In this document: in pieces, positions 1 to 53,958 of the stretch | How positions within the stretch are numbered: position 1 is the first letter of the stretch | How the letters are laid out: each line of letters starts with the position of its first letter | Source: a virus | IMG/VR virus record: IMGVR_UViG_3300024429_000008 | Location: 1-53,958 of that record | Length of the DNA: 53,958 nucleotides | Reading direction: 5' to 3' (one strand) | The notes under the pieces: generated by a model | The model's input: only the letters and a program-made list of their open reading frames with translations | Database searches by the model: none | What the model was told of the DNA's origin: nothing | Made by a program: the position numbers and the translations under genes

Positions 1-584
1 ACTTCGAGATTCTAGGGACAAGTGCCAGCACGGATGATGTCGATCATAACGCCGAGGGTGGCCTGACCATGCAAACGGATGGAGCAAACGACGATCAGAT
101 CTTCGTTCATCCTCATCAGGATGCCAATCAGAGTCCCTGGAACTACGTGACGTGGGGGACGGATCAGGAAACCCGATACGAATGTCGGGTAGAGACCCCG
201 GTTGATGTAACCACGGGCATTCACCTAGTGGTAGGCTTGAAGACCGACCTGGATATGACGCTGAACGACGCCGACCTCGTCGTGTTCAACTACAACACGG
301 ATGACTCGGACCTGACATGGGGCGTGGTCGCCAACGTGAATAGTGGGACAGCTACGGATACCGATACCGGCGTCCCCTGCACTCCCGCGACAACCTACAT
401 TTTTGTAATCAAATTCGACGCAGCCGGAGTAGCCCACTGCTACATCAATGACCAGCTGGTGGCCGAGATCGATTTTGCTGGAGAGGCGGCAGACCTAAAA
501 CCATTTGTTGGCCTACAATCCCTGTCAGCAACGACAGACGAACTGGTCCTGATCGAGCAAAAGATCGGGCGGAACTACGCATAG
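1..584 (+). CDS. LamG-like fibre/appendage paralogue, 3' part (split by window edge)
   Basis: The frame is open from base 3, with no start inside the window, and ends at the TAG at 582-584. It continues the gene that starts at 53818: overlapping the window ends by the shared AC gives an in-frame protein of about 240 residues. It aligns by eye with the two next genes (shared NAEGG, VTWGTDQE and a KFDAAGV..CYINDQLV block). The last block resembles the strand pair of LamG/concanavalin-like domains (x-Y-I-N/D-G/D-x-x-V), common in phage fibre or appendage proteins that bind glycans. That role is inferred. An internal ATG at 69 exists but is unlikely to be the start, because homology extends upstream of it. 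Confidence 0.75.
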   Translation, partial: FEILGTSASTDDVDHNAEGGLTMQTDGANDDQIFVHPHQDANQSPWNYVTWGTDQETRYECRVETPVDVTTGIHLVVGLKTDLDMTLNDADLVVFNYNTDDSDLTWGVVANVNSGTATDTDTGVPCTPATTYIFVIKFDAAGVAHCYINDQLVAEIDFAGEAADLKPFVGLQSLSATTDELVLIEQKIGRNYA

Positions 585-593
585 GAGACTGAG

Positions 594-1340
594 ATGCCAG
601 GAATAGGTACTCTACTGAGCACGGACAGACGCGAGTGGATCTGGGTTGCTGGCGAGAATGGCAAGCCCGGGGCCGTTGGGGACCTAGTGAACACCTCCGA
701 AGCGATCCGCATGATCTCCGACCACGCCGTGCAGGTCCTAGGGACGAGTGCTGTTACAGCCTGTGTCTCCAACAACGCCGAGGGTGGAGTGGATATCGTA
801 ACGGCTGGGGCTGACAACGATCAAACCATCCTAGTACCCCACGAAACTACCAATGCCTGCTTGCTACACCCCGACACGATGACTTGGGGTTCAGACCGGG
901 GCACTGAATTCGAGGTCCTGTTCAAGACTCCTTCATCCATTGCGACGATCCTCATCATGGCGGGCCTGAAGGCAGATGACAGCCCTGTGGACCTGGCCAT
1001 TACGGATGCCGATCTGGCTGTGCTGCAATTCAATACAGATGACACCGACACGAACTGGGGTTCCGTCTCAGATACCACAGCGGGATCGGACATCGACAAG
1101 GATACCGGCCATGTCGTGGCGGCCAGCACCATCTACAAGTTTGGCTGGAAGTTTGACCATAAGGGCGTGTGCCATGTATTCATCAACGACGAAGAGGTTG
1201 ACGCGATCGACTTCTCTAATGATGCAGTGGACTTCATCCCTATGATTGCCGTGCAGTCACTAGACGGAGATACCTCAGCTACACCTGCCCTGACCGTATA
1301 TGGGTGGCGGCTGTCCCGACGTTTCGGGGCTTCAGACTAA
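594..1340 (+). CDS. LamG-like fibre/appendage paralogue 2
   Basis: The product is 248 residues. ATG at 594 follows an AGGAG site. Shared blocks with the flanking paralogues are a Trp-containing N-terminal hairpin (EWIWVAGENGKPG), a helix with EAIRM, NNAEGG, then the C-terminal KFDHKGVCHVFINDEEV strand pair typical of LamG/ConA-like jelly rolls. It is probably a virion surface protein. No catalytic motif is visible. Three tandem paralogues argue for duplication and divergence of a receptor- or glycan-binding module. Confidence 0.7.
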   Translation: MPGIGTLLSTDRREWIWVAGENGKPGAVGDLVNTSEAIRMISDHAVQVLGTSAVTACVSNNAEGGVDIVTAGADNDQTILVPHETTNACLLHPDTMTWGSDRGTEFEVLFKTPSSIATILIMAGLKADDSPVDLAITDADLAVLQFNTDDTDTNWGSVSDTTAGSDIDKDTGHVVAASTIYKFGWKFDHKGVCHVFINDEEVDAIDFSNDAVDFIPMIAVQSLDGDTSATPALTVYGWRLSRRFGASD

Positions 1341-1353
1341 AGGAGAAACTATC

Positions 1354-2088
1354 GTGAGAGCCGGTACAGAAGCCTTCACTACCAAAGAAACAGGTCGCAG
1401 AGACAGGCTAAACCTGATCTGGCACCCCCAACGAGGGAAACCTGCTATTTTAGCAGATTATACCAGTGCCACCGATGCTACCCGAATGATTGCTGATCCG
1501 GACATGCTGATTGGAGGGACTAACATCGCCTCTAATACTTCAGCAGCGGCCGTTGAAGGGGGGTTGTTCTTAGCAGTAACGGCTGATGCTACCAACGCCG
1601 TGGCTATCTCCCCTCATACCCTGGCCAACAACAGCATCTGGCAGCAAGTCACCTGGGGAACGGACCAGGAAGTGGAATGGGAAGCCCTCCTCCAGTATGA
1701 TGCGGTTATGACTGATCGACTCTTCAAGTGTGGACTGTGTCTATTGCCTGCAACCGTAGACCTGGGCACGGACAACGACCAGATCGGATGGATGGCCGAG
1801 GACGACGGGGTTCTCGATGTCATCGCTTCTATCAGCAACGCCGACGTGACCATAGCCGGAGTGCAAACTGTAGTGGCTAGTCAGTACATCCACTTCGCCA
1901 TCAAGTTCGACGCTACCGGAGTCGCCCGCACTTACATTGATGGGCGTGAGGTACAAGTGAATGGGTACTACCGAGGCAACGCCGTAGATCTATTCCCCTA
2001 CGTAGCTACGCTGGAGGACACTTCCGCAGGTGCTCACCCTAAGATCAACGTCCTGGGGATGGCCATCAGCCGGGCGATTGGTACATAA
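1354..2088 (+). CDS. LamG-like fibre/appendage paralogue 3
   Basis: The GTG start at 1354 is chosen because AAGGAG lies about 9 bases upstream, right after the previous stop; in-frame codons further upstream would overlap gene 2 heavily. The product is 244 residues. It shares ATRMIADPDML, VTWGTDQEVEWE and KFDATGVARTYIDGREV with its neighbours. An exact copy of the 11-base repeat (1397-1407) is read here as G-R-R-D-R-L, aligning with a related but non-repeat sequence in paralogue 2, so the word arose by substitution and not by insertion at this site. Confidence 0.7.
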   Translation: MRAGTEAFTTKETGRRDRLNLIWHPQRGKPAILADYTSATDATRMIADPDMLIGGTNIASNTSAAAVEGGLFLAVTADATNAVAISPHTLANNSIWQQVTWGTDQEVEWEALLQYDAVMTDRLFKCGLCLLPATVDLGTDNDQIGWMAEDDGVLDVIASISNADVTIAGVQTVVASQYIHFAIKFDATGVARTYIDGREVQVNGYYRGNAVDLFPYVATLEDTSAGAHPKINVLGMAISRAIGT

Positions 2089-2099
2089 GGAGGAGAATC

Positions 2100-2504
2100 A
2101 TGGGTCTAGGTACAGTACGAGCTGGGGCCCCCGTAAAGGGGACCACCGCAGCTGATGGAACTGATGGCAGCCTCACGCTCCCTCGGATCATCCTCTTTGA
2201 TCCTCCAGTGAGGCCATGTATTGTGACAAATCATTGCACTGGGGGAGAAATCCTAGTCAAGGTCAACACTGAGTTGAGTGGTACTGTATCAGAGACCTTC
2301 TCGGCTGCAAACGGCCTCGGTCATGTCATAATCCCCCCCAACATCACCCTGGCCGACGCCGCCAAGGACCACCCCGAGGGTGGGGCCCGCTGGGCTGATG
2401 TGAGCTTCGGAGGACTAGTAGCTGTTCACTCGGTAGCGATCAGTACCGTTGGCCAAAGCGGTCACGACTTGGACGACGTATCCGTGATAGGATTCGAGCC
2501 GTGA
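2100..2504 (+). CDS. Hypothetical virion-associated protein
   Basis: The product is 134 residues; ATG at 2100 follows AAGGAGGAG. It is rich in Gly, Thr and Val with alternating hydrophobic strands, as in small phage decoration or beta-sandwich proteins. No recognisable motif. It is the last gene of the fibre block; its stop overlaps the GTG start of the next gene (GTGA). Confidence 0.65.
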   Translation: MGLGTVRAGAPVKGTTAADGTDGSLTLPRIILFDPPVRPCIVTNHCTGGEILVKVNTELSGTVSETFSAANGLGHVIIPPNITLADAAKDHPEGGARWADVSFGGLVAVHSVAISTVGQSGHDLDDVSVIGFEP

Positions 2505-2734
2505 AGCAAGTTGACTCACTCGTAGCTGCTTTGGTAGGCGGGCTTCTGATGTTCCTAGCCCTGTGGCTGACTGTCCAACCTGTCTCTGCCAAAGAGGTAC
2601 ATGAATACGTCCGCTTAACCGTCGAGCGTCGGCTTGACAACATCGAGGATGGACTGAAAGAACTACGTCAAGGCCAGGTAGAACTGCAAAAGGGACTAGC
2701 TGGAGTGGAGGCTATACTTCTTTCTACCCAGTAG
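2501..2734 (+). CDS. Small exported or membrane-anchored coiled-coil protein
   Basis: The product is 77 residues from a GTG overlapping the previous stop. Residues 8-26 are a hydrophobic segment (LVAALVGGLLMFLALWLTV) followed by QPVSA-KE, a plausible signal peptidase I site (V-S-A). The rest is a charged helix with heptad-like spacing (VERRLDNIEDGLKELRQGQVEL). The cleavage-site residues PVSA are encoded by a copy of the 11-base repeat (2579-2589). It could be a lysis or envelope accessory protein; this is not demonstrated. Confidence 0.65.
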   Translation: MKQVDSLVAALVGGLLMFLALWLTVQPVSAKEVHEYVRLTVERRLDNIEDGLKELRQGQVELQKGLAGVEAILLSTQ

Positions 2735-2754
2735 CAGAGACAGGGGGAGACAAG

Positions 2755-3060
2755 ATGTTACCCGAGTCGATCCAGATTGGAGCTCACGTCTATTCTTTGA
2801 CACTGGTAGGTCGAAAGAAGTTACAGAAGAATCACACCGCCGAGGTTGATAACGAACAGAATCAAATCCGCATTTATCAGAAGTGCACCGCTTCCCGTCG
2901 GATCGAAGTACTATTTCACGAGGTCATCCATGCCATATTGGCTGGGACGCAATTCCCCATGGAAGAAGTGACTTGTACCATCCTGGGGGAAGGTTTGACC
3001 CAGCTCATCCGAGATAATCCTGAACTAATCAAACATGTACAAGATACCCTAGCCGAATAG
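2755..3060 (+). CDS. HExxH zinc metalloprotease-like protein
   Basis: The product is 101 residues. Residues around 66-70 read HEVIH inside a helix (VLFHEVIHAIL), the zinc-binding HExxH signature seen in small ImmA/IrrE-like and related phage metallopeptidase-fold proteins. A later Glu in the helix after the signature (EVTCTILGEGL) could be the third ligand. ATG at 2755 follows GGGGGAG. The substrate is unknown. It sits between the fibre block and the accessory operon. Confidence 0.7.
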   Translation: MLPESIQIGAHVYSLTLVGRKKLQKNHTAEVDNEQNQIRIYQKCTASRRIEVLFHEVIHAILAGTQFPMEEVTCTILGEGLTQLIRDNPELIKHVQDTLAE

Positions 3061-3078
3061 GCAAGCCCAATTTACGGT
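3057..3078 (+). repeat. 22-bp direct repeat, copy 1
   Basis: An exact 22-base direct repeat of 8564-8585. It begins at the stop codon of the upstream gene and lies about 60-90 bases upstream of a sigma70-like promoter in both cases. The core is GCAAGCCCAATTTACGG. It could be an operator or activator site that co-regulates the two promoters. Confidence 0.85.
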
Positions 3079-3133
3079 AGTGTTGAGGAAAACTCCAGGT
3101 ACAAGGGCTAGGGAAAAAAACCGAAAAAAAAAC

Positions 3134-3162
3134 TTGCCTTCGGTTGACCGGCGGCATAGAAT
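3134..3162 (+). promoter_or_regulatory. Sigma70-like promoter of the ubiquitin-like operon
   Basis: TTGCCT (3134-3139), a 17-base spacer, then TAGAAT (3157-3162). Long A-tracts just upstream (3112-3132) resemble an UP element. It is placed ahead of the 3242-8536 operon. The predicted start is near 3169, inside the hairpin that follows. Confidence 0.6.
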
Positions 3163-3200
3163 TTTTCGACGACGGCCGCCTCGGAGGCGGGGTCGAAAAA
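3163..3200 (+). promoter_or_regulatory. 5'-UTR hairpin downstream of the operon promoter
   Basis: TTTTTCGAC (3163-3171) pairs with GTCGAAAAA (3192-3200), enclosing a GC-rich inner stem (CCGCC/GGCGG). It would lie at the 5' end of the mRNA from the 3134 promoter. It could act as an mRNA-stabilising hairpin or, as DNA, an operator. The promoter at 8650 has a hairpin at the equivalent place. Confidence 0.55.
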
Positions 3201-3241
3201 CTCCCAGCATTGGAAGCAAACAGCACGCACGGAGGATAATC

Positions 3242-3511
3242 ATGCAGAGACAAAGAGTGAAGGGTAGTAAGTGGATTTACTCAATGATCGTAGAGCATTT
3301 TCTCACCAAAGACATAGGGGTGTCACCCGATGGACTCGTACACTCCGATGGAAACGCCTTGTATTGTTGGGGAGTGAGCATAGCACGATGGCTAGACGGG
3401 ATACTACACGTGCGATCCCTAGAGGAATGTACCAAGAATAACGCAGTTCGGGAGGTCCGGGCTGGACTATTGGCAAGCTGCCAGGACAAGGCAGCCAACA
3501 GAAGGAGCTAG
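3242..3511 (+). CDS. Small protein leading the ubiquitin-like operon
   Basis: The product is 89 residues. ATG at 3242 is chosen for the GGAGG 6 bases upstream; frames further upstream run through the promoter. The N-terminus is basic and aromatic (MQRQRVKGSKWIYSMI), followed by a compact mixed region with two Cys (YCWG; EECTK). No family recognised. First gene of the operon, 4 bases before the beta-grasp gene, so it may be an accessory or target protein. Its start overlaps a degenerate copy of the repeat (GCAGAGACAAA). Confidence 0.7.
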   Translation: MQRQRVKGSKWIYSMIVEHFLTKDIGVSPDGLVHSDGNALYCWGVSIARWLDGILHVRSLEECTKNNAVREVRAGLLASCQDKAANRRS

Positions 3512-3515
3512 CAGT

Positions 3516-3749
3516 ATGAGCGAGGGCAACGCAATCAACATCACCATTAGGATGGGTGGGGATAGCCTGAATTTCACTTTCCCTAGAGGGACTACAATCG
3601 GGGTCCTGACGGAGGATGGGAGACTACGCGGGTCTGAAGATGCTACTGTACAAGTCAATGGGGTGCAAGCGGATGAGGACACGGTCCTCGAAGACGGGGA
3701 CTGTGTCTCGCAGACGAAAGTGCACGGCCAGCAGGGATCGGACAACTAG
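3516..3749 (+). CDS. Ubiquitin-like beta-grasp protein
   Basis: The product is 77 residues; ATG at 3516 follows AAGGAGCTAGCAGT. The pattern is that of a beta-grasp fold of the ThiS/MoaD/PRTRC-C type: an opening strand ITIRMGGDSLNFTF, a Pro-Arg-Gly-Thr-Thr turn into the helix, then VQVNGVQADEDTVLEDGDCV, the classic V-x-V-N-G … D-T-x-L-x-D-G-D-x-V motif. Downstream genes are E1-like and JAB-like, which fits a ubiquitin-like modifier. The C-terminus ends HGQQGSDN, not GG, so either the JAB protease exposes the single Gly or conjugation is atypical. A sulphur-carrier role is the alternative. Confidence 0.7.
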   Translation: MSEGNAINITIRMGGDSLNFTFPRGTTIGVLTEDGRLRGSEDATVQVNGVQADEDTVLEDGDCVSQTKVHGQQGSDN

Positions 3750-3763
3750 GTATGTTATTCGTG

Positions 3764-3819
3764 GGCAGAGACAGGGGGACCCCAGGGGATATTATGGTCC
3801 CCACCCCCCTGTCTCTGCC
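3764..3819 (+). repeat. Perfect 15-bp inverted repeat built on the 11-base word
   Basis: GGCAGAGACAGGGGG (3764-3778) and its exact complement (3805-3819) flank a 26-base loop. Both arms contain the dispersed 11-mer. It lies between the beta-grasp gene and the candidate E2 gene. No U-tract follows, so it is not a typical intrinsic terminator. It could cap or process the mRNA and so set different levels for the modifier and the enzymes. Confidence 0.85.
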
Positions 3820-3849
3820 ATTCTTGATGGGCTAGCTGGAGCAACTACC

Positions 3850-4212
3850 GTGGCAAAGTTTAAGGTTTGGCACCCGGATGGCGAAAGCCACGAGATTATG
3901 GGTGAACTCCGGATACTGACCAGTCAATGTGGACTCCACACTATATTGGCCATCCAGATGGTCCACCCAGTTACGAGTAGCGTGCCAGGTTACCAAGGGG
4001 ATCGGTGGGTCCCAGGAGTACTGTGTCCTATCAATCCTCTTTGTGTTATTGTAGACATGAAGTCAGACAAGATCTGCCACCATCCCCGCCGCCCGCTCAA
4101 CGAACAGCTTATGTCGGACCCGGCTTGGGAGTGGCTGAGGGATAATCCCACTTGGCCAAATGTGCTAGAGTTGGATTGGGAGAAAATGTGGCGTAAGGAG
4201 GATTGGGAATGA
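3850..4212 (+). CDS. Candidate E2-like conjugation protein (tentative)
   Basis: The product is 120 residues. GTG at 3850 is chosen because GGAG lies 8 bases upstream; the frame is open further upstream, but only through the inverted repeat. Features reminiscent of E2/UBC folds are a strand-rich start (FKVWHPDGESHEIMGELRIL), an HP dipeptide at residues 39-40, W53-x-P55, a Cys at 59 (GVLC), and a late R-P-L-N-x-x-L…WLRDNPTW segment like the E2 C-terminal helices. The HP-to-Cys spacing is longer than in typical E2s, so this is only a suggestion. Its position between modifier and E1 supports it. Confidence 0.4.
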   Translation: MAKFKVWHPDGESHEIMGELRILTSQCGLHTILAIQMVHPVTSSVPGYQGDRWVPGVLCPINPLCVIVDMKSDKICHHPRRPLNEQLMSDPAWEWLRDNPTWPNVLELDWEKMWRKEDWE

Positions 4213-4481
4213 GCTGTGATTGTATAAAACGTATTACCTTGCTGGTTGATCGACTCATCGAGTTGGAGGGCCGCGTAGGTATGATAGAGGCCAACTTGCG
4301 AGTAGCGGCGGAGGCTCTAGGCTTCCCGCCTTGGGATGAGGAAGTACATGGGGGAGGCTTTCCAGCGGAGGAGGATGAGGACCTTCCAGAGATAATCGGG
4401 GAAATTGGAGAGGAGTTTCCCTTTCCAGAGCTGGATGAGAATTTCCCTCCGGTGGAGGCAGAACTCGATGAAGAAAACTGA
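4209..4481 (+). CDS. Acidic coiled-coil protein in the ubiquitin-like operon
   Basis: The product is 90 residues. ATG at 4209 overlaps the upstream stop (ATGA) and follows AAGGAGG. Residues 1-35 form a Leu/Ile-rich helix with a C-x-C pair near the start (MSCDCIKRITLL). The remainder is very acidic, with repeated E/D-x-F-P motifs (EFPFPELDENFPPVE). No family recognised. Translational coupling suggests it works with the E1 and E2-like proteins, perhaps as an adaptor. Confidence 0.65.
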   Translation: MSCDCIKRITLLVDRLIELEGRVGMIEANLRVAAEALGFPPWDEEVHGGGFPAEEDEDLPEIIGEIGEEFPFPELDENFPPVEAELDEEN

Positions 4482-5190
4482 ACTGTTTGGACCAGGTTGT
4501 GAGTGGGTATTTGTGGGGTGCGGGGGGACTTTCTTTATGGCAATCCCTATATACTCCGTTTTGCTCCATAAGTACAGGCCCGGTAGCATTACGGTCATAG
4601 ACCCAGACCGTACAGAGCTGAAGAACTATGATCGACAATGGCCAGGGCGTGCCCCTGGACAGGAGAAGGCTCATCATGGCCGCGTCGCACTCGGTTGTCC
4701 AGGGGTCTCCATCGCGGAGCGATTCAATCCGAGTGATGAAGTTCTAATCGAGAGGACGGAGGGGAGACCAGTCGTAGCCATTGTGAATGTAGACAATGAC
4801 CAAGCCAGGCTAGACGTACACAGTTGGTTGGCGAGCCGGGTCAGCGATGGAGTTATGATAGATTCCGGTTGTGAAGCTGAGTACGGCCAATCTTGGGCCG
4901 GTATCTGGTTGGGTAGCAAGTGTATACACGATTGGTCGATTACTCACCCGAGTGTTGGGACGGTGGCCCCCGCAGCGGGGGGTGGATGTAGTCCACAGAC
5001 TGCTATGTCAAATCTTATGACAGCAACGTGCTCTGCCCTGATGATCGAAGAAGTAGTAAGATGGTTGCAAGCATTAGATGTAGGGATTCCACTGAGCATA
5101 CAGGAGTATGAATGGCAGATTTGGTCATCCAAGGGGGAAATTAGACTCTGGAATACTAAGATTCCTATACAGGTGGAAGGAAGTACTTGA
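4468..5190 (+). CDS. ThiF/E1-like adenylating enzyme
   Basis: The product is 240 residues from ATG 4468 (GGAGG 9 bases upstream; overlaps the previous gene). The Rossmann-type nucleotide loop VGCGGT is at residues 16-21. The strand-end acidic signature IDPD (44-47), followed by N53 and R-Q 56-57, matches the E1/ThiF/MoeB D-x-D…N…RQ motif. VDNDQAR (108-114) matches the ThiF D-N-x-x-x-R motif. A Cys at 174 in GGGCSPQ is a candidate thioester Cys, as in PRTRC-type ThiF proteins. Known family activity: ATP-dependent adenylation of a ubiquitin-like C-terminus. The partner is inferred to be the 3516 protein. Confidence 0.8.
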   Translation: MKKTELFGPGCEWVFVGCGGTFFMAIPIYSVLLHKYRPGSITVIDPDRTELKNYDRQWPGRAPGQEKAHHGRVALGCPGVSIAERFNPSDEVLIERTEGRPVVAIVNVDNDQARLDVHSWLASRVSDGVMIDSGCEAEYGQSWAGIWLGSKCIHDWSITHPSVGTVAPAAGGGCSPQTAMSNLMTATCSALMIEEVVRWLQALDVGIPLSIQEYEWQIWSSKGEIRLWNTKIPIQVEGST

Positions 5191-6215
5191 TGTTACATAC
5201 GTTAGAAGATATTTGGGAAGACCTTGAGGAGCAGCAATCCAAGCCTAGGGTAACGATGGGTTCTCCTCTCGGCGAGGAGCAACCACTCCTTGAATGGAAG
5301 GATTTAGAGAAGTACACCACGGATGAGAAAACCGACCTGACCATAGGCAGGGACAATCGAGTGTACGGAATACGGGGGGATGTTGTACAGTGTTGGGCTC
5401 CATTAGCACCTACGGGACCAGAGCAGGTATATCTGGATTGTGTCCGATGGGGGAATGCACCTCCCCTAGAACACCTGGCCCATCTGTTTGAACATTTCTT
5501 CCAGAAGTATGATCAAGAAGTGATTATGCTAGTCGGCCAGAAATTGAATGGATCAGAGTGGCTGTACTTTGTACCTCCCCAAGTGGGGACGGGGGGAGGG
5601 GTGAAGTGGGATATCCGGGGGGAGGCTGCAAAAGAATTCACTGGCTTGGCTGTATGGATAGGAACGATCCATAGCCACCCTGGAAATTGCACCAGCCCCA
5701 GTACAGTAGACGTTAGCGAGTGGGCTGATCCCTTATGCTCTGGTATCCACATGATACTAGGGAACGATGGGAGTTATACTTATCATGGAGCCATCGTCGG
5801 GAAAACATTCCCCCTGAAGAGCGGGACTCTAGAAGGGGTTATGCCAGCACCGGTATGGTGGCGACAAAGTGGTGGGCGTAGCTTGGGAGAGTTGCTGCGG
5901 ACTCCACCCCCACTACCGCCTCCAACGCCCACTGTTAAGACGGTGGATACGACCGCGAGGCCCTTTCCCCGACTCCTAAGAGACGAGATCCCTCACCAGA
6001 TTACTCAAGACGAACCCGGACTCCCACCCGACTCCTATTCGTCCCTCGCCTGCGACCGGGATGACCTGGATGATTTACGGATCGTGTTCTCCGGGAATGC
6101 GGTTTGGATTATGACCTCTCTGGAATGCAGCGTTTGGATGAGTGAAAATCCCAGCCTCAGCTCCGAGGTAGAGATTCGGACGCTGCGGATTCCCAACGGA
6201 GGAGAGCCATCGTGA
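5190..6215 (+). CDS. JAB/JAMM (MPN) metalloprotease, putative deconjugase
   Basis: The product is 341 residues from ATG 5190, overlapping the E1 stop and preceded by GGAAGG. The JAMM zinc motif is exact: H161-S-H163, seven residues, S171-T-V-D174 (H-x-H-x7-S-x-x-D), following a strand-helix stretch with a candidate catalytic Glu. Known family role: isopeptidase or processing protease acting on ubiquitin-like tails. The N-terminal ~100 residues and a Pro-rich C-terminal region (residues ~235-265) are extensions of unknown function. No NlpC/P60 domain is attached, unlike tail-assembly JAB proteins. Confidence 0.82.
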   Translation: MLHTLEDIWEDLEEQQSKPRVTMGSPLGEEQPLLEWKDLEKYTTDEKTDLTIGRDNRVYGIRGDVVQCWAPLAPTGPEQVYLDCVRWGNAPPLEHLAHLFEHFFQKYDQEVIMLVGQKLNGSEWLYFVPPQVGTGGGVKWDIRGEAAKEFTGLAVWIGTIHSHPGNCTSPSTVDVSEWADPLCSGIHMILGNDGSYTYHGAIVGKTFPLKSGTLEGVMPAPVWWRQSGGRSLGELLRTPPPLPPPTPTVKTVDTTARPFPRLLRDEIPHQITQDEPGLPPDSYSSLACDRDDLDDLRIVFSGNAVWIMTSLECSVWMSENPSLSSEVEIRTLRIPNGGEPS

Positions 6216-7966
6216 CCCTTAATGAGGTTGTACAACAAGCTATACGGGACCTAGGAACTGTTGACGGCCAGGCATCCGTGAGTGAATACACTAAGACATA
6301 CCCCTACATGGCTGTCCTAGAAACAGAGATGACATCCCGAGTATATCAGGTACTGGAGAGCGTCGTGGGAGGGTCCCCTGACTTCCCCTCACAACATGTC
6401 CACATGAGGCCGTTCCTACCAGATCGTCAGGATATTGATGGAATTTTGTGGGCTGGGGTACCCTCTCTCACCTGTTCAGGGGAATCTGAAGGAGGAGCTC
6501 TAATATTCCACCAGTTCTATGAGGGGCCACCCGAATCCCCCATCGGACCCGTAGCGTTGAGGATTATGCCTGGTCTCCAAGAGACTGACCTAGCTTTCGT
6601 CCCTATGCGATGTAATCGCCTTCGAGAAGTAATGCAAATTAGGGGAGGCCACCAACTTGATGATCCTCCAGAGCAATTCCCAATCGGCTATAATCGGGCC
6701 TGTCAGCCACGGGTGGATCATATAGCCGCCGCGATTATGGCCCTGGGAACGCATCCCGGGACACCTGGAATAGCCTTCCGAGGGTTGCTAGGGGATACCC
6801 CCATCGCAGTTTTTGCCCGGAGTTTGTGGGAGAACCTGTATCGAGATAAGGGTCCACTCTCCCTACAGACAGTAGGCTCACGCTTCGCCCATGCAGCAAA
6901 AATGGTCTTGGCTTATGCTTACCCGACGATGATGAGCCACCCCACATTGGAGGACTTGAAGTGTATTAGGCAGACTCTCAGGCATCCCCTTTGGAGCCTA
7001 GAGGAGGCGTGGCCAACCTATTACAACCTTGTAGTACCCCCTTCTCTCTTTCAGGCCGCTAGAGAATGCATGACTCAAGGACATACCCCTATCATACCCC
7101 AATACATAACATCTACCGTATGGTTATTCAACGGTGGTAGAGATAATTACTGTTTAGGGACTGATCCCAATCCGGGGAATTCTTGGTGGGCCAAGAAGGT
7201 TTGGGCCGGGATGCACTCCGGATTCAATCTCGACATATCGGGTGAATTCTCTAAGTGGCCGGGGCCAATCCCAGCGGAGTGGGCAACTCTGTTAGTACAG
7301 GCCATGCAGGATCAACAGGAAGAAACCCCACACCTGCGAGCTAGCCAGCAGACTGATGCAGGACTAGAGAAGGCCCGGAACGTACCCTGCATGTTCCGGT
7401 GTGTAGACTCAAGCTATGTAACTTCCTTGATCTACAATTTAGTCGATGCCTCGGGTGAGGTGCAATGCTGTGATGGTAACGGGGTTCCCCAAGAGGTCCC
7501 GCCATGCTCGGACCCCCCCTCCAACCCTTTTGAGAGAGAAGATGATGAAGAAAACGAAGATGACGTGTGTGCAGAGTGTAGAGGATCCTTCGATGACTAC
7601 ACAGTCTGCGGGAATTGCCACGAAATCATTTGTTCGGACTGTCACAGTCGCCCTGAAGGGCATGGGGAGTGTAGGTTCTGCCCATGTTGTCGCGACGATA
7701 CAGACCCCCACTATCGGGTTGATATGGCCCCTTGTCACCTTTGTGGCCGCCTCATTTGTAGTGACCACTATGACCATTGCGAGAGCTGCCTGCACTATAT
7801 CTGCTCTGCCTGTGAGTCTGCAGGAGATCACGCCTGTTCCCCCTGCGAAAGGTGCGGTGGACTATCCGACACCCTAGGTACATGCGAACGCTGTGGGACA
7901 GAAGGTCTATGTGCAACCTGCCGCGAGGGTTGCTGCCTCCTCACACAAGCTGACACGGAAGGATAA
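6212..7966 (+). CDS. Large protein with RING-like Cys-rich C-terminus, candidate E3
   Basis: The product is 584 residues from a GTG overlapping the JAB stop, after GGAGGAG. Residues 1-430 match no family I recognise. From about residue 450 a dense zinc-binding region begins: C-x2-C-x9-C-x2-C-x4-C-x2-C-x9-C-x2-C-x-C-C, then a second array (CHLCG, CSDH, CESC, CSAC, CERCG, CERCG, CATC). The first set has RING/treble-clef-like spacing. In a ubiquitin-like operon this points to an E3-like or substrate-recruiting role, but other zinc-ribbon functions are possible. An acidic linker (EREDDEENEDD) separates the halves. Confidence 0.65.
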   Translation: MTLNEVVQQAIRDLGTVDGQASVSEYTKTYPYMAVLETEMTSRVYQVLESVVGGSPDFPSQHVHMRPFLPDRQDIDGILWAGVPSLTCSGESEGGALIFHQFYEGPPESPIGPVALRIMPGLQETDLAFVPMRCNRLREVMQIRGGHQLDDPPEQFPIGYNRACQPRVDHIAAAIMALGTHPGTPGIAFRGLLGDTPIAVFARSLWENLYRDKGPLSLQTVGSRFAHAAKMVLAYAYPTMMSHPTLEDLKCIRQTLRHPLWSLEEAWPTYYNLVVPPSLFQAARECMTQGHTPIIPQYITSTVWLFNGGRDNYCLGTDPNPGNSWWAKKVWAGMHSGFNLDISGEFSKWPGPIPAEWATLLVQAMQDQQEETPHLRASQQTDAGLEKARNVPCMFRCVDSSYVTSLIYNLVDASGEVQCCDGNGVPQEVPPCSDPPSNPFEREDDEENEDDVCAECRGSFDDYTVCGNCHEIICSDCHSRPEGHGECRFCPCCRDDTDPHYRVDMAPCHLCGRLICSDHYDHCESCLHYICSACESAGDHACSPCERCGGLSDTLGTCERCGTEGLCATCREGCCLLTQADTEG

Positions 7967-7993
7967 AAATGGCAAAGACAGGAGATGTGGATC

Positions 7994-8536
7994 ATGCAGC
8001 TCCAGTATAATCGGTGTCCTAACGATCCCAACTTGCCAGTAGTCTCCCATGTAGGAATGACCGGTGATGGCAAGGTTGTTGAGGTAGGGCTCGCTGAGAT
8101 AACTAGTGCCCTGTCTCTGTACAGTGCTGCGTGTGTGGTAACTCTGGCAGCAAGGAATGGTATAGTTCCAGATTTCGTTACCCGCGTTGCGATGGCACTA
8201 ACACTTCCAATGAAGGAGGACCCCCATGGATTGTGTCTCCCCACGAAAATACTCATGGAGGCGAGCCTGATCCTGCAAGGACAGAAAATCCTGATGGATG
8301 AAAGGGGTCTCTTGCATACTGATATGGGGAGGCAGGACGGAATAGACCTTTTGAAAGGGTGCTCTCCCCATGTAGAACAGCCACCGTGTTGCAGAGACAG
8401 GCAAAAGATGCTGGAGGCTCTGGAGGATTTGACTAACCAAATGGGGCCTACCTTCGAAGTCGTGGAAGCACATTGTGGTCTAATCGTAGCTGGTTGTTGG
8501 AAGACTGCCCGAACGATTGTCGAATCGGCGGAGTGA
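7994..8536 (+). CDS. Hypothetical protein, last gene of the ubiquitin-like operon
   Basis: The product is 180 residues. ATG 7994 is chosen with GGAG 9 bases upstream; ATG 7985 would sit directly against the site. A 13-codon frame starting at 7969 could be a leader. Contains a hydrophobic helical segment (LYSAACVVTLAA) and several Cys (GCSPHVEQPPCC). No family recognised. Two repeat copies lie inside: exact at 8391-8401, one mismatch at 8110-8120. Followed by the 22-bp repeat at 8564. Confidence 0.65.
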   Translation: MQLQYNRCPNDPNLPVVSHVGMTGDGKVVEVGLAEITSALSLYSAACVVTLAARNGIVPDFVTRVAMALTLPMKEDPHGLCLPTKILMEASLILQGQKILMDERGLLHTDMGRQDGIDLLKGCSPHVEQPPCCRDRQKMLEALEDLTNQMGPTFEVVEAHCGLIVAGCWKTARTIVESAE

Positions 8537-8563
8537 CGAATCCCAATTTGAGGTCTGGGAGTG

Positions 8564-8585
8564 ATAGGCAAGCCCAATTTACGGT
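8564..8585 (+). repeat. 22-bp direct repeat, copy 2
   Basis: An exact match to 3057-3078. It lies 65 bases upstream of the 8650 promoter, in the same order as copy 1 (repeat, A-tract, promoter, hairpin, gene). Confidence 0.85.
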
Positions 8586-8649
8586 CCAGGGGTCATGGTC
8601 CGAAAGTAACAGCGGGGAGTAGTACCCACAAAAAAAAACTGGATTCCGT

Positions 8650-8678
8650 TTGACAATCCGGCGGCCGGAGGGTATGCT
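8650..8678 (+). promoter_or_regulatory. Strong sigma70-like promoter
   Basis: TTGACA (8650-8655), a 17-base spacer, TATGCT (8673-8678). An A9-type tract at about 8631-8639 precedes it. The predicted start is near 8685, at the base of a hairpin, GTCGGC (8684-8689) with GCCGAC (8701-8706). It drives the small-protein cluster starting at 8763. Confidence 0.75.
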
Positions 8679-8762
8679 TTGGTGTCGGCCGTGGTGGCAA
8701 GCCGACGACCGGATCGGGCGTGCGTCCGATAGGTAACTTGGCCACCGGTAGGATCAGAGATA

Positions 8763-9062
8763 ATGGCGAATAGGAATCCAGCGGTGGCAGCCCCTGCAGG
8801 GAGCCCTTATGGGGCGAGTAATTGCAGCGTTTCGATGGACGACGACGATATTGTCATCCGTATATGGGGTGGGCACACTCTTGGCAAGGCAGGTGAATGG
8901 AAAAAGCCGGAATTGGCCGACGATGATAAGGTCGGCAAGGTGAAGGCGGAAGCGTACCGGTCCGATCCTAAGAACATGAGGCGTAAGAACCTGATCGGTA
9001 CGACCGGTGGATTCTGCCGATTGGGCGAATTCAGTGTCAGTGTGAATGTCACCACGGACTAG
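8763..9062 (+). CDS. Hypothetical 99-residue protein
   Basis: ATG 8763 is the first gene after the 8650 promoter. A strongly polar protein with an acidic cluster (MDDDDIVIRIWGG) and a basic C-terminal half. No family recognised. Having its own strong promoter and a 5' hairpin suggests high expression, possibly early in infection. Followed by a hairpin built on the 11-mer. Confidence 0.65.
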   Translation: MANRNPAVAAPAGSPYGASNCSVSMDDDDIVIRIWGGHTLGKAGEWKKPELADDDKVGKVKAEAYRSDPKNMRRKNLIGTTGGFCRLGEFSVSVNVTTD

Positions 9063-9081
9063 GCCACCGGCGGGAATAGAA

Positions 9082-9146
9082 GCAGAGACAGGCAGGGGAG
9101 CGGCCTAAGACTATACCGGATCCGAACCGCCCCCCCCTGTTTCTGC
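9082..9146 (+). repeat. Imperfect inverted pair of the 11-base word (hairpin)
   Basis: GCAGAGACAGG (9082-9092) and CCTGTTTCTGC (9136-9146, one mismatch) are in inverted orientation. The pairing extends inward through GGGG…CCCC and GCGG…CCGC. It sits right after the stop at 9062. No strong U-tract follows, so it may be a weak terminator or an mRNA 3'-end stabiliser. Same architecture as 3764-3819. Confidence 0.7.
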
Positions 9147-9171
9147 TCTCTCCCATGAGAGGTATCGAGAA

Positions 9172-9405
9172 ATGTCACTAACAGCGGATGGATTTGTGCG
9201 ATGCACTCTGGACGAAGCTGGAGCTGAAGGTGCCGCCGGATGCTTGACCTGCGGCTGGATTTACACGCCTCAAGGCGACGACGCCTTCTGGCGTACACCG
9301 CCGGAGGCACATGGAGGGCCATACCTATGCGACCGGTGTGGGAACGAAGACCTATATGGGTTGATAGGATTAATGTTCCAGGGCCTAGTTGAATGGACGG
9401 TATGA
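9172..9405 (+). CDS. Small zinc-finger-like protein
   Basis: The product is 77 residues. Two Cys pairs, CLTCG (residues 24-28) and CDRCG (residues 53-57), suggest one zinc knuckle. The C-terminal end is hydrophobic. Function unknown. The stop overlaps the next small gene. Confidence 0.65.
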   Translation: MSLTADGFVRCTLDEAGAEGAAGCLTCGWIYTPQGDDAFWRTPPEAHGGPYLCDRCGNEDLYGLIGLMFQGLVEWTV

Positions 9406-9524
9406 TGATTGAGGCAATCCTTCAGGCGAGCGGCTGCGGGATTCTAGGGCTTATGATGGCAACCATTTTGACGCCTGGATTCTGTGGGGTATACCAGTGG
9501 TTGGAACGGCAGTTTGAGGATTGA
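9402..9524 (+). CDS. Tiny membrane protein (40 residues)
   Basis: Starts with ATGATG overlapping the stop of the previous gene. One hydrophobic segment (GILGLMMATILTPGF) and a charged tail ending RQFED. The ribosome site is weak (GGACGG), consistent with translational coupling. Confidence 0.5.
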   Translation: MMIEAILQASGCGILGLMMATILTPGFCGVYQWLERQFED

Positions 9525-9544
9525 GGAACTGGGAGGGTAAAGCT

Positions 9545-9754
9545 ATGGTGAAATACGTTATGCATCGCAAGGTGGATGGGGTGTTCTATGCTCGCAAAGG
9601 GGATGCTGGCCCATCCGGAGCTTACACAACGAGTCTCCTCAGTGAAGCTACAATCTATAACCACCTGAACCCGTGGGCTTCCAGCCCCATCGTAGCGGCC
9701 TGGGAAGCTATACCGGTTCGGGTCAAGGTGACCTACCTGGAGGATGAGAATTAG
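9545..9754 (+). CDS. Hypothetical 69-residue protein
   Basis: ATG 9545 is chosen with GGAGG about 9 bases upstream. Soluble, basic N-terminus (MVKYVMHRKVDG) and mixed alpha/beta character. No family recognised. Confidence 0.6.
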   Translation: MVKYVMHRKVDGVFYARKGDAGPSGAYTTSLLSEATIYNHLNPWASSPIVAAWEAIPVRVKVTYLEDEN

Positions 9755-9788
9755 AGAACCCGGACGCAAAGATTTTTGATTTTTGCTC

Positions 9789-9817
9789 TGGACAAGTGGC
9801 CCGGTGGTTGGTATAGT
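9789..9817 (+). promoter_or_regulatory. Probable sigma70-like promoter
   Basis: TGGACA (9789-9794), a 17-base spacer, TATAGT (9812-9817). One base off consensus at -35 and one at -10. It precedes the tiny membrane genes at 9856 and 9975. Confidence 0.55.
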
Positions 9818-9855
9818 TTGGACAGAGCCGTACAGTCGGCTACGGGAGTGAGACA

Positions 9856-9978
9856 ATGGACGCAGTCTTTGGAACCTTGGCGGGACTGGTATACGGATTG
9901 ATGGGGTTTGCGACGTTGCCATTGATGATCTGTGGTATAGTTGCTCTCATAGCACCCTACGGATGGGGAAGCAAGTGA
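9856..9978 (+). CDS. Tiny two-helix membrane protein (40 residues)
   Basis: Almost entirely hydrophobic, with two short putative transmembrane segments (LAGLVYGLMGFATL and MICGIVALIAP). GGGAG lies upstream of the ATG. It could be a holin-like or envelope-modifying peptide. Function is not established. Confidence 0.55.
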   Translation: MDAVFGTLAGLVYGLMGFATLPLMICGIVALIAPYGWGSK

Positions 9979-10061
9979 CGGACACGCTCGGCTGGCTCGT
10001 GTGGATAGGGATTATATGGGTGGGTTTCCGTATAATCAGTCGCACTGTGCATGATGAATAA
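9975..10061 (+). CDS. Tiny membrane peptide (28 residues)
   Basis: GTG at 9975 overlaps the stop of the previous gene (GTGA); GGGAAG upstream. One hydrophobic stretch (LVWIGIIWVGFRII) and a charged tail. Its coupling to the preceding tiny membrane gene suggests a pair. Confidence 0.4.
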   Translation: MTDTLGWLVWIGIIWVGFRIISRTVHDE

Positions 10062-10071
10062 GGGGCTTAAC

Positions 10072-10371
10072 ATGAAGCAGAACTCATATGGTGATTCACC
10101 GGATGGAATGATGGTAGCGATGATAGATACGATAGTCAAGCACCAGCCTATCGAGGACGTGATTGAAGCCCTAGCTGATTCTCTCGTGGAAGCATCTCGG
10201 CGAAGTGTCCGCTGCCTCCCGGGCGACCGGTGGGAGTCTTTATTGGACCTCGTTGATCGGCTGCGGGCCGTGGAGATACCGCCGAATTTAAAGGGCGACT
10301 ACCTATTTACGAAGGGGGTGACGGATGGAAGTGAACCTGAAAAAACCAGCCCCACCAGTACACTGGTTTAG
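10072..10371 (+). CDS. Hypothetical 99-residue helical protein
   Basis: ATG 10072 is chosen for AAGGGG 8 bases upstream. The central helix (EDVIEALADSLVEASRRS) and LLDLVDRLRAVEIP are amphipathic. It overlaps the next gene by 47 bases in another frame. No family recognised. Confidence 0.6.
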   Translation: MKQNSYGDSPDGMMVAMIDTIVKHQPIEDVIEALADSLVEASRRSVRCLPGDRWESLLDLVDRLRAVEIPPNLKGDYLFTKGVTDGSEPEKTSPTSTLV

Positions 10372-10588
10372 ATTTGCACTACTGGGAGTGGGGATAGGGC
10401 TGCTGATCGTGTGTGCGTGGGTAGGGTGGACCAGACAACTACCATGGGCAGAGACAGGCAAGGTCGCACCAGCAGTGTATACGTCGCACGTGCACCATTA
10501 TGAGGCTGGGCTGTCGGTGGCTGAGCGGGCACGGGTCGAGAGGGTGGAAAGGCTGGCGGAGAAGTACAGCATGTTTAAGGACGACTGA
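10325..10588 (+). CDS. Single-pass membrane protein
   Basis: The product is 87 residues: a short basic N-terminus, a transmembrane segment at about 16-34 (FALLGVGIGLLIVCAWVGW), then a charged helical tail (VAERARVERVERLAEKY). An exact repeat copy (10448-10458) is read as A-E-T-G just after the membrane segment. Function unknown; the topology fits an envelope-acting accessory protein. Confidence 0.6.
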   Translation: MEVNLKKPAPPVHWFRFALLGVGIGLLIVCAWVGWTRQLPWAETGKVAPAVYTSHVHHYEAGLSVAERARVERVERLAEKYSMFKDD

Positions 10589-10590
10589 CT

Positions 10591-11145
10591 ATGAAGGACG
10601 TTGTTGTTGAGGTTAGGGGGGGTTTGATTGTTGAGGTCTACTGCGACCAGTCTGATGTCCGTATTATCGTCATTGACTGGGATAACATAGACGATTCTCC
10701 GAGCAGGCTCGTCGGCTTCTGTTGGGAGCCTCGGGAGCAGCTTGGATTGCTACCTGATGACACGCGTGCCCAATATGAGCATGTCATCACCGGAGTGGTT
10801 GAGGATGCTATCACCGATGTGGTTGAGGGTGGCGACTCGAGGGAAACGGAGCGGATTGTGGCGTTAGGGGTGTGCTACAGCGATGGTACATGGGATCGTA
10901 AATGGACTGCGGCTATCCCGGAGGACACGCCAGACGACCGAGTCGCGAAGGTAGCCGATGACAACTTCCGGCGGGAATGGGAAAGTGAGGGACGCGATCC
11001 CGATGAGGTTATCGAAGTCTGGTTGTGGAATTATGCAGACCGTTACTATGGCAAGGTAGCGGAGGAGACGGCTCCGCGATGTACGTATTGTGGACGTGCG
11101 GACGATGTGGTTGACGACGACGACTGTGTGATTGACGGGGCGTAG
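10591..11145 (+). CDS. Hypothetical acidic protein with C-terminal zinc knuckle
   Basis: The product is 184 residues. It opens with alternating strands (KDVVVEVRGGLIVEVYCD) ending in VIDWDNID, a pattern seen in small phage and plasmid proteins of unknown function. The C-terminus carries CTYCG followed by an Asp run and a final Cys. Strongly acidic overall. No function assigned. Confidence 0.65.
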   Translation: MKDVVVEVRGGLIVEVYCDQSDVRIIVIDWDNIDDSPSRLVGFCWEPREQLGLLPDDTRAQYEHVITGVVEDAITDVVEGGDSRETERIVALGVCYSDGTWDRKWTAAIPEDTPDDRVAKVADDNFRREWESEGRDPDEVIEVWLWNYADRYYGKVAEETAPRCTYCGRADDVVDDDDCVIDGA

Positions 11146-11160
11146 CGGAGGGGGGATAGT

Positions 11161-11313
11161 ATGTGGATAGTAGGGGGGTGGATAGTGGTTGTAGTGTGTC
11201 TGGTCACCCAATGGTGGTGGCCGGGTGCCCATGCGACGCGGTGGCGTTGTGTGATGTTGGCACTGGTGGTATTGATGGGGCTCGGGTGGCACGGCTGTTT
11301 CCAATCTGTCTAA
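11161..11313 (+). CDS. Tiny two-helix membrane protein (50 residues)
   Basis: ATG 11161 follows GGAGGGGGGATAGT. Two hydrophobic segments (IVGGWIVVVVCLV and VMLALVVLMGLGW) are separated by a short WWW-containing, Arg-containing loop. A holin-like topology is possible. Confidence 0.55.
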   Translation: MWIVGGWIVVVVCLVTQWWWPGAHATRWRCVMLALVVLMGLGWHGCFQSV

Positions 11314-11769
11314 TCTGTTTAACTTACCTGATCCGTACAACTTGACCAGTCAGCACAGTTAGTACAATCGGTACAACCAGTGCAGGCAGGCAAGCTGCCA
11401 TTTTGGCAGTGTCTGTTTCTGCTAGTTGAGACTGAGTCTCATTATCAATTAGGTGGTGGCCAGGGGTCCTGGAGGAATGATGCCTGAAAGCATCATTGGG
11501 CCCTGGGGATGATGCAAAATAACCACACACCCCTACAATCGTTACATCTTACCCACCTTAACACCCCAAATCATGCAGAGACAGGCGAATTTGCCTAGGC
11601 GTAGCTGAATATGTGCCCTAACGCCACCCAACATGGGCAATACTACCCACCATGGGCAATACTACCCACATAAGTGTGTCTTTAGGCTGCCCCCCCGTCG
11701 GCCCCTGGAGTAAAGTGGTGGTGAGGTTAATAGAACCTCCCATCTTTAACCAACTTTTCACGAAATTCC
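11314..11769 (+). other. Structured intergenic region (no gene seen)
   Basis: About 455 bases without a supported gene. Contents in order: a 15-base element at 11385-11399 repeated at 12326-12340; a degenerate repeat word at 11412-11422; a cruciform-like structure, CCAGGG (11460-11465)…AATGATGC (11476-11483)/GCATCATT (11490-11497)…CCCTGG (11501-11506); an exact 11-mer at 11575-11585; a 19-bp tandem repeat at 11632-11669; and a small hairpin GAGGTT/AACCTC at 11723-11739. It is a candidate replication origin or regulatory region; no origin protein is identified. Confidence 0.6.
11632..11669 (+). repeat. Two tandem 19-bp iteron-like repeats
   Basis: CATGGGCAATACTACCCAC occurs twice head-to-tail without a gap (11632-11650 and 11651-11669). 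Each unit has an internal dyad, GTGGGT/ACCCAC-like (TGGG…CCCA). This is typical of a protein-binding iteron or operator pair. Confidence 0.85.
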
Positions 11770-11798
11770 TTGACTTATCCCCCCAGAAGTGCTATACT
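11770..11798 (+). promoter_or_regulatory. Strong sigma70-like promoter with the 11-mer at the start site
   Basis: TTGACT (11770-11775), a 17-base spacer, TATACT (11793-11798). An exact GCAGAGACAGG lies at 11802-11812, covering the expected transcription start. It drives the membrane-protein gene at 11834. Confidence 0.8.
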
Positions 11799-11833
11799 TT
11801 CGCAGAGACAGGTTTTTAGGAGTACCAAGAACC

Positions 11834-12073
11834 ATGGATGAACTCAAATACACAATCACCCGAATCACCGCCTGGTTCACCCAGGTCCGCGTCATCACCC
11901 TAGCCATCCTGGCCGCCCTCGTCGTCTTCATCGCCTCCGTCATCACCACCCTCGAAGACCTGGGCCCCGAGAAAAAGGTTGAAACCCCTTCCGCCGTCGT
12001 CGATGAACCCGCCACCACCACCGATGTCCTCGATTGGGTCAAGAAAGAAGTGGAGAACACCCTCGATGAGTAA
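11834..12073 (+). CDS. Single-pass membrane protein, holin-like candidate
   Basis: The product is 79 residues. ATG 11834 is the first start after the promoter; GGAG lies about 12 bases upstream. A transmembrane segment spans about residues 18-36 (VRVITLAILAALVVFIASVI), followed by an acidic tail (EVENTLDE). Followed, with overlap, by a lipoprotein gene, which resembles a lysis cassette order. No lysozyme or amidase gene is adjacent, so the call is tentative. This stretch is unusually C-rich at codon third positions compared with its neighbours. Confidence 0.6.
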   Translation: MDELKYTITRITAWFTQVRVITLAILAALVVFIASVITTLEDLGPEKKVETPSAVVDEPATTTDVLDWVKKEVENTLDE

Positions 12074-12314
12074 GATGAGCTGGCCGGAAATCCCAGAAGG
12101 CATTATTGGTATCACCCTCGCAATCGCTTTCATCCTCTTCATCACTTTAACCCAGGGCTGTACCAGTACCCTCAAAGCAGGGGATCAAGAATTCCATTTC
12201 GAGATACAAGTCCCCGTCGCCGAACGAATGATCGAAGGCACTACCCCCCAATACTGGACCGAGTGGATCAAGGACACCACGAAAAAGGTTGAGACTGATG
12301 AAAGCAAGAATTGA
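12066..12314 (+). CDS. Small lipoprotein, outer-membrane spanin-like candidate
   Basis: The product is 82 residues from ATG 12066 (ATG 12075 is also possible); it overlaps the previous stop. The hydrophobic segment GIIGITLAIAFILFITL ends in LTQGC-TS, a lipobox with the Cys near residue 31. After lipidation a polar domain of about 50 residues would remain. Size, lipobox and pairing with a membrane protein resemble phage o-spanins (Rz1-like). This supports a Gram-negative host but is not proof. Confidence 0.6.
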   Translation: MSKMSWPEIPEGIIGITLAIAFILFITLTQGCTSTLKAGDQEFHFEIQVPVAERMIEGTTPQYWTEWIKDTTKKVETDESKN

Positions 12315-12325
12315 ATCCCCGGCTC

Positions 12326-12362
12326 GGCAGGCAAGCTGCCTCGCCCTAAAGCCTGTCTCTGC
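12326..12362 (+). repeat. Composite repeat element with the 11-mer
   Basis: A 15-base block (12326-12340, GGCAGGCAAGCTGCC) identical to 11385-11399 is followed by TCGCCCT and then an exact CCTGTCTCTGC (12352-12362). A diverged copy stands at 13265-13291 (GGCAAGCCCCCTCGC then CCTGTCTCTGC). The block contains the dyad GGCA…TGCC and can form a small hairpin. Confidence 0.75.
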
Positions 12363-12396
12363 TAAATGGGGTAATGGAACGGAGAAATAGGGTAAG

Positions 12397-12498
12397 ATGA
12401 TGTGGTTGAATACCTGGATAACGACATGGACACGGTACTGGACCTGGAGGTGGTTATCGGATCTACCCAAAGTGGAACTTACACGGAGAGATGATTAG
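12397..12498 (+). CDS. Possible Trp-rich small protein (33 residues)
   Basis: ATGATG at 12397 with a GGAG/AGGG-containing leader; the stop abuts the next ATG at 12499. Six Trp among the first 19 residues alternate with polar residues, which would give a membrane-interface peptide. A second overlapping frame exists here. Supported only by start, stop and spacing. Confidence 0.3.
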   Translation: MMWLNTWITTWTRYWTWRWLSDLPKVELTRRDD

Positions 12499-12693
12499 AT
12501 GCCCTCTACACAAACAGACACCCAGAAGGCCAAGGCTCAACAGACCGGCCTGACCCTTCTCGCTCAACAGTTCGCCATCGGAGTGATGGCCCGACACAAG
12601 AAGGCAGAGACAGACAAGGCTGTTCAGGCCAAGACCCTTGCCCAGGCTGGAACTGGGGCACCCTACAGCGGTAAACCACCGCATGGAGAATAA
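12499..12693 (+). CDS. Hypothetical 64-residue protein
   Basis: Rich in Gln, Ala, Thr and Lys, probably helical (QKAKAQQTGLTLLAQQFAIGVM). It starts immediately after the preceding frame and ends 2 bases before the next gene. A near-match repeat word (12604-12614) is inside. No family recognised; composition suits a minor virion or assembly protein. Confidence 0.55.
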   Translation: MPSTQTDTQKAKAQQTGLTLLAQQFAIGVMARHKKAETDKAVQAKTLAQAGTGAPYSGKPPHGE

Positions 12694-12695
12694 CA

Positions 12696-12986
12696 ATGCC
12701 TATAGGAATGGGATTAGCTGCCATGACTGGGGCCGCTGGTGGAGGTGCTGCGGCTGGCGGAGCAATGAGCCCCTTCGCACTTGGGGCAGCCGGAGCAGGA
12801 CTTAAATTGGGTGGCTCCTTGGTCTCCTCCAATGAACAGAAGAAGCAATCAGAGCGGACAGAGGAACGCCCAAAACGTCGACGACTGAAGAAGTTTCAGG
12901 AGTCTCTCCAAATGAACTTCGACAGAAACCAGGCCATGCTAGCTGCTCTAGCCCAATCCCACCTGGATTATGCAGGGATGTTTTAA
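12696..12986 (+). CDS. Gly/Ala-rich small protein
   Basis: The product is 96 residues. Residues 1-45 are Gly/Ala/Met rich (AAMTGAAGGGAAAGGAMSP), which can be a glycine-zipper membrane segment. The rest is a basic helix (KRRRLKKFQESLQMNFDRNQAMLAALAQSHLDYAGMF). Small internal virion or membrane-interaction proteins show such a layout. The stop overlaps the next start. Confidence 0.55.
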   Translation: MPIGMGLAAMTGAAGGGAAAGGAMSPFALGAAGAGLKLGGSLVSSNEQKKQSERTEERPKRRRLKKFQESLQMNFDRNQAMLAALAQSHLDYAGMF

Positions 12987-13225
12987 TGGTTAAATTCTTC
13001 CCATATTCAACAATGTTTAAGTTGCCCCTCGTAACTAAGGACAAGCTGGAGCACGGGGACACCCAGAATAAACCCATGGTCATATGTGTAGAGTGCAACG
13101 CTGAGTTTTTCTTATCTGACCTACTGGGAGGTGAGCTGGAAGAAGATACATGCCCTCGGTGCAAAGTCCCGGCCTCCCACTATTGGAGTAATCGACCACA
13201 TCAAAAATTCTTAAAAAGAGATTGA
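12986..13225 (+). CDS. Small zinc-ribbon protein
   Basis: The product is 79 residues. CVEC (residues 34-37) and CPRC (57-60) define a zinc ribbon with an acidic loop between. The basic C-terminus (RPHQKFLKRD) may bind nucleic acid. Function unknown. Confidence 0.6.
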   Translation: MVKFFPYSTMFKLPLVTKDKLEHGDTQNKPMVICVECNAEFFLSDLLGGELEEDTCPRCKVPASHYWSNRPHQKFLKRD

Positions 13226-13250
13226 CATTCCTCTTCCATGCGACTACCAT
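13222..13250 (+). promoter_or_regulatory. Possible sigma70-like promoter
   Basis: TTGACA (13222-13227), a 17-base spacer, TACCAT (13245-13250). The -35 is perfect and the -10 weak. A repeat copy (13281-13291) lies downstream in the leader of the 13310 gene. Confidence 0.45.
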
Positions 13251-13309
13251 TGGTATAGCTCGGGAGGCAAGCCCCCTCGCCCTGTCTCTGCAACCGTAGG
13301 AGAAAATAT

Positions 13310-13705
13310 ATGACAAAAAAGTTAGCAAGAAAGTTAGAGTGGCTCAAGGCAACAAAGCGTAACCTTGTAGGACAGTTCGGGTGCAGCCAATGTGCAACTG
13401 GACAAATCGAAGAGGGGTTTGAACGGTACTGGGTATTGGACCCCAAACCCTATGATCCACAGAGGTATACCTTCTACCACGATATAGCTGGGAGAGGATC
13501 AATCTCCCAGGAGGTTCTGAAGGCCAGTCTATCTCTGGAGCAACTCAAGGATCTGGTCAGTGAATCCCTCATCATCTGCAGGGGGTGTCACTTACGCTGG
13601 GCCAGAGGACAGGAACAGAAGAACCAGAGACAGGCTGGGCTTGTCAGGATGCCCGAGAAGGGGCCTAGGAGCCCCGTGGTGGACCTGGCGGAGTCGAAAG
13701 GATGA
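13310..13705 (+). CDS. Cys-rich HNH-like (degenerate) protein
   Basis: The product is 131 residues; GGAG lies upstream of ATG 13310. CSQC (residues 25-28), FYHDI (57-61) and CRGCH (92-96) follow the order of zinc-stabilised HNH nucleases (CxxC, HH, CxxCH), but the catalytic HH is only FYHD. It could be an inactive relative or another zinc-fold protein. A near-match repeat word is inside (13624-13634). Confidence 0.5.
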   Translation: MTKKLARKLEWLKATKRNLVGQFGCSQCATGQIEEGFERYWVLDPKPYDPQRYTFYHDIAGRGSISQEVLKASLSLEQLKDLVSESLIICRGCHLRWARGQEQKNQRQAGLVRMPEKGPRSPVVDLAESKG

Positions 13706-13735
13706 TATGCCCTGTCTCTGCCTAAAGGAGCTGAT

Positions 13736-15151
13736 ATGGCGAAGGACAAAGAAGATGCTCGTGAACTCTTACTGAAGGTAGTAAGGCAGACCTGGGGAAG
13801 AGGATTCTACCATCTCCGCTACTGGAGGGGAGACTTCTGGGAGTGGGAATCGAGTGAGTGGGAAGGAAAGGGGACTGCCTACCATCGCATTACGGAGGTA
13901 GAAGTAGGAGGGTGCTTCCAGAAGGCTTTGGTAAAGTTGGGTTACCTTATCACGTCACCTCATCAGGTAGGGGATCTCATAAAGATCGCCCAGCGGGAGT
14001 TTCTCATCCCAGATAGTAAGGACATGCCCGTGATGATAGAGGAACACGATCAATACAAACCCTACCCGGGGTTTGTGGCCTTCCACGACGGCATTATGAA
14101 TACGAGTTTCCTAGGGAGGGTCGTAGAAGGGAGTAACATGCAGGACCACACCCCATTGTGGTTCTCGGATCAGTGCCTGGATTTCTCTTATAGTTCCAAG
14201 GCGACCTACCCCAAGTGGGACAAGTTCTTGGAGGAAGTGTTGCCGGACCCGGAGTTGCAGAAGCTCCTCCAGATGTGGTTCGGGTATACGCTGTTCCATG
14301 ATACATCCCAGCAGAAGTTCCTCCTGGTAGTGGGGCCTGCTGCTACGGGGAAGTCCGTCATGGCCAAGATCATGGGGAAGTTGGCTGGACCCGGCGGGGT
14401 CTCTGCAATCCCCCTTAAGGATTTCGGGAAGCCCTTTTCTCTATACCAGACCTTGGGGAGGAAGATCAACATTGATCCAGATATGTCTGAGCTGGATAAA
14501 GTTGATGAGGGCATTCTGAGGTCCTACGTAGGAGGGGACCTGATGAAGGTGGAGAGGAAGTACAAAGATCCTATAATGGTCTACCCCTCAGCCCGGCTGG
14601 TGTTCTGTACGAATGACCTGCCCCATATTGCAGATAGATCAAATGCGACGTGGCGGAGGATGATCCTACTCCCCTTCGACCAGGTAGTCCCAGTAGAGAA
14701 GAGGAATCCTCACCTGGTAGAAGAACTAAGTAAGGAACTATCTGGGATCTGGAATTGGGCTTGGGAAGGTCTCCAAGAGTTGCAGAGACAGGGCAGGTTC
14801 CTGGAGCCTAAGAGGATGCAGGAGGCTATCGCGGAGTACAAGACCGAGGTGAGCCCCGTCAGACAGTGGCTAGAGGAGAAATGTAAAGTAGGGGCGGATC
14901 ATTGGATCCGATGTACTCAGGCGTATGCTTTATTCGTGAGCTATATTTCAGCCCGTGGTTATAAGACCCCATCCCAGAAGTCATTCGGTCGGTCACTGGC
15001 CGCCGCCGTGGGGGAAACGATGACCCGGGAGGGAACGGTTATCCGCAAGCAGCGAAGGATCGGCGGGCTGGTGAAGTGGTACTACCACGGGTTGTATGTC
15101 GAACCGGAGGACCCACAAGACATAATCGTTAAGGTAACCGAAAACCGTTAG
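13736..15151 (+). CDS. SF3 (D5/P4-type) replicative helicase
   Basis: The product is 471 residues; ATG 13736 follows AAAGGAG. Walker A GPAATGKS at about residues 199-206, Walker B-like NIDPDMSE at about 246-253, motif C VFCTND at about 287-292, and an Arg finger in ATWRRM at about 303-308. This is the classic superfamily 3 set of the D5/P4 helicases. The N-terminal ~170 residues resemble the D5_N region; no primase active site is visible. It works with the DNA polymerase encoded far away on the other strand. A winged-helix-like C-terminus (QWLEEKCKVGADHWIRCTQAYALFVSY) is typical of the family. Confidence 0.85.
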   Translation: MAKDKEDARELLLKVVRQTWGRGFYHLRYWRGDFWEWESSEWEGKGTAYHRITEVEVGGCFQKALVKLGYLITSPHQVGDLIKIAQREFLIPDSKDMPVMIEEHDQYKPYPGFVAFHDGIMNTSFLGRVVEGSNMQDHTPLWFSDQCLDFSYSSKATYPKWDKFLEEVLPDPELQKLLQMWFGYTLFHDTSQQKFLLVVGPAATGKSVMAKIMGKLAGPGGVSAIPLKDFGKPFSLYQTLGRKINIDPDMSELDKVDEGILRSYVGGDLMKVERKYKDPIMVYPSARLVFCTNDLPHIADRSNATWRRMILLPFDQVVPVEKRNPHLVEELSKELSGIWNWAWEGLQELQRQGRFLEPKRMQEAIAEYKTEVSPVRQWLEEKCKVGADHWIRCTQAYALFVSYISARGYKTPSQKSFGRSLAAAVGETMTREGTVIRKQRRIGGLVKWYYHGLYVEPEDPQDIIVKVTENR

Positions 15152-15163
15152 TTCTCTATTGTT

Positions 15164-15192
15164 TTGAGAAAAAAATAGTATATATATATAGA
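15164..15192 (+). promoter_or_regulatory. Possible promoter of the packaging/capsid block
   Basis: TTGAGA (15164-15169), a 17-base AT-rich spacer, TATAGA (15187-15192), in the most AT-rich patch of this region. Downstream, CGGTGACCC is directly repeated at about 15208 and 15221, which could be an operator. Confidence 0.5.
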
Positions 15193-15238
15193 GTTTAAGA
15201 CCCCTATCGGTGACCCCGAACGGTGACCCGGAGATGAA

Positions 15239-15646
15239 ATGCCGAACAAAAAACGGTTCAAGATCGGAGCCGCGGCGTCCTTCATTCAGGTGGGAGAGAT
15301 TGCCCGATTGCTCGGGACCGAGGAGAAGCACACGACGGCCCTGTGTGGATTTCTTGGGGTCCCAGTACTCTCCTTCCGGGGACAAGAAGGACACTACGTC
15401 CTGGTCTACTCCTTGGAAAAGGAACTCTTCCGGTTGGGGTTACCTGTTATGGAGAGAGAGGATCCCTTACTGGTGCAGGCTCACTTGGAGTTGGCTTCGC
15501 TCATGTATGGGGTTCTTACGAAGGAGGCCCTAAAGGAAAGAGTGGCTTTATTGGCAAAAACCTTGACTTCTACTGTGAAGAAGACTAAAATACAGAGGAA
15601 ACCATCGGCCTGGAAGAGGTGGAGTGGGAGGAAACCTAGTGGGTAA
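15239..15646 (+). CDS. Putative DNA-binding protein near the terminase
   Basis: The product is 135 residues; GGAG lies upstream of ATG 15239. Residues 15-45 (FIQVGEIARLLGTEEKHTTALCGFLGVPVLSFRGQEGHYV) resemble a helix-turn-helix of the MerR/excisionase kind with a wing. The C-terminal 40 residues are very basic (KKTKIQRKPSAWKRWSGRK). A small terminase or a regulator is plausible. Confidence 0.5.
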   Translation: MPNKKRFKIGAAASFIQVGEIARLLGTEEKHTTALCGFLGVPVLSFRGQEGHYVLVYSLEKELFRLGLPVMEREDPLLVQAHLELASLMYGVLTKEALKERVALLAKTLTSTVKKTKIQRKPSAWKRWSGRKPSG

Positions 15647-16640
15647 TGAGATCATCCGAGCAGTTGGCTCCGGGGAGCTAGGCCCGATGGTCCGCCTTTT
15701 GGATTTCTTTTCCCCAGATGCGGTGTCGGAGGCCATGGACGAGGCCAACTGGGACACCCAGGAGATGATTGAGCAACTAGCAGAGATTGCTAGGGATGCT
15801 ACCAACAACACGGCCCGCGAGCGGATGGCCGCTATGAAGATGCTGACCGATCAAGGTAAGCAAGCCTTAGCCCTTCATGGCCACATACAGAGGATCACTG
15901 CGGAGGCTACCCAAGAGGAGGACGGTGTCAAGAAAACCCTGACAGCTGATAGTCTGGAACTATTACGGATGGGATCAGCTCGGACAATGACCACCCTGGA
16001 ATTGTTAGCAGCAAGCCAGGGTACCACGGAGCTTATAGACGTAGAGGCAGGGCCAAGCCTGTCTCTGCTAAAGGAGAAATCAAGTGACCCCCCAGCAGGA
16101 AGCAGCATTCAATCAAATGTCGAGCGTTGGTCCGGAGAGTCCGGAGGCGTCGGCTTCGGCGGTGGAGGGACTGGAGTTGTCCCGTCAGTACATGACTCAG
16201 AACGGCCCAACTCAGCCGACCCACCGTCGTCCTCACAAGACAATGACAAAGGCACAGTACGAGGAGGAAAAGATGAACAGGAACCCCGAGTCCCCAACCA
16301 ACCTGGATGCGGACAGCCGAGTCAAGAATCTGGAAGTCCAGGTAGCCGGGATCAACGAGAACATCACGAAGTTGGCCAATATAGTGACGCAGGCCATCAT
16401 ACAGAGACAGGAGGAGAAGCCGACGACGGAGAAGGTTCCGTCGCCGTTCCTGAGAGGAGGACCACTCCCTACACCCCTGGATCTGCCCGCCGAAGGGCTA
16501 GACGAATCGCCACCGATCCCCACGGTGACCCACCCGACGGTGGCACTAGAGGGACCCCTGGAGGAGTGGAAGGCAGCCCCGGAATCCCCACCCGGCCTGC
16601 CGACGGAGCCGATGACGGAAACTGGTCCCTCCGAGAATGA
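15639..16640 (+). CDS. Putative terminase-associated protein with long dual-coding tail
   Basis: The GTG start at 15639 is chosen for GGAGG 7 bases upstream. The product is 333 residues. Residues 1-150 are helical (PDAVSEAMDEANWDTQEMIEQLAEIARD) and could be a small terminase-like protein by position. From residue ~150 the frame becomes Gly/Pro/Ser/Asp-rich low complexity and overlaps the 16084 gene for 557 bases in another frame. Either the tail is truly translated, or the frame is open by composition. It contains a repeat copy at 16058-16068. Confidence 0.55.
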   Translation: MGNEIIRAVGSGELGPMVRLLDFFSPDAVSEAMDEANWDTQEMIEQLAEIARDATNNTARERMAAMKMLTDQGKQALALHGHIQRITAEATQEEDGVKKTLTADSLELLRMGSARTMTTLELLAASQGTTELIDVEAGPSLSLLKEKSSDPPAGSSIQSNVERWSGESGGVGFGGGGTGVVPSVHDSERPNSADPPSSSQDNDKGTVRGGKDEQEPRVPNQPGCGQPSQESGSPGSRDQREHHEVGQYSDAGHHTETGGEADDGEGSVAVPERRTTPYTPGSARRRARRIATDPHGDPPDGGTRGTPGGVEGSPGIPTRPADGADDGNWSLRE

Positions 16641-17055
16641 GGTCCCGGGGGCCGCAGCCATGCCAGAGGTGAGTGTTCCGCTGGAGGAGGTGGAGGCCAT
16701 TGTAGAGGAATCTCTCCCACCGGAGACCGTTGAAGACATAACGAATCTGGAGAAGCAACAAACCCTACTGAATCAGGTAACTCTGTGGCTCAAGGAGAAG
16801 GATCCTCACAAATTCTTTCGTCGCTTTATTGGAGGAAGCTGCAATAAAAACCTGTCGTATAATTCCTGGCCCCATGAGCTGCAAAAGGAGTTTGATGTAC
16901 GGTTCCGTCAAATGTTGGCTGATCGGGAGTTCGCTTCCTCCATTTGTAACCGCATCCAAACGTTCCAAAACGGACATCTCGTCGCTCCTCATGTAGCGGC
17001 GGCCTTCGTCGTTGTTTGTGCTGGGGTTTTGGCGTTCACGCTCGCGGAGGCGTAG
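16084..17055 (+). CDS. Hypothetical protein with coiled coil and C-terminal hydrophobic segment
   Basis: GTG 16084 has AAAGGAG 8-9 bases upstream, directly after a repeat copy. The product is 323 residues: a polar N-terminus, a coiled coil at about 80-107 (VKNLEVQVAGINENITKLANIV), a Pro/Glu-rich middle, a folded region (LKEKDPHKFFRRFIGG), and a C-terminal hydrophobic segment (VAAAFVVVCAGVLAFTL). It directly precedes the large terminase gene. Function unknown; a packaging or virion accessory role is likely from position. Confidence 0.55.
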   Translation: MTPQQEAAFNQMSSVGPESPEASASAVEGLELSRQYMTQNGPTQPTHRRPHKTMTKAQYEEEKMNRNPESPTNLDADSRVKNLEVQVAGINENITKLANIVTQAIIQRQEEKPTTEKVPSPFLRGGPLPTPLDLPAEGLDESPPIPTVTHPTVALEGPLEEWKAAPESPPGLPTEPMTETGPSENEVPGAAAMPEVSVPLEEVEAIVEESLPPETVEDITNLEKQQTLLNQVTLWLKEKDPHKFFRRFIGGSCNKNLSYNSWPHELQKEFDVRFRQMLADREFASSICNRIQTFQNGHLVAPHVAAAFVVVCAGVLAFTLAEA

Positions 17056-18918
17056 ATGGCGGTCGTATTTTCCAAGAAAGGGAATGAATTCTTTCCTTTA
17101 CCCTCTGATTATCCAGAATTAGTGTCGGAGGGACAGCGGCTGGCTCGGGTGAACGCTGTGCAGATTCGGGGAACTCCCGAATTGGAGGTGGCATCTTGGT
17201 TCTTTTTCAAGACCTATTATCTCCTCCCTACCTTACCTGGGGAATTTTTCAAACACGGAACCGTAAAATCGCCCGATATGCACTTTAAGTGGATTTATTT
17301 TTGGGAAGCCAATCAGCTTTCGGTCACAGCTGCACCGAGGTCGGCAGCTAAGTCAACCCTCATTAAGGAAAATATCCTTCGCAAAGTAGTATCCCGGCCC
17401 TACTGGGAGTCGGTTCTGTTCCTAGCCAAACAGGATTTTCTCACGACGACGTTCGATGATTTTATGGTCCAGATCGAAAGGAATGAGCGGATCCTTGAGG
17501 ACTTTGGGGTTCTCAAGCCCAGCCGGAATGAGGGGATCTGGAACCACAGTCAGCTCAAACTTAAAAACGGAGCGATGATTACCGGGATGCCCATCTCGGG
17601 AGCGTCTCTCGGCAAGCGTCCCCATGAGATCTACTTCGATGATGTCGAACGGGATGACAGCCTCATCCTATCTCCCTCCGAAAACATCCAGGGATTCAAA
17701 ACCTTCTTCTTCAATACAGTGTACCCCATGGCTGACTCCCTAGATGTCCGCATCCGCGTAGTAGGGACACTCTTATCCAGGCGGACATTCATTTACTGGT
17801 TGCACAGTACATCAGATCCTCGGATTGATGACTGGAAGAGGTTGTTTCACGCCGTCACATTCGTAAATGAAGAGGGAGGTGCCGAGGATGAGTGGCCAGA
17901 GAAGATGGGCCGGGAGTGGCAAACAGTGCAGCGGCGTCGTATGGGGCCCTCGGCCTACGCTGCTCAGTACGAGAACAATCCTGTCACTGAGGCAGAACGC
18001 ATCCTCCGCCTTCACCCTGAGCTTAACACCTACTGGTTGGAGAACACTTGTGCAGCGACTTACTTGGATCCCCTCAACTCCAGTGCTGTTATGGTCTCCC
18101 ATCAACTCTCCGGATGGGACAAGTCGTTTGAGGACCCTATGCCCCTACCCAGTAAGCTCACAAGGAACTTTGGGGAAGTGGTCAGTAAGATGCGGCGGTT
18201 CATCACTATCGACTCGGCCCCGACAGTTTCGGAGAGTTCGGATTTCTCCTGTATCCACGTGATGGGGATAGAGAACTCCCCCGATTATCGGGACACGCTG
18301 TGGTCCCTAGACATCTGGCTGGGAAAGAAATCCTCTGAAGAGATCGTCCGGAGGACTTATGCCATGGCCATGAAGTGGCAAGTCCCTCTGATAGCAGTAG
18401 AGGCATACCCTGTGCAGATGGAATTCGCCGAGCGACTCAAGCATGATCTCCCCTCCATGTACGGCCAGGGTCAGGTTCCCTGCCGGATACTGGCAGTGAA
18501 GTTCCCCACTCACTACAAGAAACCTGACAAGATCGCTGGGCTACATTGGCGGTTCAAACAGTTCCGGTTGAAGCTGCCACTGGACCGACGAGACGAGGAA
18601 GGCTACAAGGCCCTATTCTACCAAGTAGAGAACTTCACGGAGGACCTCGCCCTATTGCAGCACGATGATGCCATAGACACACTAGCAATGCACTTGGCCA
18701 TCGGCAAATCCGTGGCCCCTGTTGGGCCTGATGAGCATCAATTCAAGACCCCAGTGGATATGCTCCGGGACGGAGAATATCACTACGAGTCCGGGATCAG
18801 TGTGATGTCGGGCATGAACGCGAGCGAGATACCGGACGACGTTCTAGATACGATGTTGGGTCGGCAACGGGATGATCTCGAAGAAGAACCGAACCTCGAC
18901 TGGGTAAACTATGCGTAA
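17056..18918 (+). CDS. terL: Terminase large subunit
   Basis: The product is 620 residues. An ATPase half with a Walker A-like APRSAAKST (about residues 93-101) and Walker B-like EIYFDDVERDD (about 191-200). A nuclease half with acidic strands ITIDSAPTVSESSDFS (about 383-398) and a late HDDAIDTLAMH Asp pair. Order and size match phage DNA-packaging motors. It pumps DNA into the prohead through the portal encoded next but one. The ATG overlaps nothing; GGAGG is in the end of the upstream gene. Confidence 0.85.
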   Translation: MAVVFSKKGNEFFPLPSDYPELVSEGQRLARVNAVQIRGTPELEVASWFFFKTYYLLPTLPGEFFKHGTVKSPDMHFKWIYFWEANQLSVTAAPRSAAKSTLIKENILRKVVSRPYWESVLFLAKQDFLTTTFDDFMVQIERNERILEDFGVLKPSRNEGIWNHSQLKLKNGAMITGMPISGASLGKRPHEIYFDDVERDDSLILSPSENIQGFKTFFFNTVYPMADSLDVRIRVVGTLLSRRTFIYWLHSTSDPRIDDWKRLFHAVTFVNEEGGAEDEWPEKMGREWQTVQRRRMGPSAYAAQYENNPVTEAERILRLHPELNTYWLENTCAATYLDPLNSSAVMVSHQLSGWDKSFEDPMPLPSKLTRNFGEVVSKMRRFITIDSAPTVSESSDFSCIHVMGIENSPDYRDTLWSLDIWLGKKSSEEIVRRTYAMAMKWQVPLIAVEAYPVQMEFAERLKHDLPSMYGQGQVPCRILAVKFPTHYKKPDKIAGLHWRFKQFRLKLPLDRRDEEGYKALFYQVENFTEDLALLQHDDAIDTLAMHLAIGKSVAPVGPDEHQFKTPVDMLRDGEYHYESGISVMSGMNASEIPDDVLDTMLGRQRDDLEEEPNLDWVNYA

Positions 18919-18965
18919 GAATCCGGGACATACCCAGCCTGTCTCTGCAAAAGAGGAGAACTAAG

Positions 18966-19310
18966 ATGGGATATATGAAAGGGATTGACATCACACTTCG
19001 CAGTATGGAAGAGCACCTGGGATCTGTCGATAAGAAGTTGGACAAGCTCCTGGAGTGGATTATCCCTATAGTAACCCAGATGCGGATGCTGAAGGAGCGA
19101 GTAGATGACCAGAGTGGGAAACTCACTGATGGGCTCGTAGAGATGGCCATGGTTAAAGCTGGAGATACCCAGGCTGCCGTAGCCCACCGGGGCCAGGTTC
19201 GGTTGGAAACGAATCCCCAAGAGGCAGAGATAGGGATAAGGGAATGGTCCGAGGGAGATGGAGGACGTGACTGGGGGTCGGAGGATGATGATATAATGGA
19301 GATCCACTAA
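18966..19310 (+). CDS. Coiled-coil protein between terminase and portal
   Basis: The product is 114 residues; GAGGAG lies upstream, directly after a repeat copy at 18938-18948. Residues 8-60 are a heptad-rich helix (LRSMEEHLGSVDKKLDKLLEWI; MRMLKERVDDQSGKLTD). Acidic tail. The stop overlaps the portal start region. It could be an assembly factor. Confidence 0.6.
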   Translation: MGYMKGIDITLRSMEEHLGSVDKKLDKLLEWIIPIVTQMRMLKERVDDQSGKLTDGLVEMAMVKAGDTQAAVAHRGQVRLETNPQEAEIGIREWSEGDGGRDWGSEDDDIMEIH

Positions 19311-21394
19311 TGAGACTCGCCTTGCCCAAATCAAACACTCCCCCAAAAGAGAGGGAACTCGTAGATGCCCTGGATCAGGAGTTGCAACCTGCCGAAGTAG
19401 AGATGAATGTGAACCTCGTCAACTGGCGAATAATAGATGCTTATCTCTCCGGGATACGCAAGTTTCGAGTGATGGATCGCTGGTCCGGCAATGTTCAGAT
19501 GGCGTGGGAGAACCGCAAGGGGGAGCTGGAGATGCGGTACGAGGAGATCAATCGGCAGTACCTGACAGAGGTTGGTCGATACATGAAGATGGACATTACT
19601 CCCCTAGTCTCCAAGAAGGGTCAATCTCTAGACGCCTTGCGGAAGGCAGCGATTGGGAATGCGACTCTGGGGGCTCTGTCTGCTAAGCTGCCCCTAAATC
19701 AATTGAAAAGGAGTGTCCTAATTCCCTTCCTCAAGTATGGGACGGTAGGGATAAATCACTACGAGACAGGCGATCCAGAAATGCCAGACCGTATTGAGGT
19801 TGTGTCCGCTCGGCAGCTCCGTGGTGTGCCTGCTTTCGTGGATGGGATCGAGAATCTGTACGGGATCGCACGTGTCCGGTGGGTGCCGATGCAGTGGCTC
19901 ATTGATCGAATGCAGGACGTTTACAAATACAAGTTGAAGGCCGACCCTTGGGCCCAACTGAAAGCCATAGATGTTCCTTGGGGGAATACCCCTCCGGGTA
20001 ACACGTCTACCCAGTCTTCGGGGTTTGGGGGTGGAGCAGCTAGCCTTGCTCAGAAGAGGGATACCTTATTGAGTACCCAGATCGAGAAGCCGGAACGAGG
20101 AGGGACGGCCGGTGATCGCTTCGGACGGCCATATGTGAAGGTAGAAGAGATCTACCTGTATGATGACTCCCAAATGTTTGTAGCTCGGTACATCGTGAAG
20201 GCAGGGGATGTCATCATGGTGGACGAGAATTTCGAGGAGAAGCGACTCAAGGTAGTGTGTCCCCTCCATGTCGCTCGGCATACAGATATCGGTAAGATGT
20301 TTGCTCGGGGCTTCGTGGGTCCTCTGATCCCCTTCAACGACCAGATTGAAAAGATGTACAAATCCTTGTTCAAGAACATCGCTGAGATGGATATGTTCGG
20401 GACTTTGTTTGTATCGGACGCGATGGGGATAGATCTGAAGAAGTGGCGTACCGGTCCTCGTCCCAAGGTCCAAAAATATTCCCCCGATCCCATGTCTCCT
20501 CTAGCCCAACCGATGACTTTGACTCCCCACAATACGGGGACAATGCCTGCCAAAGTTGCCGAGCTAGCATCAGATACGATGTCCAAACTAGCTAACCAAG
20601 GCCCTTACTATCAAGGAGAAAGTAGTGGTAGAGTGGACTCAGCAGCCGGGTTGGGCTTCCTTTTCAATACGGGGAACATCTCGTTGGGTCTGCCGACTCA
20701 TGGGATTGCTGATGCATTCGCGGGGGCGTATACCCGGATGCTCCAAGTGGCCAAGGACCGTCTCGCACCAGGGGATACGATCATGTTGGCGACGGTTGAC
20801 GACGCGATTGCGGGTGTTATTATTGATCCGGTCACCGGCAACGTGGGTCTGTCTAATAATCCTATTCCCGAAGCCTGGGAAATCAACGTAGACATTAAGG
20901 ACCGTATCCCCCGGGACCGGGACATACGTAAGCAAGAACTCCAAGAGCTATACCAACAACAGTTGGTGAGCCCGACACGATTCTGGATAGCAGCCCTGGA
21001 AGAGAACCTGGACTTTCCCGGAGCCGACAAGGAGATTTGGGAGACGTGGCGTAAGATCACATGGCAAATTATTGTGCTGTTCCGGGACGGGCAGACCCCC
21101 GGCGAGCTGATCGTTGGGGAGCATACCCAGAATCCGGACATTCAATTGATGGCTGTCCAGCAGTTTATGAACAAAATTGAATTCTCCCTTGCTTCCCCAG
21201 AAGTCCGCAAAGTGTTTGAAGACTTGAAGATTCAACTGGAGATCTTGTGTGGTCGTAATTATCCTACCGGTTTACCTCCTCCTGAAGACATCGCAGCCCA
21301 AATGGCAGCTGGAGGAGGTGGCGGAGGTGGAGGTGGAGGACCCCCAGGAGGAGGTGGTGGTGCTGGTGGTCTCGCCGATCTAATGGGACAATAA
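19310..21394 (+). CDS. Portal protein
   Basis: The product is 694 residues, immediately downstream of the terminase, as expected for a portal. Helical N-terminus (ERELVDALDQELQPAEVEMNVN…), a central mixed region and a C-terminal Gly-only run (residues ~663-685) ending GLADLMGQ. The size suits portals of short-tailed phages. Assignment rests on gene order and size and not on a diagnostic motif. Confidence 0.75.
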   Translation: MRLALPKSNTPPKERELVDALDQELQPAEVEMNVNLVNWRIIDAYLSGIRKFRVMDRWSGNVQMAWENRKGELEMRYEEINRQYLTEVGRYMKMDITPLVSKKGQSLDALRKAAIGNATLGALSAKLPLNQLKRSVLIPFLKYGTVGINHYETGDPEMPDRIEVVSARQLRGVPAFVDGIENLYGIARVRWVPMQWLIDRMQDVYKYKLKADPWAQLKAIDVPWGNTPPGNTSTQSSGFGGGAASLAQKRDTLLSTQIEKPERGGTAGDRFGRPYVKVEEIYLYDDSQMFVARYIVKAGDVIMVDENFEEKRLKVVCPLHVARHTDIGKMFARGFVGPLIPFNDQIEKMYKSLFKNIAEMDMFGTLFVSDAMGIDLKKWRTGPRPKVQKYSPDPMSPLAQPMTLTPHNTGTMPAKVAELASDTMSKLANQGPYYQGESSGRVDSAAGLGFLFNTGNISLGLPTHGIADAFAGAYTRMLQVAKDRLAPGDTIMLATVDDAIAGVIIDPVTGNVGLSNNPIPEAWEINVDIKDRIPRDRDIRKQELQELYQQQLVSPTRFWIAALEENLDFPGADKEIWETWRKITWQIIVLFRDGQTPGELIVGEHTQNPDIQLMAVQQFMNKIEFSLASPEVRKVFEDLKIQLEILCGRNYPTGLPPPEDIAAQMAAGGGGGGGGGGPPGGGGGAGGLADLMGQ

Positions 21395-21396
21395 GG

Positions 21397-21798
21397 ATGG
21401 CCCAAACGAAGGAACAAAAGTTAGAGTACGGTCGCCAATATTACTGGGAGCACCGCGAGGCAGTTATAGCCCGGCAGTTGGCGTACCAGAAGAAGCATCC
21501 TGAAGCTACCCGAGCAAGGACACAGAGGGCTAGTCACGCCCACCGGGAACGGAAAAGGAGTCTGGTACGAGAACTGAAGTCGGGAGGATGCACACGCTGT
21601 GAGGAAAGAGATCCGGCCTGCTTGGACTTTCATCACATTGATCCGGCAACGAAATTGTTTAGGATTTCTGAGCCGCTTTGTGGTCGCGAAGAAGTCGTGC
21701 GGGCTGAGGTAGCCAAGTGCGTCCTTCTATGCTCAAATTGTCATAGAAAACAACAACAAAAGGAGAGAATGAAATGCCTGAACCTAGTAGTCCACTAA
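21397..21798 (+). CDS. HNH endonuclease
   Basis: The product is 133 residues. C-x2-C (GGCTRCEE), LDFHHIDPATK with the catalytic HH, and CVLLCSNCH form a complete zinc-HNH motif at about residues 64-115. The N-terminus is a basic helical repeat region. It lies between portal and scaffold and overlaps the scaffold start by 25 bases; free-standing HNH genes in morphogenesis blocks are usually homing-type, though HNH proteins near terminases can also assist packaging. Confidence 0.8.
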   Translation: MAQTKEQKLEYGRQYYWEHREAVIARQLAYQKKHPEATRARTQRASHAHRERKRSLVRELKSGGCTRCEERDPACLDFHHIDPATKLFRISEPLCGREEVVRAEVAKCVLLCSNCHRKQQQKERMKCLNLVVH

Positions 21799-22739
21799 GT
21801 GCACAAGGGGAAACTCCCAGAATAGATATCCCTGCTCAGAGCGTCCCTCCAGGAACCCATATACCTCCGGCCCAGGTCCATGAGCGGGCTGGAGCTACAC
21901 TAAAGGTACACGGAGAAGAGAAGGCGGTAAGTTATGAAGAGCTTATCTCTCATGCCCAAAAGGGGCTGGCGGCTGATGAGAACTTCCAGGCAGCTGCGGA
22001 GAAGTCGAAGGATGCCGAGACAGCGATACAGTTCCAGGAGGACATGCGACTGGTAACAGAGTCAGGTGATATCAATGCCTTCCGTCGTGCTGGTGCTGCC
22101 CTGGGGATGCCTGGTGATAAGATCGAACAGACAGCTCAATACATTGAAGCACAATTTGAAAGGGCTGGAGTGAACTACGTGAATCCAGAATCGCCTGATG
22201 AGAGCCCAGCTGGATCTAGACCAGAGTCCGGTAAGACGGCTGCTGAATGGGCCAAGGAGTTGGCTGCCCTTAAAGCTCAGGTCGAAGGAAAACAGGTGGG
22301 CTTTGGGGATCTGACAGGGGACCTCCAAACGGCCCTGGTTAACGTGGAAGAGGAAAGAATTTCACAAATAGTGGAAAAAGCACTTGACTCGGACCCAACC
22401 TTAAGCTATTATATGAATAGCTACGGAGACAAGGGCAAGACTGCCGTCCGTGGCGTGATCGACGAGAAGATCAGAGGGCGATTGGACGCTTCTGATGGTC
22501 GGTTTGGTGACGGTGCGAAGATTATGAATGTGATCCTTCCAGAGGTGAAGACACTACTCGAAGCGATCGGACCACCGGAGCGTTCTACACCCCAAATGGG
22601 ACTAGGACCAGCACCGGGCGGACAAGGGCCAAACATCCACCCGCTGAAAGCTCCCGAGCATGTGTCATCCAAGGACTCTGGGTTCGAGGAACACATTGGG
22701 GAAGTGCTGGAACACAACATCCGCAAGGCACAAGGCTAG
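21774..22739 (+). CDS. Putative scaffolding protein
   Basis: The product is 321 residues, between portal and capsid. Predominantly helical, Glu/Ala/Lys rich (EELISHAQKGLAADENFQAAAEKSKDAE…), with a Pro-rich N-terminus and a basic C-terminal end (EVLEHNIRKAQG), like podovirus scaffolds. AAGGAG lies upstream. Assigned by order and composition. Confidence 0.65.
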   Translation: MPEPSSPLSAQGETPRIDIPAQSVPPGTHIPPAQVHERAGATLKVHGEEKAVSYEELISHAQKGLAADENFQAAAEKSKDAETAIQFQEDMRLVTESGDINAFRRAGAALGMPGDKIEQTAQYIEAQFERAGVNYVNPESPDESPAGSRPESGKTAAEWAKELAALKAQVEGKQVGFGDLTGDLQTALVNVEEERISQIVEKALDSDPTLSYYMNSYGDKGKTAVRGVIDEKIRGRLDASDGRFGDGAKIMNVILPEVKTLLEAIGPPERSTPQMGLGPAPGGQGPNIHPLKAPEHVSSKDSGFEEHIGEVLEHNIRKAQG

Positions 22740-22804
22740 TTTCTTCCCTACGTAATAGACAAGTACAAGGGTAGCAGAGTCCTGTCTCTGCAAAAGAGGG
22801 TAAT

Positions 22805-24307
22805 ATGACGACACTGACTGAAGGCATTGAGCTGACTATCGAAGAAAAGATAGTGCCTACGATTTTTGAAGCTCTCTGGGATCTGGATCCCATCTACCCG
22901 ATGATAGCCAGATCCAGTACCAATGTAGTCCGGAACCGTGGTCTTGGCAAGGGCTGGAAGGTCCTCAAGACTTACGTAGCAGGCGTTGCGGGTGGTGCAA
23001 AGTTTACGAGTCCGATGGGCGGAAACGTCGTGTCGGGGGACAACTACACCATATATGACACACCACAGACCTTCCAAGGTGTGGATGAAACGTCGTCCCC
23101 AGCATTCATGCAGACCTCGATCCAGCTCGTAGAGCACCGAGGTAACTTCTACCTCCCCCATACGATCTTGCGGGCCGACCAGCTCGCTTCGAGCATTGGT
23201 CCGGTTGTGGCCCAGTGTCTCAAGAGCGTGGGCGAACTCCTCGCTATGCAGGAAGCAGCCATGTTCTACTCGACCAGCGTGTCGGGCGGAGTACCGACTT
23301 ATGCCTTGGGGGATGTTGGTGACTCCTCTGTTTCCATCACCGATCACGCCGATACCGATGCCATCATTGTGGATCTGGATGCACTCAATACATCCGGTCG
23401 TGTACATAGATTCCGGCAGGGGATGCTGGTGGACTTCTATGACTCCACCGGAACCACAAAACGAAACACGGCGTTCTACATCGCTGTAGACAATGTGGAT
23501 CCCCTTGAGAATCAGATCACCTTTCGTCGAGTGGACGGTGGAGAGTTCCAGACTACGACCGTACTCGGTGGTGGCATCACCTACGCGGGTGCTGGTGGGG
23601 ATGACGACATCATCGTCATCAAGGATTCAGTGAAGGTTGCCCCCAACTCCCTGGAATCGTGGATCGTGGACGGCACGACCCTGACGAGCTTCTTTGGTAT
23701 TGATGTGAGGGATCATGGTCAACTCAAGTCCTATGTCCCCACAGCTATCAATGCAGCTCTAACGGAGAGCACCCTGAACAGGCACTTTGCCATGTTCTAT
23801 GAGTCGTTCCCCGGTAAGAGGCTGGATGCCGCCATCACTACGTCGGGTGTTATCGTGGGGTTCATTGATAACCTGGATACCTACAATGCAGCGATTGCGG
23901 ACCAGCCGGGCCGATTCCGGTATGACCGAAACGGAAAGCCCCTAGATGTCGAAGCTGGCTACGAGGGGTTTAAGTATCGGTTTGCCTCCCGACCATGCGA
24001 GATCTACACTTCGACCCTCTGTGCAAAGGGTACGCTCTATGCTGGGAAGTTCAAGGGGGGTGGGATCACCCGCTATGTACCCCCGAGTCTCCCCGGTGCC
24101 AAGGTTGATTCCCGCTTCGGAACGGAGTGCGAGTTCATTGCCTCTCTCGGTGGATCTGGTGGGTATCAGGGCATCTTCAAGCATGCTCACAGTGGCTCCG
24201 GTGCAACGACTACGTTCATCGAGGCCCCATTCGTGAGAATGTGGAATTGTATGCCCGATCAGGCAAACTTTCTAAAACTAAGTAGCATTACAGAAGTCCT
24301 CGGCTAA
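22805..24307 (+). CDS. Major capsid protein
   Basis: The product is 500 residues, after the scaffold and before an intrinsic terminator, the usual position for a highly expressed capsid gene. It begins MTTLTEGIELTIEEKIVPTI and has the N-terminal helix and extended-loop pattern of HK97-fold capsids (GKGWKVLKTYVAGVAGGAKFTSPMGG…). The leader carries a repeat copy (22781-22791) followed by GAGGG. Confidence 0.75.
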   Translation: MTTLTEGIELTIEEKIVPTIFEALWDLDPIYPMIARSSTNVVRNRGLGKGWKVLKTYVAGVAGGAKFTSPMGGNVVSGDNYTIYDTPQTFQGVDETSSPAFMQTSIQLVEHRGNFYLPHTILRADQLASSIGPVVAQCLKSVGELLAMQEAAMFYSTSVSGGVPTYALGDVGDSSVSITDHADTDAIIVDLDALNTSGRVHRFRQGMLVDFYDSTGTTKRNTAFYIAVDNVDPLENQITFRRVDGGEFQTTTVLGGGITYAGAGGDDDIIVIKDSVKVAPNSLESWIVDGTTLTSFFGIDVRDHGQLKSYVPTAINAALTESTLNRHFAMFYESFPGKRLDAAITTSGVIVGFIDNLDTYNAAIADQPGRFRYDRNGKPLDVEAGYEGFKYRFASRPCEIYTSTLCAKGTLYAGKFKGGGITRYVPPSLPGAKVDSRFGTECEFIASLGGSGGYQGIFKHAHSGSGATTTFIEAPFVRMWNCMPDQANFLKLSSITEVLG

Positions 24308-24342
24308 CTGTAAGAATTAAAGATTAGCTCCTCCTCCCAAAG

Positions 24343-24387
24343 AAGGTCGGCCGCTCCCCACTAAGGGCCGGTCGGCCTTTTCTTTTT
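24343..24387 (+). terminator. Intrinsic terminator after the capsid gene
   Basis: AAGGTCGGCC (24343-24352) pairs with GGTCGGCCTT (24370-24379), counting two G-U pairs, followed by a T-rich tract (24378-24387). An exact repeat copy begins at the very next base (24388-24398). Confidence 0.8.
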
Positions 24388-24420
24388 GCAGAGACAGGGG
24401 GGTGGGGATGGAAGGGCAGA

Positions 24421-24837
24421 ATGCCAGCTACGGTCCTAGATCCAACAGTGCACCTCATAAAAAATACTCCTGTCGCCAAGTTTTTTCGCCGCAGGCTCAA
24501 AGATCCAGACATAATGACGTTCTGGCACGCAGAGACAGGACAGTGGATCCTGGCCTACTGGCTCCGTCGGGGGGTCGTGGATGAGATCGAGGATTTGGGA
24601 GCGAACTTCGAGCTGGTAACGGATGATCTCGTGGGGATGATCGTGGGGTGCTACGGTCACGTAGACCTCGCCCGGAAGAAGAAGCGTATCCTGGCCAAGG
24701 AAGCAGCTCAGTTACAGCGGCAAACAGAGGCTGTCCTGGAGAATCAGGAGAAGTGGGACTGGTTGAAGAAGCGGACGAAAGACAAGGCCCCCTTGCCTTA
24801 CACGTTCCAAGCCTCCCCGGTGGAAAAAGGATACTGA
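24421..24837 (+). CDS. Hypothetical post-capsid protein
   Basis: The product is 138 residues; GGAAGGG lies upstream. Basic helical C-terminal half (ARKKKRILAKEAAQLQRQTEAVLENQEKWDWLKKRTKDK). An exact repeat copy (24529-24539) is read as HAETGQW. Position suggests a capsid-associated or connector protein. Confidence 0.6.
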   Translation: MPATVLDPTVHLIKNTPVAKFFRRRLKDPDIMTFWHAETGQWILAYWLRRGVVDEIEDLGANFELVTDDLVGMIVGCYGHVDLARKKKRILAKEAAQLQRQTEAVLENQEKWDWLKKRTKDKAPLPYTFQASPVEKGY

Positions 24838-24883
24838 TATGAATCCAGAGGCACCTCCTGTCTCTGCTAAAGGAGAATTTGAT

Positions 24884-25186
24884 ATGGCATCGTACCTTGA
24901 ACTGTTTACTCTGAAGAATGACTCTGATCTTCAGGATCGTATCCTGGTTGCTACGGTTGTGGCAGCGGAGGCAATCCGGACTGATGCGGATCCCCCTGCG
25001 AATCAGGTTCAGCGAGAGGCCTGGGCACGCCAGGCCCTGCTTGATCCCGTGACGGAGTCCCGCCGGATGTTATGGGCGGTGTTGGCAGCAAATAAGAGTG
25101 CTACAACAGCTTCGATCCTTGCTGTCGAGGATACTGTACTGCAAGGCTCGGTAAATGCTGTTGTGGATTTGTTCGCAGGAGCTTAA
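24884..25186 (+). CDS. Hypothetical head-completion-type protein
   Basis: The product is 100 residues from ATG 24884, chosen because AAAGGAG sits 8 bases upstream and follows a repeat copy in the same layout as at 16058 and 13711. An in-frame ATG at 24839 would add 15 residues including PVSAK. Helical and Ala-rich (ILVATVVAAEAIRTD; WARQALLDP). Location between capsid and connector genes suggests a minor head protein. Confidence 0.6.
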   Translation: MASYLELFTLKNDSDLQDRILVATVVAAEAIRTDADPPANQVQREAWARQALLDPVTESRRMLWAVLAANKSATTASILAVEDTVLQGSVNAVVDLFAGA

Positions 25187-25188
25187 TC

Positions 25189-25680
25189 ATGGCTAACAAG
25201 GTTTACATTGTTCGAGAAACCCCTATTGTCTGGAGTGATACGGCTGGGGACCTCGTGATAACTATAAACAATCTCGCAGCCTCCGGAGCCTGCCGGATAG
25301 GGGCCCGAAAGGACCTCGGTGCCGGAGCTACATCAGAGTGGTATGAGTGGCGGCTCACTGTGCAGTTTGAAACAGCCCCGGTGGTCGGGGAGACCATAGA
25401 TATCTACTTGTCCACTTCAGACGGTACGGAGGAGGATGGCCAAGAGGGGGCAGCCGATGCAGCCCTGGGTTCGGTTAACTCCCTGCGGAATATGCAATAC
25501 ATTGGCAGCCTGGTCGTGAGTTCAGTAGATGCCTCCCACGACATGACGGCCAGTGGCGTTTGCCGTATTGTTACGAGGTATGTATCGCCTGTGATTCATA
25601 ACAACACTGTTGATAATTTGAAGGCGACGAATGATACTGGTGAGTTTACGCTCACTCCGACTCCACCCGAGTTACAATAA
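25189..25680 (+). CDS. Beta-rich virion protein
   Basis: The product is 163 residues. Alternating strands and turns (GDLVITINNLAASGACRIGARKDLGAGATSEWYEWRLTVQF). It resembles head-decoration or fibre-like proteins in structure. No motif. TAATG overlap with the next gene. Confidence 0.6.
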   Translation: MANKVYIVRETPIVWSDTAGDLVITINNLAASGACRIGARKDLGAGATSEWYEWRLTVQFETAPVVGETIDIYLSTSDGTEEDGQEGAADAALGSVNSLRNMQYIGSLVVSSVDASHDMTASGVCRIVTRYVSPVIHNNTVDNLKATNDTGEFTLTPTPPELQ

Positions 25681-26489
25681 TGAGTTTCTTGATCCCTGGT
25701 TACGCTCAAGGTTTTGCCCATTCCGCTGCGGAAGCTGAGGAGCCGCGTTGGTGGGATAAGCTCGGGGCCCTGTACGTACCGGTGCTTGGTATGACTGGGC
25801 AGAATACCCTAGTTGACTGGTCAGGTCGGAGGCAGGATGCTACACTGCAAACGGGTGCCCTCTGGGGAGAAACAGAGAGGCTGCCCGGGTGGCCGAACAT
25901 CTTTACGGCTGCCGGGGGCATTGTCCTACCCAAGCCCCTGATCTCGGATACTACGAAAGCCTTTACAGTTGCTATGTCTTTCTACCGATCGGCGTCGGCA
26001 TCGGGCAATCGCCTTTTTGACCAACAGACCACCCGCATAGTGTTCTGGGTCGAGGGGCCTTACAATGCTACCACATTGAAAACCTACATAGGGGGTACAA
26101 CACTGAATGCAGATACCGTAGTGATGCCACTGTGGGGTTACCCACACCACGCGGTGTGGTCGGAGACGCGGGACCCGGACACCCAGCGTGTGTGGCTTAA
26201 TGGGGAGATAGTGAAGGACACTACGGCAGCGAGGGCGGATTGGGGAGTGGGTGCTGGTACGACAAAGCTTGGAGAAGATTCCCTGGGGGAGACAGAACGC
26301 TTGTGGGGGGGAATCTTCTTCTTTGCTTACTATAACCGAGCATGGACTGATATAGAGGCTTACGAATTCTGCCAGGATCCCTACCGGATGCTGAAACCTA
26401 TAAGGCGAGTGGCAGAATTGCAATTGGTCCCTCCCACTGTCCGGCCCTGGTGGTACTACCAGCTTAATGCTCGACGGAGATCCTACTAA
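25680..26489 (+). CDS. LamG/concanavalin-like domain virion protein
   Basis: The product is 269 residues. Residues 85-245 fit a LamG jelly roll (AFTVAMSFYRS … HHAVWSETRDPDTQRVWLNGEIV … WGGIFFFAYYNRAWTDIEAYEFCQDPYRML). The last segment matches the usual closing motif (x-x-x-N-R-A-x-t-x-x-E-x…dPy) of these domains in phages. Probably glycan-binding or a structural surface protein. Confidence 0.75.
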   Translation: MSFLIPGYAQGFAHSAAEAEEPRWWDKLGALYVPVLGMTGQNTLVDWSGRRQDATLQTGALWGETERLPGWPNIFTAAGGIVLPKPLISDTTKAFTVAMSFYRSASASGNRLFDQQTTRIVFWVEGPYNATTLKTYIGGTTLNADTVVMPLWGYPHHAVWSETRDPDTQRVWLNGEIVKDTTAARADWGVGAGTTKLGEDSLGETERLWGGIFFFAYYNRAWTDIEAYEFCQDPYRMLKPIRRVAELQLVPPTVRPWWYYQLNARRRSY

Positions 26490-28954
26490 TGTTGCTGAAG
26501 CCAGTTGATACCGCAATCATTGTGACTGTTGGACCCCTAATTGATGATAATGACTTCAAGGCCTTGGAGACAACCGTACCTTGGAATGCGGCTGGTATGT
26601 CCGTAGACCTGTTCGAGGAAACTTATGGGGCTGTTACCAAGACAGATCTCACTCTCACGACGGGTGGAACCAGCGATTGGACCCATATAGGCAACGGCGT
26701 TTACGAAGTCGAGATCACAGCAGCCCAAAATAATACGGAAGGGATTCTATGGGTAGTCGGTATATGTGACGGTGTGCTGGTCTTCGAGAGCCCCCGATAT
26801 GCCGTAGTTTCACAACCAGTCTATGACGCACTGGCTGTTGGTACGGACGTGCTTCCGGTGAATGCCCAGAAGATCAGTGGTGATTCCGCAGCAGCAGACG
26901 CCCTGGAAACCATGCTTGATGGAACTGGAGGGAATGTCCTGAAGTTGAAGCAACTCCTGATCGTAGCAGAGGGCAATGATTCGGCCATCGACGCCCGGGG
27001 GTTGGGAACCGGAGCGGGTTTCAAGGCGACTGGTGGAGCGACAGGGGATGGGACCAAGTTCATTGGGGGGGCTACCTCCGGACATGGTTTGAACTCCCAA
27101 GCCCAAAATGCTGGTAGTGGTATTCTTGCATTGGCCCAGGGCAACACGCCTGGATTGCGATGTGATGGGGAGGGAACAGGAGCCGGTATCGCTGCTACTG
27201 GTGGGGGTACTGGAGGGGGCCTCCGTGCCCGTGGCGGGAGCACCAGTGGTCACGGCATCGACACGGCTGGTGGTACCAGCGGATCTGGAATCAAGGCTGT
27301 GGGGACGGATTCCAATCCGGGCATATGGGCTGATATCATGGGGACCATCATTGGGGATCTGACTGGTTCAGTGGGGTCCGTTACGAACGAAGTAACGGCT
27401 GATGTGACCAAGATTAGTGGAGACGCTACAGCAGCGGATGATCTGGAACTTCTAGTCGAGAACTCCAAAGGGACCGACCATAAGGTACTGATCTCCACAG
27501 ACGCTCAGGACCTTAATGCGTCCCTCGACGTGAATACCAAGACGATCACGAATGGGGCCGTGTCGGCCAACGCGATTGGGACAGATGCGATTGACGCCGA
27601 CGCCTTGAAGACAGACGCTATCAGTGAGATTCGAGACGGGATCCTGGATGACGCGACGAGATTTAGTGGGGCCGACATTGCTTCGATCCTCACTGATACG
27701 GGTACCACCCTAGACGGCAAGATTGATACGATTGATGGAAATGTAGACTCCATCCTCACAGATACGGCTGAGATCGGTGCTGCCGGAGGGGGCCTCACCG
27801 ACCTGGGGGGTATGTCGGATGGCATGAAGGCAGAAGTGGAGTCCGAAGCAAATGATGCCCTAGTTGCCCAGAAGCTCGATCACCTGGTAGCTGTAGCTGA
27901 TGCAGATGACGTAGCAGACAGCTCCATTATAGCCAAGTTGGCCAGTAAGAACGCCACGCCGGACTGGAGCACCTTCGACAACACAACTGATGCCCTAGAG
28001 GCTTTGCGGGACTATACGGCCAGCCTAGTGGCTCCCAGCGTTGTTGTGGGCACATCAATGTCCGGCAATGGCTTCCTGAGTGATGCCGTGTCGCTGGTTC
28101 GTCAGATGACTGACGAGCCCTCTACCAGGCCGAAGTACACCAATACAGATGTCGTCAACATGCTCCAGGTGGGGTTCTCGACGGTCCTGACGGAAGTCAA
28201 CATCAACACTGACCACCCGATCCTGGTGCGGCATGATATCACCCTGGTCTCGGGGACCCTCTCCTACATCTTACCTCCCCAGGTGGGGGAGATCTGGCGA
28301 GTTGCCAAGATTGTTTCTGGGGGGTACGTTCCCATCTACGAGGTCTGGCCGGATAACCATCAGTCCGCTCACCAGTCCGGGTTCGTAGTGGAGGGAAACG
28401 TGTTCCGGCTCCTCACTGACTGGCACTCGACGGATACCCTCCAGATCCTGTTCGTGCCGCTGGGTGAACCTTCCATGCACTATGGAACAGCCGGAGCATC
28501 GGATGATACGGATGGGTTGACGATTCCCCTCGCGGATACACCCACGGATGGGACATTGGACACTCGAGCCAATGCATATGCCGGGTACCTGATACGAATC
28601 CTGACTTCCACGGAGGCTGATGAGAGCTTCATACAGGAACGGACCATTGTTTCCTACAACAATGTGACTCGGGTGGCAACAGTCAGCCCGGCATTTGATC
28701 CGACAATTACGGATGGAACCATCACCTACGAAGTCATCCCAGCCTATAGTGAACTACTCAAGCACGTCGTGTGTATGCAGGTGGCTCTGAACATCCTAGG
28801 CATCGAAGGCAACGAGAAACGAATGAAGACTCTAAATCAACGATTCGCCGTAGCGATGCGGGCCTTGAAGATCCTGATTAGCAAGAAGTGCAGCCGGTTC
28901 CCCGGACACATGGAGGGAGACACCTCTGATAACGACTACCGAGGGGGTTGGTAA
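26489..28954 (+). CDS. Fibre-like protein with C-terminal connector-type domain
   Basis: The product is 821 residues. Residues ~150-300 carry Gly-rich GxGxxATGG-like repeats (GLGTGAGFKATGGATGDGTKF…) typical of fibre shafts. Residues ~340-480 have repeated short Asp/Ile motifs (DTGTTLDGKIDTIDGNVDSI). The last ~300 residues (TDVVNMLQVGFSTVLTEVN … VPAYSELLKHVVCMQVALNILG) look like the head-tail connector/tail tubular A class. A fusion of fibre and connector modules is inferred. Confidence 0.6.
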   Translation: MLLKPVDTAIIVTVGPLIDDNDFKALETTVPWNAAGMSVDLFEETYGAVTKTDLTLTTGGTSDWTHIGNGVYEVEITAAQNNTEGILWVVGICDGVLVFESPRYAVVSQPVYDALAVGTDVLPVNAQKISGDSAAADALETMLDGTGGNVLKLKQLLIVAEGNDSAIDARGLGTGAGFKATGGATGDGTKFIGGATSGHGLNSQAQNAGSGILALAQGNTPGLRCDGEGTGAGIAATGGGTGGGLRARGGSTSGHGIDTAGGTSGSGIKAVGTDSNPGIWADIMGTIIGDLTGSVGSVTNEVTADVTKISGDATAADDLELLVENSKGTDHKVLISTDAQDLNASLDVNTKTITNGAVSANAIGTDAIDADALKTDAISEIRDGILDDATRFSGADIASILTDTGTTLDGKIDTIDGNVDSILTDTAEIGAAGGGLTDLGGMSDGMKAEVESEANDALVAQKLDHLVAVADADDVADSSIIAKLASKNATPDWSTFDNTTDALEALRDYTASLVAPSVVVGTSMSGNGFLSDAVSLVRQMTDEPSTRPKYTNTDVVNMLQVGFSTVLTEVNINTDHPILVRHDITLVSGTLSYILPPQVGEIWRVAKIVSGGYVPIYEVWPDNHQSAHQSGFVVEGNVFRLLTDWHSTDTLQILFVPLGEPSMHYGTAGASDDTDGLTIPLADTPTDGTLDTRANAYAGYLIRILTSTEADESFIQERTIVSYNNVTRVATVSPAFDPTITDGTITYEVIPAYSELLKHVVCMQVALNILGIEGNEKRMKTLNQRFAVAMRALKILISKKCSRFPGHMEGDTSDNDYRGGW

Positions 28955-28955
28955 T

Positions 28956-29186
28956 ATGCAACACCAAAACAAGGAGACAGCTCCTCAGAATCGGCTGACA
29001 TGGGTACGAGACCCACTGGGAGGTCAGACTCAGGTTTTCCACAAAGATCTGCAAGGTACTCCTCTCTTTGAGAACCCTAACGAATGCGATCCTAGCCTGT
29101 CTCTGCAAGAAGGAAAATTGAGTGAATCCATCTCTGGGGTACAGGTAAGGCCAGAGGACAGAACCTATGGGGGACGCGATGCCTGA
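28956..29186 (+). CDS. Hypothetical small protein
   Basis: The product is 76 residues; GAGGGGG lies upstream. Polar, Gln/Glu-rich. Ends in an overlap with the start of the tail nozzle gene. An exact repeat copy (29096-29106) is read as L-S-L-Q. It may be only a leader region, but the frame is well positioned. Confidence 0.45.
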   Translation: MQHQNKETAPQNRLTWVRDPLGGQTQVFHKDLQGTPLFENPNECDPSLSLQEGKLSESISGVQVRPEDRTYGGRDA

Positions 29187-32016
29187 GCGAGATACTGACA
29201 ACAATCGGTCCTGGGTGATCCCGACTGTGTATCCAGGGGCGGATTATCGACTCAATCAGGCTGCTGTGAGTTCTCCCCAGTTGGTGGAAGCTATCGGCAC
29301 GGATGGTCGATTCGTGGGAGCCATCCGGCCTTTCCCTGGTTTCGCTGATGATACAGTGCACAAGGTGCCCCACCCCGAGTCGGGACGCACCATCTCCAGC
29401 ATTGCCAATATCTTCTTCGTGAAGTATGCTTCCATCCAGAAGGGTCTCACGTCGGACAAGCTCAGTGGAATTGTGTTGCTGGGAGACAATCAGGAAGAAC
29501 CAGTTACGGGCAAAGCCATTTATTTTGCTTACTATGACACATCGGATGATTCCTATGATGTTGTGATGTTGGAGGACTTTAAGGATTGGGACGACTTCAC
29601 TCTGGATACCTTTACTGAATACGATGTTACTTCCCATGGGCAGTACATCTATTTTGTGGCATCCGGTGACACGACGGCGGTGGATGATAACTACAGTACA
29701 AAGGAACCTCCTTACAACCGGGCTTATTTCTGGGATTGGAAGATCAACTCCTGGGACAAGTATAACTCGGGATTTAATGTGAGGATGTTGGGCATCGCCT
29801 CCCCTCGATTCCTGAAAACTCCCATAAACCTAAGTCGAGATGTCTTTCGGGTTGGGGGGATCGCTGCCGCTATAACTCTAGGTAGTACTACGGTGACTCT
29901 GACTACAGATGCTCCTGATCTCTCGGGGGTAGTGCCGGGAGACTATATTTACCTCCATCAGGGAGAGGATGACCTGGAAGTTCAGATTTCTACAGTGGAT
30001 AATGTCACTAAGGTCATTGTTTTAGTTGGGTCATCTGGTATATGGACTTCAACCACCGCAGAATGGAGGATTATCAAAGAGGATGGAACAGAGAGCAGTG
30101 ATGCCTTTGTGGCTTACGTGCAGACAGGAGGCCCTTTCACTATGCCCAAAGGCAATTACACCTTTGGGCTGGAATTAATCAGCCGCAAACACCGACTGAG
30201 GTCCTCTCTTCGGATGTATACTCTCTTCGCAACTGAGGTAGCAAATACATATATTGCCCTCAGAGTGTATTATCTGGGAGAGACCTATACAAGCCATGGA
30301 GGGGACCCCTCCCAGCATTATGATACTAGGGGAGGAGGTCACACTGGAGAAGCTGGGACAGCGATCCTGCATTGGGGCATTCCCCACACAGATGGATTCC
30401 GTATTTGGCGATCCCCCGGGGATGGAGCAGAGGCAGCGGGTGGACGAGAGAAATATGACCCAGTGGGACAATTGTACCTCACGGATCCCTACATAGAGAA
30501 GGTATTACGAGCGGATCCGGCATCGGAGTATGCTCAGGGGTCTAGAATGTTCATAGATCATAGTACCACTCGTGGGGCAAGTCCTCGCATGGGGCATAGG
30601 AGTCCTTATCTCTGGGATGGGGTAACTGCCAGCAATGTTGAGAAAGTTGGGGCCCTGCAAGCTCGACCTGCTTATCAACCTTGGGATGATTCATTTGGTC
30701 CGGCTCCCCGGATGAAACGTCTTGCGGCTTACTCGGGGTTGCTATTGGGTATTACGGATATTGCTGTTCCTACAGACTTCCAAAACTGGGATGAGGTACA
30801 GGATCGACCTGAAGAATTGTGTTGGTCCCATACTGGTCGGAGTGAACCAGAGAACTTCCCAGTGTTCAATCGCTATGCTTTAGATGGAGCAGGGGAAACT
30901 TTCTTGGGTTTGGAACCGGCTGGAGATCACCTGTTTGCCTTGACTGGAGGCTCTGTATACAAGGTTCTGAGGTCCGGTAGCATAATATCCCTCAACCGGG
31001 TCCTGTCAGGGGTAGGAGTAGTTAATCGCTTCGCAGCTATAGGAGTGGGAAACACCTTATTCCTTGTAACAAAAGCAGGAGTCAAGTCCATTGATGGCAA
31101 CTCCGGGGCGATAAAATCCATCTCAGCTCTGGATCGAATCATAATCAATGATGGAGAATGGAATGACTCATTGGATGCTATCCACTTGGAGTATGATGCT
31201 ACCATTGGAGCCCTGGTTTTCCTGAACACTACCAAGCACGAGTGCATCTTCCTATGGGAATCCACTGGAGCCATCACCCGGCTGGTGGATGCTCCTTGGT
31301 CTTTCTTGGCCGCAGGCCCAGACGTAGCGACCTCGGGAGCCCAGAGAGTCTATTTCGTAATGGATGATGGTAACATCCACACTATAGACGCAGACCGGGA
31401 AATGGGCAAACGGTCCATGTGTGGAACAGGGGCCGCCGAGACCGTCAATGGTACCTGCACGACGGCATCCATCACTCAGATTATCGACTCAGGGGCAACA
31501 TTCCCTGCCAACTGCGTGGGACACAAAGTATACATCCTGAATGGAACAGATGAAGGAGTCGCTACAACCGTCACAGCCCGAAATAGTGATACCACCTTGA
31601 CCGTATCCGGACTCACAGAAGCAACGACCACGGATACCCGATATGCTGTGGCATCCATAGTGACCGAGTTGGTATTTCCTCAATTAGTGGGATACAGAGG
31701 AGAGCACGATCCATTCACTCGTAAGATAGTAAAGTCCATATCGGCTGCCTTCTCGGACCTATCAGGAGAGACGGACCCAGATTCCGATGACAACGCGGTG
31801 CTGCGATTCGGAGTATGGCGGGACGGCTCCCGCTTGGTAGAGACAGAAGCTGATCTCAACATCTTGCCAGATAAGTGCTTGGCCCAGGTGAGCTGTGGGG
31901 ATGCCCGAGTGTATCCTAGCTTGAGATTTCTCAGCGGGAACATAGATTTTGAACTCCAGGCTCTGATGGTGGAAGGGATAATCTCAGGGAACGTGGCCCA
32001 AAGCCGGATCACTTGA
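29167..32016 (+). CDS. Tail nozzle/tubular-B-like protein
   Basis: The product is 949 residues from ATG 29167 (ATG 29179 is an alternative). N-terminal lead-in of the type seen in podovirus nozzle proteins (YRLNQAAVSSPQLVEAIGTDGRFVGAIRPFPGF), then many beta-propeller-like repeats (LFALTGGSVYKVLRSGSI; NTLFLVTKAGVKSIDGNSGAI; ALVFLNTTKHECIFLWESTGAI). Its size and position after the connector fit. The stop codon is part of the next promoter's -35. Confidence 0.65.
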   Translation: MGDAMPERDTDNNRSWVIPTVYPGADYRLNQAAVSSPQLVEAIGTDGRFVGAIRPFPGFADDTVHKVPHPESGRTISSIANIFFVKYASIQKGLTSDKLSGIVLLGDNQEEPVTGKAIYFAYYDTSDDSYDVVMLEDFKDWDDFTLDTFTEYDVTSHGQYIYFVASGDTTAVDDNYSTKEPPYNRAYFWDWKINSWDKYNSGFNVRMLGIASPRFLKTPINLSRDVFRVGGIAAAITLGSTTVTLTTDAPDLSGVVPGDYIYLHQGEDDLEVQISTVDNVTKVIVLVGSSGIWTSTTAEWRIIKEDGTESSDAFVAYVQTGGPFTMPKGNYTFGLELISRKHRLRSSLRMYTLFATEVANTYIALRVYYLGETYTSHGGDPSQHYDTRGGGHTGEAGTAILHWGIPHTDGFRIWRSPGDGAEAAGGREKYDPVGQLYLTDPYIEKVLRADPASEYAQGSRMFIDHSTTRGASPRMGHRSPYLWDGVTASNVEKVGALQARPAYQPWDDSFGPAPRMKRLAAYSGLLLGITDIAVPTDFQNWDEVQDRPEELCWSHTGRSEPENFPVFNRYALDGAGETFLGLEPAGDHLFALTGGSVYKVLRSGSIISLNRVLSGVGVVNRFAAIGVGNTLFLVTKAGVKSIDGNSGAIKSISALDRIIINDGEWNDSLDAIHLEYDATIGALVFLNTTKHECIFLWESTGAITRLVDAPWSFLAAGPDVATSGAQRVYFVMDDGNIHTIDADREMGKRSMCGTGAAETVNGTCTTASITQIIDSGATFPANCVGHKVYILNGTDEGVATTVTARNSDTTLTVSGLTEATTTDTRYAVASIVTELVFPQLVGYRGEHDPFTRKIVKSISAAFSDLSGETDPDSDDNAVLRFGVWRDGSRLVETEADLNILPDKCLAQVSCGDARVYPSLRFLSGNIDFELQALMVEGIISGNVAQSRIT

Positions 32017-32041
32017 CTTCGGGCCCTGTCTCTGCTATAAT
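32013..32041 (+). promoter_or_regulatory. Consensus promoter with the 11-mer inside its spacer
   Basis: TTGACT (32013-32018), a 17-base spacer, TATAAT (32036-32041). The last 11 spacer bases are exactly CCTGTCTCTGC (32025-32035), abutting the -10. A protein bound to the repeat here would directly block or remodel RNA polymerase. The -35 overlaps the stop of the nozzle gene. Drives the internal virion protein genes. Confidence 0.85.
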
Positions 32042-32054
32042 GTAAGGGTATATC

Positions 32055-33404
32055 ATGGGTAAGTCACATTGGGAAGGTCAACAGGGTTCGGCGAAACAGG
32101 GTTCGGCGAAGTTGCAGTGGGACCCTACCTGGAAGCCCTTGATTTCAGAGTTGGGATCGCTTCCCCCGATGGGGTGGCGAGGTCCAGGAGAGGGTGAGAC
32201 CGGGTTTCAACCATTGATCCCAGATGCTCCTCCTATCGTTCCTTTCGGGTGGTATAAATCCGACGTGGGGGGTACAGGGCCGATAGGAGAGGAGGAGGGG
32301 GAGGAAAAGGGACCCACGACAGATATGCCAGATTGGTTGGGGGACATCGTAGAGGGATTATCTCCTGCTACCCAGGCTGGAATGGGCCCAGTTTGGGAAG
32401 CTATGGAAAGGTCTACCACTGAAGGACGAATGGATGTAGCAGGGGCGGAAAGAGAGCGGCAGCAGTACGAGCAGGATGCCCGGCGACGTATGGCGGGAGC
32501 TGAGGAACGACATAGGGGATTGATGGAGGACTTAGGGGGAATCGACGAGTTTGGACAAACCATCCTGGGAGATATGGAAACAGCCATGGGGGTTTTGGAG
32601 CGGGCCCGAACGGATATTCGGGATATACCAGACCGGCTCCGGGGGGATATTCAGCTGGGTCGGGAACGAATTGACCAGCAATTGATTCGAGCCGAGAGAT
32701 TGATTGGAGCAGATCGCACCGAGGCTCTGGGGGCAGTACATTTAGGCTATGCCAACATGCTTTCCACAGCCACAGCTGATGCCCACGCTGCTCAGGGCCA
32801 GAACGATTCCAAGATCAATGCCCTGGTCCAGCAGGGACAACTGGGAAGTGACCAGGCTGCCATGATGAAGATGCAATTCAATCTGGGTTCCAACATGAAT
32901 ATCGCTCAGAGCATTGGAGCAGTGGGGGCCCAATATGGTGCGATGGCCCAGAAGACCTACGCGGATTTCGGCAACATGCTAACTAGTATTGAGGGGGCTG
33001 CGGTTGGAGCGGCAGCGACCTATGAAGCAACTGGGGTAGGGGCCTTAACTTCAGCAGAGGTCGGTCTGGGCAACATGAATGTGCAAATAGCGGAAGCGAT
33101 GGCCAACGTCCAAACCAAACGGATGACGAGTATGCTTATGCTGGGAGAACTGCGTACAGCTGCCGAGGCATCATTTAACCAGTACGAACTAGCCATGCTC
33201 CCAGAGATGAACCAACCCTTCGTACCTGCCAGTGTGGTTGAGTACAATGATGTCATTATGAAACAGGAATGGATGCGTAGCATCATCGGTGCTGAGCAAG
33301 GAACGATGTACATGGAGCTGGTGGAAAGAATGGGTGTACAGCAGACAATCTTCTCCGGAATTGATATGTTCATGTCTTGTGCCCAAAACTGGGGTGGGGG
33401 TTAA
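32055..33404 (+). CDS. Internal virion-like protein
   Basis: The product is 449 residues. Starts with a tandem QGSAK duplication (DNA repeat at about 32090-32117), a disordered Pro/Gly-rich first third, then long helices (AGAERERQQYEQDARRRMAGAEERHRG) and Ala/Gln/Met-rich helical stretches. The composition resembles podovirus internal core/ejection proteins. AAGGGT upstream. Confidence 0.6.
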   Translation: MGKSHWEGQQGSAKQGSAKLQWDPTWKPLISELGSLPPMGWRGPGEGETGFQPLIPDAPPIVPFGWYKSDVGGTGPIGEEEGEEKGPTTDMPDWLGDIVEGLSPATQAGMGPVWEAMERSTTEGRMDVAGAERERQQYEQDARRRMAGAEERHRGLMEDLGGIDEFGQTILGDMETAMGVLERARTDIRDIPDRLRGDIQLGRERIDQQLIRAERLIGADRTEALGAVHLGYANMLSTATADAHAAQGQNDSKINALVQQGQLGSDQAAMMKMQFNLGSNMNIAQSIGAVGAQYGAMAQKTYADFGNMLTSIEGAAVGAAATYEATGVGALTSAEVGLGNMNVQIAEAMANVQTKRMTSMLMLGELRTAAEASFNQYELAMLPEMNQPFVPASVVEYNDVIMKQEWMRSIIGAEQGTMYMELVERMGVQQTIFSGIDMFMSCAQNWGGG

Positions 33405-33406
33405 TC

Positions 33407-35584
33407 ATGGCAAATCGTCAAATGAGTTCTCCAGTTCAACCCATCTCTCGGGAGGCCATGAGTTCTCGAAGAAGAGGTGGAGGAGGTCCCTCTGGGGCTC
33501 AGATGGCTCAACAAGCAATGTCTAGCTTCGCTGCTGACCAACAGAGGGCCATGAGCCAATTTATGAATAGAGCTGGACAAGTTCAGCAGAGACAGGGGGA
33601 GGACCTCGGTCAGCAGATGACTGATGCCATGAATCGGATCATCGACCGGCAGGATGTACGTGCTCAAAGGGAGGAATCCAGGCAGTGGCAACTTGAGGAT
33701 CGGGATTTCCAGGCCAAACACTCGGAACAGTTACTCCGACTCCAGGACCAGATGGCGGGTGATGCCGTGAATCTCGCCCGACGAGGTAATGACATTCGGA
33801 AAGGTGGTCTGGAGCTCGTTAATCAGATAAAGCTTAATCTCAGTCGAGACAAGGAAAAACTGGCGGCCTCGGCGAGATACATAGCTGATGAGAAAGCAAA
33901 GGGGAGTTTTACTGCCCGAGGAGAGGAAGGTCTGGTTGACTACAAAAGATTGACACAGTTGCAGAAATCTGCCGAAGCCTTATACGAGGATCAATTCTAC
34001 TCTCCCTATGGCTTGGAGGTTGGAGCATGGGTAATGGAGATCGAAGACCAAATGAGGAGGGGAGAAGACTATCCGGACATACGCCGTGTGGGGATCGAGA
34101 AACTAAAGATGTCAGAGCGGGTGGCCGCCCGGCTTCCAGAGGGACATCAGCTTCTTCCGACTCTTAGTGACGAGCAGTTTCTGGACCTGAAAAGAGGAGG
34201 TGGATACCCTTCTGATGGGACGTGGGGTAAGAGCTCAGATGACCCAACGACCTTTGCCAACTTACTGAGTCCTCAGTCTGCGAGTGAGATCCTGAGAGAT
34301 GAACTGGATTGGGCCCAACTGGGTACCCGGGAAGCCCAGACGGCATACGTACAACGGGGCGTGCAGGCGACCATCCGACAGAGGGACGATCTGAATGTGG
34401 CTTGGAAGCATGAGGCTCGGATTGCGGCACTTGCCGAGAAACGTATACCCCAAGCTATAGGCCGCGGACTCCAGTCATTACGTTTCAAATTGACGGAAGG
34501 TGATCCAGACCAGGATATGGTCGGGACTTTCATTGATGAAGTTGTTAAGTCCGGCCTAGGCCCAGATAGTGCACCCTTAATCGGACACGTCGCAGAGTGG
34601 TTGAAGCTAGAGGACAAAGTAGTAGACACGGAAGAAGAACAGGCCGTGTTAATGCCTGTCTTGGCCCAATATGAGGCCATGAAGAGCTTGTTGGTTCCGG
34701 TCATGGAGACTCAGCCTGGAGTGGAAGGGGATCCTATGAAGCCCATGATTGCACAGTTTGTGAAAGACCTCACGGCTCCGGGGGCCTATACGGGGTGGTG
34801 GGGAAAAGAGCGGACTCCTGAATTCGGGATCATACAGCGTCTCTTAACAGCGGATCAACCCCCATTGGTGGCTGGTAAACCTCGTAAGTGGGGTATGGTA
34901 CACGGCCGAGCAGCCATTATGCCCGGAGGTGCGAAGGCGGGAGAGTGGATGGAAGACACAAAGGTGGAACTGGAACAGGCCGTGCGGCGGCAACTGGTGG
35001 ACGGGGCCGTCTTGGAGTTGGATAGGAGGATTGGTATTCTAGAGTCCCAGCCATACCCTACTGCCGTCCGCACGCTACGAGCTACCAATTCTCGCAAACT
35101 AGACCGCCTCGTTCCGCAAGTTAACGATATAGCGGCCATTGAGGCCGACATACGAACCGGGATAAGTACCGAAGAGGGGTGGGAAGAAGCACGCGAGCGG
35201 GGAGAGGAATATTTCCGGGGCATTAGAGGTCCAGCTCAAGCCCTGGCGTCCCTCCTAGATCAGCATCCATCATCGGCGACTGTAGTGTCCAACTTCCTAA
35301 CTGGTAAGGGTAGTTCTCCAGTGTATGATGACAACGGCCTGGCATTGCTGAAACTCCTGGAACCCTACAATGACCGATGGACAAGCCGGATTGCAGACAT
35401 AACTGAGAAGCAACGCAGACAGGCCATCGAAGCTGCGGGGCCTGTAGGACCCCAGCAGAAGCCTCCCCCGGGCCCCAGTGCCGGTCCCTCTGTCTCTGCT
35501 ACTTCACAACAGTGGGGTGGAGACCAACTAGCAGGAGATGATTGGAGTTTGGGTAGCTTGCCAAATATAGAGGATAGACGATAA
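33407..35584 (+). CDS. Large internal virion-like protein
   Basis: The product is 725 residues from ATG 33407. Gln/Arg-rich helical protein (FMNRAGQVQQRQGEDLGQQMTDAMNRIIDRQ) with extended coiled regions. No enzyme motif recognised. One exact repeat copy (33586-33596, read QQRQGE) and one near match (35489-35499) are inside. TAATG coupling to the next gene. Confidence 0.65.
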   Translation: MANRQMSSPVQPISREAMSSRRRGGGGPSGAQMAQQAMSSFAADQQRAMSQFMNRAGQVQQRQGEDLGQQMTDAMNRIIDRQDVRAQREESRQWQLEDRDFQAKHSEQLLRLQDQMAGDAVNLARRGNDIRKGGLELVNQIKLNLSRDKEKLAASARYIADEKAKGSFTARGEEGLVDYKRLTQLQKSAEALYEDQFYSPYGLEVGAWVMEIEDQMRRGEDYPDIRRVGIEKLKMSERVAARLPEGHQLLPTLSDEQFLDLKRGGGYPSDGTWGKSSDDPTTFANLLSPQSASEILRDELDWAQLGTREAQTAYVQRGVQATIRQRDDLNVAWKHEARIAALAEKRIPQAIGRGLQSLRFKLTEGDPDQDMVGTFIDEVVKSGLGPDSAPLIGHVAEWLKLEDKVVDTEEEQAVLMPVLAQYEAMKSLLVPVMETQPGVEGDPMKPMIAQFVKDLTAPGAYTGWWGKERTPEFGIIQRLLTADQPPLVAGKPRKWGMVHGRAAIMPGGAKAGEWMEDTKVELEQAVRRQLVDGAVLELDRRIGILESQPYPTAVRTLRATNSRKLDRLVPQVNDIAAIEADIRTGISTEEGWEEARERGEEYFRGIRGPAQALASLLDQHPSSATVVSNFLTGKGSSPVYDDNGLALLKLLEPYNDRWTSRIADITEKQRRQAIEAAGPVGPQQKPPPGPSAGPSVSATSQQWGGDQLAGDDWSLGSLPNIEDRR

Positions 35585-36021
35585 TGGCTCTTATCTCAGT
35601 ACCAGTCCTAGTCGGAGGTATCGTAGGGTGGACGATATTGACGGGGATCCTCAACCGCACTCTGGGCAAGGCCGGGCGAGAGGAACTCCAGCGGACGGAG
35701 GCTGCCATTGCCCGTGCGGAGGCTCCGAAAGCCCTGTTGAGTCCTCTCATCCAAGAGGGGGTAGTATCAGAGCGTGAAGCTCGATTGGAGGAGAGGTATG
35801 GAGTCAGCCCCCAGGAGTTGATGACGACGGTTGCCCGGACGCGGGCTGGGGCTTTTGACCAAGCACTTCCCAGAGCCGAGGCTGGGTATAGCCCTCTGGT
35901 CGAACAGATTGCTGCTCGGATGGGAATGCGTCCCCAGGACATTGCCTCCCGGTTGAATCCTGCTAGAGTAGGAGGCGGCATGACCCTAGGGAAGGCTGTA
36001 TTTGGGGATCGACCCGTTTAA
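35584..36021 (+). CDS. Small membrane/virion protein with N-terminal hydrophobic segment
   Basis: The product is 145 residues. Residues 2-22 (ALISVPVLVGGIVGWTILTGI) form a hydrophobic segment; the remainder is helical and charged. It lies among ejection-type proteins, so it may contact the membrane during DNA delivery. This is inferred. Confidence 0.55.
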   Translation: MALISVPVLVGGIVGWTILTGILNRTLGKAGREELQRTEAAIARAEAPKALLSPLIQEGVVSEREARLEERYGVSPQELMTTVARTRAGAFDQALPRAEAGYSPLVEQIAARMGMRPQDIASRLNPARVGGGMTLGKAVFGDRPV

Positions 36022-36031
36022 GGGGAGAGAT

Positions 36032-37327
36032 ATGGGGACGTATGAACCAATAGATGTTGCCCGTGGAGCTGCGGGAATGGGGCCACAAGCGATCCCCGCA
36101 GCGGAGATAATGCCCGCCGCCCTCGCCGGTGCTGGGGGAGCCCTACCCGGAGCGGAAGTTGGGGCTATGACCCTCAATATTGAACAACCCATGATGGACG
36201 CGGCGGAGTGGTACGAGGTCTGGATGGGGCGAGTAAGTGTTGAGGAGAGGAAGGAGATACTGAAGCGGATCATGGTAGAGGAAGGAGTCTCCGAGGAGTG
36301 GCTAAAGAGATTCGATCAGACTGGGAAGAAGTTACTCCGAGGTGGTCGATCCAATGCTATGAGGCTCACCCGTGGCCTGAGTCAGGCCCAGAAGGCAGCT
36401 TATACCCTCAATTGGGATCTCGCCCAACGATTCCGTGGCAAAGGGGGTATCCCAGTAGCAACCCACGACGCCTACGCCAAGAAGATCCTGTCTCTGCTGA
36501 GGAAGACTCCTGGTGTACCCAAGGAGTACCTGGCTTCACTAGGGAAGCTGACCCCAGAGGCCCTCCGGAAAGCTGGACCTTTGCAGGCCCTTAGCACCTT
36601 AGAGACAGCCCGCCCCAACACTGCCGTTGGGAGCATATGGAGATGGTTTCTCCAAGGTCGAGAGATTGGGAAGCCCCCCGAGCGTCTCGCCAAGGAAACC
36701 CGAGATGTTTTGGGTCAGTTGTTAGGTGAAGCCCCCGAAGTAGCAGAGACAGGGGCACCAGCTCCAGCCAAGACGAAAGTGGGTCGAGCAATGCAGAAGG
36801 TGGGGGAGTTGGGTAAGAAGGCTACTCGCCGTGTTTCTGCTGGACAGGGTCTACCTCCCTCAAGTCCAGCAGCCGTGGGAGCCCTACGGGGGGCTGGTGT
36901 TAAGGGTATGGGTCGGGCAGCGATGGGTCTGGCGAAGATGGGGGGTCTCGGCCCACTTGTCGGGATGGCCGCGTTGGCTCATACGGCCCACGGGGCTATG
37001 ACGGAAGGCCATTATAAGGCTCGGGATATGTATGAAGCCTGGTCGAAGGGGCAAGGGATGGCTAACCCATCTGAGTCCCTATTGCGGGACTTCCTCAACA
37101 AGAAGGACAACATCTCTAGGCGGCGTGCCATGCTCCAGAAAGATCCTGAGATGCTTCAGAAAGTCGTCCAGGCTATCGCGGAGAGTGGACCCCAGAGTCC
37201 TTATACGGCTAGCGAGATACCTTTGGGGCAGGTGGCTCAAGGACCTGGTCGGGGTCAAGGCCGAGGGAACACAGAGGATCTCGATGCTATCTTAGGAGCG
37301 TTCTTGTCACAACTTGGGGAGGTATAG
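36032..37327 (+). CDS. Internal virion-like protein
   Basis: The product is 431 residues from ATG 36032 (AAGGGGAGAGAT upstream). Ala/Gly-rich N-terminal segment, then basic helices. A Gly/Met-rich stretch (VGALRGAGVKGMGRAAMGLAKMGGLGPLVGMAALAH) at about 290-325 could insert in membranes. Exact repeat copies are at 36487-36497 (LSLLR) and 36743-36753 (AETGAP). Confidence 0.6.
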   Translation: MGTYEPIDVARGAAGMGPQAIPAAEIMPAALAGAGGALPGAEVGAMTLNIEQPMMDAAEWYEVWMGRVSVEERKEILKRIMVEEGVSEEWLKRFDQTGKKLLRGGRSNAMRLTRGLSQAQKAAYTLNWDLAQRFRGKGGIPVATHDAYAKKILSLLRKTPGVPKEYLASLGKLTPEALRKAGPLQALSTLETARPNTAVGSIWRWFLQGREIGKPPERLAKETRDVLGQLLGEAPEVAETGAPAPAKTKVGRAMQKVGELGKKATRRVSAGQGLPPSSPAAVGALRGAGVKGMGRAAMGLAKMGGLGPLVGMAALAHTAHGAMTEGHYKARDMYEAWSKGQGMANPSESLLRDFLNKKDNISRRRAMLQKDPEMLQKVVQAIAESGPQSPYTASEIPLGQVAQGPGRGQGRGNTEDLDAILGAFLSQLGEV

Positions 37328-37328
37328 G

Positions 37329-40300
37329 ATGGGGAGTCAGATCGGATCCCCGGGCCTCTTGGAGCGACCGGGCCTCGCTACTCGCAATCTTCTAGTTGGG
37401 GATTATGAATCTGCCTTTGAGGCAATGTTTCAGCCCCAGAACCTCACACCCAAACAGCGTGATGCCTTCCTGGCTGACCACGGTTTGGATAAGGGTCCCT
37501 GGCGTCACGTCTTTACGGCTCTAACTAATCCTATCCTCATAATATCTCTGGCTGTAGCCTACAAGTTCCCAGTAGCATCTGCTAAGAATATGTTTGCTGT
37601 TAAGGACCGCATTGCCGCCATGTCCCAGCGGCTCCCTTTCATGGGAAAATTAGCCTCCATGCAGGCTCTATTCCGAGGGACGGGAGTTCCGGAGGCTTAT
37701 GGGGGCGTGGTTCGGGACGTATGGGATTTTCGCTCTGGGTATTCGGAGATGATGTCATCGGTCCTACAGAAATTCCAGAAACAAGTAGGTCGTTTACCTA
37801 CGCAGAGGGAACAATATGTAGTATCGGCTTGGCTGGACGGATTACACAAGCCCCTCCGGGGTTGGAAAGGAGAGAAAGGATTAGTCACTATTGGGAAGGC
37901 AGCGAGTCGGTACGTAGTGCCAGAGGTAGGTGCTCTCATGCCGGGCCTGGAAGCCAAGATGGGTCAGCCACTCCTCCAGTTGGGGCGGGACTTCCGGGGT
38001 ATCTTGGATGATATGTGGGGAAAGACCTATGGATCCATCCAGAATCGCACACAGCTTATGCGGACCATCCAGAGGCTGGAGAAGAAAGGGACAGTTGATG
38101 AGTTGACTCTGGCCATGAGGCAGTATATTCAGGACCCGACGAAGCCTATGGATTACTTCCCACACCGGATGATGCAGAACGAAGAGGATTTCCGGAAGCT
38201 GATGGAGGCCATGACTACCCCAGCAGGGGTCCGTGCGTTCGCGGGGCAGGCCGGGCGGAAAACTACCAAGTGGGTTGGGACCGAAGCCATGAAGCGGAAG
38301 TTCGCTATGAACCCTTCCGTTCAAGAACTGAAACAGCTCGGGCCAGAGCTAGTGGACCCTCATGCCTTGGAACGGATGGAAGACATCATCAAGTATCGAA
38401 CTCTGGCGGCTGCCCGGTCCTCGGGGAAGTTCGCTGATGGCACCCTCAAGAAGATGGAGAAGCTGACCCTGGGACAGATTCAAGAACACTACCCTACTCA
38501 GATGAGCCGAGTTGAGGCTCAGGAATTCTCAGGGTTACTATCCGAATCCCGACCAGCTCCATACAGCCTGAAGCTCCTCCCGGTTATGTCCGAATACACT
38601 CACACCTCTGGTAGTATGTATGCCTGGACCACGAAAGCGGGGGCAGATAAGTTGAGTGGGGGAGAACGGTTGTCAAATCTCGTGGATGAACTGAAGACTG
38701 TTCATAAGACAACGGGGTCTGCTGCCGCTGGGATGCGAGTCGATATGCTGGAGAATACTTACATCCCTATGGCCCTAGGGAGGGGAACCTTCCGATCAGC
38801 ACTCAAAGCCCAGCATTGGGATCAGGGGATGTATCGATTGGGAGTATGGATCAAGAATCCAAAGGTCGAACGGATATTCGGAAAGAAGCTAACCGATACC
38901 CTAGCGAAGCAATTGACGGAAGCTCATGGAGCATTCTCCTACATTAACTTGAACCAACAAGCAGCGGGTTATTTCTATCTATCAACCCTGGGTATGAACC
39001 CAGCTTCGGCCATGAAGAATCTTCTGCAATTGGTACTCACGACAGGTCCGACCCTAGGTACGGGAACCACCATTGCTGGTATCAATTCGGCCATGCGGAA
39101 GTCCCACAAGTATTTTGCGGGGAGGTTGGGGCCCCGGCAGCTGGGCCACGATGAAGCTGTCCGATTTGCATTCCCAGAGTATGGAAAGTCCGGGCTCGCG
39201 GCATCCCCTATCATGGACCAAGTGCTACAGAATACCCTTCAGAACGCTGGCAACATAGCTGCTCTCCCAACCGGAGGAGTAACTAATATCAGCAAGAAAA
39301 TCTCTCGGGCTATGATGTCCCTCTTTACGGCCTCGGAGAATGCAGTGCGGCTCTCGACGTGGGAGGCTGGACTCATTCATGCTAAGCGGGCTCGGATGCC
39401 GATGGCGGATGCTACTAAGTTCGCGGCTCGGCTCGTTGAGGAGACTCAATTTCTGACTGGGCCCCAGAACACTCCATATTGGTTGGTAGATAAGGCTCCC
39501 TTAGTCCGACAGCTGGCCCAATTCCCTCTGCGGTTCCTGGAGTTTGCTACCCATACTGCCTTTAACCTGGGTGTAACGGAGATCGACCCTGTCTCTGGTA
39601 AGGCTCGGAACCTGTTGGGTAAGAATCCGGGGACTTTTGCCCGCATGATAGCAGGGTCTATAATCGCTATGGAGTTGGGCAATGCTGTTGGGGTGGACCT
39701 CGAACAGGCTCTCATCAGTGGAGCCATGCCAACCTTCCAAGAAGGGAGAGAGGGAGCTTTTGGAGGTTTTCCCATAATTCCTCCTGCCTTCCAGGTGGCA
39801 GGTAACATTGCTATGGGAGTGACGACAGGGGATTTCACAGAGGCGATGCGAACCACCCCCCTCTTGATTCCGGGTGGAGTAGGAACCTTCCGGGCCATGG
39901 GCCTGATCCCAGGGGTCCCGTTTGATCTCGGGCAGCGAGCTAGTCAACTCTTTGAGCGGACTTATGCGGACTACAAACAGCCTGCCCCAGACGGCCGGAT
40001 AGCCGTGTACTCGGGGGCAGATACACTTAGAGGATTCTATAGCCCCTGGGAACTTGTGAAGCAGGGCATCGGTATCCGTTCTGGTGACATGCGATCCGAA
40101 CAAGAGTTGCTTTCCCTCCTCGTCAAGAATCGAGATTCTATTCGGGATGCTCGCAAGAGTTTCCTGGATGCCCGTCTACAGAACAATGCATCCGGAGCCC
40201 AATCAATAGCGGAGCGGTTTGAAAAGCAATTCGGCTTCGTCCTTCCAGTGACAGAGCAGGATCTGGAGGCGATGCAGGTCCGTCGCCGGGTGACGAGGTT

Positions 40301-40589
40301 AGAGCAGGTGGTCCGGACTCTTCCCCCCGGGGACATTCGGGATCACTACATCCAGCTAATTTCTTCCACTCTTGGAGCCTCTGGTCAAGCTCTATTAGGA
40401 ATAGATCCAATGCTTCTTGGCGAAGCGAAGCCGACTCGTGAAGCTGCCCGCCAACCTTCCGGAGCAGGCCCCATCTCCGGTCCAGCAGCCAACCCGCGAG
40501 GTCCCTACCGAACTGGGCCATTCGATCAAGTAAATCCTCGAACTGTAGGCAGGCAGCCATTACCCCCCACCTCCAGGTTTGGTTTCTGA
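37329..40589 (+). CDS. Very large internal virion/ejection-like protein
   Basis: The product is 1086 residues from ATG 37329. Position at the end of the structural block and size match the large core/ejection proteins of podoviruses. Mostly helical, with hydrophobic stretches (FARMIAGSIIAMELGNAVGV; AGNIAMGVTTGDF). No clear lysozyme or transglycosylase motif seen. Its 3' end overlaps the convergent gene 40560-40910 by 30 bases. Confidence 0.65.
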   Translation: MGSQIGSPGLLERPGLATRNLLVGDYESAFEAMFQPQNLTPKQRDAFLADHGLDKGPWRHVFTALTNPILIISLAVAYKFPVASAKNMFAVKDRIAAMSQRLPFMGKLASMQALFRGTGVPEAYGGVVRDVWDFRSGYSEMMSSVLQKFQKQVGRLPTQREQYVVSAWLDGLHKPLRGWKGEKGLVTIGKAASRYVVPEVGALMPGLEAKMGQPLLQLGRDFRGILDDMWGKTYGSIQNRTQLMRTIQRLEKKGTVDELTLAMRQYIQDPTKPMDYFPHRMMQNEEDFRKLMEAMTTPAGVRAFAGQAGRKTTKWVGTEAMKRKFAMNPSVQELKQLGPELVDPHALERMEDIIKYRTLAAARSSGKFADGTLKKMEKLTLGQIQEHYPTQMSRVEAQEFSGLLSESRPAPYSLKLLPVMSEYTHTSGSMYAWTTKAGADKLSGGERLSNLVDELKTVHKTTGSAAAGMRVDMLENTYIPMALGRGTFRSALKAQHWDQGMYRLGVWIKNPKVERIFGKKLTDTLAKQLTEAHGAFSYINLNQQAAGYFYLSTLGMNPASAMKNLLQLVLTTGPTLGTGTTIAGINSAMRKSHKYFAGRLGPRQLGHDEAVRFAFPEYGKSGLAASPIMDQVLQNTLQNAGNIAALPTGGVTNISKKISRAMMSLFTASENAVRLSTWEAGLIHAKRARMPMADATKFAARLVEETQFLTGPQNTPYWLVDKAPLVRQLAQFPLRFLEFATHTAFNLGVTEIDPVSGKARNLLGKNPGTFARMIAGSIIAMELGNAVGVDLEQALISGAMPTFQEGREGAFGGFPIIPPAFQVAGNIAMGVTTGDFTEAMRTTPLLIPGGVGTFRAMGLIPGVPFDLGQRASQLFERTYADYKQPAPDGRIAVYSGADTLRGFYSPWELVKQGIGIRSGDMRSEQELLSLLVKNRDSIRDARKSFLDARLQNNASGAQSIAERFEKQFGFVLPVTEQDLEAMQVRRRVTRLEQVVRTLPPGDIRDHYIQLISSTLGASGQALLGIDPMLLGEAKPTREAARQPSGAGPISGPAANPRGPYRTGPFDQVNPRTVGRQPLPPTSRFGF

Positions 40590-40910
40590 TAAACCCTGTC
40601 CAGCGGAGAATTGAACGGACAAGTCCCCATGCCGTGCCAAAGCTCCATCTTCATAGGGAGCCAACCAACGTCGATAGAACTCAGCCTTGACGCACTCCAG
40701 TACGCCCATTAAAGTGTTGCCCCGGTAGTATTGCCGCCCCTTAGCCCATAATTTCACCAGTAGAGAAGACAACACATAGTTCAACTCTCCTGGAGCGAAG
40801 GCGGCAGGAGTACCCAAGTCGGCGTCAGAGGAATCCCACACCAGAGTCTCAACCAGCTGGTTGACCAGCTCGTCATACCGTTTTCTATGTTGTTGGGGAA
40901 TGTAAGGCAT
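40560..40910 (-). CDS. Conserved phage protein (DUF6899-like)
   Basis: The product is 116 residues. MPYIPQQHRKRYDELVNQLVETL … GELNYVLSSLLVKLW … LMGVLECVKAEFYRRWLAPYEDGALARHGD is the pattern of a small family widespread in phages (MPYI…R…ELNY…EFYRR…PYED), which I recall as DUF6899. Role unknown. Last gene of the leftward operon, convergent with the structural block. Confidence 0.7.
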   Translation of the reverse strand: MPYIPQQHRKRYDELVNQLVETLVWDSSDADLGTPAAFAPGELNYVLSSLLVKLWAKGRQYYRGNTLMGVLECVKAEFYRRWLAPYEDGALARHGDLSVQFSAGQGLSETKPGGGG

Positions 40911-40920
40911 CTATTTTCTC

Positions 40921-41412
40921 CTAAGAGTTCTCTTCTATCACTCGCCTACCTCGTGGTGTCAACTCGAAGCAGAGACAGGATCGGTTCCCAGCTACCACCT
41001 TCTCAGGCAACGAGCGAATCCAACCCTGGTCTCGCAGTCGGGACATCAATGAGGACAGACTCATCTGTTCAAGACGGAATTTGGTGGCCAATCTCGATAC
41101 AGGCTGGGGTCCATTCCGCAATTCGTCCATGATCGTCTTGGTACGTCCGCCGTATGAATAGGTGGGCTGCCCATTTTGCCACACGGGTACGACACCACCG
41201 TACTCTTGACCCACCCATACTATGACCTTCCGGCCCTTGGGGCTCTTCCGTCGGGTCTGGCTATCCAGAATCAACTCGTCTTTGCAGAGCCGGGTGAAGC
41301 AAGGGTACACGGTCTGAGGCAAGTTGCCTGTCTCTGCCACTGCTTCAAATGCTGTTAAGCCCTTGGGTCCTCGAGCCTGGATCATTTGCAGTACCCTTTT
41401 CTCAACCCCCAT
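40921..41412 (-). CDS. Winged-helix DNA-binding protein
   Basis: The product is 163 residues with two probable winged-helix units: residues 1-65 (VLQMIQARGPKGLTAFEAVAETGNLPQTVYPCFTRLCKDELILDS…) and 90-160 (IMDELRNGPQPVSRLATKFRLEQMSLSSLMSRLRDQGWIRS…). It could be a transcription regulator, and is one candidate to bind the 11-base repeat. Two exact repeat copies lie in its own gene (40969 and 41327). It starts inside the end of the groES-like gene. Confidence 0.65.
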   Translation of the reverse strand: MGVEKRVLQMIQARGPKGLTAFEAVAETGNLPQTVYPCFTRLCKDELILDSQTRRKSPKGRKVIVWVGQEYGGVVPVWQNGQPTYSYGGRTKTIMDELRNGPQPVSRLATKFRLEQMSLSSLMSRLRDQGWIRSLPEKVVAGNRSCLCFELTPRGRRVIEENS

Positions 41413-41701
41413 CAGGGACCTCCCTCTCCGTGAAGACTATCATAACGTCTTCCTCCTGCATGACTAGCACAAGTTCATCAGCTATGCACAATGTTGTGAA
41501 ACCATAGTTCAAGAAAACGATCTCGTCCCCGACTTTCAGGGTTTGCACATCAGGACCCGCAATCAGGACGGTCCCAGTCTGTGTGGGTGTCCGAGCCTGG
41601 TCCGGGATCACAATGCCTCCTGCAGATACAGCTTCGGGGTCATCCCGCCTCACCAGGATTCGGTCAGCCAAGGGCTGGGGGTACTTCGTTATCTCGCTCA
41701 T
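41402..41701 (-). CDS. groES: GroES-like co-chaperonin
   Basis: The product is 99 residues. PLADRILVRRDD…SAGGIVIPDQA…TGTVLIAGPDVQTLKVGDEIVF … EEDVMIV follows the Cpn10 pattern from end to end, including the mobile-loop region (AGGIVIP). Phage GroES proteins replace or adapt the host co-chaperonin for capsid folding. No GroEL is encoded here. Confidence 0.88.
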   Translation of the reverse strand: MSEITKYPQPLADRILVRRDDPEAVSAGGIVIPDQARTPTQTGTVLIAGPDVQTLKVGDEIVFLNYGFTTLCIADELVLVMQEEDVMIVFTEREVPDGG

Positions 41702-41852
41702 CTATCAATCCTCCAGGATCATAGTCGTCCCAGTCAGGGTCTTCTAACTCCTTGAGTGGGTCGAAATCCTCTTCGAGTTCGGGACGACATATGCACTCGT
41801 CGAGTTCTCGACCACACCCATAACACGGTTCTGCTTTAGGATCAAATACCAT
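41664..41852 (-). CDS. Small acidic zinc-knuckle protein
   Basis: ATG 41852 overlaps the upstream gene's end. The product is 62 residues with C-Y-G-C and C-x-C (CYGCGRELDECIC), then a strongly acidic tail. Overlaps the groES start by 38 bases. Function unknown. Confidence 0.6.
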   Translation of the reverse strand: MVFDPKAEPCYGCGRELDECICRPELEEDFDPLKELEDPDWDDYDPGGLIDERDNEVPPALG

Positions 41853-42024
41853 CAGGGTCTTCTTCAGCCAATAGCCTATCTCCCTGTAGACGTTCGACTT
41901 CAGCAAGAAGTTCCTCACGATGCTTCAATGCTAAACATATCCCATCTCGTGCCATCAGCTCACCCAGAGACAGGCTACGAAATTGCTTCACCGTCATACA
42001 TCGTTTCAATTCTTCATCTGTCAT
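41842..42024 (-). CDS. Small helical protein
   Basis: The product is 60 residues. ATGA overlap with the upstream stop. A single charged helix (LALKHREELLAEVERLQGDRLLAEE). A near-match repeat word (41964-41974) is read as LSLG. Function unknown. Confidence 0.55.
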   Translation of the reverse strand: MTDEELKRCMTVKQFRSLSLGELMARDGICLALKHREELLAEVERLQGDRLLAEEDPDGI

Positions 42025-42548
42025 GGTAACACAATTCTACTTTGGCCTCGCTGACTATCGGCCTCGTGAGGTAATACAATCCTTTTGAGTTTCTCTTGAG
42101 CCTTTTCAGGTTTCACCAGTAGGGTCTTATGTTGGCAGATGAACATGCCCCATGAAGTTCGCTGCCACTCGCATGTCCCTGCCCACTCCCCCAGGGGCAT
42201 AGGGTGGGGTAGCTGCCCCGTGATCCGAGCCTTCACACAAAAGTCCACGGTATAGATCGGGGGAGGAGCACGACCTGGTAAGTACCCCTTGTGGGGGTGC
42301 ATCGTGTGTTGATACCGACAGCTGTACCACTTCCCAGAGAGCCTGATTCCTCGCCCAAAGCATACTCTCAGTAGGGTGAGGTTGCTCACTTCGGGCTCAG
42401 TTTGCTCCAGGGATAGCCGACATCGACCCTTCCTTTTGAAAACAACGAGGTCCTGAGCCATGCGTATACACATATCGACCGGGCCTCCCTCTCGATAGGC
42501 ATGATCGTGCGGTTGAACTGACACCATTATGGGACATGATGACGCCAT
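42021..42548 (-). CDS. Hypothetical protein of the leftward operon
   Basis: The product is 175 residues. Several Cys and His spread through a strand-rich sequence (RVCFGRGIRLSGKWYSCRYQHTMHPHKG); two C-x-W/C-x-H clusters may bind metal. No family recognised. Confidence 0.6.
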   Translation of the reverse strand: MASSCPIMVSVQPHDHAYREGGPVDMCIRMAQDLVVFKRKGRCRLSLEQTEPEVSNLTLLRVCFGRGIRLSGKWYSCRYQHTMHPHKGYLPGRAPPPIYTVDFCVKARITGQLPHPMPLGEWAGTCEWQRTSWGMFICQHKTLLVKPEKAQEKLKRIVLPHEADSQRGQSRIVLP

Positions 42549-42550
42549 AG

Positions 42551-42634
42551 TTACAACTTCCTACCTGTGATTGCGTCCATTATAGCCGCCACGATGAGTA
42601 TTGCACCCAAGATTATCGCTAGATTCACTGACAT
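42551..42634 (-). CDS. Tiny membrane peptide (27 residues)
   Basis: ATG at 42634 with GGAG 6 bases upstream, stop just before the next gene. MSVN then a single hydrophobic helix (LAIILGAILIVAAIMDAI) and a basic end. Well placed between two real genes; the gap has no other support. Confidence 0.6.
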   Translation of the reverse strand: MSVNLAIILGAILIVAAIMDAITGRKL

Positions 42635-42664
42635 TCCTACTCCATTCCGGAAGGAGGGGGGTTC

Positions 42665-42680
42665 CCGGGACAAGTCCCGG
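42665..42680 (-). promoter_or_regulatory. Tight inverted repeat in the intergenic gap
   Basis: CCGGGAC-AA-GTCCCGG is a perfect 7-bp stem with a 2-base loop, 19 bases from an exact repeat copy (42699-42709). It may be an operator or an mRNA end structure. No T-tract follows in the leftward direction. Confidence 0.6.
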
Positions 42681-42709
42681 TTACCCACCCCTCGCCTCCC
42701 TGTCTCTGC

Positions 42710-43183
42710 CTACTCGTCGGAATCGACTCGCCCATTGTACAGGATGTTGAAGTAAGTTCGATTCTCTTTGCCTTTGGTTGCCGTGATGCTCACCTGTAGG
42801 ACCGCTATGGAGTCCTTCGATTCGGTAGCGGCTTTCAGTACTTCAACGGCCTCGGAAAGAGTTTTGATGTTTCGTTCACAAACACACCGGGCCAATACCA
42901 ATAATCCCCTATGGGCATAAATGGTACCGCCGGGCCCACGTGGGAACCAGAAGGAATCTGTGAAGGATTCCCCTTCCTTCTCTCCTACCAGGATCTCCAT
43001 TGTGATCTTGGCTACGCCGGTCTCGACATCTCGGGCAATGACTTTATCCATGTGAAACTTTGTGAGTGCGACAGTGTATTCTCCCACTCCAATCTCGGAC
43101 GCCTTGCGGGTGAGATCTACATCATTCGCGAACTGCTCGTACTCAGCTACAACATCCAGGAACCCAGCTTCGTCACGACTCAT
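42710..43183 (-). CDS. Putative single-stranded DNA-binding protein
   Basis: The product is 157 residues, overlapping the Sak4-like gene by 4 bases. Strand-rich N-terminal two thirds (VGEYTVALTKFHMDKVI…VAKITMEILVGEKEGESFTDSFWFP) resemble phage OB-fold proteins (DUF669-like) that partner Sak4 ATPases. Acidic C-terminus (GRVDSDE), a common SSB feature. Assignment relies on context. Confidence 0.5.
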   Translation of the reverse strand: MSRDEAGFLDVVAEYEQFANDVDLTRKASEIGVGEYTVALTKFHMDKVIARDVETGVAKITMEILVGEKEGESFTDSFWFPRGPGGTIYAHRGLLVLARCVCERNIKTLSEAVEVLKAATESKDSIAVLQVSITATKGKENRTYFNILYNGRVDSDE

Positions 43184-44073
43184 TTCTTTTCTCCAGTAAG
43201 TTCTTGGACAGCTGTCTCATACGCCTGAGACAAGGATGCCCAACCTCCTATTTTAGGTACAACGGTCTTATCAGGGAAGGGAACTCGGATCTTAACGTCA
43301 TTGGTTGTTTCCCCTTTCCAAACTCCTCCGGGGATAGTCCTTAGAACCCTTATCACTTCTTTCTTTGTTTCGCCTGGGATCTCAACGATTTTTCCCAATA
43401 CTGCCTTCTTGATTCCAGGTTCCACCCAAGTCCTCGAGGCGAATTCCATGAACAGCATGTGCTCGCACTCCCGACGAATGGCAATGGCGAATGAATCCGA
43501 AACAGCCAAGGACTGGATTATCTTTGTTTCCCCTCCAACCTGCTTCGTCTTAGGAGTCACATGGGCCAGCATCGTCCAACCAAGTCCGGCTCGATGAGCA
43601 CTGTCTAGGATACCAAAGACCTCCTTTCGCACGATGGTGTAGGCATTACCATTCCCATCTTTGTACTCCAAAGGGTCATCGATATTGTGGTTCAGGCAGA
43701 AGTCTCGCAGGAAGATATCAATGAGCTTGTCAATGGTATCAATGCCCAGCATCTCTATGTCCGTCTTGCCACTACGCTTACGCCCGATGATCTTCTCTGC
43801 CATTTCCCTGTAGGCAGCGGCTTGTTTCCCTGGCGGGACAGACTTGGGAACCACGTAAACACCTGCTTGGGGATCATCCACCGTGTTACCTCCACCCTCT
43901 GTGTCCAGGATGAATGCACGTGGATTGCTGTGCAGGATAGTGGACTTACCACAACCTGGTCTACCGACGAAAACATAGCGTCCCTCGTTTGCAGAGACAG
44001 GGGCGAAACCCTGGTGGACTCCCGGCATGGCCAAAAGGTCCTTAGCTAGAGGGCTAGTGATGGTACTACTCAT
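43180..44073 (-). CDS. Sak4-like RecA-fold recombination ATPase
   Basis: The product is 297 residues. Walker A GRPGCGKST at about residues 37-45, an AFILDTEGGG strand at about 52-61, Walker B-like EMLGIDTIDKL at about 106-116. This is the AAA_24/Sak4 single-strand annealing-associated ATPase pattern. Partners are likely the ssDNA-binding protein downstream and the nuclease upstream. An exact repeat copy (43991-44001) is read as APVSANE. Confidence 0.75.
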   Translation of the reverse strand: MSSTITSPLAKDLLAMPGVHQGFAPVSANEGRYVFVGRPGCGKSTILHSNPRAFILDTEGGGNTVDDPQAGVYVVPKSVPPGKQAAAYREMAEKIIGRKRSGKTDIEMLGIDTIDKLIDIFLRDFCLNHNIDDPLEYKDGNGNAYTIVRKEVFGILDSAHRAGLGWTMLAHVTPKTKQVGGETKIIQSLAVSDSFAIAIRRECEHMLFMEFASRTWVEPGIKKAVLGKIVEIPGETKKEVIRVLRTIPGGVWKGETTNDVKIRVPFPDKTVVPKIGGWASLSQAYETAVQELTGEKK

Positions 44074-44085
44074 AGCTCAATCCTC

Positions 44086-45276
44086 CTAGTTGTAATCCCG
44101 AGTTTCCTCGTCTTCTTCATCTTCTCGGAACTTGATTTCAAATCGACGGTTCACTTCTTCCTCCCATGTGATGGGATCACTAGAGCACAATCCGGAGAAG
44201 GGACACTCACTGTTGAAGGTCTGGCAAGCATAGTCTCCGGCCCGGAAGAATCGCTCCAGGTTGGAATTCGCCCGACAGGCTCTAGCTGTCTGTTGCAGGC
44301 GGAGGTACAGCTCCTTGCTGAGCGTTGGACTCGTGAAGGCTGTGGCTGTCTGCAAGATGGGAGAGTTCTTCTCGTCCTTTGCGTGTTCGTCCCTGTACCA
44401 CTCGTGGATACGCTCAATGTAGTGATTGAAGCCTTCCTTGTCCTTCGTTTTGGGACAATACTTGATCGTTGGCTTCCTTACAATGTTGTGGATGGAGCCC
44501 ATGACCCTGTAGTGGGGGTACTCTGGAGAGGACTCGGCCCAGGCATCTAGGTGGCATTGCAGGACCAGCCGGTACAGAGCAATCTGGGAAGAAATACGGA
44601 CTGACCGTGCTCGTGCCATCGTCTTCATGGAAGTTGTCTTATGGTCAATGATCCATACGTCTCCCGTGGACTTCTTCACGAGGGCCAGGTCGCAAGGGGA
44701 TACCAATGGGACGGAAATGCCACAGACCTTGGCTTCCAGTTTCAGCTCGATGCAGGGCAGGCCGTCTGGAGTCTCCAGGATTTCCCACTCCTCCCAGTTA
44801 AAGGGAACGAAATCCATGAAAGCTACAGCCATTGCCCGTGCTTTATGGAAATCATCCTCCATGGTTTGGAGTACTGATGTCACCATCTTACCAGATGGAG
44901 TAAATCCAGCCGGGTCAGCTGATGCCAATACTTCATTGGACATCTTGTTCAAGGTCTTGTTGGCTGCCTGCAATGCCTTGTCTCTGCTCTCTCCAGAAAA
45001 CAAGGCTTGCAGAACCAAGTGGAAGACACGACCAAGGGATAGGGAGGACACATACTCCCTGGGATGTAAGCCCAGCTTGTAGAGATACATGAACTTCCTT
45101 GGGCAATGCTCCAGCTCGTGCATAGCCGACGACCGGATGGTTGGCATACGGATGTCAGTAAACAAATCCTTGAGACACTCCGGCAGAGTCTGACCCTGGC
45201 AGCTGCCAGGATGCTCGAAGATACCCACTGAGTCAGAACACGGGGGGTCAATTTTACATTCAGCTACGTCAGGCAT
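44086..45276 (-). CDS. PD-(D/E)XK (RecB/Cas4-like) nuclease with Fe-S-type Cys
   Basis: The product is 396 residues from ATG 45276 (MPDVAEC…), which overlaps the previous gene by 8 bases. MHELEHCPRKFMYLY is the CxxxF/Y N-terminal motif of PDDEXK_1; DLALVKK…VWIIDHKTT is the D…D-x-K nuclease core; the late C…C-x5-C cluster (ACQTFNSECPFSGLC) with the early Cys resembles Cas4/AddB Fe-S ligands. Likely an exonuclease for recombination. Confidence 0.8.
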   Translation of the reverse strand: MPDVAECKIDPPCSDSVGIFEHPGSCQGQTLPECLKDLFTDIRMPTIRSSAMHELEHCPRKFMYLYKLGLHPREYVSSLSLGRVFHLVLQALFSGESRDKALQAANKTLNKMSNEVLASADPAGFTPSGKMVTSVLQTMEDDFHKARAMAVAFMDFVPFNWEEWEILETPDGLPCIELKLEAKVCGISVPLVSPCDLALVKKSTGDVWIIDHKTTSMKTMARARSVRISSQIALYRLVLQCHLDAWAESSPEYPHYRVMGSIHNIVRKPTIKYCPKTKDKEGFNHYIERIHEWYRDEHAKDEKNSPILQTATAFTSPTLSKELYLRLQQTARACRANSNLERFFRAGDYACQTFNSECPFSGLCSSDPITWEEEVNRRFEIKFREDEEDEETRDYN

Positions 45277-45805
45277 CTTTTTGTTTTTCCTTCCAAAATC
45301 TTTCTGTGTGACATTCTCGGCATATCCGAACCTCCCAAACGACGCCCCGTACTTCCTGTGTGCGAAGCAATTGGGCAGAAGAACAACCACAACCGGGGCA
45401 GTTGTCCCTCGCTCTATTTTTAGGCTCGGTTTTGTCGGGAGTCAAGTTTTTTCTGAAAAATTCCCTCTGCTGTCCTCGGTCGTCCCACTTGAAAGGTTCT
45501 CTCTCTTGAAAGTACATGATGGCCATGGCATTAAAGACGATTGCAGCGAGGTGATCCTCGTCGTCCTCTCCCATGACGAACTGCTGTAAGTGGCGATGAA
45601 GGCTGGACAAGAATCGGGTAAAGGGCATACCCTTGGCCCAGTTCCAGTCCCCATAGTGCTCTGCACCCTTGGTGTAGAGATCTGCTACCCTTCGCAGAGA
45701 CAGGGCAGGGATCAATTCATAGCGGGGCTTCCCTTCTTGGCTATCCCGGTGGGCTCCGGAAGTGAATGTCTCCTTCTCCCCTGATTGTTTTAGCTGATAA
45801 TCCAT
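45269..45805 (-). CDS. dATP/dGTP diphosphohydrolase-like protein with zinc ribbon
   Basis: The product is 178 residues. GKPRYELIPALSLRRVADLYTKGAEHYGDWNWAKGMPFTRFLSSLHRHL…GEDDEDHLAAIVFNAMAIMYF is the DUF5664/MazZ-type N-terminal family (dATP/dGTP diphosphohydrolase). A C-terminal zinc ribbon (CPGCG…CRECH, residues ~135-168) is fused. It may shape the nucleotide pool or regulate synthesis. No PurZ homologue is seen, so a modified 2-aminoadenine genome is not supported. Confidence 0.75.
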   Translation of the reverse strand: MDYQLKQSGEKETFTSGAHRDSQEGKPRYELIPALSLRRVADLYTKGAEHYGDWNWAKGMPFTRFLSSLHRHLQQFVMGEDDEDHLAAIVFNAMAIMYFQEREPFKWDDRGQQREFFRKNLTPDKTEPKNRARDNCPGCGCSSAQLLRTQEVRGVVWEVRICRECHTERFWKEKQKDA

Positions 45806-45807
45806 GA

Positions 45808-45978
45808 TTATACCTCCTCTCCGGTCAACCTATGGATGACCTTCATTCGATCTCGCAACCGTAGGACCTCAGCGTAGAGGCAGCGAGGGCACCGCCATTT
45901 TCCGAGTTCATGTTCGAATAATCCAAAGAGATGTCCGCAACGATCACAGACAGGCTGTGTGAGGTCTTTCCAAGACAT
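45808..45978 (-). CDS. Small zinc-ribbon protein
   Basis: ATG 45978 is chosen with GGAGG 8 bases upstream. The product is 56 residues with CDRC and CPRC pairs around residues 11-32, then a charged helix. Unknown function, possibly nucleic acid binding. Confidence 0.6.
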   Translation of the reverse strand: MSWKDLTQPVCDRCGHLFGLFEHELGKWRCPRCLYAEVLRLRDRMKVIHRLTGEEV

Positions 45979-45980
45979 AA

Positions 45981-46607
45981 TTAACTCCTCCAATTTCGGG
46001 CATTGTGTCGATTCTTCTCATACCAGGAGTCCGAGTAACTTCGGTCTGGCATCCATACACAGGGATAGAATAGGTGTCCCATCATCACTCGTATCATCAT
46101 CTCTCCCAACCTCCGACGGGCGGCTGGCAAGTTGTGCCCTGGAGCGAACCACAACCGGAGACCAAATGCACAGGCTGTCTGGATGAGACGATCCAGAATG
46201 ATCCCTTCGGGTAGTCCCTCCTTTCTCTCATACGCTCGGAACTCGGCCTGGGAGGACTCCACCAGGAGGTACCGCCCACCAGGGTCTCCTGCGGAAGGGG
46301 CAATGCGACACAGCCTCTCGAAGGCTTTGCTTGCCCGCTTCCAGTCCTTGGTAAAGAGGTTTGTATAGATCTCCGAGACCCGGTACTTGCGTTCCCAGGT
46401 GCAGCAACGGTCATGCCGTACCCCTTCCGGAAATTCCAGACAATAGTCTCCCGCGAACAGGGCATCGACCTTCGTGTCAATAATAATCTCATGACTCTTC
46501 CCGGTCCGGTCCGACCACCAAGTCAGTGTCGCTGGGAACAGGACCGGGATCTTCTCCCGGGAATCTATCACTACTGTTAGCTTCTTCGGCACGACGGGCA
46601 ATCTCAC
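45981..46607 (-). CDS. ERCC4/XPF-type nuclease
   Basis: The product is 208 residues from GTG 46607 (GGAAGG 7 bases upstream). VVIDSREK (residues 12-19), FAGDYCLE (51-58) and ERKY (72-75) match the ERCC4 nuclease D…G-D-Y…E-R-K active site; EIYTNLF…ASKAFERL and YLLVESS follow as in the family. Structure-specific endonuclease for replication or recombination intermediates. The start lies inside the upstream gene (119-base overlap). Confidence 0.8.
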   Translation of the reverse strand: MRLPVVPKKLTVVIDSREKIPVLFPATLTWWSDRTGKSHEIIIDTKVDALFAGDYCLEFPEGVRHDRCCTWERKYRVSEIYTNLFTKDWKRASKAFERLCRIAPSAGDPGGRYLLVESSQAEFRAYERKEGLPEGIILDRLIQTACAFGLRLWFAPGHNLPAARRRLGEMMIRVMMGHLFYPCVWMPDRSYSDSWYEKNRHNARNWRS

Positions 46608-46776
46608 GGTCTATCCTTCCTCTCTCAACGAAGATTCTATCCCAGGCATTATGGTAGGCCTTAGTTGGCATCCTCGAGCTTTCTTCGAGATACCGGTCAA
46701 CAAGGGCATCCATCTTCTCCTCGGCCTTCAACGCCATCTGGATCAACTGCTCGTCGCTCGGGTCTTGTAAGTTCAT
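46489..46776 (-). CDS. Hypothetical helical protein overlapping the ERCC4 gene
   Basis: The product is 95 residues; GGAG lies 8 bases upstream of the ATG at 46776. Helical, charged N-terminal 65 residues, Pro/Asp-rich tail. The 119-base overlap with the ERCC4-like frame is long, but both starts have good ribosome sites. Confidence 0.5.
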   Translation of the reverse strand: MNLQDPSDEQLIQMALKAEEKMDALVDRYLEESSRMPTKAYHNAWDRIFVERGRIDREIARRAEEANSSDRFPGEDPGPVPSDTDLVVGPDREES

Positions 46777-46906
46777 CGTCTTTCTCCGGGTCCCAGGTCT
46801 TCAGTTCCTTCTTACCAAACAGGGCCTCGAAGTTCTCGTAATACTTCTCCCGAGATACCTGTCGGGGTCGTGTCCAGTCTCCTTTGGAAAATCCTAACCA
46901 CAACAC
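46697..46906 (-). CDS. Hypothetical small protein
   Basis: GTG 46906 is chosen for AGGAG 8 bases upstream, just after the previous stop. The product is 69 residues, with aromatic start (LWLGFSKGDW) and a charged C-terminal half. Overlaps the next gene by 80 bases. Moderate support. Confidence 0.45.
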   Translation of the reverse strand: MLWLGFSKGDWTRPRQVSREKYYENFEALFGKKELKTWDPEKDDELTRPERRAVDPDGVEGRGEDGCPC

Positions 46907-46917
46907 AATCTTCTCTC

Positions 46918-47157
46918 CTATTGCTGATAATCCAAGTGAGTCCTGACGGACTTCAACTCTCGCCTCCACGCCGTAATCCCAGCAGCGAAGCCTAGGAGGT
47001 ACTCCCGCATCAATTCCTTCTGAGTCATTTTAGTATGCTTAGCCTGCTCCCGGACACATTCCGGGGTGTCTGCTGGGGGATCACTCTTAGCTCCTGCTCC
47101 TCTCTGCCACCCCGTTATGTAGACTTGGATGATACCCTCTTTAGTTCTCTTGGTCAT
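46918..47157 (-). CDS. Hypothetical small protein
   Basis: ATG 47157 lies just past the phosphoesterase stop. The product is 79 residues: basic N-terminus (MTKRTKEGIIQVYITGWQRG) and a helical segment (KELMREYLLGFAAGITAWRREL). No family recognised. Confidence 0.55.
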   Translation of the reverse strand: MTKRTKEGIIQVYITGWQRGAGAKSDPPADTPECVREQAKHTKMTQKELMREYLLGFAAGITAWRRELKSVRTHLDYQQ

Positions 47158-47161
47158 TTGA

Positions 47162-53958: not shown

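Follow-up and report, generated by a model that had tools for sequence, protein, structure and literature searches.

A probable ubiquitin-like tagging module in a lineage of tailed phages, related to the PRTRC system of plasmids

A compact operon encoding a beta-grasp ubiquitin-like protein (Ubl), a single-domain E1 enzyme of the ThiF fold, a complete JAMM protease and lineage-specific partners was revealed at positions 3242–8536 of a viral genome. The window analyzed here is the whole stretch of 53,958 nucleotides (IMG/VR record IMGVR_UViG_3300024429_000008), and it is a phage genome, as terminase and DNA polymerase are present in it. The operon is characterized by the families of its proteins, their complete active-site residues, the gene order, a conserved promoter and its conservation across a phage lineage. 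It is probably a module for ubiquitin-like tagging carried by a phage and a divergent relative of the PRTRC system of plasmids (Iyer type 6d), and its likeliest role is the tagging of proteins during infection by a Ubl that is matured by the JAB protease and activated by the E1. The features of the region are as follows:

3057–3078, plus strand: upstream copy of a 22-bp perfect repeat, before the operon
3134–3162, plus strand: operon promoter, A-tract and TTGCCT-17-TAGAAT; same kind of element upstream of p1 in contigs L001, L004 and L007
3242–3511, plus strand: p1, first gene, 89-aa protein; homologue in L001 (E 2.4e-4) and, by eye, similar ORFs at the corresponding position in L004 and L007
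3516–3749, plus strand: Ubl, beta-grasp protein of 77 aa; Gly71 is invariant and precedes the short tail QQGSDN
3765–3818, plus strand: inverted repeat (GCAGAGACAGG...CCTGTCTCTGC) between Ubl and x3
3850–4212, plus strand: x3, protein of ~120 aa, start codon inferred to be GTG; homologues limited to L003 and G010 (three of six contigs, counting the window)
4209–4481, plus strand: cc, 90-aa acidic protein; ORFs similarly placed, judged by position, in L001, L004 and L007
4468–5190, plus strand: E1-like adenylating enzyme with one adenylation domain; Cys174 is the candidate thioester residue
5190–6215, plus strand: predicted JAB/JAMM isopeptidase with an N-terminal domain of the PRTRC A (JAB-N) kind
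6212–7966, plus strand: large protein, 584 aa, with one invariant Cys (C314)
7985–8536, plus strand: last gene, 183-aa protein (RC...DxHxLC), conserved in six of six contigs
8564–8585, plus strand: downstream copy of the 22-bp repeat, after the operon and preceding the next promoter (8650)

An earlier note on this DNA had described a phage-encoded Ubl-E1-JAB operon of consecutive, overlapping genes under a dedicated promoter. Its coordinates proved correct. Overlaps of 1–14 b were found at four junctions (x3/cc, 4 b; cc/E1, 14 b; E1/JAB, 1 b; JAB/large protein, 4 b), while the other genes are separated by two small gaps and one gap of 100 b with a hairpin inside. The promoter was confirmed too: all three relatives examined (L001, L004 and L007) carry TTG[AC]-18-TAGAAT behind an A-tract at the equivalent position.

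The gene order Ubl-E1-JAB-large protein-small protein was found in five further IMG/VR tailed-phage contigs, making six with the window. Records representing the same contigs as L001, L003, L004 and L007 (L005, L006, L008–L012, L017–L019, L044–L046 and L048) were left out before counting. A scan with terminase, independent of the operon, yielded 13 contigs; E1 and JAB were present in each of the five contigs with a length of 49 kb or more, and no E1 or JAB was found in the remaining eight, all of 40.4 kb or less. In the longest of these eight, G005, the sequence stops ~1.2 kb upstream of terminase and does not cover the expected place of the operon. In G008 no homologue was found within 10 kb upstream of terminase, a stretch that may be too short to reach the operon. 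Beyond this lineage, tblastn of the isolated phages of INPHARED with the window E1 and JAB and the L007 E1 gave no relatives, and with the L004 Ubl gave chance-level matches alone (E 4–7), as did tblastn of plasmids with the window E1. Pattern scans of cellular genomes gave no confirmed relative, which is weak evidence of absence since such scans need short exact peptides.

The protein at 3516 had been taken for a beta-grasp protein, and this is well supported. Pfam ThiS was matched by four of five family members (best E 5e-6). The AlphaFold2 model (pLDDT 78.8) has the order beta-beta-alpha-beta-beta-beta, and its best structural matches are Mth1743 (Z 10.1), MoaD (Z 8.7), SAMP1 (Z 8.0) and SUMO. 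Gly71 is present in all six Ubls and is followed by the tails QQGSDN, KQGN, KQG, KQAA, KQGA and RLA; the final residue is Gly in only one of them (N, N, G, A, A, A), and position 74 is A in two of six.

The assignment of an E1 at 4468 likewise stood. Alone, the window protein matches ThiF/PRTRC_ThiF weakly (E 2.3e-4), and in profile-profile comparison with PRTRC ThiF the E-value went from 1.8e-9 to 2.4e-12 and 6e-15 as relatives were added, which shows by profile that it belongs to the E1 family. Both checks that the earlier note had set for its reading, a beta-grasp fold at 3516 and an E1 at 4468, thus turned out in favour of it, the fold being predicted and the E1 family shown by profile. 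The residues G17, G19, G20, D45, N53, R56, Q57, K67, D109, R114, G134, G140, Q141 and C174 are shared without exception by the 19 phage and PRTRC sequences. The curated cut-off of TIGR03736 was not reached by the window E1 (20.5 vs 144.75 bits) or by the E1 of any of five contigs.

As for the protease, the H-S-H-x7-S-x2-D site that had been read in the window is exact there and, with the upstream E110, invariant in all six phage JABs, while the JAMM residues E110, H161, H163, S171 and D174 are identical in 15 of 15 phage and PRTRC sequences. The comparison of the JAB with the PRTRC A profile improved from E 0.037 to 4.7e-4 and 3.5e-7 with added relatives, and the final alignment runs collinearly through the N-terminal domain and JAMM core (157 columns). 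The PRTRC sequences in these alignments are a small sample, since they were hand-picked from 360 plasmid records, of which 40 were listed.

From these components a working cycle can be proposed. The JAB would trim the Ubl at or just after Gly71, removing its short C-terminal tail. The exposed C-terminus would be adenylated by the E1, acting as a simple ThiF/MoeB-like dimer, and transferred as a thioester to Cys174. The Ubl would next be handed, probably via the large partner protein, in which C314 is the one invariant cysteine, to a protein present during infection, from which the JAB could remove it again. Because such sets occur on plasmids and phages, and because the operon genes diverge more than terminase among these phages, our best guess, a tentative one, is that the tag is placed on a host protein.

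As for a protein that would take over the Ubl from the E1, the earlier note, which had seen a RING-like Cys-rich protein, a candidate E2 and a full set, went further than our results allow: neither an E2 nor a RING E3 can be assigned by sequence. E2 models matched none of the operon proteins. The large proteins form a family of ~400–580 aa in which C314 is the one invariant Cys; a Cys-rich tail of zinc-binding type (approximately residues 453–578) is present only in the window, L001 and L004, that is, in three of six. RING models did not match the large protein, the best hit being IBR in one of five members (E 0.09), and RING E3 activity of the tail was rejected because the tail is not conserved. 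The gene x3 was also considered as an E2 and set aside, as it is missing in three of six contigs and the aligned window and L003 proteins share no invariant Cys. The AlphaFold2 model of the large protein was unusable (pLDDT 36.7).

Comparison of the large protein with the PRTRC B profile gave no significant alignment (E 0.25–0.63). C314 was placed on the PRTRC B cysteine in the first alignment and again with six phage and nine PRTRC sequences (E 0.25), but this register was lost on inclusion of B sequences from phages, with which the full-length proteins aligned in a different register (E 0.63) and the core region alone over a short stretch (E 0.35). The pairing of the two cysteines may be taken as a lead for the large protein as an E2, and the protein with its C314 is the best, still unproven, E2/E3 candidate.

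The PRTRC system of plasmids is described as operon type 6d in Iyer 2006 (PMC1779556). Our operon resembles it in its single-domain E1 of the PRTRC_ThiF type, its JAB with an N-terminal domain, its carriage by a mobile element and its small Ubl with a G-x-x-G/A-like tail, which at times has extra residues (e.g., L027, L067). It differs in its ThiS-like Ubl, which does not align with PRTRC C in profile comparison (E 0.46; PRTRC C of L021 was entered from an inner start), and in the order of genes (Ubl-E1-JAB-large-last vs E-C-F-B-A-ThiF). No match to E or F was found, and the operon differs further by its large protein and its small last protein. The PRTRC models of NCBIfam are TIGR03734–TIGR03742. 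Neither PRTRC ParB nor the E2-like PRTRC B was found in any of five contigs at E<=1, with the reservation that the contigs may be fragments. Since these two proteins were not found and the Ubl has no PRTRC C match, the operon is, as judged from sequence, a relative of PRTRC and not a member. The view that it matches no known set is correct only in part, since its E1 and JAB are of PRTRC type (E 6e-15 and 3.5e-7).

Phage carriage of such modules is not unique: PRTRC sets of E2, JAB and E1 are present in other phage isolates. We found PRTRC-type sets in Burkholderia phage BgVeeders33 (E, C, B, A, ThiF and a weak F), Bacillus phage KLEB27-3, Salmonella phage Arash and one faecal phage contig. These phages share JAB and E1 with the window; in contrast to it, they have a gene for a PRTRC B-type E2, weak in Arash (E 0.0013). 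No homologue of the window Ubl, large or last protein was found in the fetched stretches of these phages.

A Ubl, an E1 and a JAB are also combined in the Bil (BilABCD) defence operon, in which BilA has two Ubl domains and BilD two adenylation domains, inactive and active, plus a Cys domain (PMC11354881). In contrast, the window encodes a Ubl of 77 aa with a single beta-grasp domain and an E1 of 240 aa with one domain. With respect to type II CBASS, none of the eight operon proteins gave a full-protein match to a CD-NTase or to the E1–E2 fusion Cap2.

The Ubl could instead act as a sulfur carrier, its C-terminus being exposed by the JAB and activated by the E1 and its thiocarboxylate giving sulfur to a metabolite or tRNA. 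The Ubl is of the ThiS/MoaD type, and sets of JAB, E1 and ThiS-like proteins are described in clusters linked to sulfur, those for siderophores among them (Iyer 2006, PMC1779556). However, we regard this role as unlikely. The E1 and JAB are nearest to PRTRC and not to ThiF/MoeB, and the large and last proteins match no Pfam or NCBIfam enzyme family. A sulfur-cofactor cluster, which the earlier note had named as evidence that would count against tagging, is not evident: rhodanese (PF00581) and PALP (PF00291) were found in none of five contigs (controls, 13 and 14 of 14), though the host could supply sulfur enzymes.

It is similarly improbable that the Ubl is attached to, or helps to assemble, a phage structural protein. 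The operon comes after virion-type genes that share its strand, its JAB weakly matches a tail protein of PHROG (E 0.0029), and the PRTRC-like E1 and B genes of Arash are labelled "structural protein", which is a label only. Lambda-type phages also use a ThiS-like Ubl (I) with a JAB protein (K) in tail assembly (Iyer 2006, PMC1779556). As described there, however, the lambda-type JAB is fused to NlpC/P60 and the clusters are without E1, while our operon has an E1 and no NlpC/P60 match and lies under its own promoter, not in the late tail block. Counter-defence against host Ubl or CBASS systems, with the JAB stripping host tags or the Ubl and E1 competing with BilA/Cap2-type machinery, is very improbable: the CBASS Cap3 model was weakly matched by all five JABs scanned (best E 8.6e-5) and PADLOC JAB models match as well (2.3e-5), but the relationship of the JAB profile to PRTRC A is significant, and an antagonist could do without an intact E1 and Ubl of its own.

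Returning to tagging during infection, bacterial Ubl systems are known chiefly as host anti-phage defences or unexplained plasmid cassettes (PRTRC). Because this phage lineage keeps a complete-looking set for activation and deconjugation, with an E1 and JAB ancestry shared with PRTRC, our data suggest that protein tagging, besides being a weapon against mobile elements, is also one of their own tools. The broadest picture would be that of a phage with its own working Ubl cascade (Ubl, E1, deconjugase and, as an undescribed enzyme of E2/E3 type, the large protein with its C314 and its variable zinc tail) that tags host or phage proteins in infection, is conserved in the phage lineage and forms one branch of a wider mobile-element Ubl family including PRTRC; taken as a whole, it is rather doubtful. 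The operon of the window is a small, testable system, and together with BgVeeders33, KLEB27-3 and Arash it makes the function of PRTRC modules directly testable in plaque assays.

Two kinds of repeats should also be mentioned. The 22-bp repeats are not favoured as edges of a mobile cassette, because both copies sit immediately before a promoter and the operon is not flanked by such a repeat in any of four relatives examined. The inverted repeat between Ubl and x3 belongs to a phage-wide repeat set.

The viral record under study (IMG/VR, 53,958 bases) encodes a terminase large subunit at 17056–18918 and a DNA polymerase at 48370–51090 and can therefore be assigned to a tailed phage. The operon and its promoter are located as follows:

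3134–3162, upstream of p1: sigma-70-like promoter TTGCCT-17-TAGAAT with an A-tract in front
3242–8536, + strand: eight genes, in order p1, Ubl (ubiquitin-like protein), x3, cc, E1, JAB, large protein and last small protein

Several of these genes overlap by 1–14 bases. The dedicated promoter proposed in the earlier note was confirmed: in each of the three relatives examined, an A-tract followed by a matching TTG[AC]..-18-TAGAAT element stands in front of the operon, so that a chance match is unlikely. The best-supported reading of the operon is that a Ubl tag would be matured by JAB, activated by E1 and handed on by a partner protein. We establish here the fold, family, active sites, gene order, promoter and conservation of the operon, and infer the chemical steps.

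The operon was detected in six contigs, namely the window and the relatives G001, G002, G003, G004 and G010 (operon loci L001, L003, L004, L007 and L064, respectively). So that relatives were not picked by the operon itself, a scan by terminase alignment was used, through which G010 was newly found. It returned 13 contigs, some possibly partial, and E1 and JAB were both present in five of them, exactly those with a length of 49 kb or more. Terminase identity to the window is 69–71% in G001, G003 and G004 and 49% in G002, while that of E1 is 42–45% and 32%, respectively. The large protein is present in all six contigs but diverged (584 aa in the window, 403–502 aa elsewhere), with 25–26% identity to the window in three of the four relatives compared and 17% in L003; in a separate comparison alongside terminase and E1 it showed 26–28% where found. 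Given this lower identity of E1 and the large protein, the operon, though a stable component of the lineage, changes fast. The last protein was found in 6/6 contigs and x3 in 3/6.

The E1-like enzyme, previously recognized at 4468 by its motifs, could be assigned by sequence to the family of the ThiF protein of PRTRC, a plasmid gene system in which C is the Ubl, B is E2-like, A is the JAB and ThiF is the E1. PRTRC_ThiF was the best NCBIfam match (4/5 members, best 2.3e-4, far below the curated cut-off), and profile-profile comparison gave E-values of 1.8e-9 (5 vs 7 sequences), 2.4e-12 (6 vs 9) and 6e-15 (6 vs 13), these and the other profile values being for single comparisons among 48, 36 and 36 pairs in successive rounds. 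Fourteen positions (G17, G19, G20, D45, N53, R56, Q57, K67, D109, R114, G134, G140, Q141 and C174) are identical in 19/19 sequences, and G145 in 18/19; C174 lies at what we take to be the position of the MoeB/Uba4 thioester cysteine.

The JAB protease site noticed in the window is likewise invariant: the JAMM residues E110, H161, H163, S171 and D174 are identical in all six phage JABs and in nine of nine PRTRC A proteins. Single sequences matched Prok-JAB (4e-5) and CBASS Cap3 (5/5 members, best 8.6e-5) best. Against the PRTRC A profile the E-value fell from 0.037 to 4.7e-4 and 3.5e-7 as sequences were added, the aligned stretch taking in the N-terminal domain. Apart from the E1 pair and JAB against four phage-borne A proteins alone (2.4e-4), the remaining profile pairs gave about 0.03 or worse.

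The Ubl of the window (77 aa) alone matches only TGS, weakly; Pfam ThiS is matched by four of the five family members (best 5e-6). The beta-grasp fold suspected at 3516 was recovered by AlphaFold2, which from a 5-sequence alignment gave the beta-grasp order with pLDDT 78.8 (five models: 78.8, 78.4, 73.8, 53.4 and 50.4). SUMO chains ranked first in Foldseek (E 7e-5), and a second structural aligner returned Mth1743 (Z 10.1), MoaD (Z 8.7) and SAMP1 (Z 8.0). Gly71 is kept in 6/6 sequences and is followed by 3–6 differing residues (QQGSDN, KQGN, KQG, KQAA, KQGA, RLA). PRTRC C proteins mostly have a similar C-terminus, G-x-K-G/A, with extra residues in one case; the C protein of the isolated Burkholderia phage BgVeeders33 (locus L067, 4833–5222), part of an E-C-F-B-A-ThiF set, continues for about 60 residues beyond GTKG. 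Such C-terminal tails of Ubl and C proteins may be removed by JAB.

The proposal of a RING-like partner was not upheld: the Cys-rich tail of the large protein behind this idea is found in the window, L001 and L004 but is absent from L003, L007 and G010. The sole invariant cysteine is C314 in [FWY]N-x6-C. Structure prediction for this protein was unusable (pLDDT 36.7), and no significant alignment with the PRTRC B E2 was obtained in any round (E 0.25–0.63).

Operon type 6d, as described by Iyer et al. (2006; PMC1779556), comprises a Ubl with a C-terminal Gly, a JAB with an N-terminal domain, an E1, an E2-like protein and an alpha-helical protein; by our own matching it is the system annotated as PRTRC. 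The plasmid loci fetched contain ParB followed by PRTRC E-C-F-B-A-ThiF, some genes being unannotated or missing in some loci. The phage operon has E1 and JAB in common with PRTRC but differs in that ParB and B were each found in 0/5 phage contigs and PRTRC C is unmatched by profile (no alignment with the phage Ubl, E 0.46), and we therefore classify it as related to PRTRC but outside that system. Among the open-licence PMC papers that our searches listed, none went beyond the Ubl-JAB tail genes of Iyer et al. (PMC1779556) to describe a phage operon of Ubl, E1 and JAB.

A query of INPHARED with PRTRC ThiF gave nine records. All four examined contain PRTRC A-like and B-like genes near an E1-like gene, so that carriage by phages is wider than the lineage of the window. 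The B-like gene is weak in Salmonella phage Arash (E 0.0013) and about 5 kb off in a faecal contig; BgVeeders33 additionally has PRTRC E, C and a weak F, and the database record of Bacillus phage KLEB27-3 itself names a PRTRC_A domain. In Arash (locus L069, 1519–4539) the B-like, A-like and E1-like genes are consecutive, and two are labelled 'structural protein' in the record.

The operon may instead act in the virion, a role with which these labels on PRTRC-like genes would be consistent. A sulfur-carrier role is weakened, since the sulfur-cofactor genes looked for, rhodanese and PALP, were each absent from 5/5 contigs (controls 13/14 and 14/14).

Several other features were observed around the operon. 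Three consecutive proteins just 5' of it (69–2088), mutually alike by eye, resemble virion proteins and have homologues in three of four relatives. Directly 5' of the operon (2755–3060) lies a gene whose small product carries an HExxH motif (HEVIHAIL); homologues were found in 4/4 relatives compared, and G010 contains a similar ORF. Flanking the operon is a perfect 22-bp direct repeat (3057–3078 and 8564–8585) that was not detected in the relatives; both copies are followed by an A-tract promoter. Finally, an 11-base motif, CCTGTCTCTGC / GCAGAGACAGG, which none of the five stretches checked in relatives contains, occurs in 36 exact copies (17 + 19) in the 54 kb window (shuffle mean 0), including sites at 3808, 13281, 16058, 18938, 22781 and 32025. 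On the + strand 7/17 copies end 13–31 bases upstream of a start codon, and the motif may serve this phage as a regulatory site or as an RNA element.

Follow-up and report, generated by a model that had tools for sequence, protein, structure and literature searches.

Most bacterial Ubl cassettes studied to date are host systems such as CBASS, Bil and Bub, and the archaeal SAMPs are established examples of Ubl systems that operate without an E2. In PRTRC operons (type 6d in Iyer et al. 2006), a small Ubl, a helical protein and the E2-like protein B accompany E1 and JAB (PMC1779556), and in siderophore operons a set of Ubl, E1 and JAB genes lacking an E2 serves sulfur transfer (PMC1779556). Our literature search, which covered few subscription papers and no preprints, turned up no description of a phage Ubl cassette that includes an E1. 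A conserved phage lineage with its own E1, Ubl and JAB, plus a new protein dedicated to them, would place tagging machinery on the viral side. Such a cassette is also a small system for asking whether a new protein can host E2-like chemistry and whether zinc modules arrived as optional targeting parts.

A Ubl cassette shared by five phages

The window analysed here is a 53,958-base IMG/VR record of an uncultured bacterial virus, which carries terminase, DNA polymerase, primase/helicase and GroES-like genes. Its Ubl, E1 and JAB genes all lie upstream of, and on the same strand as, the gene for a 'zinc-tailed protein', the least understood core protein of the phage Ubl cassette (Table 1). This gene has a GTG start codon with GGAGGAG ahead of it and shares 4 bases with the end of the JAB gene, stop codon included. 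JAB likewise overlaps the E1 gene, and the cassette is translationally coupled. The earlier note, written without knowledge that the DNA is from a phage, was right to place a protein of about 580 residues in a Ubl operon, as the 584-aa ORF lies beside genes for a Ubl of ThiS type, a ThiF/PRTRC_ThiF-like E1 and a JAB with an intact JAMM motif.

Table 1. Coordinates of cassette genes and protein features in the window
Feature	Position	Strand	Remarks
Small ORF X	3230..3511	+	Upstream of Ubl; blastp E 3e-5 (L002), 5e-4 (L006)
Ubl, ThiS/MoaD type	3516..3749	+	77 aa; C-terminal end ...HGQQGSDN
ORF 3616..4212	3616..4212	+	3' part (~3750-4212) after Ubl; seen in window and L005 only
Small helical/acidic ORF	4203..4481	+	Between Ubl and E1; weakly matches L006:5784-5990
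E1-like activating enzyme	4468..5190	+	GCGGT, D-P-D, N..RQ, invariant Cys174
JAB/JAMM metalloprotease	5187..6215	+	Prok-JAB E 4e-5
Zinc-tailed protein gene	6212..7966	+	584 aa; N-domain of no recognised family plus zinc tail
N307...C314	7130..7153	+	Sole invariant Asn and sole invariant Cys among five homologues
Zinc module M1	7568..7681	+	Residues 453-490
Zinc module M2	7733..7846	+	Residues 508-545; 34% identical to M1
Zinc module M3	7844..7936	+	Residues 545-575; last loop shorter; 27% identical to M1
ORF Y	7985..8536	+	Downstream of zinc-tailed gene in 5/5 phages

Scans of IMG/VR with E1 and JAB retrieved four further phages of 49-55 kb each (L002, L005, L006 and L007) with the same cassette, and the order Ubl, E1, JAB, zinc-tailed protein homologue, ORF Y is common to all five. 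One additional record, L020, was fetched by an E1 DNA pattern and dropped as a chance match. When the zinc-tailed protein or its alignment was the query, no relatives were found in IMG/VR, phages or plasmids, and scans of genome contigs with E1 and with a phage E2 likewise returned no relatives. Because the related phages were reached only via E1 or JAB, the perfect linkage between the N-domain of the zinc-tailed protein and Ubl genes is partly by construction.

The zinc-tailed protein homologues, one copy per phage, share 17-39% identity, and leave-one-out profiles recover each of the five with E values from 2e-15 to 8e-95. The N-terminal ~400 residues are kept in every phage and lie beside E1 and JAB in all five, albeit in phages that were found via E1 and JAB. 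The comparison of N-domains comprises five sequences, and the homologous records may themselves be incomplete. Since a profile built from any four of the homologues retrieves the fifth, the N-domain is an old and conserved part of the cassette.

The window Ubl is ~43% identical to its L002 and L006 counterparts, which match Pfam ThiS with E values of 3e-4 and 9.5e-5, respectively. The L006 copy scores 23.3 bits, above the Pfam cut-off of 22.5, and its C-terminal residue is G. The L005 Ubl (L005:3104-3331) is an exception in that it ends GGKQAA, without a terminal Gly, and may be cleaved after an internal Gly or be inactive. In the same phage, an ORF at L005:1206-2144 carries long Ala-rich low-complexity repeats of the type EAADRAATWAASRAAT.

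By profile comparison the E1 is related to PRTRC ThiF and is no member of that family. It weakly matches ThiF (E 0.007), and among NCBIfam families PRTRC_ThiF scores best (E 2e-4). The alignment of the E1 family with PRTRC ThiF by hhalign reaches 96% and E 1e-9, and the E1 score against TIGR03736 (PRTRC ThiF), at 20.5 bits, is below the NCBIfam cut-off of 144.75. The JAB family relates to PRTRC protein A (hhalign E 0.0012), including the N-terminal alpha+beta region, and its JAMM motif E...H-x-H-x10-D is complete, with E111, H162, H164, S172 and D175 invariant in all five phages.

Several smaller genes accompany this core. ORF X keeps its position in L002, L006 and L007 (5079-5351 in the last), and L002 and L007 have a small ORF that resembles the helical/acidic ORF by position. 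ORF Y matches its counterparts in L002 (E 4e-19), L006 (7e-21) and L005 (0.026), and the L007 copy lies at 9216-9641. The ORF that overlaps the end of the Ubl gene aligns with L005:3757-4113 (28.7% identity, E 1e-10). We considered its 3' part as an E2 and rejected it, as it has no Pfam, PHROG or NCBIfam match and no conserved Cys, and is confined to these two phages.

Elsewhere in the window, a small SprT-like/metalloprotease-like protein is encoded at 2755-3060 (+; PHROG 1233, E 3e-12), just 5' of the Ubl cassette, and this position is kept in related phages. Three consecutive ORFs at 69-2088 (+) have a common lectin- or tail-spike-like repeat, HPHxxxN...W.....TWGTD, and ORFs with repeats of this type also lie 5' of the cassette in L002. 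The GroES-like gene mentioned above, a phage co-chaperonin, occupies 41402-41701 (-; PHROG E 1e-15).

The zinc tail

The 141-residue tail of the zinc-tailed protein contains 12 CxxC pairs, whereas 5000 shuffles of the same residues average 4.6 and reach 12 only once. The cysteine spacing described in the earlier note, C-x2-C-x9-C-x2-C-x4-C-x2-C-x9-C-x2-C, is exact and has one occurrence, at residues 453-490. The 'second array' reported to follow is also present, as arrays at residues 508-545 and about 545-575. The tail therefore consists of three tandem modules of an eight-ligand type, each C-x2-C-x(9-11)-C-x2-C-x(4-5)-C-x2-C-x(3-9)-C-x(0-2)-C, of which M3 shares or neighbours C545, such that its ligand assignment is tentative. 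The L002 and L006 homologues have one such module each, and seven Cys positions are shared by all five modules.

The homologues of L007 and L005 end without a zinc tail, which leaves the tail in three of the five cassettes. A tail hidden by a frameshift in L007 was rejected, as none of the frames of 9001-9300 encodes a module. L006 is closely related to L007, with 60% identity between their E1 proteins, and only L006 has a module; thus, zinc modules come and go. Given that the tail is missing from two cassettes whose N-domain is conserved, we regard it as accessory, and the N-domain, rather than the zinc array, as the conserved functional part.

This pattern counts against the proposal that the protein is a RING-type E3, in which the zinc modules would recruit a Ubl-charged E2, either from the host or unrecognised, and the N-domain would recognise the substrate. 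The eight-ligand modules and the spacing first noted recommend this proposal, as do the weak Pfam matches and the structural comparison by VIA described below. However, the fourth and fifth ligands are separated by 4-5 residues in FYVE, PHD and B-box fingers and by 2-3 in RING fingers. This gap is x4 or x5 in all five phage modules, which fit the FYVE/B-box core pattern C-x2-C-x4-C-x2-C(H). Consecutive ligands of M1, M2 and M3 do not fit the RING pattern C-x2-C-x(9-39)-C-x(1-3)-H/C-x(2-3)-C-x2-C-x(4-48)-C-x2-C, and a loose RING regular expression fits the modules only when cysteines are skipped. RING profiles stay below their curated cut-offs (zf-RING_10 12.9 bits versus 31; zf-RING_5 10.2 versus 27.9), and isolated modules give very weak Pfam matches to zf-RING_10 (0.12) and IBR (0.005), and also to B-box.

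A profile built from the modules hits the FYVE-type finger of Slp4 with E 0.0011, and two shuffled profiles in which the cysteines were held fixed score 0.086 and 0.00031, the latter against rabphilin. Since such shuffles score as well, the Slp4 match reflects cysteine spacing only, and we dropped the idea that the modules are homologous to FYVE zinc fingers after a shuffle had beaten the real match. The shuffles match FYVE-type chains equally well, which also counts against a RING-type E3.

A low-confidence model of M1, built from the five modules (pLDDT 62.7), has the order strand, knuckle, strand, knuckle, helix that is expected of a treble clef. When this model was compared with known structures by VIA, the rows at Z 2.0-3.1 were all RING or B-box chains, with 36-45 of 47 residues covered; the highest of them belong to the RING protein Hakai (3VK6), although their title reads phosphotyrosine binding domain. 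Foldseek returned nothing at E<=0.001 with the same model. B-box and RING-like treble clefs belong to one group (PMC4506424). Judging from this model, the modules probably adopt a binuclear treble-clef fold, and a rubredoxin-like ribbon is less likely. Hence the fold half of the original RING/treble-clef suggestion survives at low confidence, in that the model falls in the RING/B-box/PHD group and is not a ribbon, whereas its RING half is not supported by the ligand spacing or by any profile above its cut-off, and the fold comparison by Foldseek added nothing significant.

The E3 reading is weakened by a tail that is optional and a spacing that is not RING. Moreover, no E2 that could serve as a partner was found in the five phages. 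We therefore consider a RING-type E3 highly doubtful.

The N-domain and Cys314

The statement that the N-terminus belongs to no recognised family is borne out by searches of Pfam, PHROG, NCBIfam and PDB sequence families, none of which gave a match. Its sole invariant Asn and sole invariant Cys, N307 and C314, form an E2-like FN-x6-C-x-G (one homologue has WN, and one has S for G). R190, D382 and R389 are further invariant residues of the N-domain in the five homologues. After the Cys motif, four homologues have FN-x-D, and FCTH occurs only in L005; a conserved His downstream of the Cys, a feature of 6d-type E2 proteins, is not found across the five homologues. PRTRC protein B has an invariant FN-x7-C-x-G followed by FTHPN, and the spacing in the N-domain is one residue shorter. 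PFPN-x-YGD-x2-MC-x-G precedes SPFN-x-DL in the Prok-E2_D proteins of Salmonella phage Arash and Vibrio phage D69, a pattern that resembles the FN......C.G...FN.D seen here.

We could not extend this resemblance to an assignment of the N-domain to PRTRC protein B or Prok-E2_D (PF14460), as the respective hhalign E values of 0.31 and 0.44 are not significant and there is no Pfam match. A test limited to the neighbourhood of Cys314 gives a value of ~0.1 (14-17 of 150 decoys score equally well) for an N-x6-C-x-G motif that was spotted before being tested. The full-length model (mean pLDDT 35) places a helix just ahead of the Cys motif and has a possible beta-meander followed by ~140 residues that are largely helical, an order of elements that differs from a standard E2; with such a pLDDT, this whole-protein model was set aside for fold claims. 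On the primary structure, the E2-like motif is suggestive, and we treat it as a real lead to a relation that is unproven.

E2 profiles match nothing in the five phages, and the zinc-tailed protein is therefore a candidate for the E2 slot. PRTRC operons, which have relatives of this E1 and JAB, hold an E2 as their remaining enzyme, which is one argument for a role in transfer. We tentatively favour the possibility that the zinc-tailed protein is the transfer or targeting factor of the phage Ubl cassette, with Cys314 as the candidate catalytic residue and the zinc modules as accessory parts. In such a scheme, E1 would adenylate the Ubl, and the N-domain would receive the activated Ubl, probably as a Cys314 thioester, in the manner of a divergent E2-like protein or a Cys-transferase. 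The N-domain would then hand the Ubl on to proteins of the phage or of its host. The zinc modules would bind partners or substrates rather than act as a catalytic ligase, and JAB would trim the Ubl tail and strip the tag. A bolder version, which we judge unlikely, is a self-contained conjugation system in which one protein of new fold fuses an E2-like thioester step at Cys314 with swappable zinc targeting modules, thereby uniting the parts of E2 and E3, and with which the infecting phage tags host proteins or its own.

Other explanations do without transfer chemistry in the N-domain. E1 alone might attach the Ubl to the zinc-tailed protein or to virion or host proteins, in which case the zinc-tailed protein would be no enzyme and would act as a scaffold or as a nucleic-acid or protein binder with zinc fingers. 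The N-domain lacks a match to an enzyme family, short treble-clef modules are often purely binding, and E2-less Ubl systems such as the SAMPs exist, all of which would suit a target or adaptor. However, no cassette lacks the N-domain, and its N307, C314, R190, D382 and R389 do not vary, which fits an active site better than it fits a passive target, and we rate this explanation as somewhat unlikely.

A second such explanation is sulfur chemistry, whereby E1 and JAB would yield a Ubl thiocarboxylate and the zinc-tailed protein would use the sulfur. The Ubl is of the ThiS type, and the E2-less sets of the siderophore operons provide a precedent (PMC1779556). Yet no rhodanese match was found in the five phages with a search whose control profile was positive in 13 of 14 genomes, although the host could supply one. 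Moreover, no sulfur-acceptor enzyme was recognised, and the E1 is closest to PRTRC ThiF, which comes from an E2-bearing system. A sulfur carrier thus seems improbable.

Comparison with known systems

Among known systems, the PRTRC operons are one of the closest to the phage cassette; for these we drew on plasmid examples such as NZ_CP086300. Both have a profile-related E1 (hhalign 1e-9), a JAB whose N-terminal alpha+beta region is related to PRTRC A (E 1e-3), a small, free-standing Ubl that ends near K-x-G or K-G, and a compact operon. Unlike PRTRC, the phage cassette has no relatives of proteins B (E2), E or F that hhalign could detect with any of the phage families, its Ubl resembles ThiS and shows no detectable relation to PRTRC C, it resides in a phage genome, and it includes the zinc-tailed protein as an extra component.

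Salmonella phage Arash (OQ632216) and Vibrio phage D69 (OZ195729) share with our phages a JAB and an E1 in one phage-borne cluster. They differ in having a separate Prok-E2_D, and we saw no zinc-tailed protein there; furthermore, the Ubl-like protein of D69 is a tandem of three repeats. In Arash, the genes for Prok-E2_D-like, JAB and E1 (ThiF 8e-15) proteins are adjacent at L003:1519-4539, and its E2 and E1 carry annotations as structural proteins, possibly because they were detected in virions. D69 (L004:1388-5945), as also D148 and D181, encodes JAB, E1, Prok-E2_D and the three-repeat Ubl-like protein of 263 aa, which in D69 ends GTKG, as does PRTRC C.

The ubiquitin operon of Caldiarchaeum subterraneum, to which the locus had been likened, also brings together a Ubl with a C-terminal extension, an E1, a JAMM protease and a zinc protein (PMC5654768). 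The analogy fails on the class of E3, as srfp in that operon is a small RING-H2 protein that works with a true, separate E2 (PMC5654768), whereas the phage spacing is not RING and no E2 was found. With FYVE-type and B-box fingers, the modules have in common the core C-x2-C-x(n)-C-x2-C-x4-C-x2-C, but nothing past Cys spacing according to the shuffle controls, and they stand in tandem on a phage protein. Finally, lambda- and T1-type tail assembly pairs a phage Ubl (TAPI) with a JAB (TAPK) (PMC1779556) and has no E1, whereas the cassette described here adds both an E1 and a dedicated extra protein.

Follow-up and report, generated by a model that had tools for sequence, protein, structure and literature searches.

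Dispersed, lineage-specific words as putative operator sites, one within a promoter spacer, in a family of uncultivated viruses of bacteria

The window analysed here is a 53,958-base record of an uncultivated virus of bacteria, and it carries 36 exact copies of the word CCTGTCTCTGC, one of which occupies the spacer of a conserved promoter at 32013. We consider it reasonably probable that these words are operators of a phage-encoded binding protein and that the copy at 32013 serves repression of a genuine promoter. Related genomes iterate words of their own, and the findings suggest protein binding on a genome-wide scale that could govern promoters. Dispersed short phage repeats are known in few groups, and for some of these (Corndog, TLS) their function is open. 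The present family offers six or more distinct words, sites that stay in place and a recurring promoter-word module, making the binder and its specificity code directly testable.

The window encodes a large terminase, a DNA polymerase, a DUF5906/D5-like protein and an AAA_24 protein. Gene calls were made by a simple script, which missed at least one gene. Three nearby genes at 3516-6215 resemble a ubiquitin-like conjugation set, consisting of a small protein with a possible ubiquitin-like fold (judged by eye), a ThiF/E1-like protein (Pfam E 0.007, below the cut-off) and a JAB-like protein (E 4e-5, just below the cut-off). A GroES-like chaperonin gene lies at 41402-41701 (Pfam Cpn10, 59.8 bits). 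No near DNA relative of the window was found in the phage collection, and a search for hosts or prophages by terminase alignment in genome contigs returned none. Relatives were found via terminase and polymerase, and are treated here as clade 1, in which the terminase of the window is 71-74% identical to that of the other genomes, and clade 2, in which it is about 33% identical.

CCTGTCTCTGC is the commonest 11-mer of the window, with 17 exact copies on the + strand and 19 on the - strand where 0.04 matches are expected from shuffles; allowing up to one mismatch gives 48 matches vs 1.4 expected. Half of the exact copies (18/36) are noncoding (P=6e-8). Its G-rich orientation, GCAGAGACAGG, has no dyad symmetry and is not a palindrome, and its flanks are not conserved. 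At 3765-3818 two inverted words are separated by 32 bp and adjoined by runs of G and of C, so a transcript of this stretch could pair. The coordinates of all copies and of the other features are collected in Table 1.

Table 1. Features of the window, in order of position
Feature	Position	Strand	Remark
Word copy	1397..1407	-	
Word copy	2579..2589	+	
Word copy	2734..2744	-	
Word copy	3765..3775	-	inverted pair with 3808
Word copy	3808..3818	+	inverted pair with 3765
Word copy	8391..8401	-	
Word copy	9082..9092	-	
Word copy	10448..10458	-	
Word copy	11575..11585	-	
Third promoter TTGACT-N17-TATACT	11770..11798	+	
Word copy	11802..11812	-	3 bp after -10 of third promoter
Word copy	12352..12362	+	
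Word copy	13281..13291	+	called start 18 bp on
Word copy	13711..13721	+	called start 14 bp on
Word copy	14782..14792	-	
Candidate A, 135 aa, probable helix-turn-helix	15239..15646	+	putative binder
Word copy	16058..16068	+	called start 15 bp on
Word copy	18938..18948	+	called start 17 bp on
Word copy	22781..22791	+	called start 13 bp on
Word copy	24388..24398	-	
Word copy	24529..24539	-	
Word copy	24857..24867	+	
Word copy	29096..29106	+	
Upstream ORF, 949 aa	29167..32016	+	53% identical in G001/G003; stop codon overlaps -35
-35 hexamer TTGACT	32013..32018	+	also at orthologous junction of G001, G003, G007, G008
17-bp spacer TCGGGCCCTGTCTCTGC	32019..32035	+	four clade-1 relatives share its length but not its sequence
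Word copy CCTGTCTCTGC	32025..32035	+	11 bases abutting -10
-10 hexamer TATAAT	32036..32041	+	TATAAT or TACAAT in relatives
Downstream ORF, 449 aa	32055..33404	+	weak matches in G001 and G003
Word copy	33586..33596	-	
Word copy	36487..36497	+	
Word copy	36743..36753	-	
Candidate B, 163 aa, PadR/MarR-like winged helix	40921..41412	-	possibly a second winged helix; putative binder
Word copy	40969..40979	-	in winged-helix gene 40921-41412
Word copy	41327..41337	+	in winged-helix gene 40921-41412
Word copy	42699..42709	+	
Word copy	43991..44001	-	
Word copy	45694..45704	-	
Word copy	48477..48487	-	
Word copy	48663..48673	+	
Word copy	51430..51440	+	
Second promoter TTGACT-N17-TATACT	52042..52070	+	promoter-like sequence at same junction in relatives
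Word copy	52077..52087	-	just downstream of second promoter
Hairpin and T-run, intrinsic-terminator-like	52089..52136	+	directly after word; MFE -31.9 kcal/mol, z -4.4
Word copy	52137..52147	-	directly after T-run
Word copy	52925..52935	+	

The first-pass annotation had described a repeat word in the spacer of a near-consensus promoter at 32013-32041, filling exactly the 11 spacer bases that adjoin the -10 hexamer, and direct reading of the letters confirms both points: the + strand reads TTGACT-N17-TATAAT, and the spacer ends in CCTGTCTCTGC. Measured against the sigma-70 type (a TTGACA-like and a TATAAT-like hexamer with 16-18 bp between them), this site matches 11 of the 12 consensus bases with a 17-bp spacer. 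At the orthologous junction TTGACT-N17-TATAAT is found in three clade-1 relatives (G001, G003 and G008) and TTGACT-N17-TACAAT in a fourth (G007), so that the promoter is kept in 5/5 clade-1 genomes having the junction, that is, the window and the four relatives with data. Clade-2 genomes carry TTGACA-type promoters at the end of the same gene, the homologue of the upstream ORF. The hexamers and the distance between them have been retained even though most of the spacer sequence has not. This is good evidence of a functional promoter, and on these grounds we take it to be, in all likelihood, an authentic promoter of the host sigma-70 type that would serve the gene called at 32055. A start at 32048 would give only a 7-nt leader before that ATG. 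The ATG lies 13-17 nt past the -10 hexamer at this junction in 5/5 clade-1 genomes, which would make for leaders of about 6-10 nt, near leaderless.

The place of the word differs between these orthologous promoters. It lies in the spacer in the window only, G003 and G008 have their own words 2-3 bases upstream of the -35 hexamer, and in G001 and G007 the own word is absent from the promoter. Judged from these alignments, the word is no constant element of the 32013 promoter.

The association of words with promoters was assessed in 11 genomes, a strict promoter being TTGAC[AT] followed after 16-18 bp by at least 5/6 of the -10 bases. Words lie near strict promoters 15 times vs 4.8 expected, a number reached in 0/5000 circular shifts; this count is to be read with the promoter rules having been chosen after data inspection, with orthologous sites not being independent, and with circular shifts leaving a shared preference for intergenic DNA uncontrolled. 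Clade-2 promoter cores contain 6 words vs 0.99 expected (P=0.0004), and those of clade 1 contain 1 vs 0.65 expected, which is chance, with the wider clade-1 promoter association amounting to 7 vs 1.89 expected (P=0.002). In genomes of the CTGCGGAGG lineage, promoter spacers repeatedly contain the word, in one orientation or the other, ahead of unrelated genes. A search of 2.9 million viral contigs with the clade-2 composite pattern of -35, word and -10 returned 11 distinct sites, 10 of which are in word-dense contigs of the window's family, with several unrelated downstream genes and both word orientations; the same pattern gave 12 matches in genome contigs, with no word enrichment. By eye, from translations, the clade-2 spacer-word promoters at L130:5707 and L125:957 stand ahead of DNA methyltransferase-like genes.

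These results alter the weight of the earlier argument. The spacer position at 32013 had been put forward as the strongest single argument for a regulatory role, and it does not bear that weight, because orthologues carry the word upstream of the -35 hexamer or not at all, because overlap with clade-1 promoter cores is at chance, and because most word copies in relatives are inside genes, far from promoters. Support for the regulatory role comes from other grounds, namely the conserved promoter, the enrichment of words near promoters, the recurrence of spacer words in clade 2 and the divergent region described below. It had also been held that occupancy must affect RNA polymerase, a wording that presumes a binding protein which is itself putative.

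Every genome examined iterates its own word (Table 2), the types including ACCGGGAGAG, TCGGGAGAGAG, GTGGGTGAGA, CTGCGGAGG and CTGCGGGGC. Words reach 40 copies per about 55 kb, and their number is steady in most near-complete genomes. The window's word is absent from the relatives or has only a few one-mismatch matches there, which rules out a word inherited as a fixed sequence. The word plus AGGAG occurs in 79 viral contigs; each has one copy in the stretch read, and for this reason they look like chance matches.

Table 2. Words of the window and its relatives, in the G-rich orientation, with counts of exact matches
Genome	Word	Copies
Window	GCAGAGACAGG	36
G001 (40 kb, shorter record)	ACCGGGAGAG	15
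G003	ACCGGGAGAG, usually AACCGGGAGAGT	31
G008	GCCGGGAGAG	29
G007	ATCGGGAGAG, usually then AGT	17
G009 (22 kb, shorter record)	TGTGGGTGAGAT	10
G004 / G005 / G006 / G011	CTGCGGAGG	35 / 36 / 36 / 40
G010	CTGCGGGGC	29

Across genomes the two strands are used about equally, which argues for a site acting at the DNA level; within genes, 86 words point one way and 63 the other (sum over six genomes). Most copies in relatives are inside genes, and those of clade 2 follow the coding fraction. Between G004 and G005, 20/27 aligned words are kept perfectly vs 2.9 expected from GC-matched k-mers, and between G001 and G003 6/15 are kept vs 0.7 expected, so that retention in place is 7-10 times that of control k-mers, pointing to selection on the word sites. 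Spacing is near random, regularity not being significant in most genomes. The word-bearing junctions common to the window and its relatives are, as a set, not significant; the junction at 52156 is a striking exception among them, singled out afterwards.

The divergent region at 52042-52147 comprises a second promoter, two words and an intrinsic-terminator-like hairpin. All five clade-1 genomes (5/5) have their own word upstream of the divergent-region gene, followed by G-rich/C-rich hairpin sequence, and the order of promoter, word and hairpin is kept in 5/5 though the word sequence differs. Folding supports the hairpin in 4/5 of them; the fifth, G008, is weak, the stretch folded being incomplete.

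Two putative binders were considered. Candidate A was found in clade 1 where the region is present in the record, with 40-45% identity between the window and the others, and a similarly placed protein in clade 2 is its likely counterpart. The clade-1 and clade-2 sets align weakly (hhalign E 0.27, or 0.008 once the L126 intermediate is added), so gene order is the main basis for their homology. In the model of the clade-2 protein (pLDDT 71.9), helices and strands follow the order of a winged helix; against the PDB it had no match below E 0.001, partial matches including BldC and Pukovnik Xis, and candidate A matched no family in Pfam or PHROG. Its helix region varies between genomes with different words. 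Candidate B was found only in clade 1. It is made less likely as the binder by its helix segments, which hardly change from the window to relatives whose words differ; the quality of its structure model was too low for use (mean pLDDT 48.7). Candidate A thus appears to be the better of the two. For these two candidates, known phage repressor families gave no match.

We propose that CCTGTCTCTGC is one of about 36 dispersed operator-type sites for a phage-encoded, sequence-specific DNA-binding protein. A protein on the spacer copy at 32013 would most likely block RNA polymerase binding or promoter opening, and so repress the promoter, while the promoter-hairpin copy in the divergent region and the copies within genes may be further operators or roadblocks. 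Protein binding, the encoding of the protein by the phage and repression as the effect are what we infer from the findings above. Against the operator reading stands the location of most relatives' copies inside genes, where an operator has no obvious role. A broader possibility, which we regard as rather doubtful, is an orientation-independent word system whose sequence has been replaced in concert between lineages with the sites staying put, and which serves promoters, also from within the spacer, together with a non-transcriptional task carried out through the in-gene copies.

Other readings give the words a different part in transcription or none. Antitermination or polymerase modification would have a protein load on polymerase at the word and let it pass a terminator behind the promoter. 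Lambda Q acts in this way at a DNA element located within a promoter spacer, and the spacer words at 32013 and in clade 2 fit such a scheme, as does the divergent region of five clade-1 genomes, where a word, always on the same strand, separates the promoter from the terminator-like hairpin. We nevertheless hold it to be quite unlikely: most words are distant from any promoter or terminator, and they occupy both strands; their association with simple terminators in general is weak (4 vs 1.2 expected, P=0.03), and no Q-like protein was found among the proteins scanned. That a common word merely fell by coincidence into a conserved promoter with a freely varying spacer would account for the 2/4 clade-1 relatives without a word at the 32013 promoter and the 2/4 with one outside the spacer, for the chance level of core overlap in clade 1, and for a window in which words are enriched in noncoding DNA anyway. 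It leaves the own words of G003 and G008 just upstream of the same -35 hexamer and the significant wider association in clade 1 unaccounted for, and is in our view very improbable.

Sites for recombination or replication, Chi-like or otherwise, that a phage or host enzyme reads and that overlap promoters incidentally would suit words that are G-rich on one strand, non-palindromic, dispersed on both strands with close to random spacing and mostly coding in relatives, and an exonuclease and a polymerase are common to both clades. Such sites do not predict the promoter enrichment, the composite promoter-word module or the kept order of promoter, word and hairpin, and known Chi sites are shorter than 9-11 bp, which also counts against this distinctly improbable reading. 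Sites for genome organisation (partition, compaction or packaging), bound by a dispersed-site DNA-binding protein, would agree with the steady word number and with the encoding of candidate A close to the terminase genes; no ParB-like family was found among the window proteins scanned, promoter enrichment is again not predicted, and we think this explanation highly unlikely.

Several known phage repeats resemble the present words in part. SPBRE of SPbeta, a repeated promoter-region element first proposed from sequence, was later shown to be the site of the master repressor MrpR; it spans 15 bp and occurs in about ten promoter regions, and the fold of MrpR is that of a tyrosine recombinase (PMC10516654). 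The window's family too has a repeated element, part of whose copies lie in phage promoter regions; its words show promoter enrichment, outnumber SPBRE several-fold, and for the most part lie elsewhere. The T1-like phage TLS has about 20 copies of a conserved 21-nt repeat, whose function is unknown, mostly intergenic and upstream of genes and pointing along transcription (PMC11447400); the words share with it the many copies of a short repeat, but are without orientation and, in relatives, mostly in genes. The 17-bp repeats of Cluster O (Corndog), also of unknown function, exceed 30 copies per genome, with about 1/3 within genes and no meaningful orientation, and are one sequence across the cluster, with dyad symmetry of 7 bp around a 3-bp centre (PMC4351075). 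More than 30 dispersed copies without orientation are likewise found here, whereas the word of the window lacks symmetry and the sequence changes from lineage to lineage.

Closest are the stoperators of Cluster A mycobacteriophages (L5, Bxb1, Trixie), the likeness being one of working principle, not of membership. Each genome has more than 20 of these short, asymmetric sites, a number of them at promoters; they lie in short intergenic gaps, mostly in one orientation with respect to transcription, and have a sequence particular to each subcluster that tracks relatedness (PMC6550527, PMC9283540). Stoperators work with a cognate two-domain immunity repressor and repress both initiation and elongation. 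Unlike them, the words of the window have no predominant orientation when this is tested, and are noncoding in half of the cases in the window and mostly coding in relatives. Two putative helix-turn-helix candidates accompany the words, and no repressor homologous to those of Cluster A was found. As in Cluster A, at least 20 near-identical asymmetric sites occur per genome (36 in the window and similar numbers in most relatives), and the site sequence differs by lineage. If the words regulate transcription without regard to orientation, they extend the stoperator idea, and if the in-gene copies do something else, they represent a new role for such sites.
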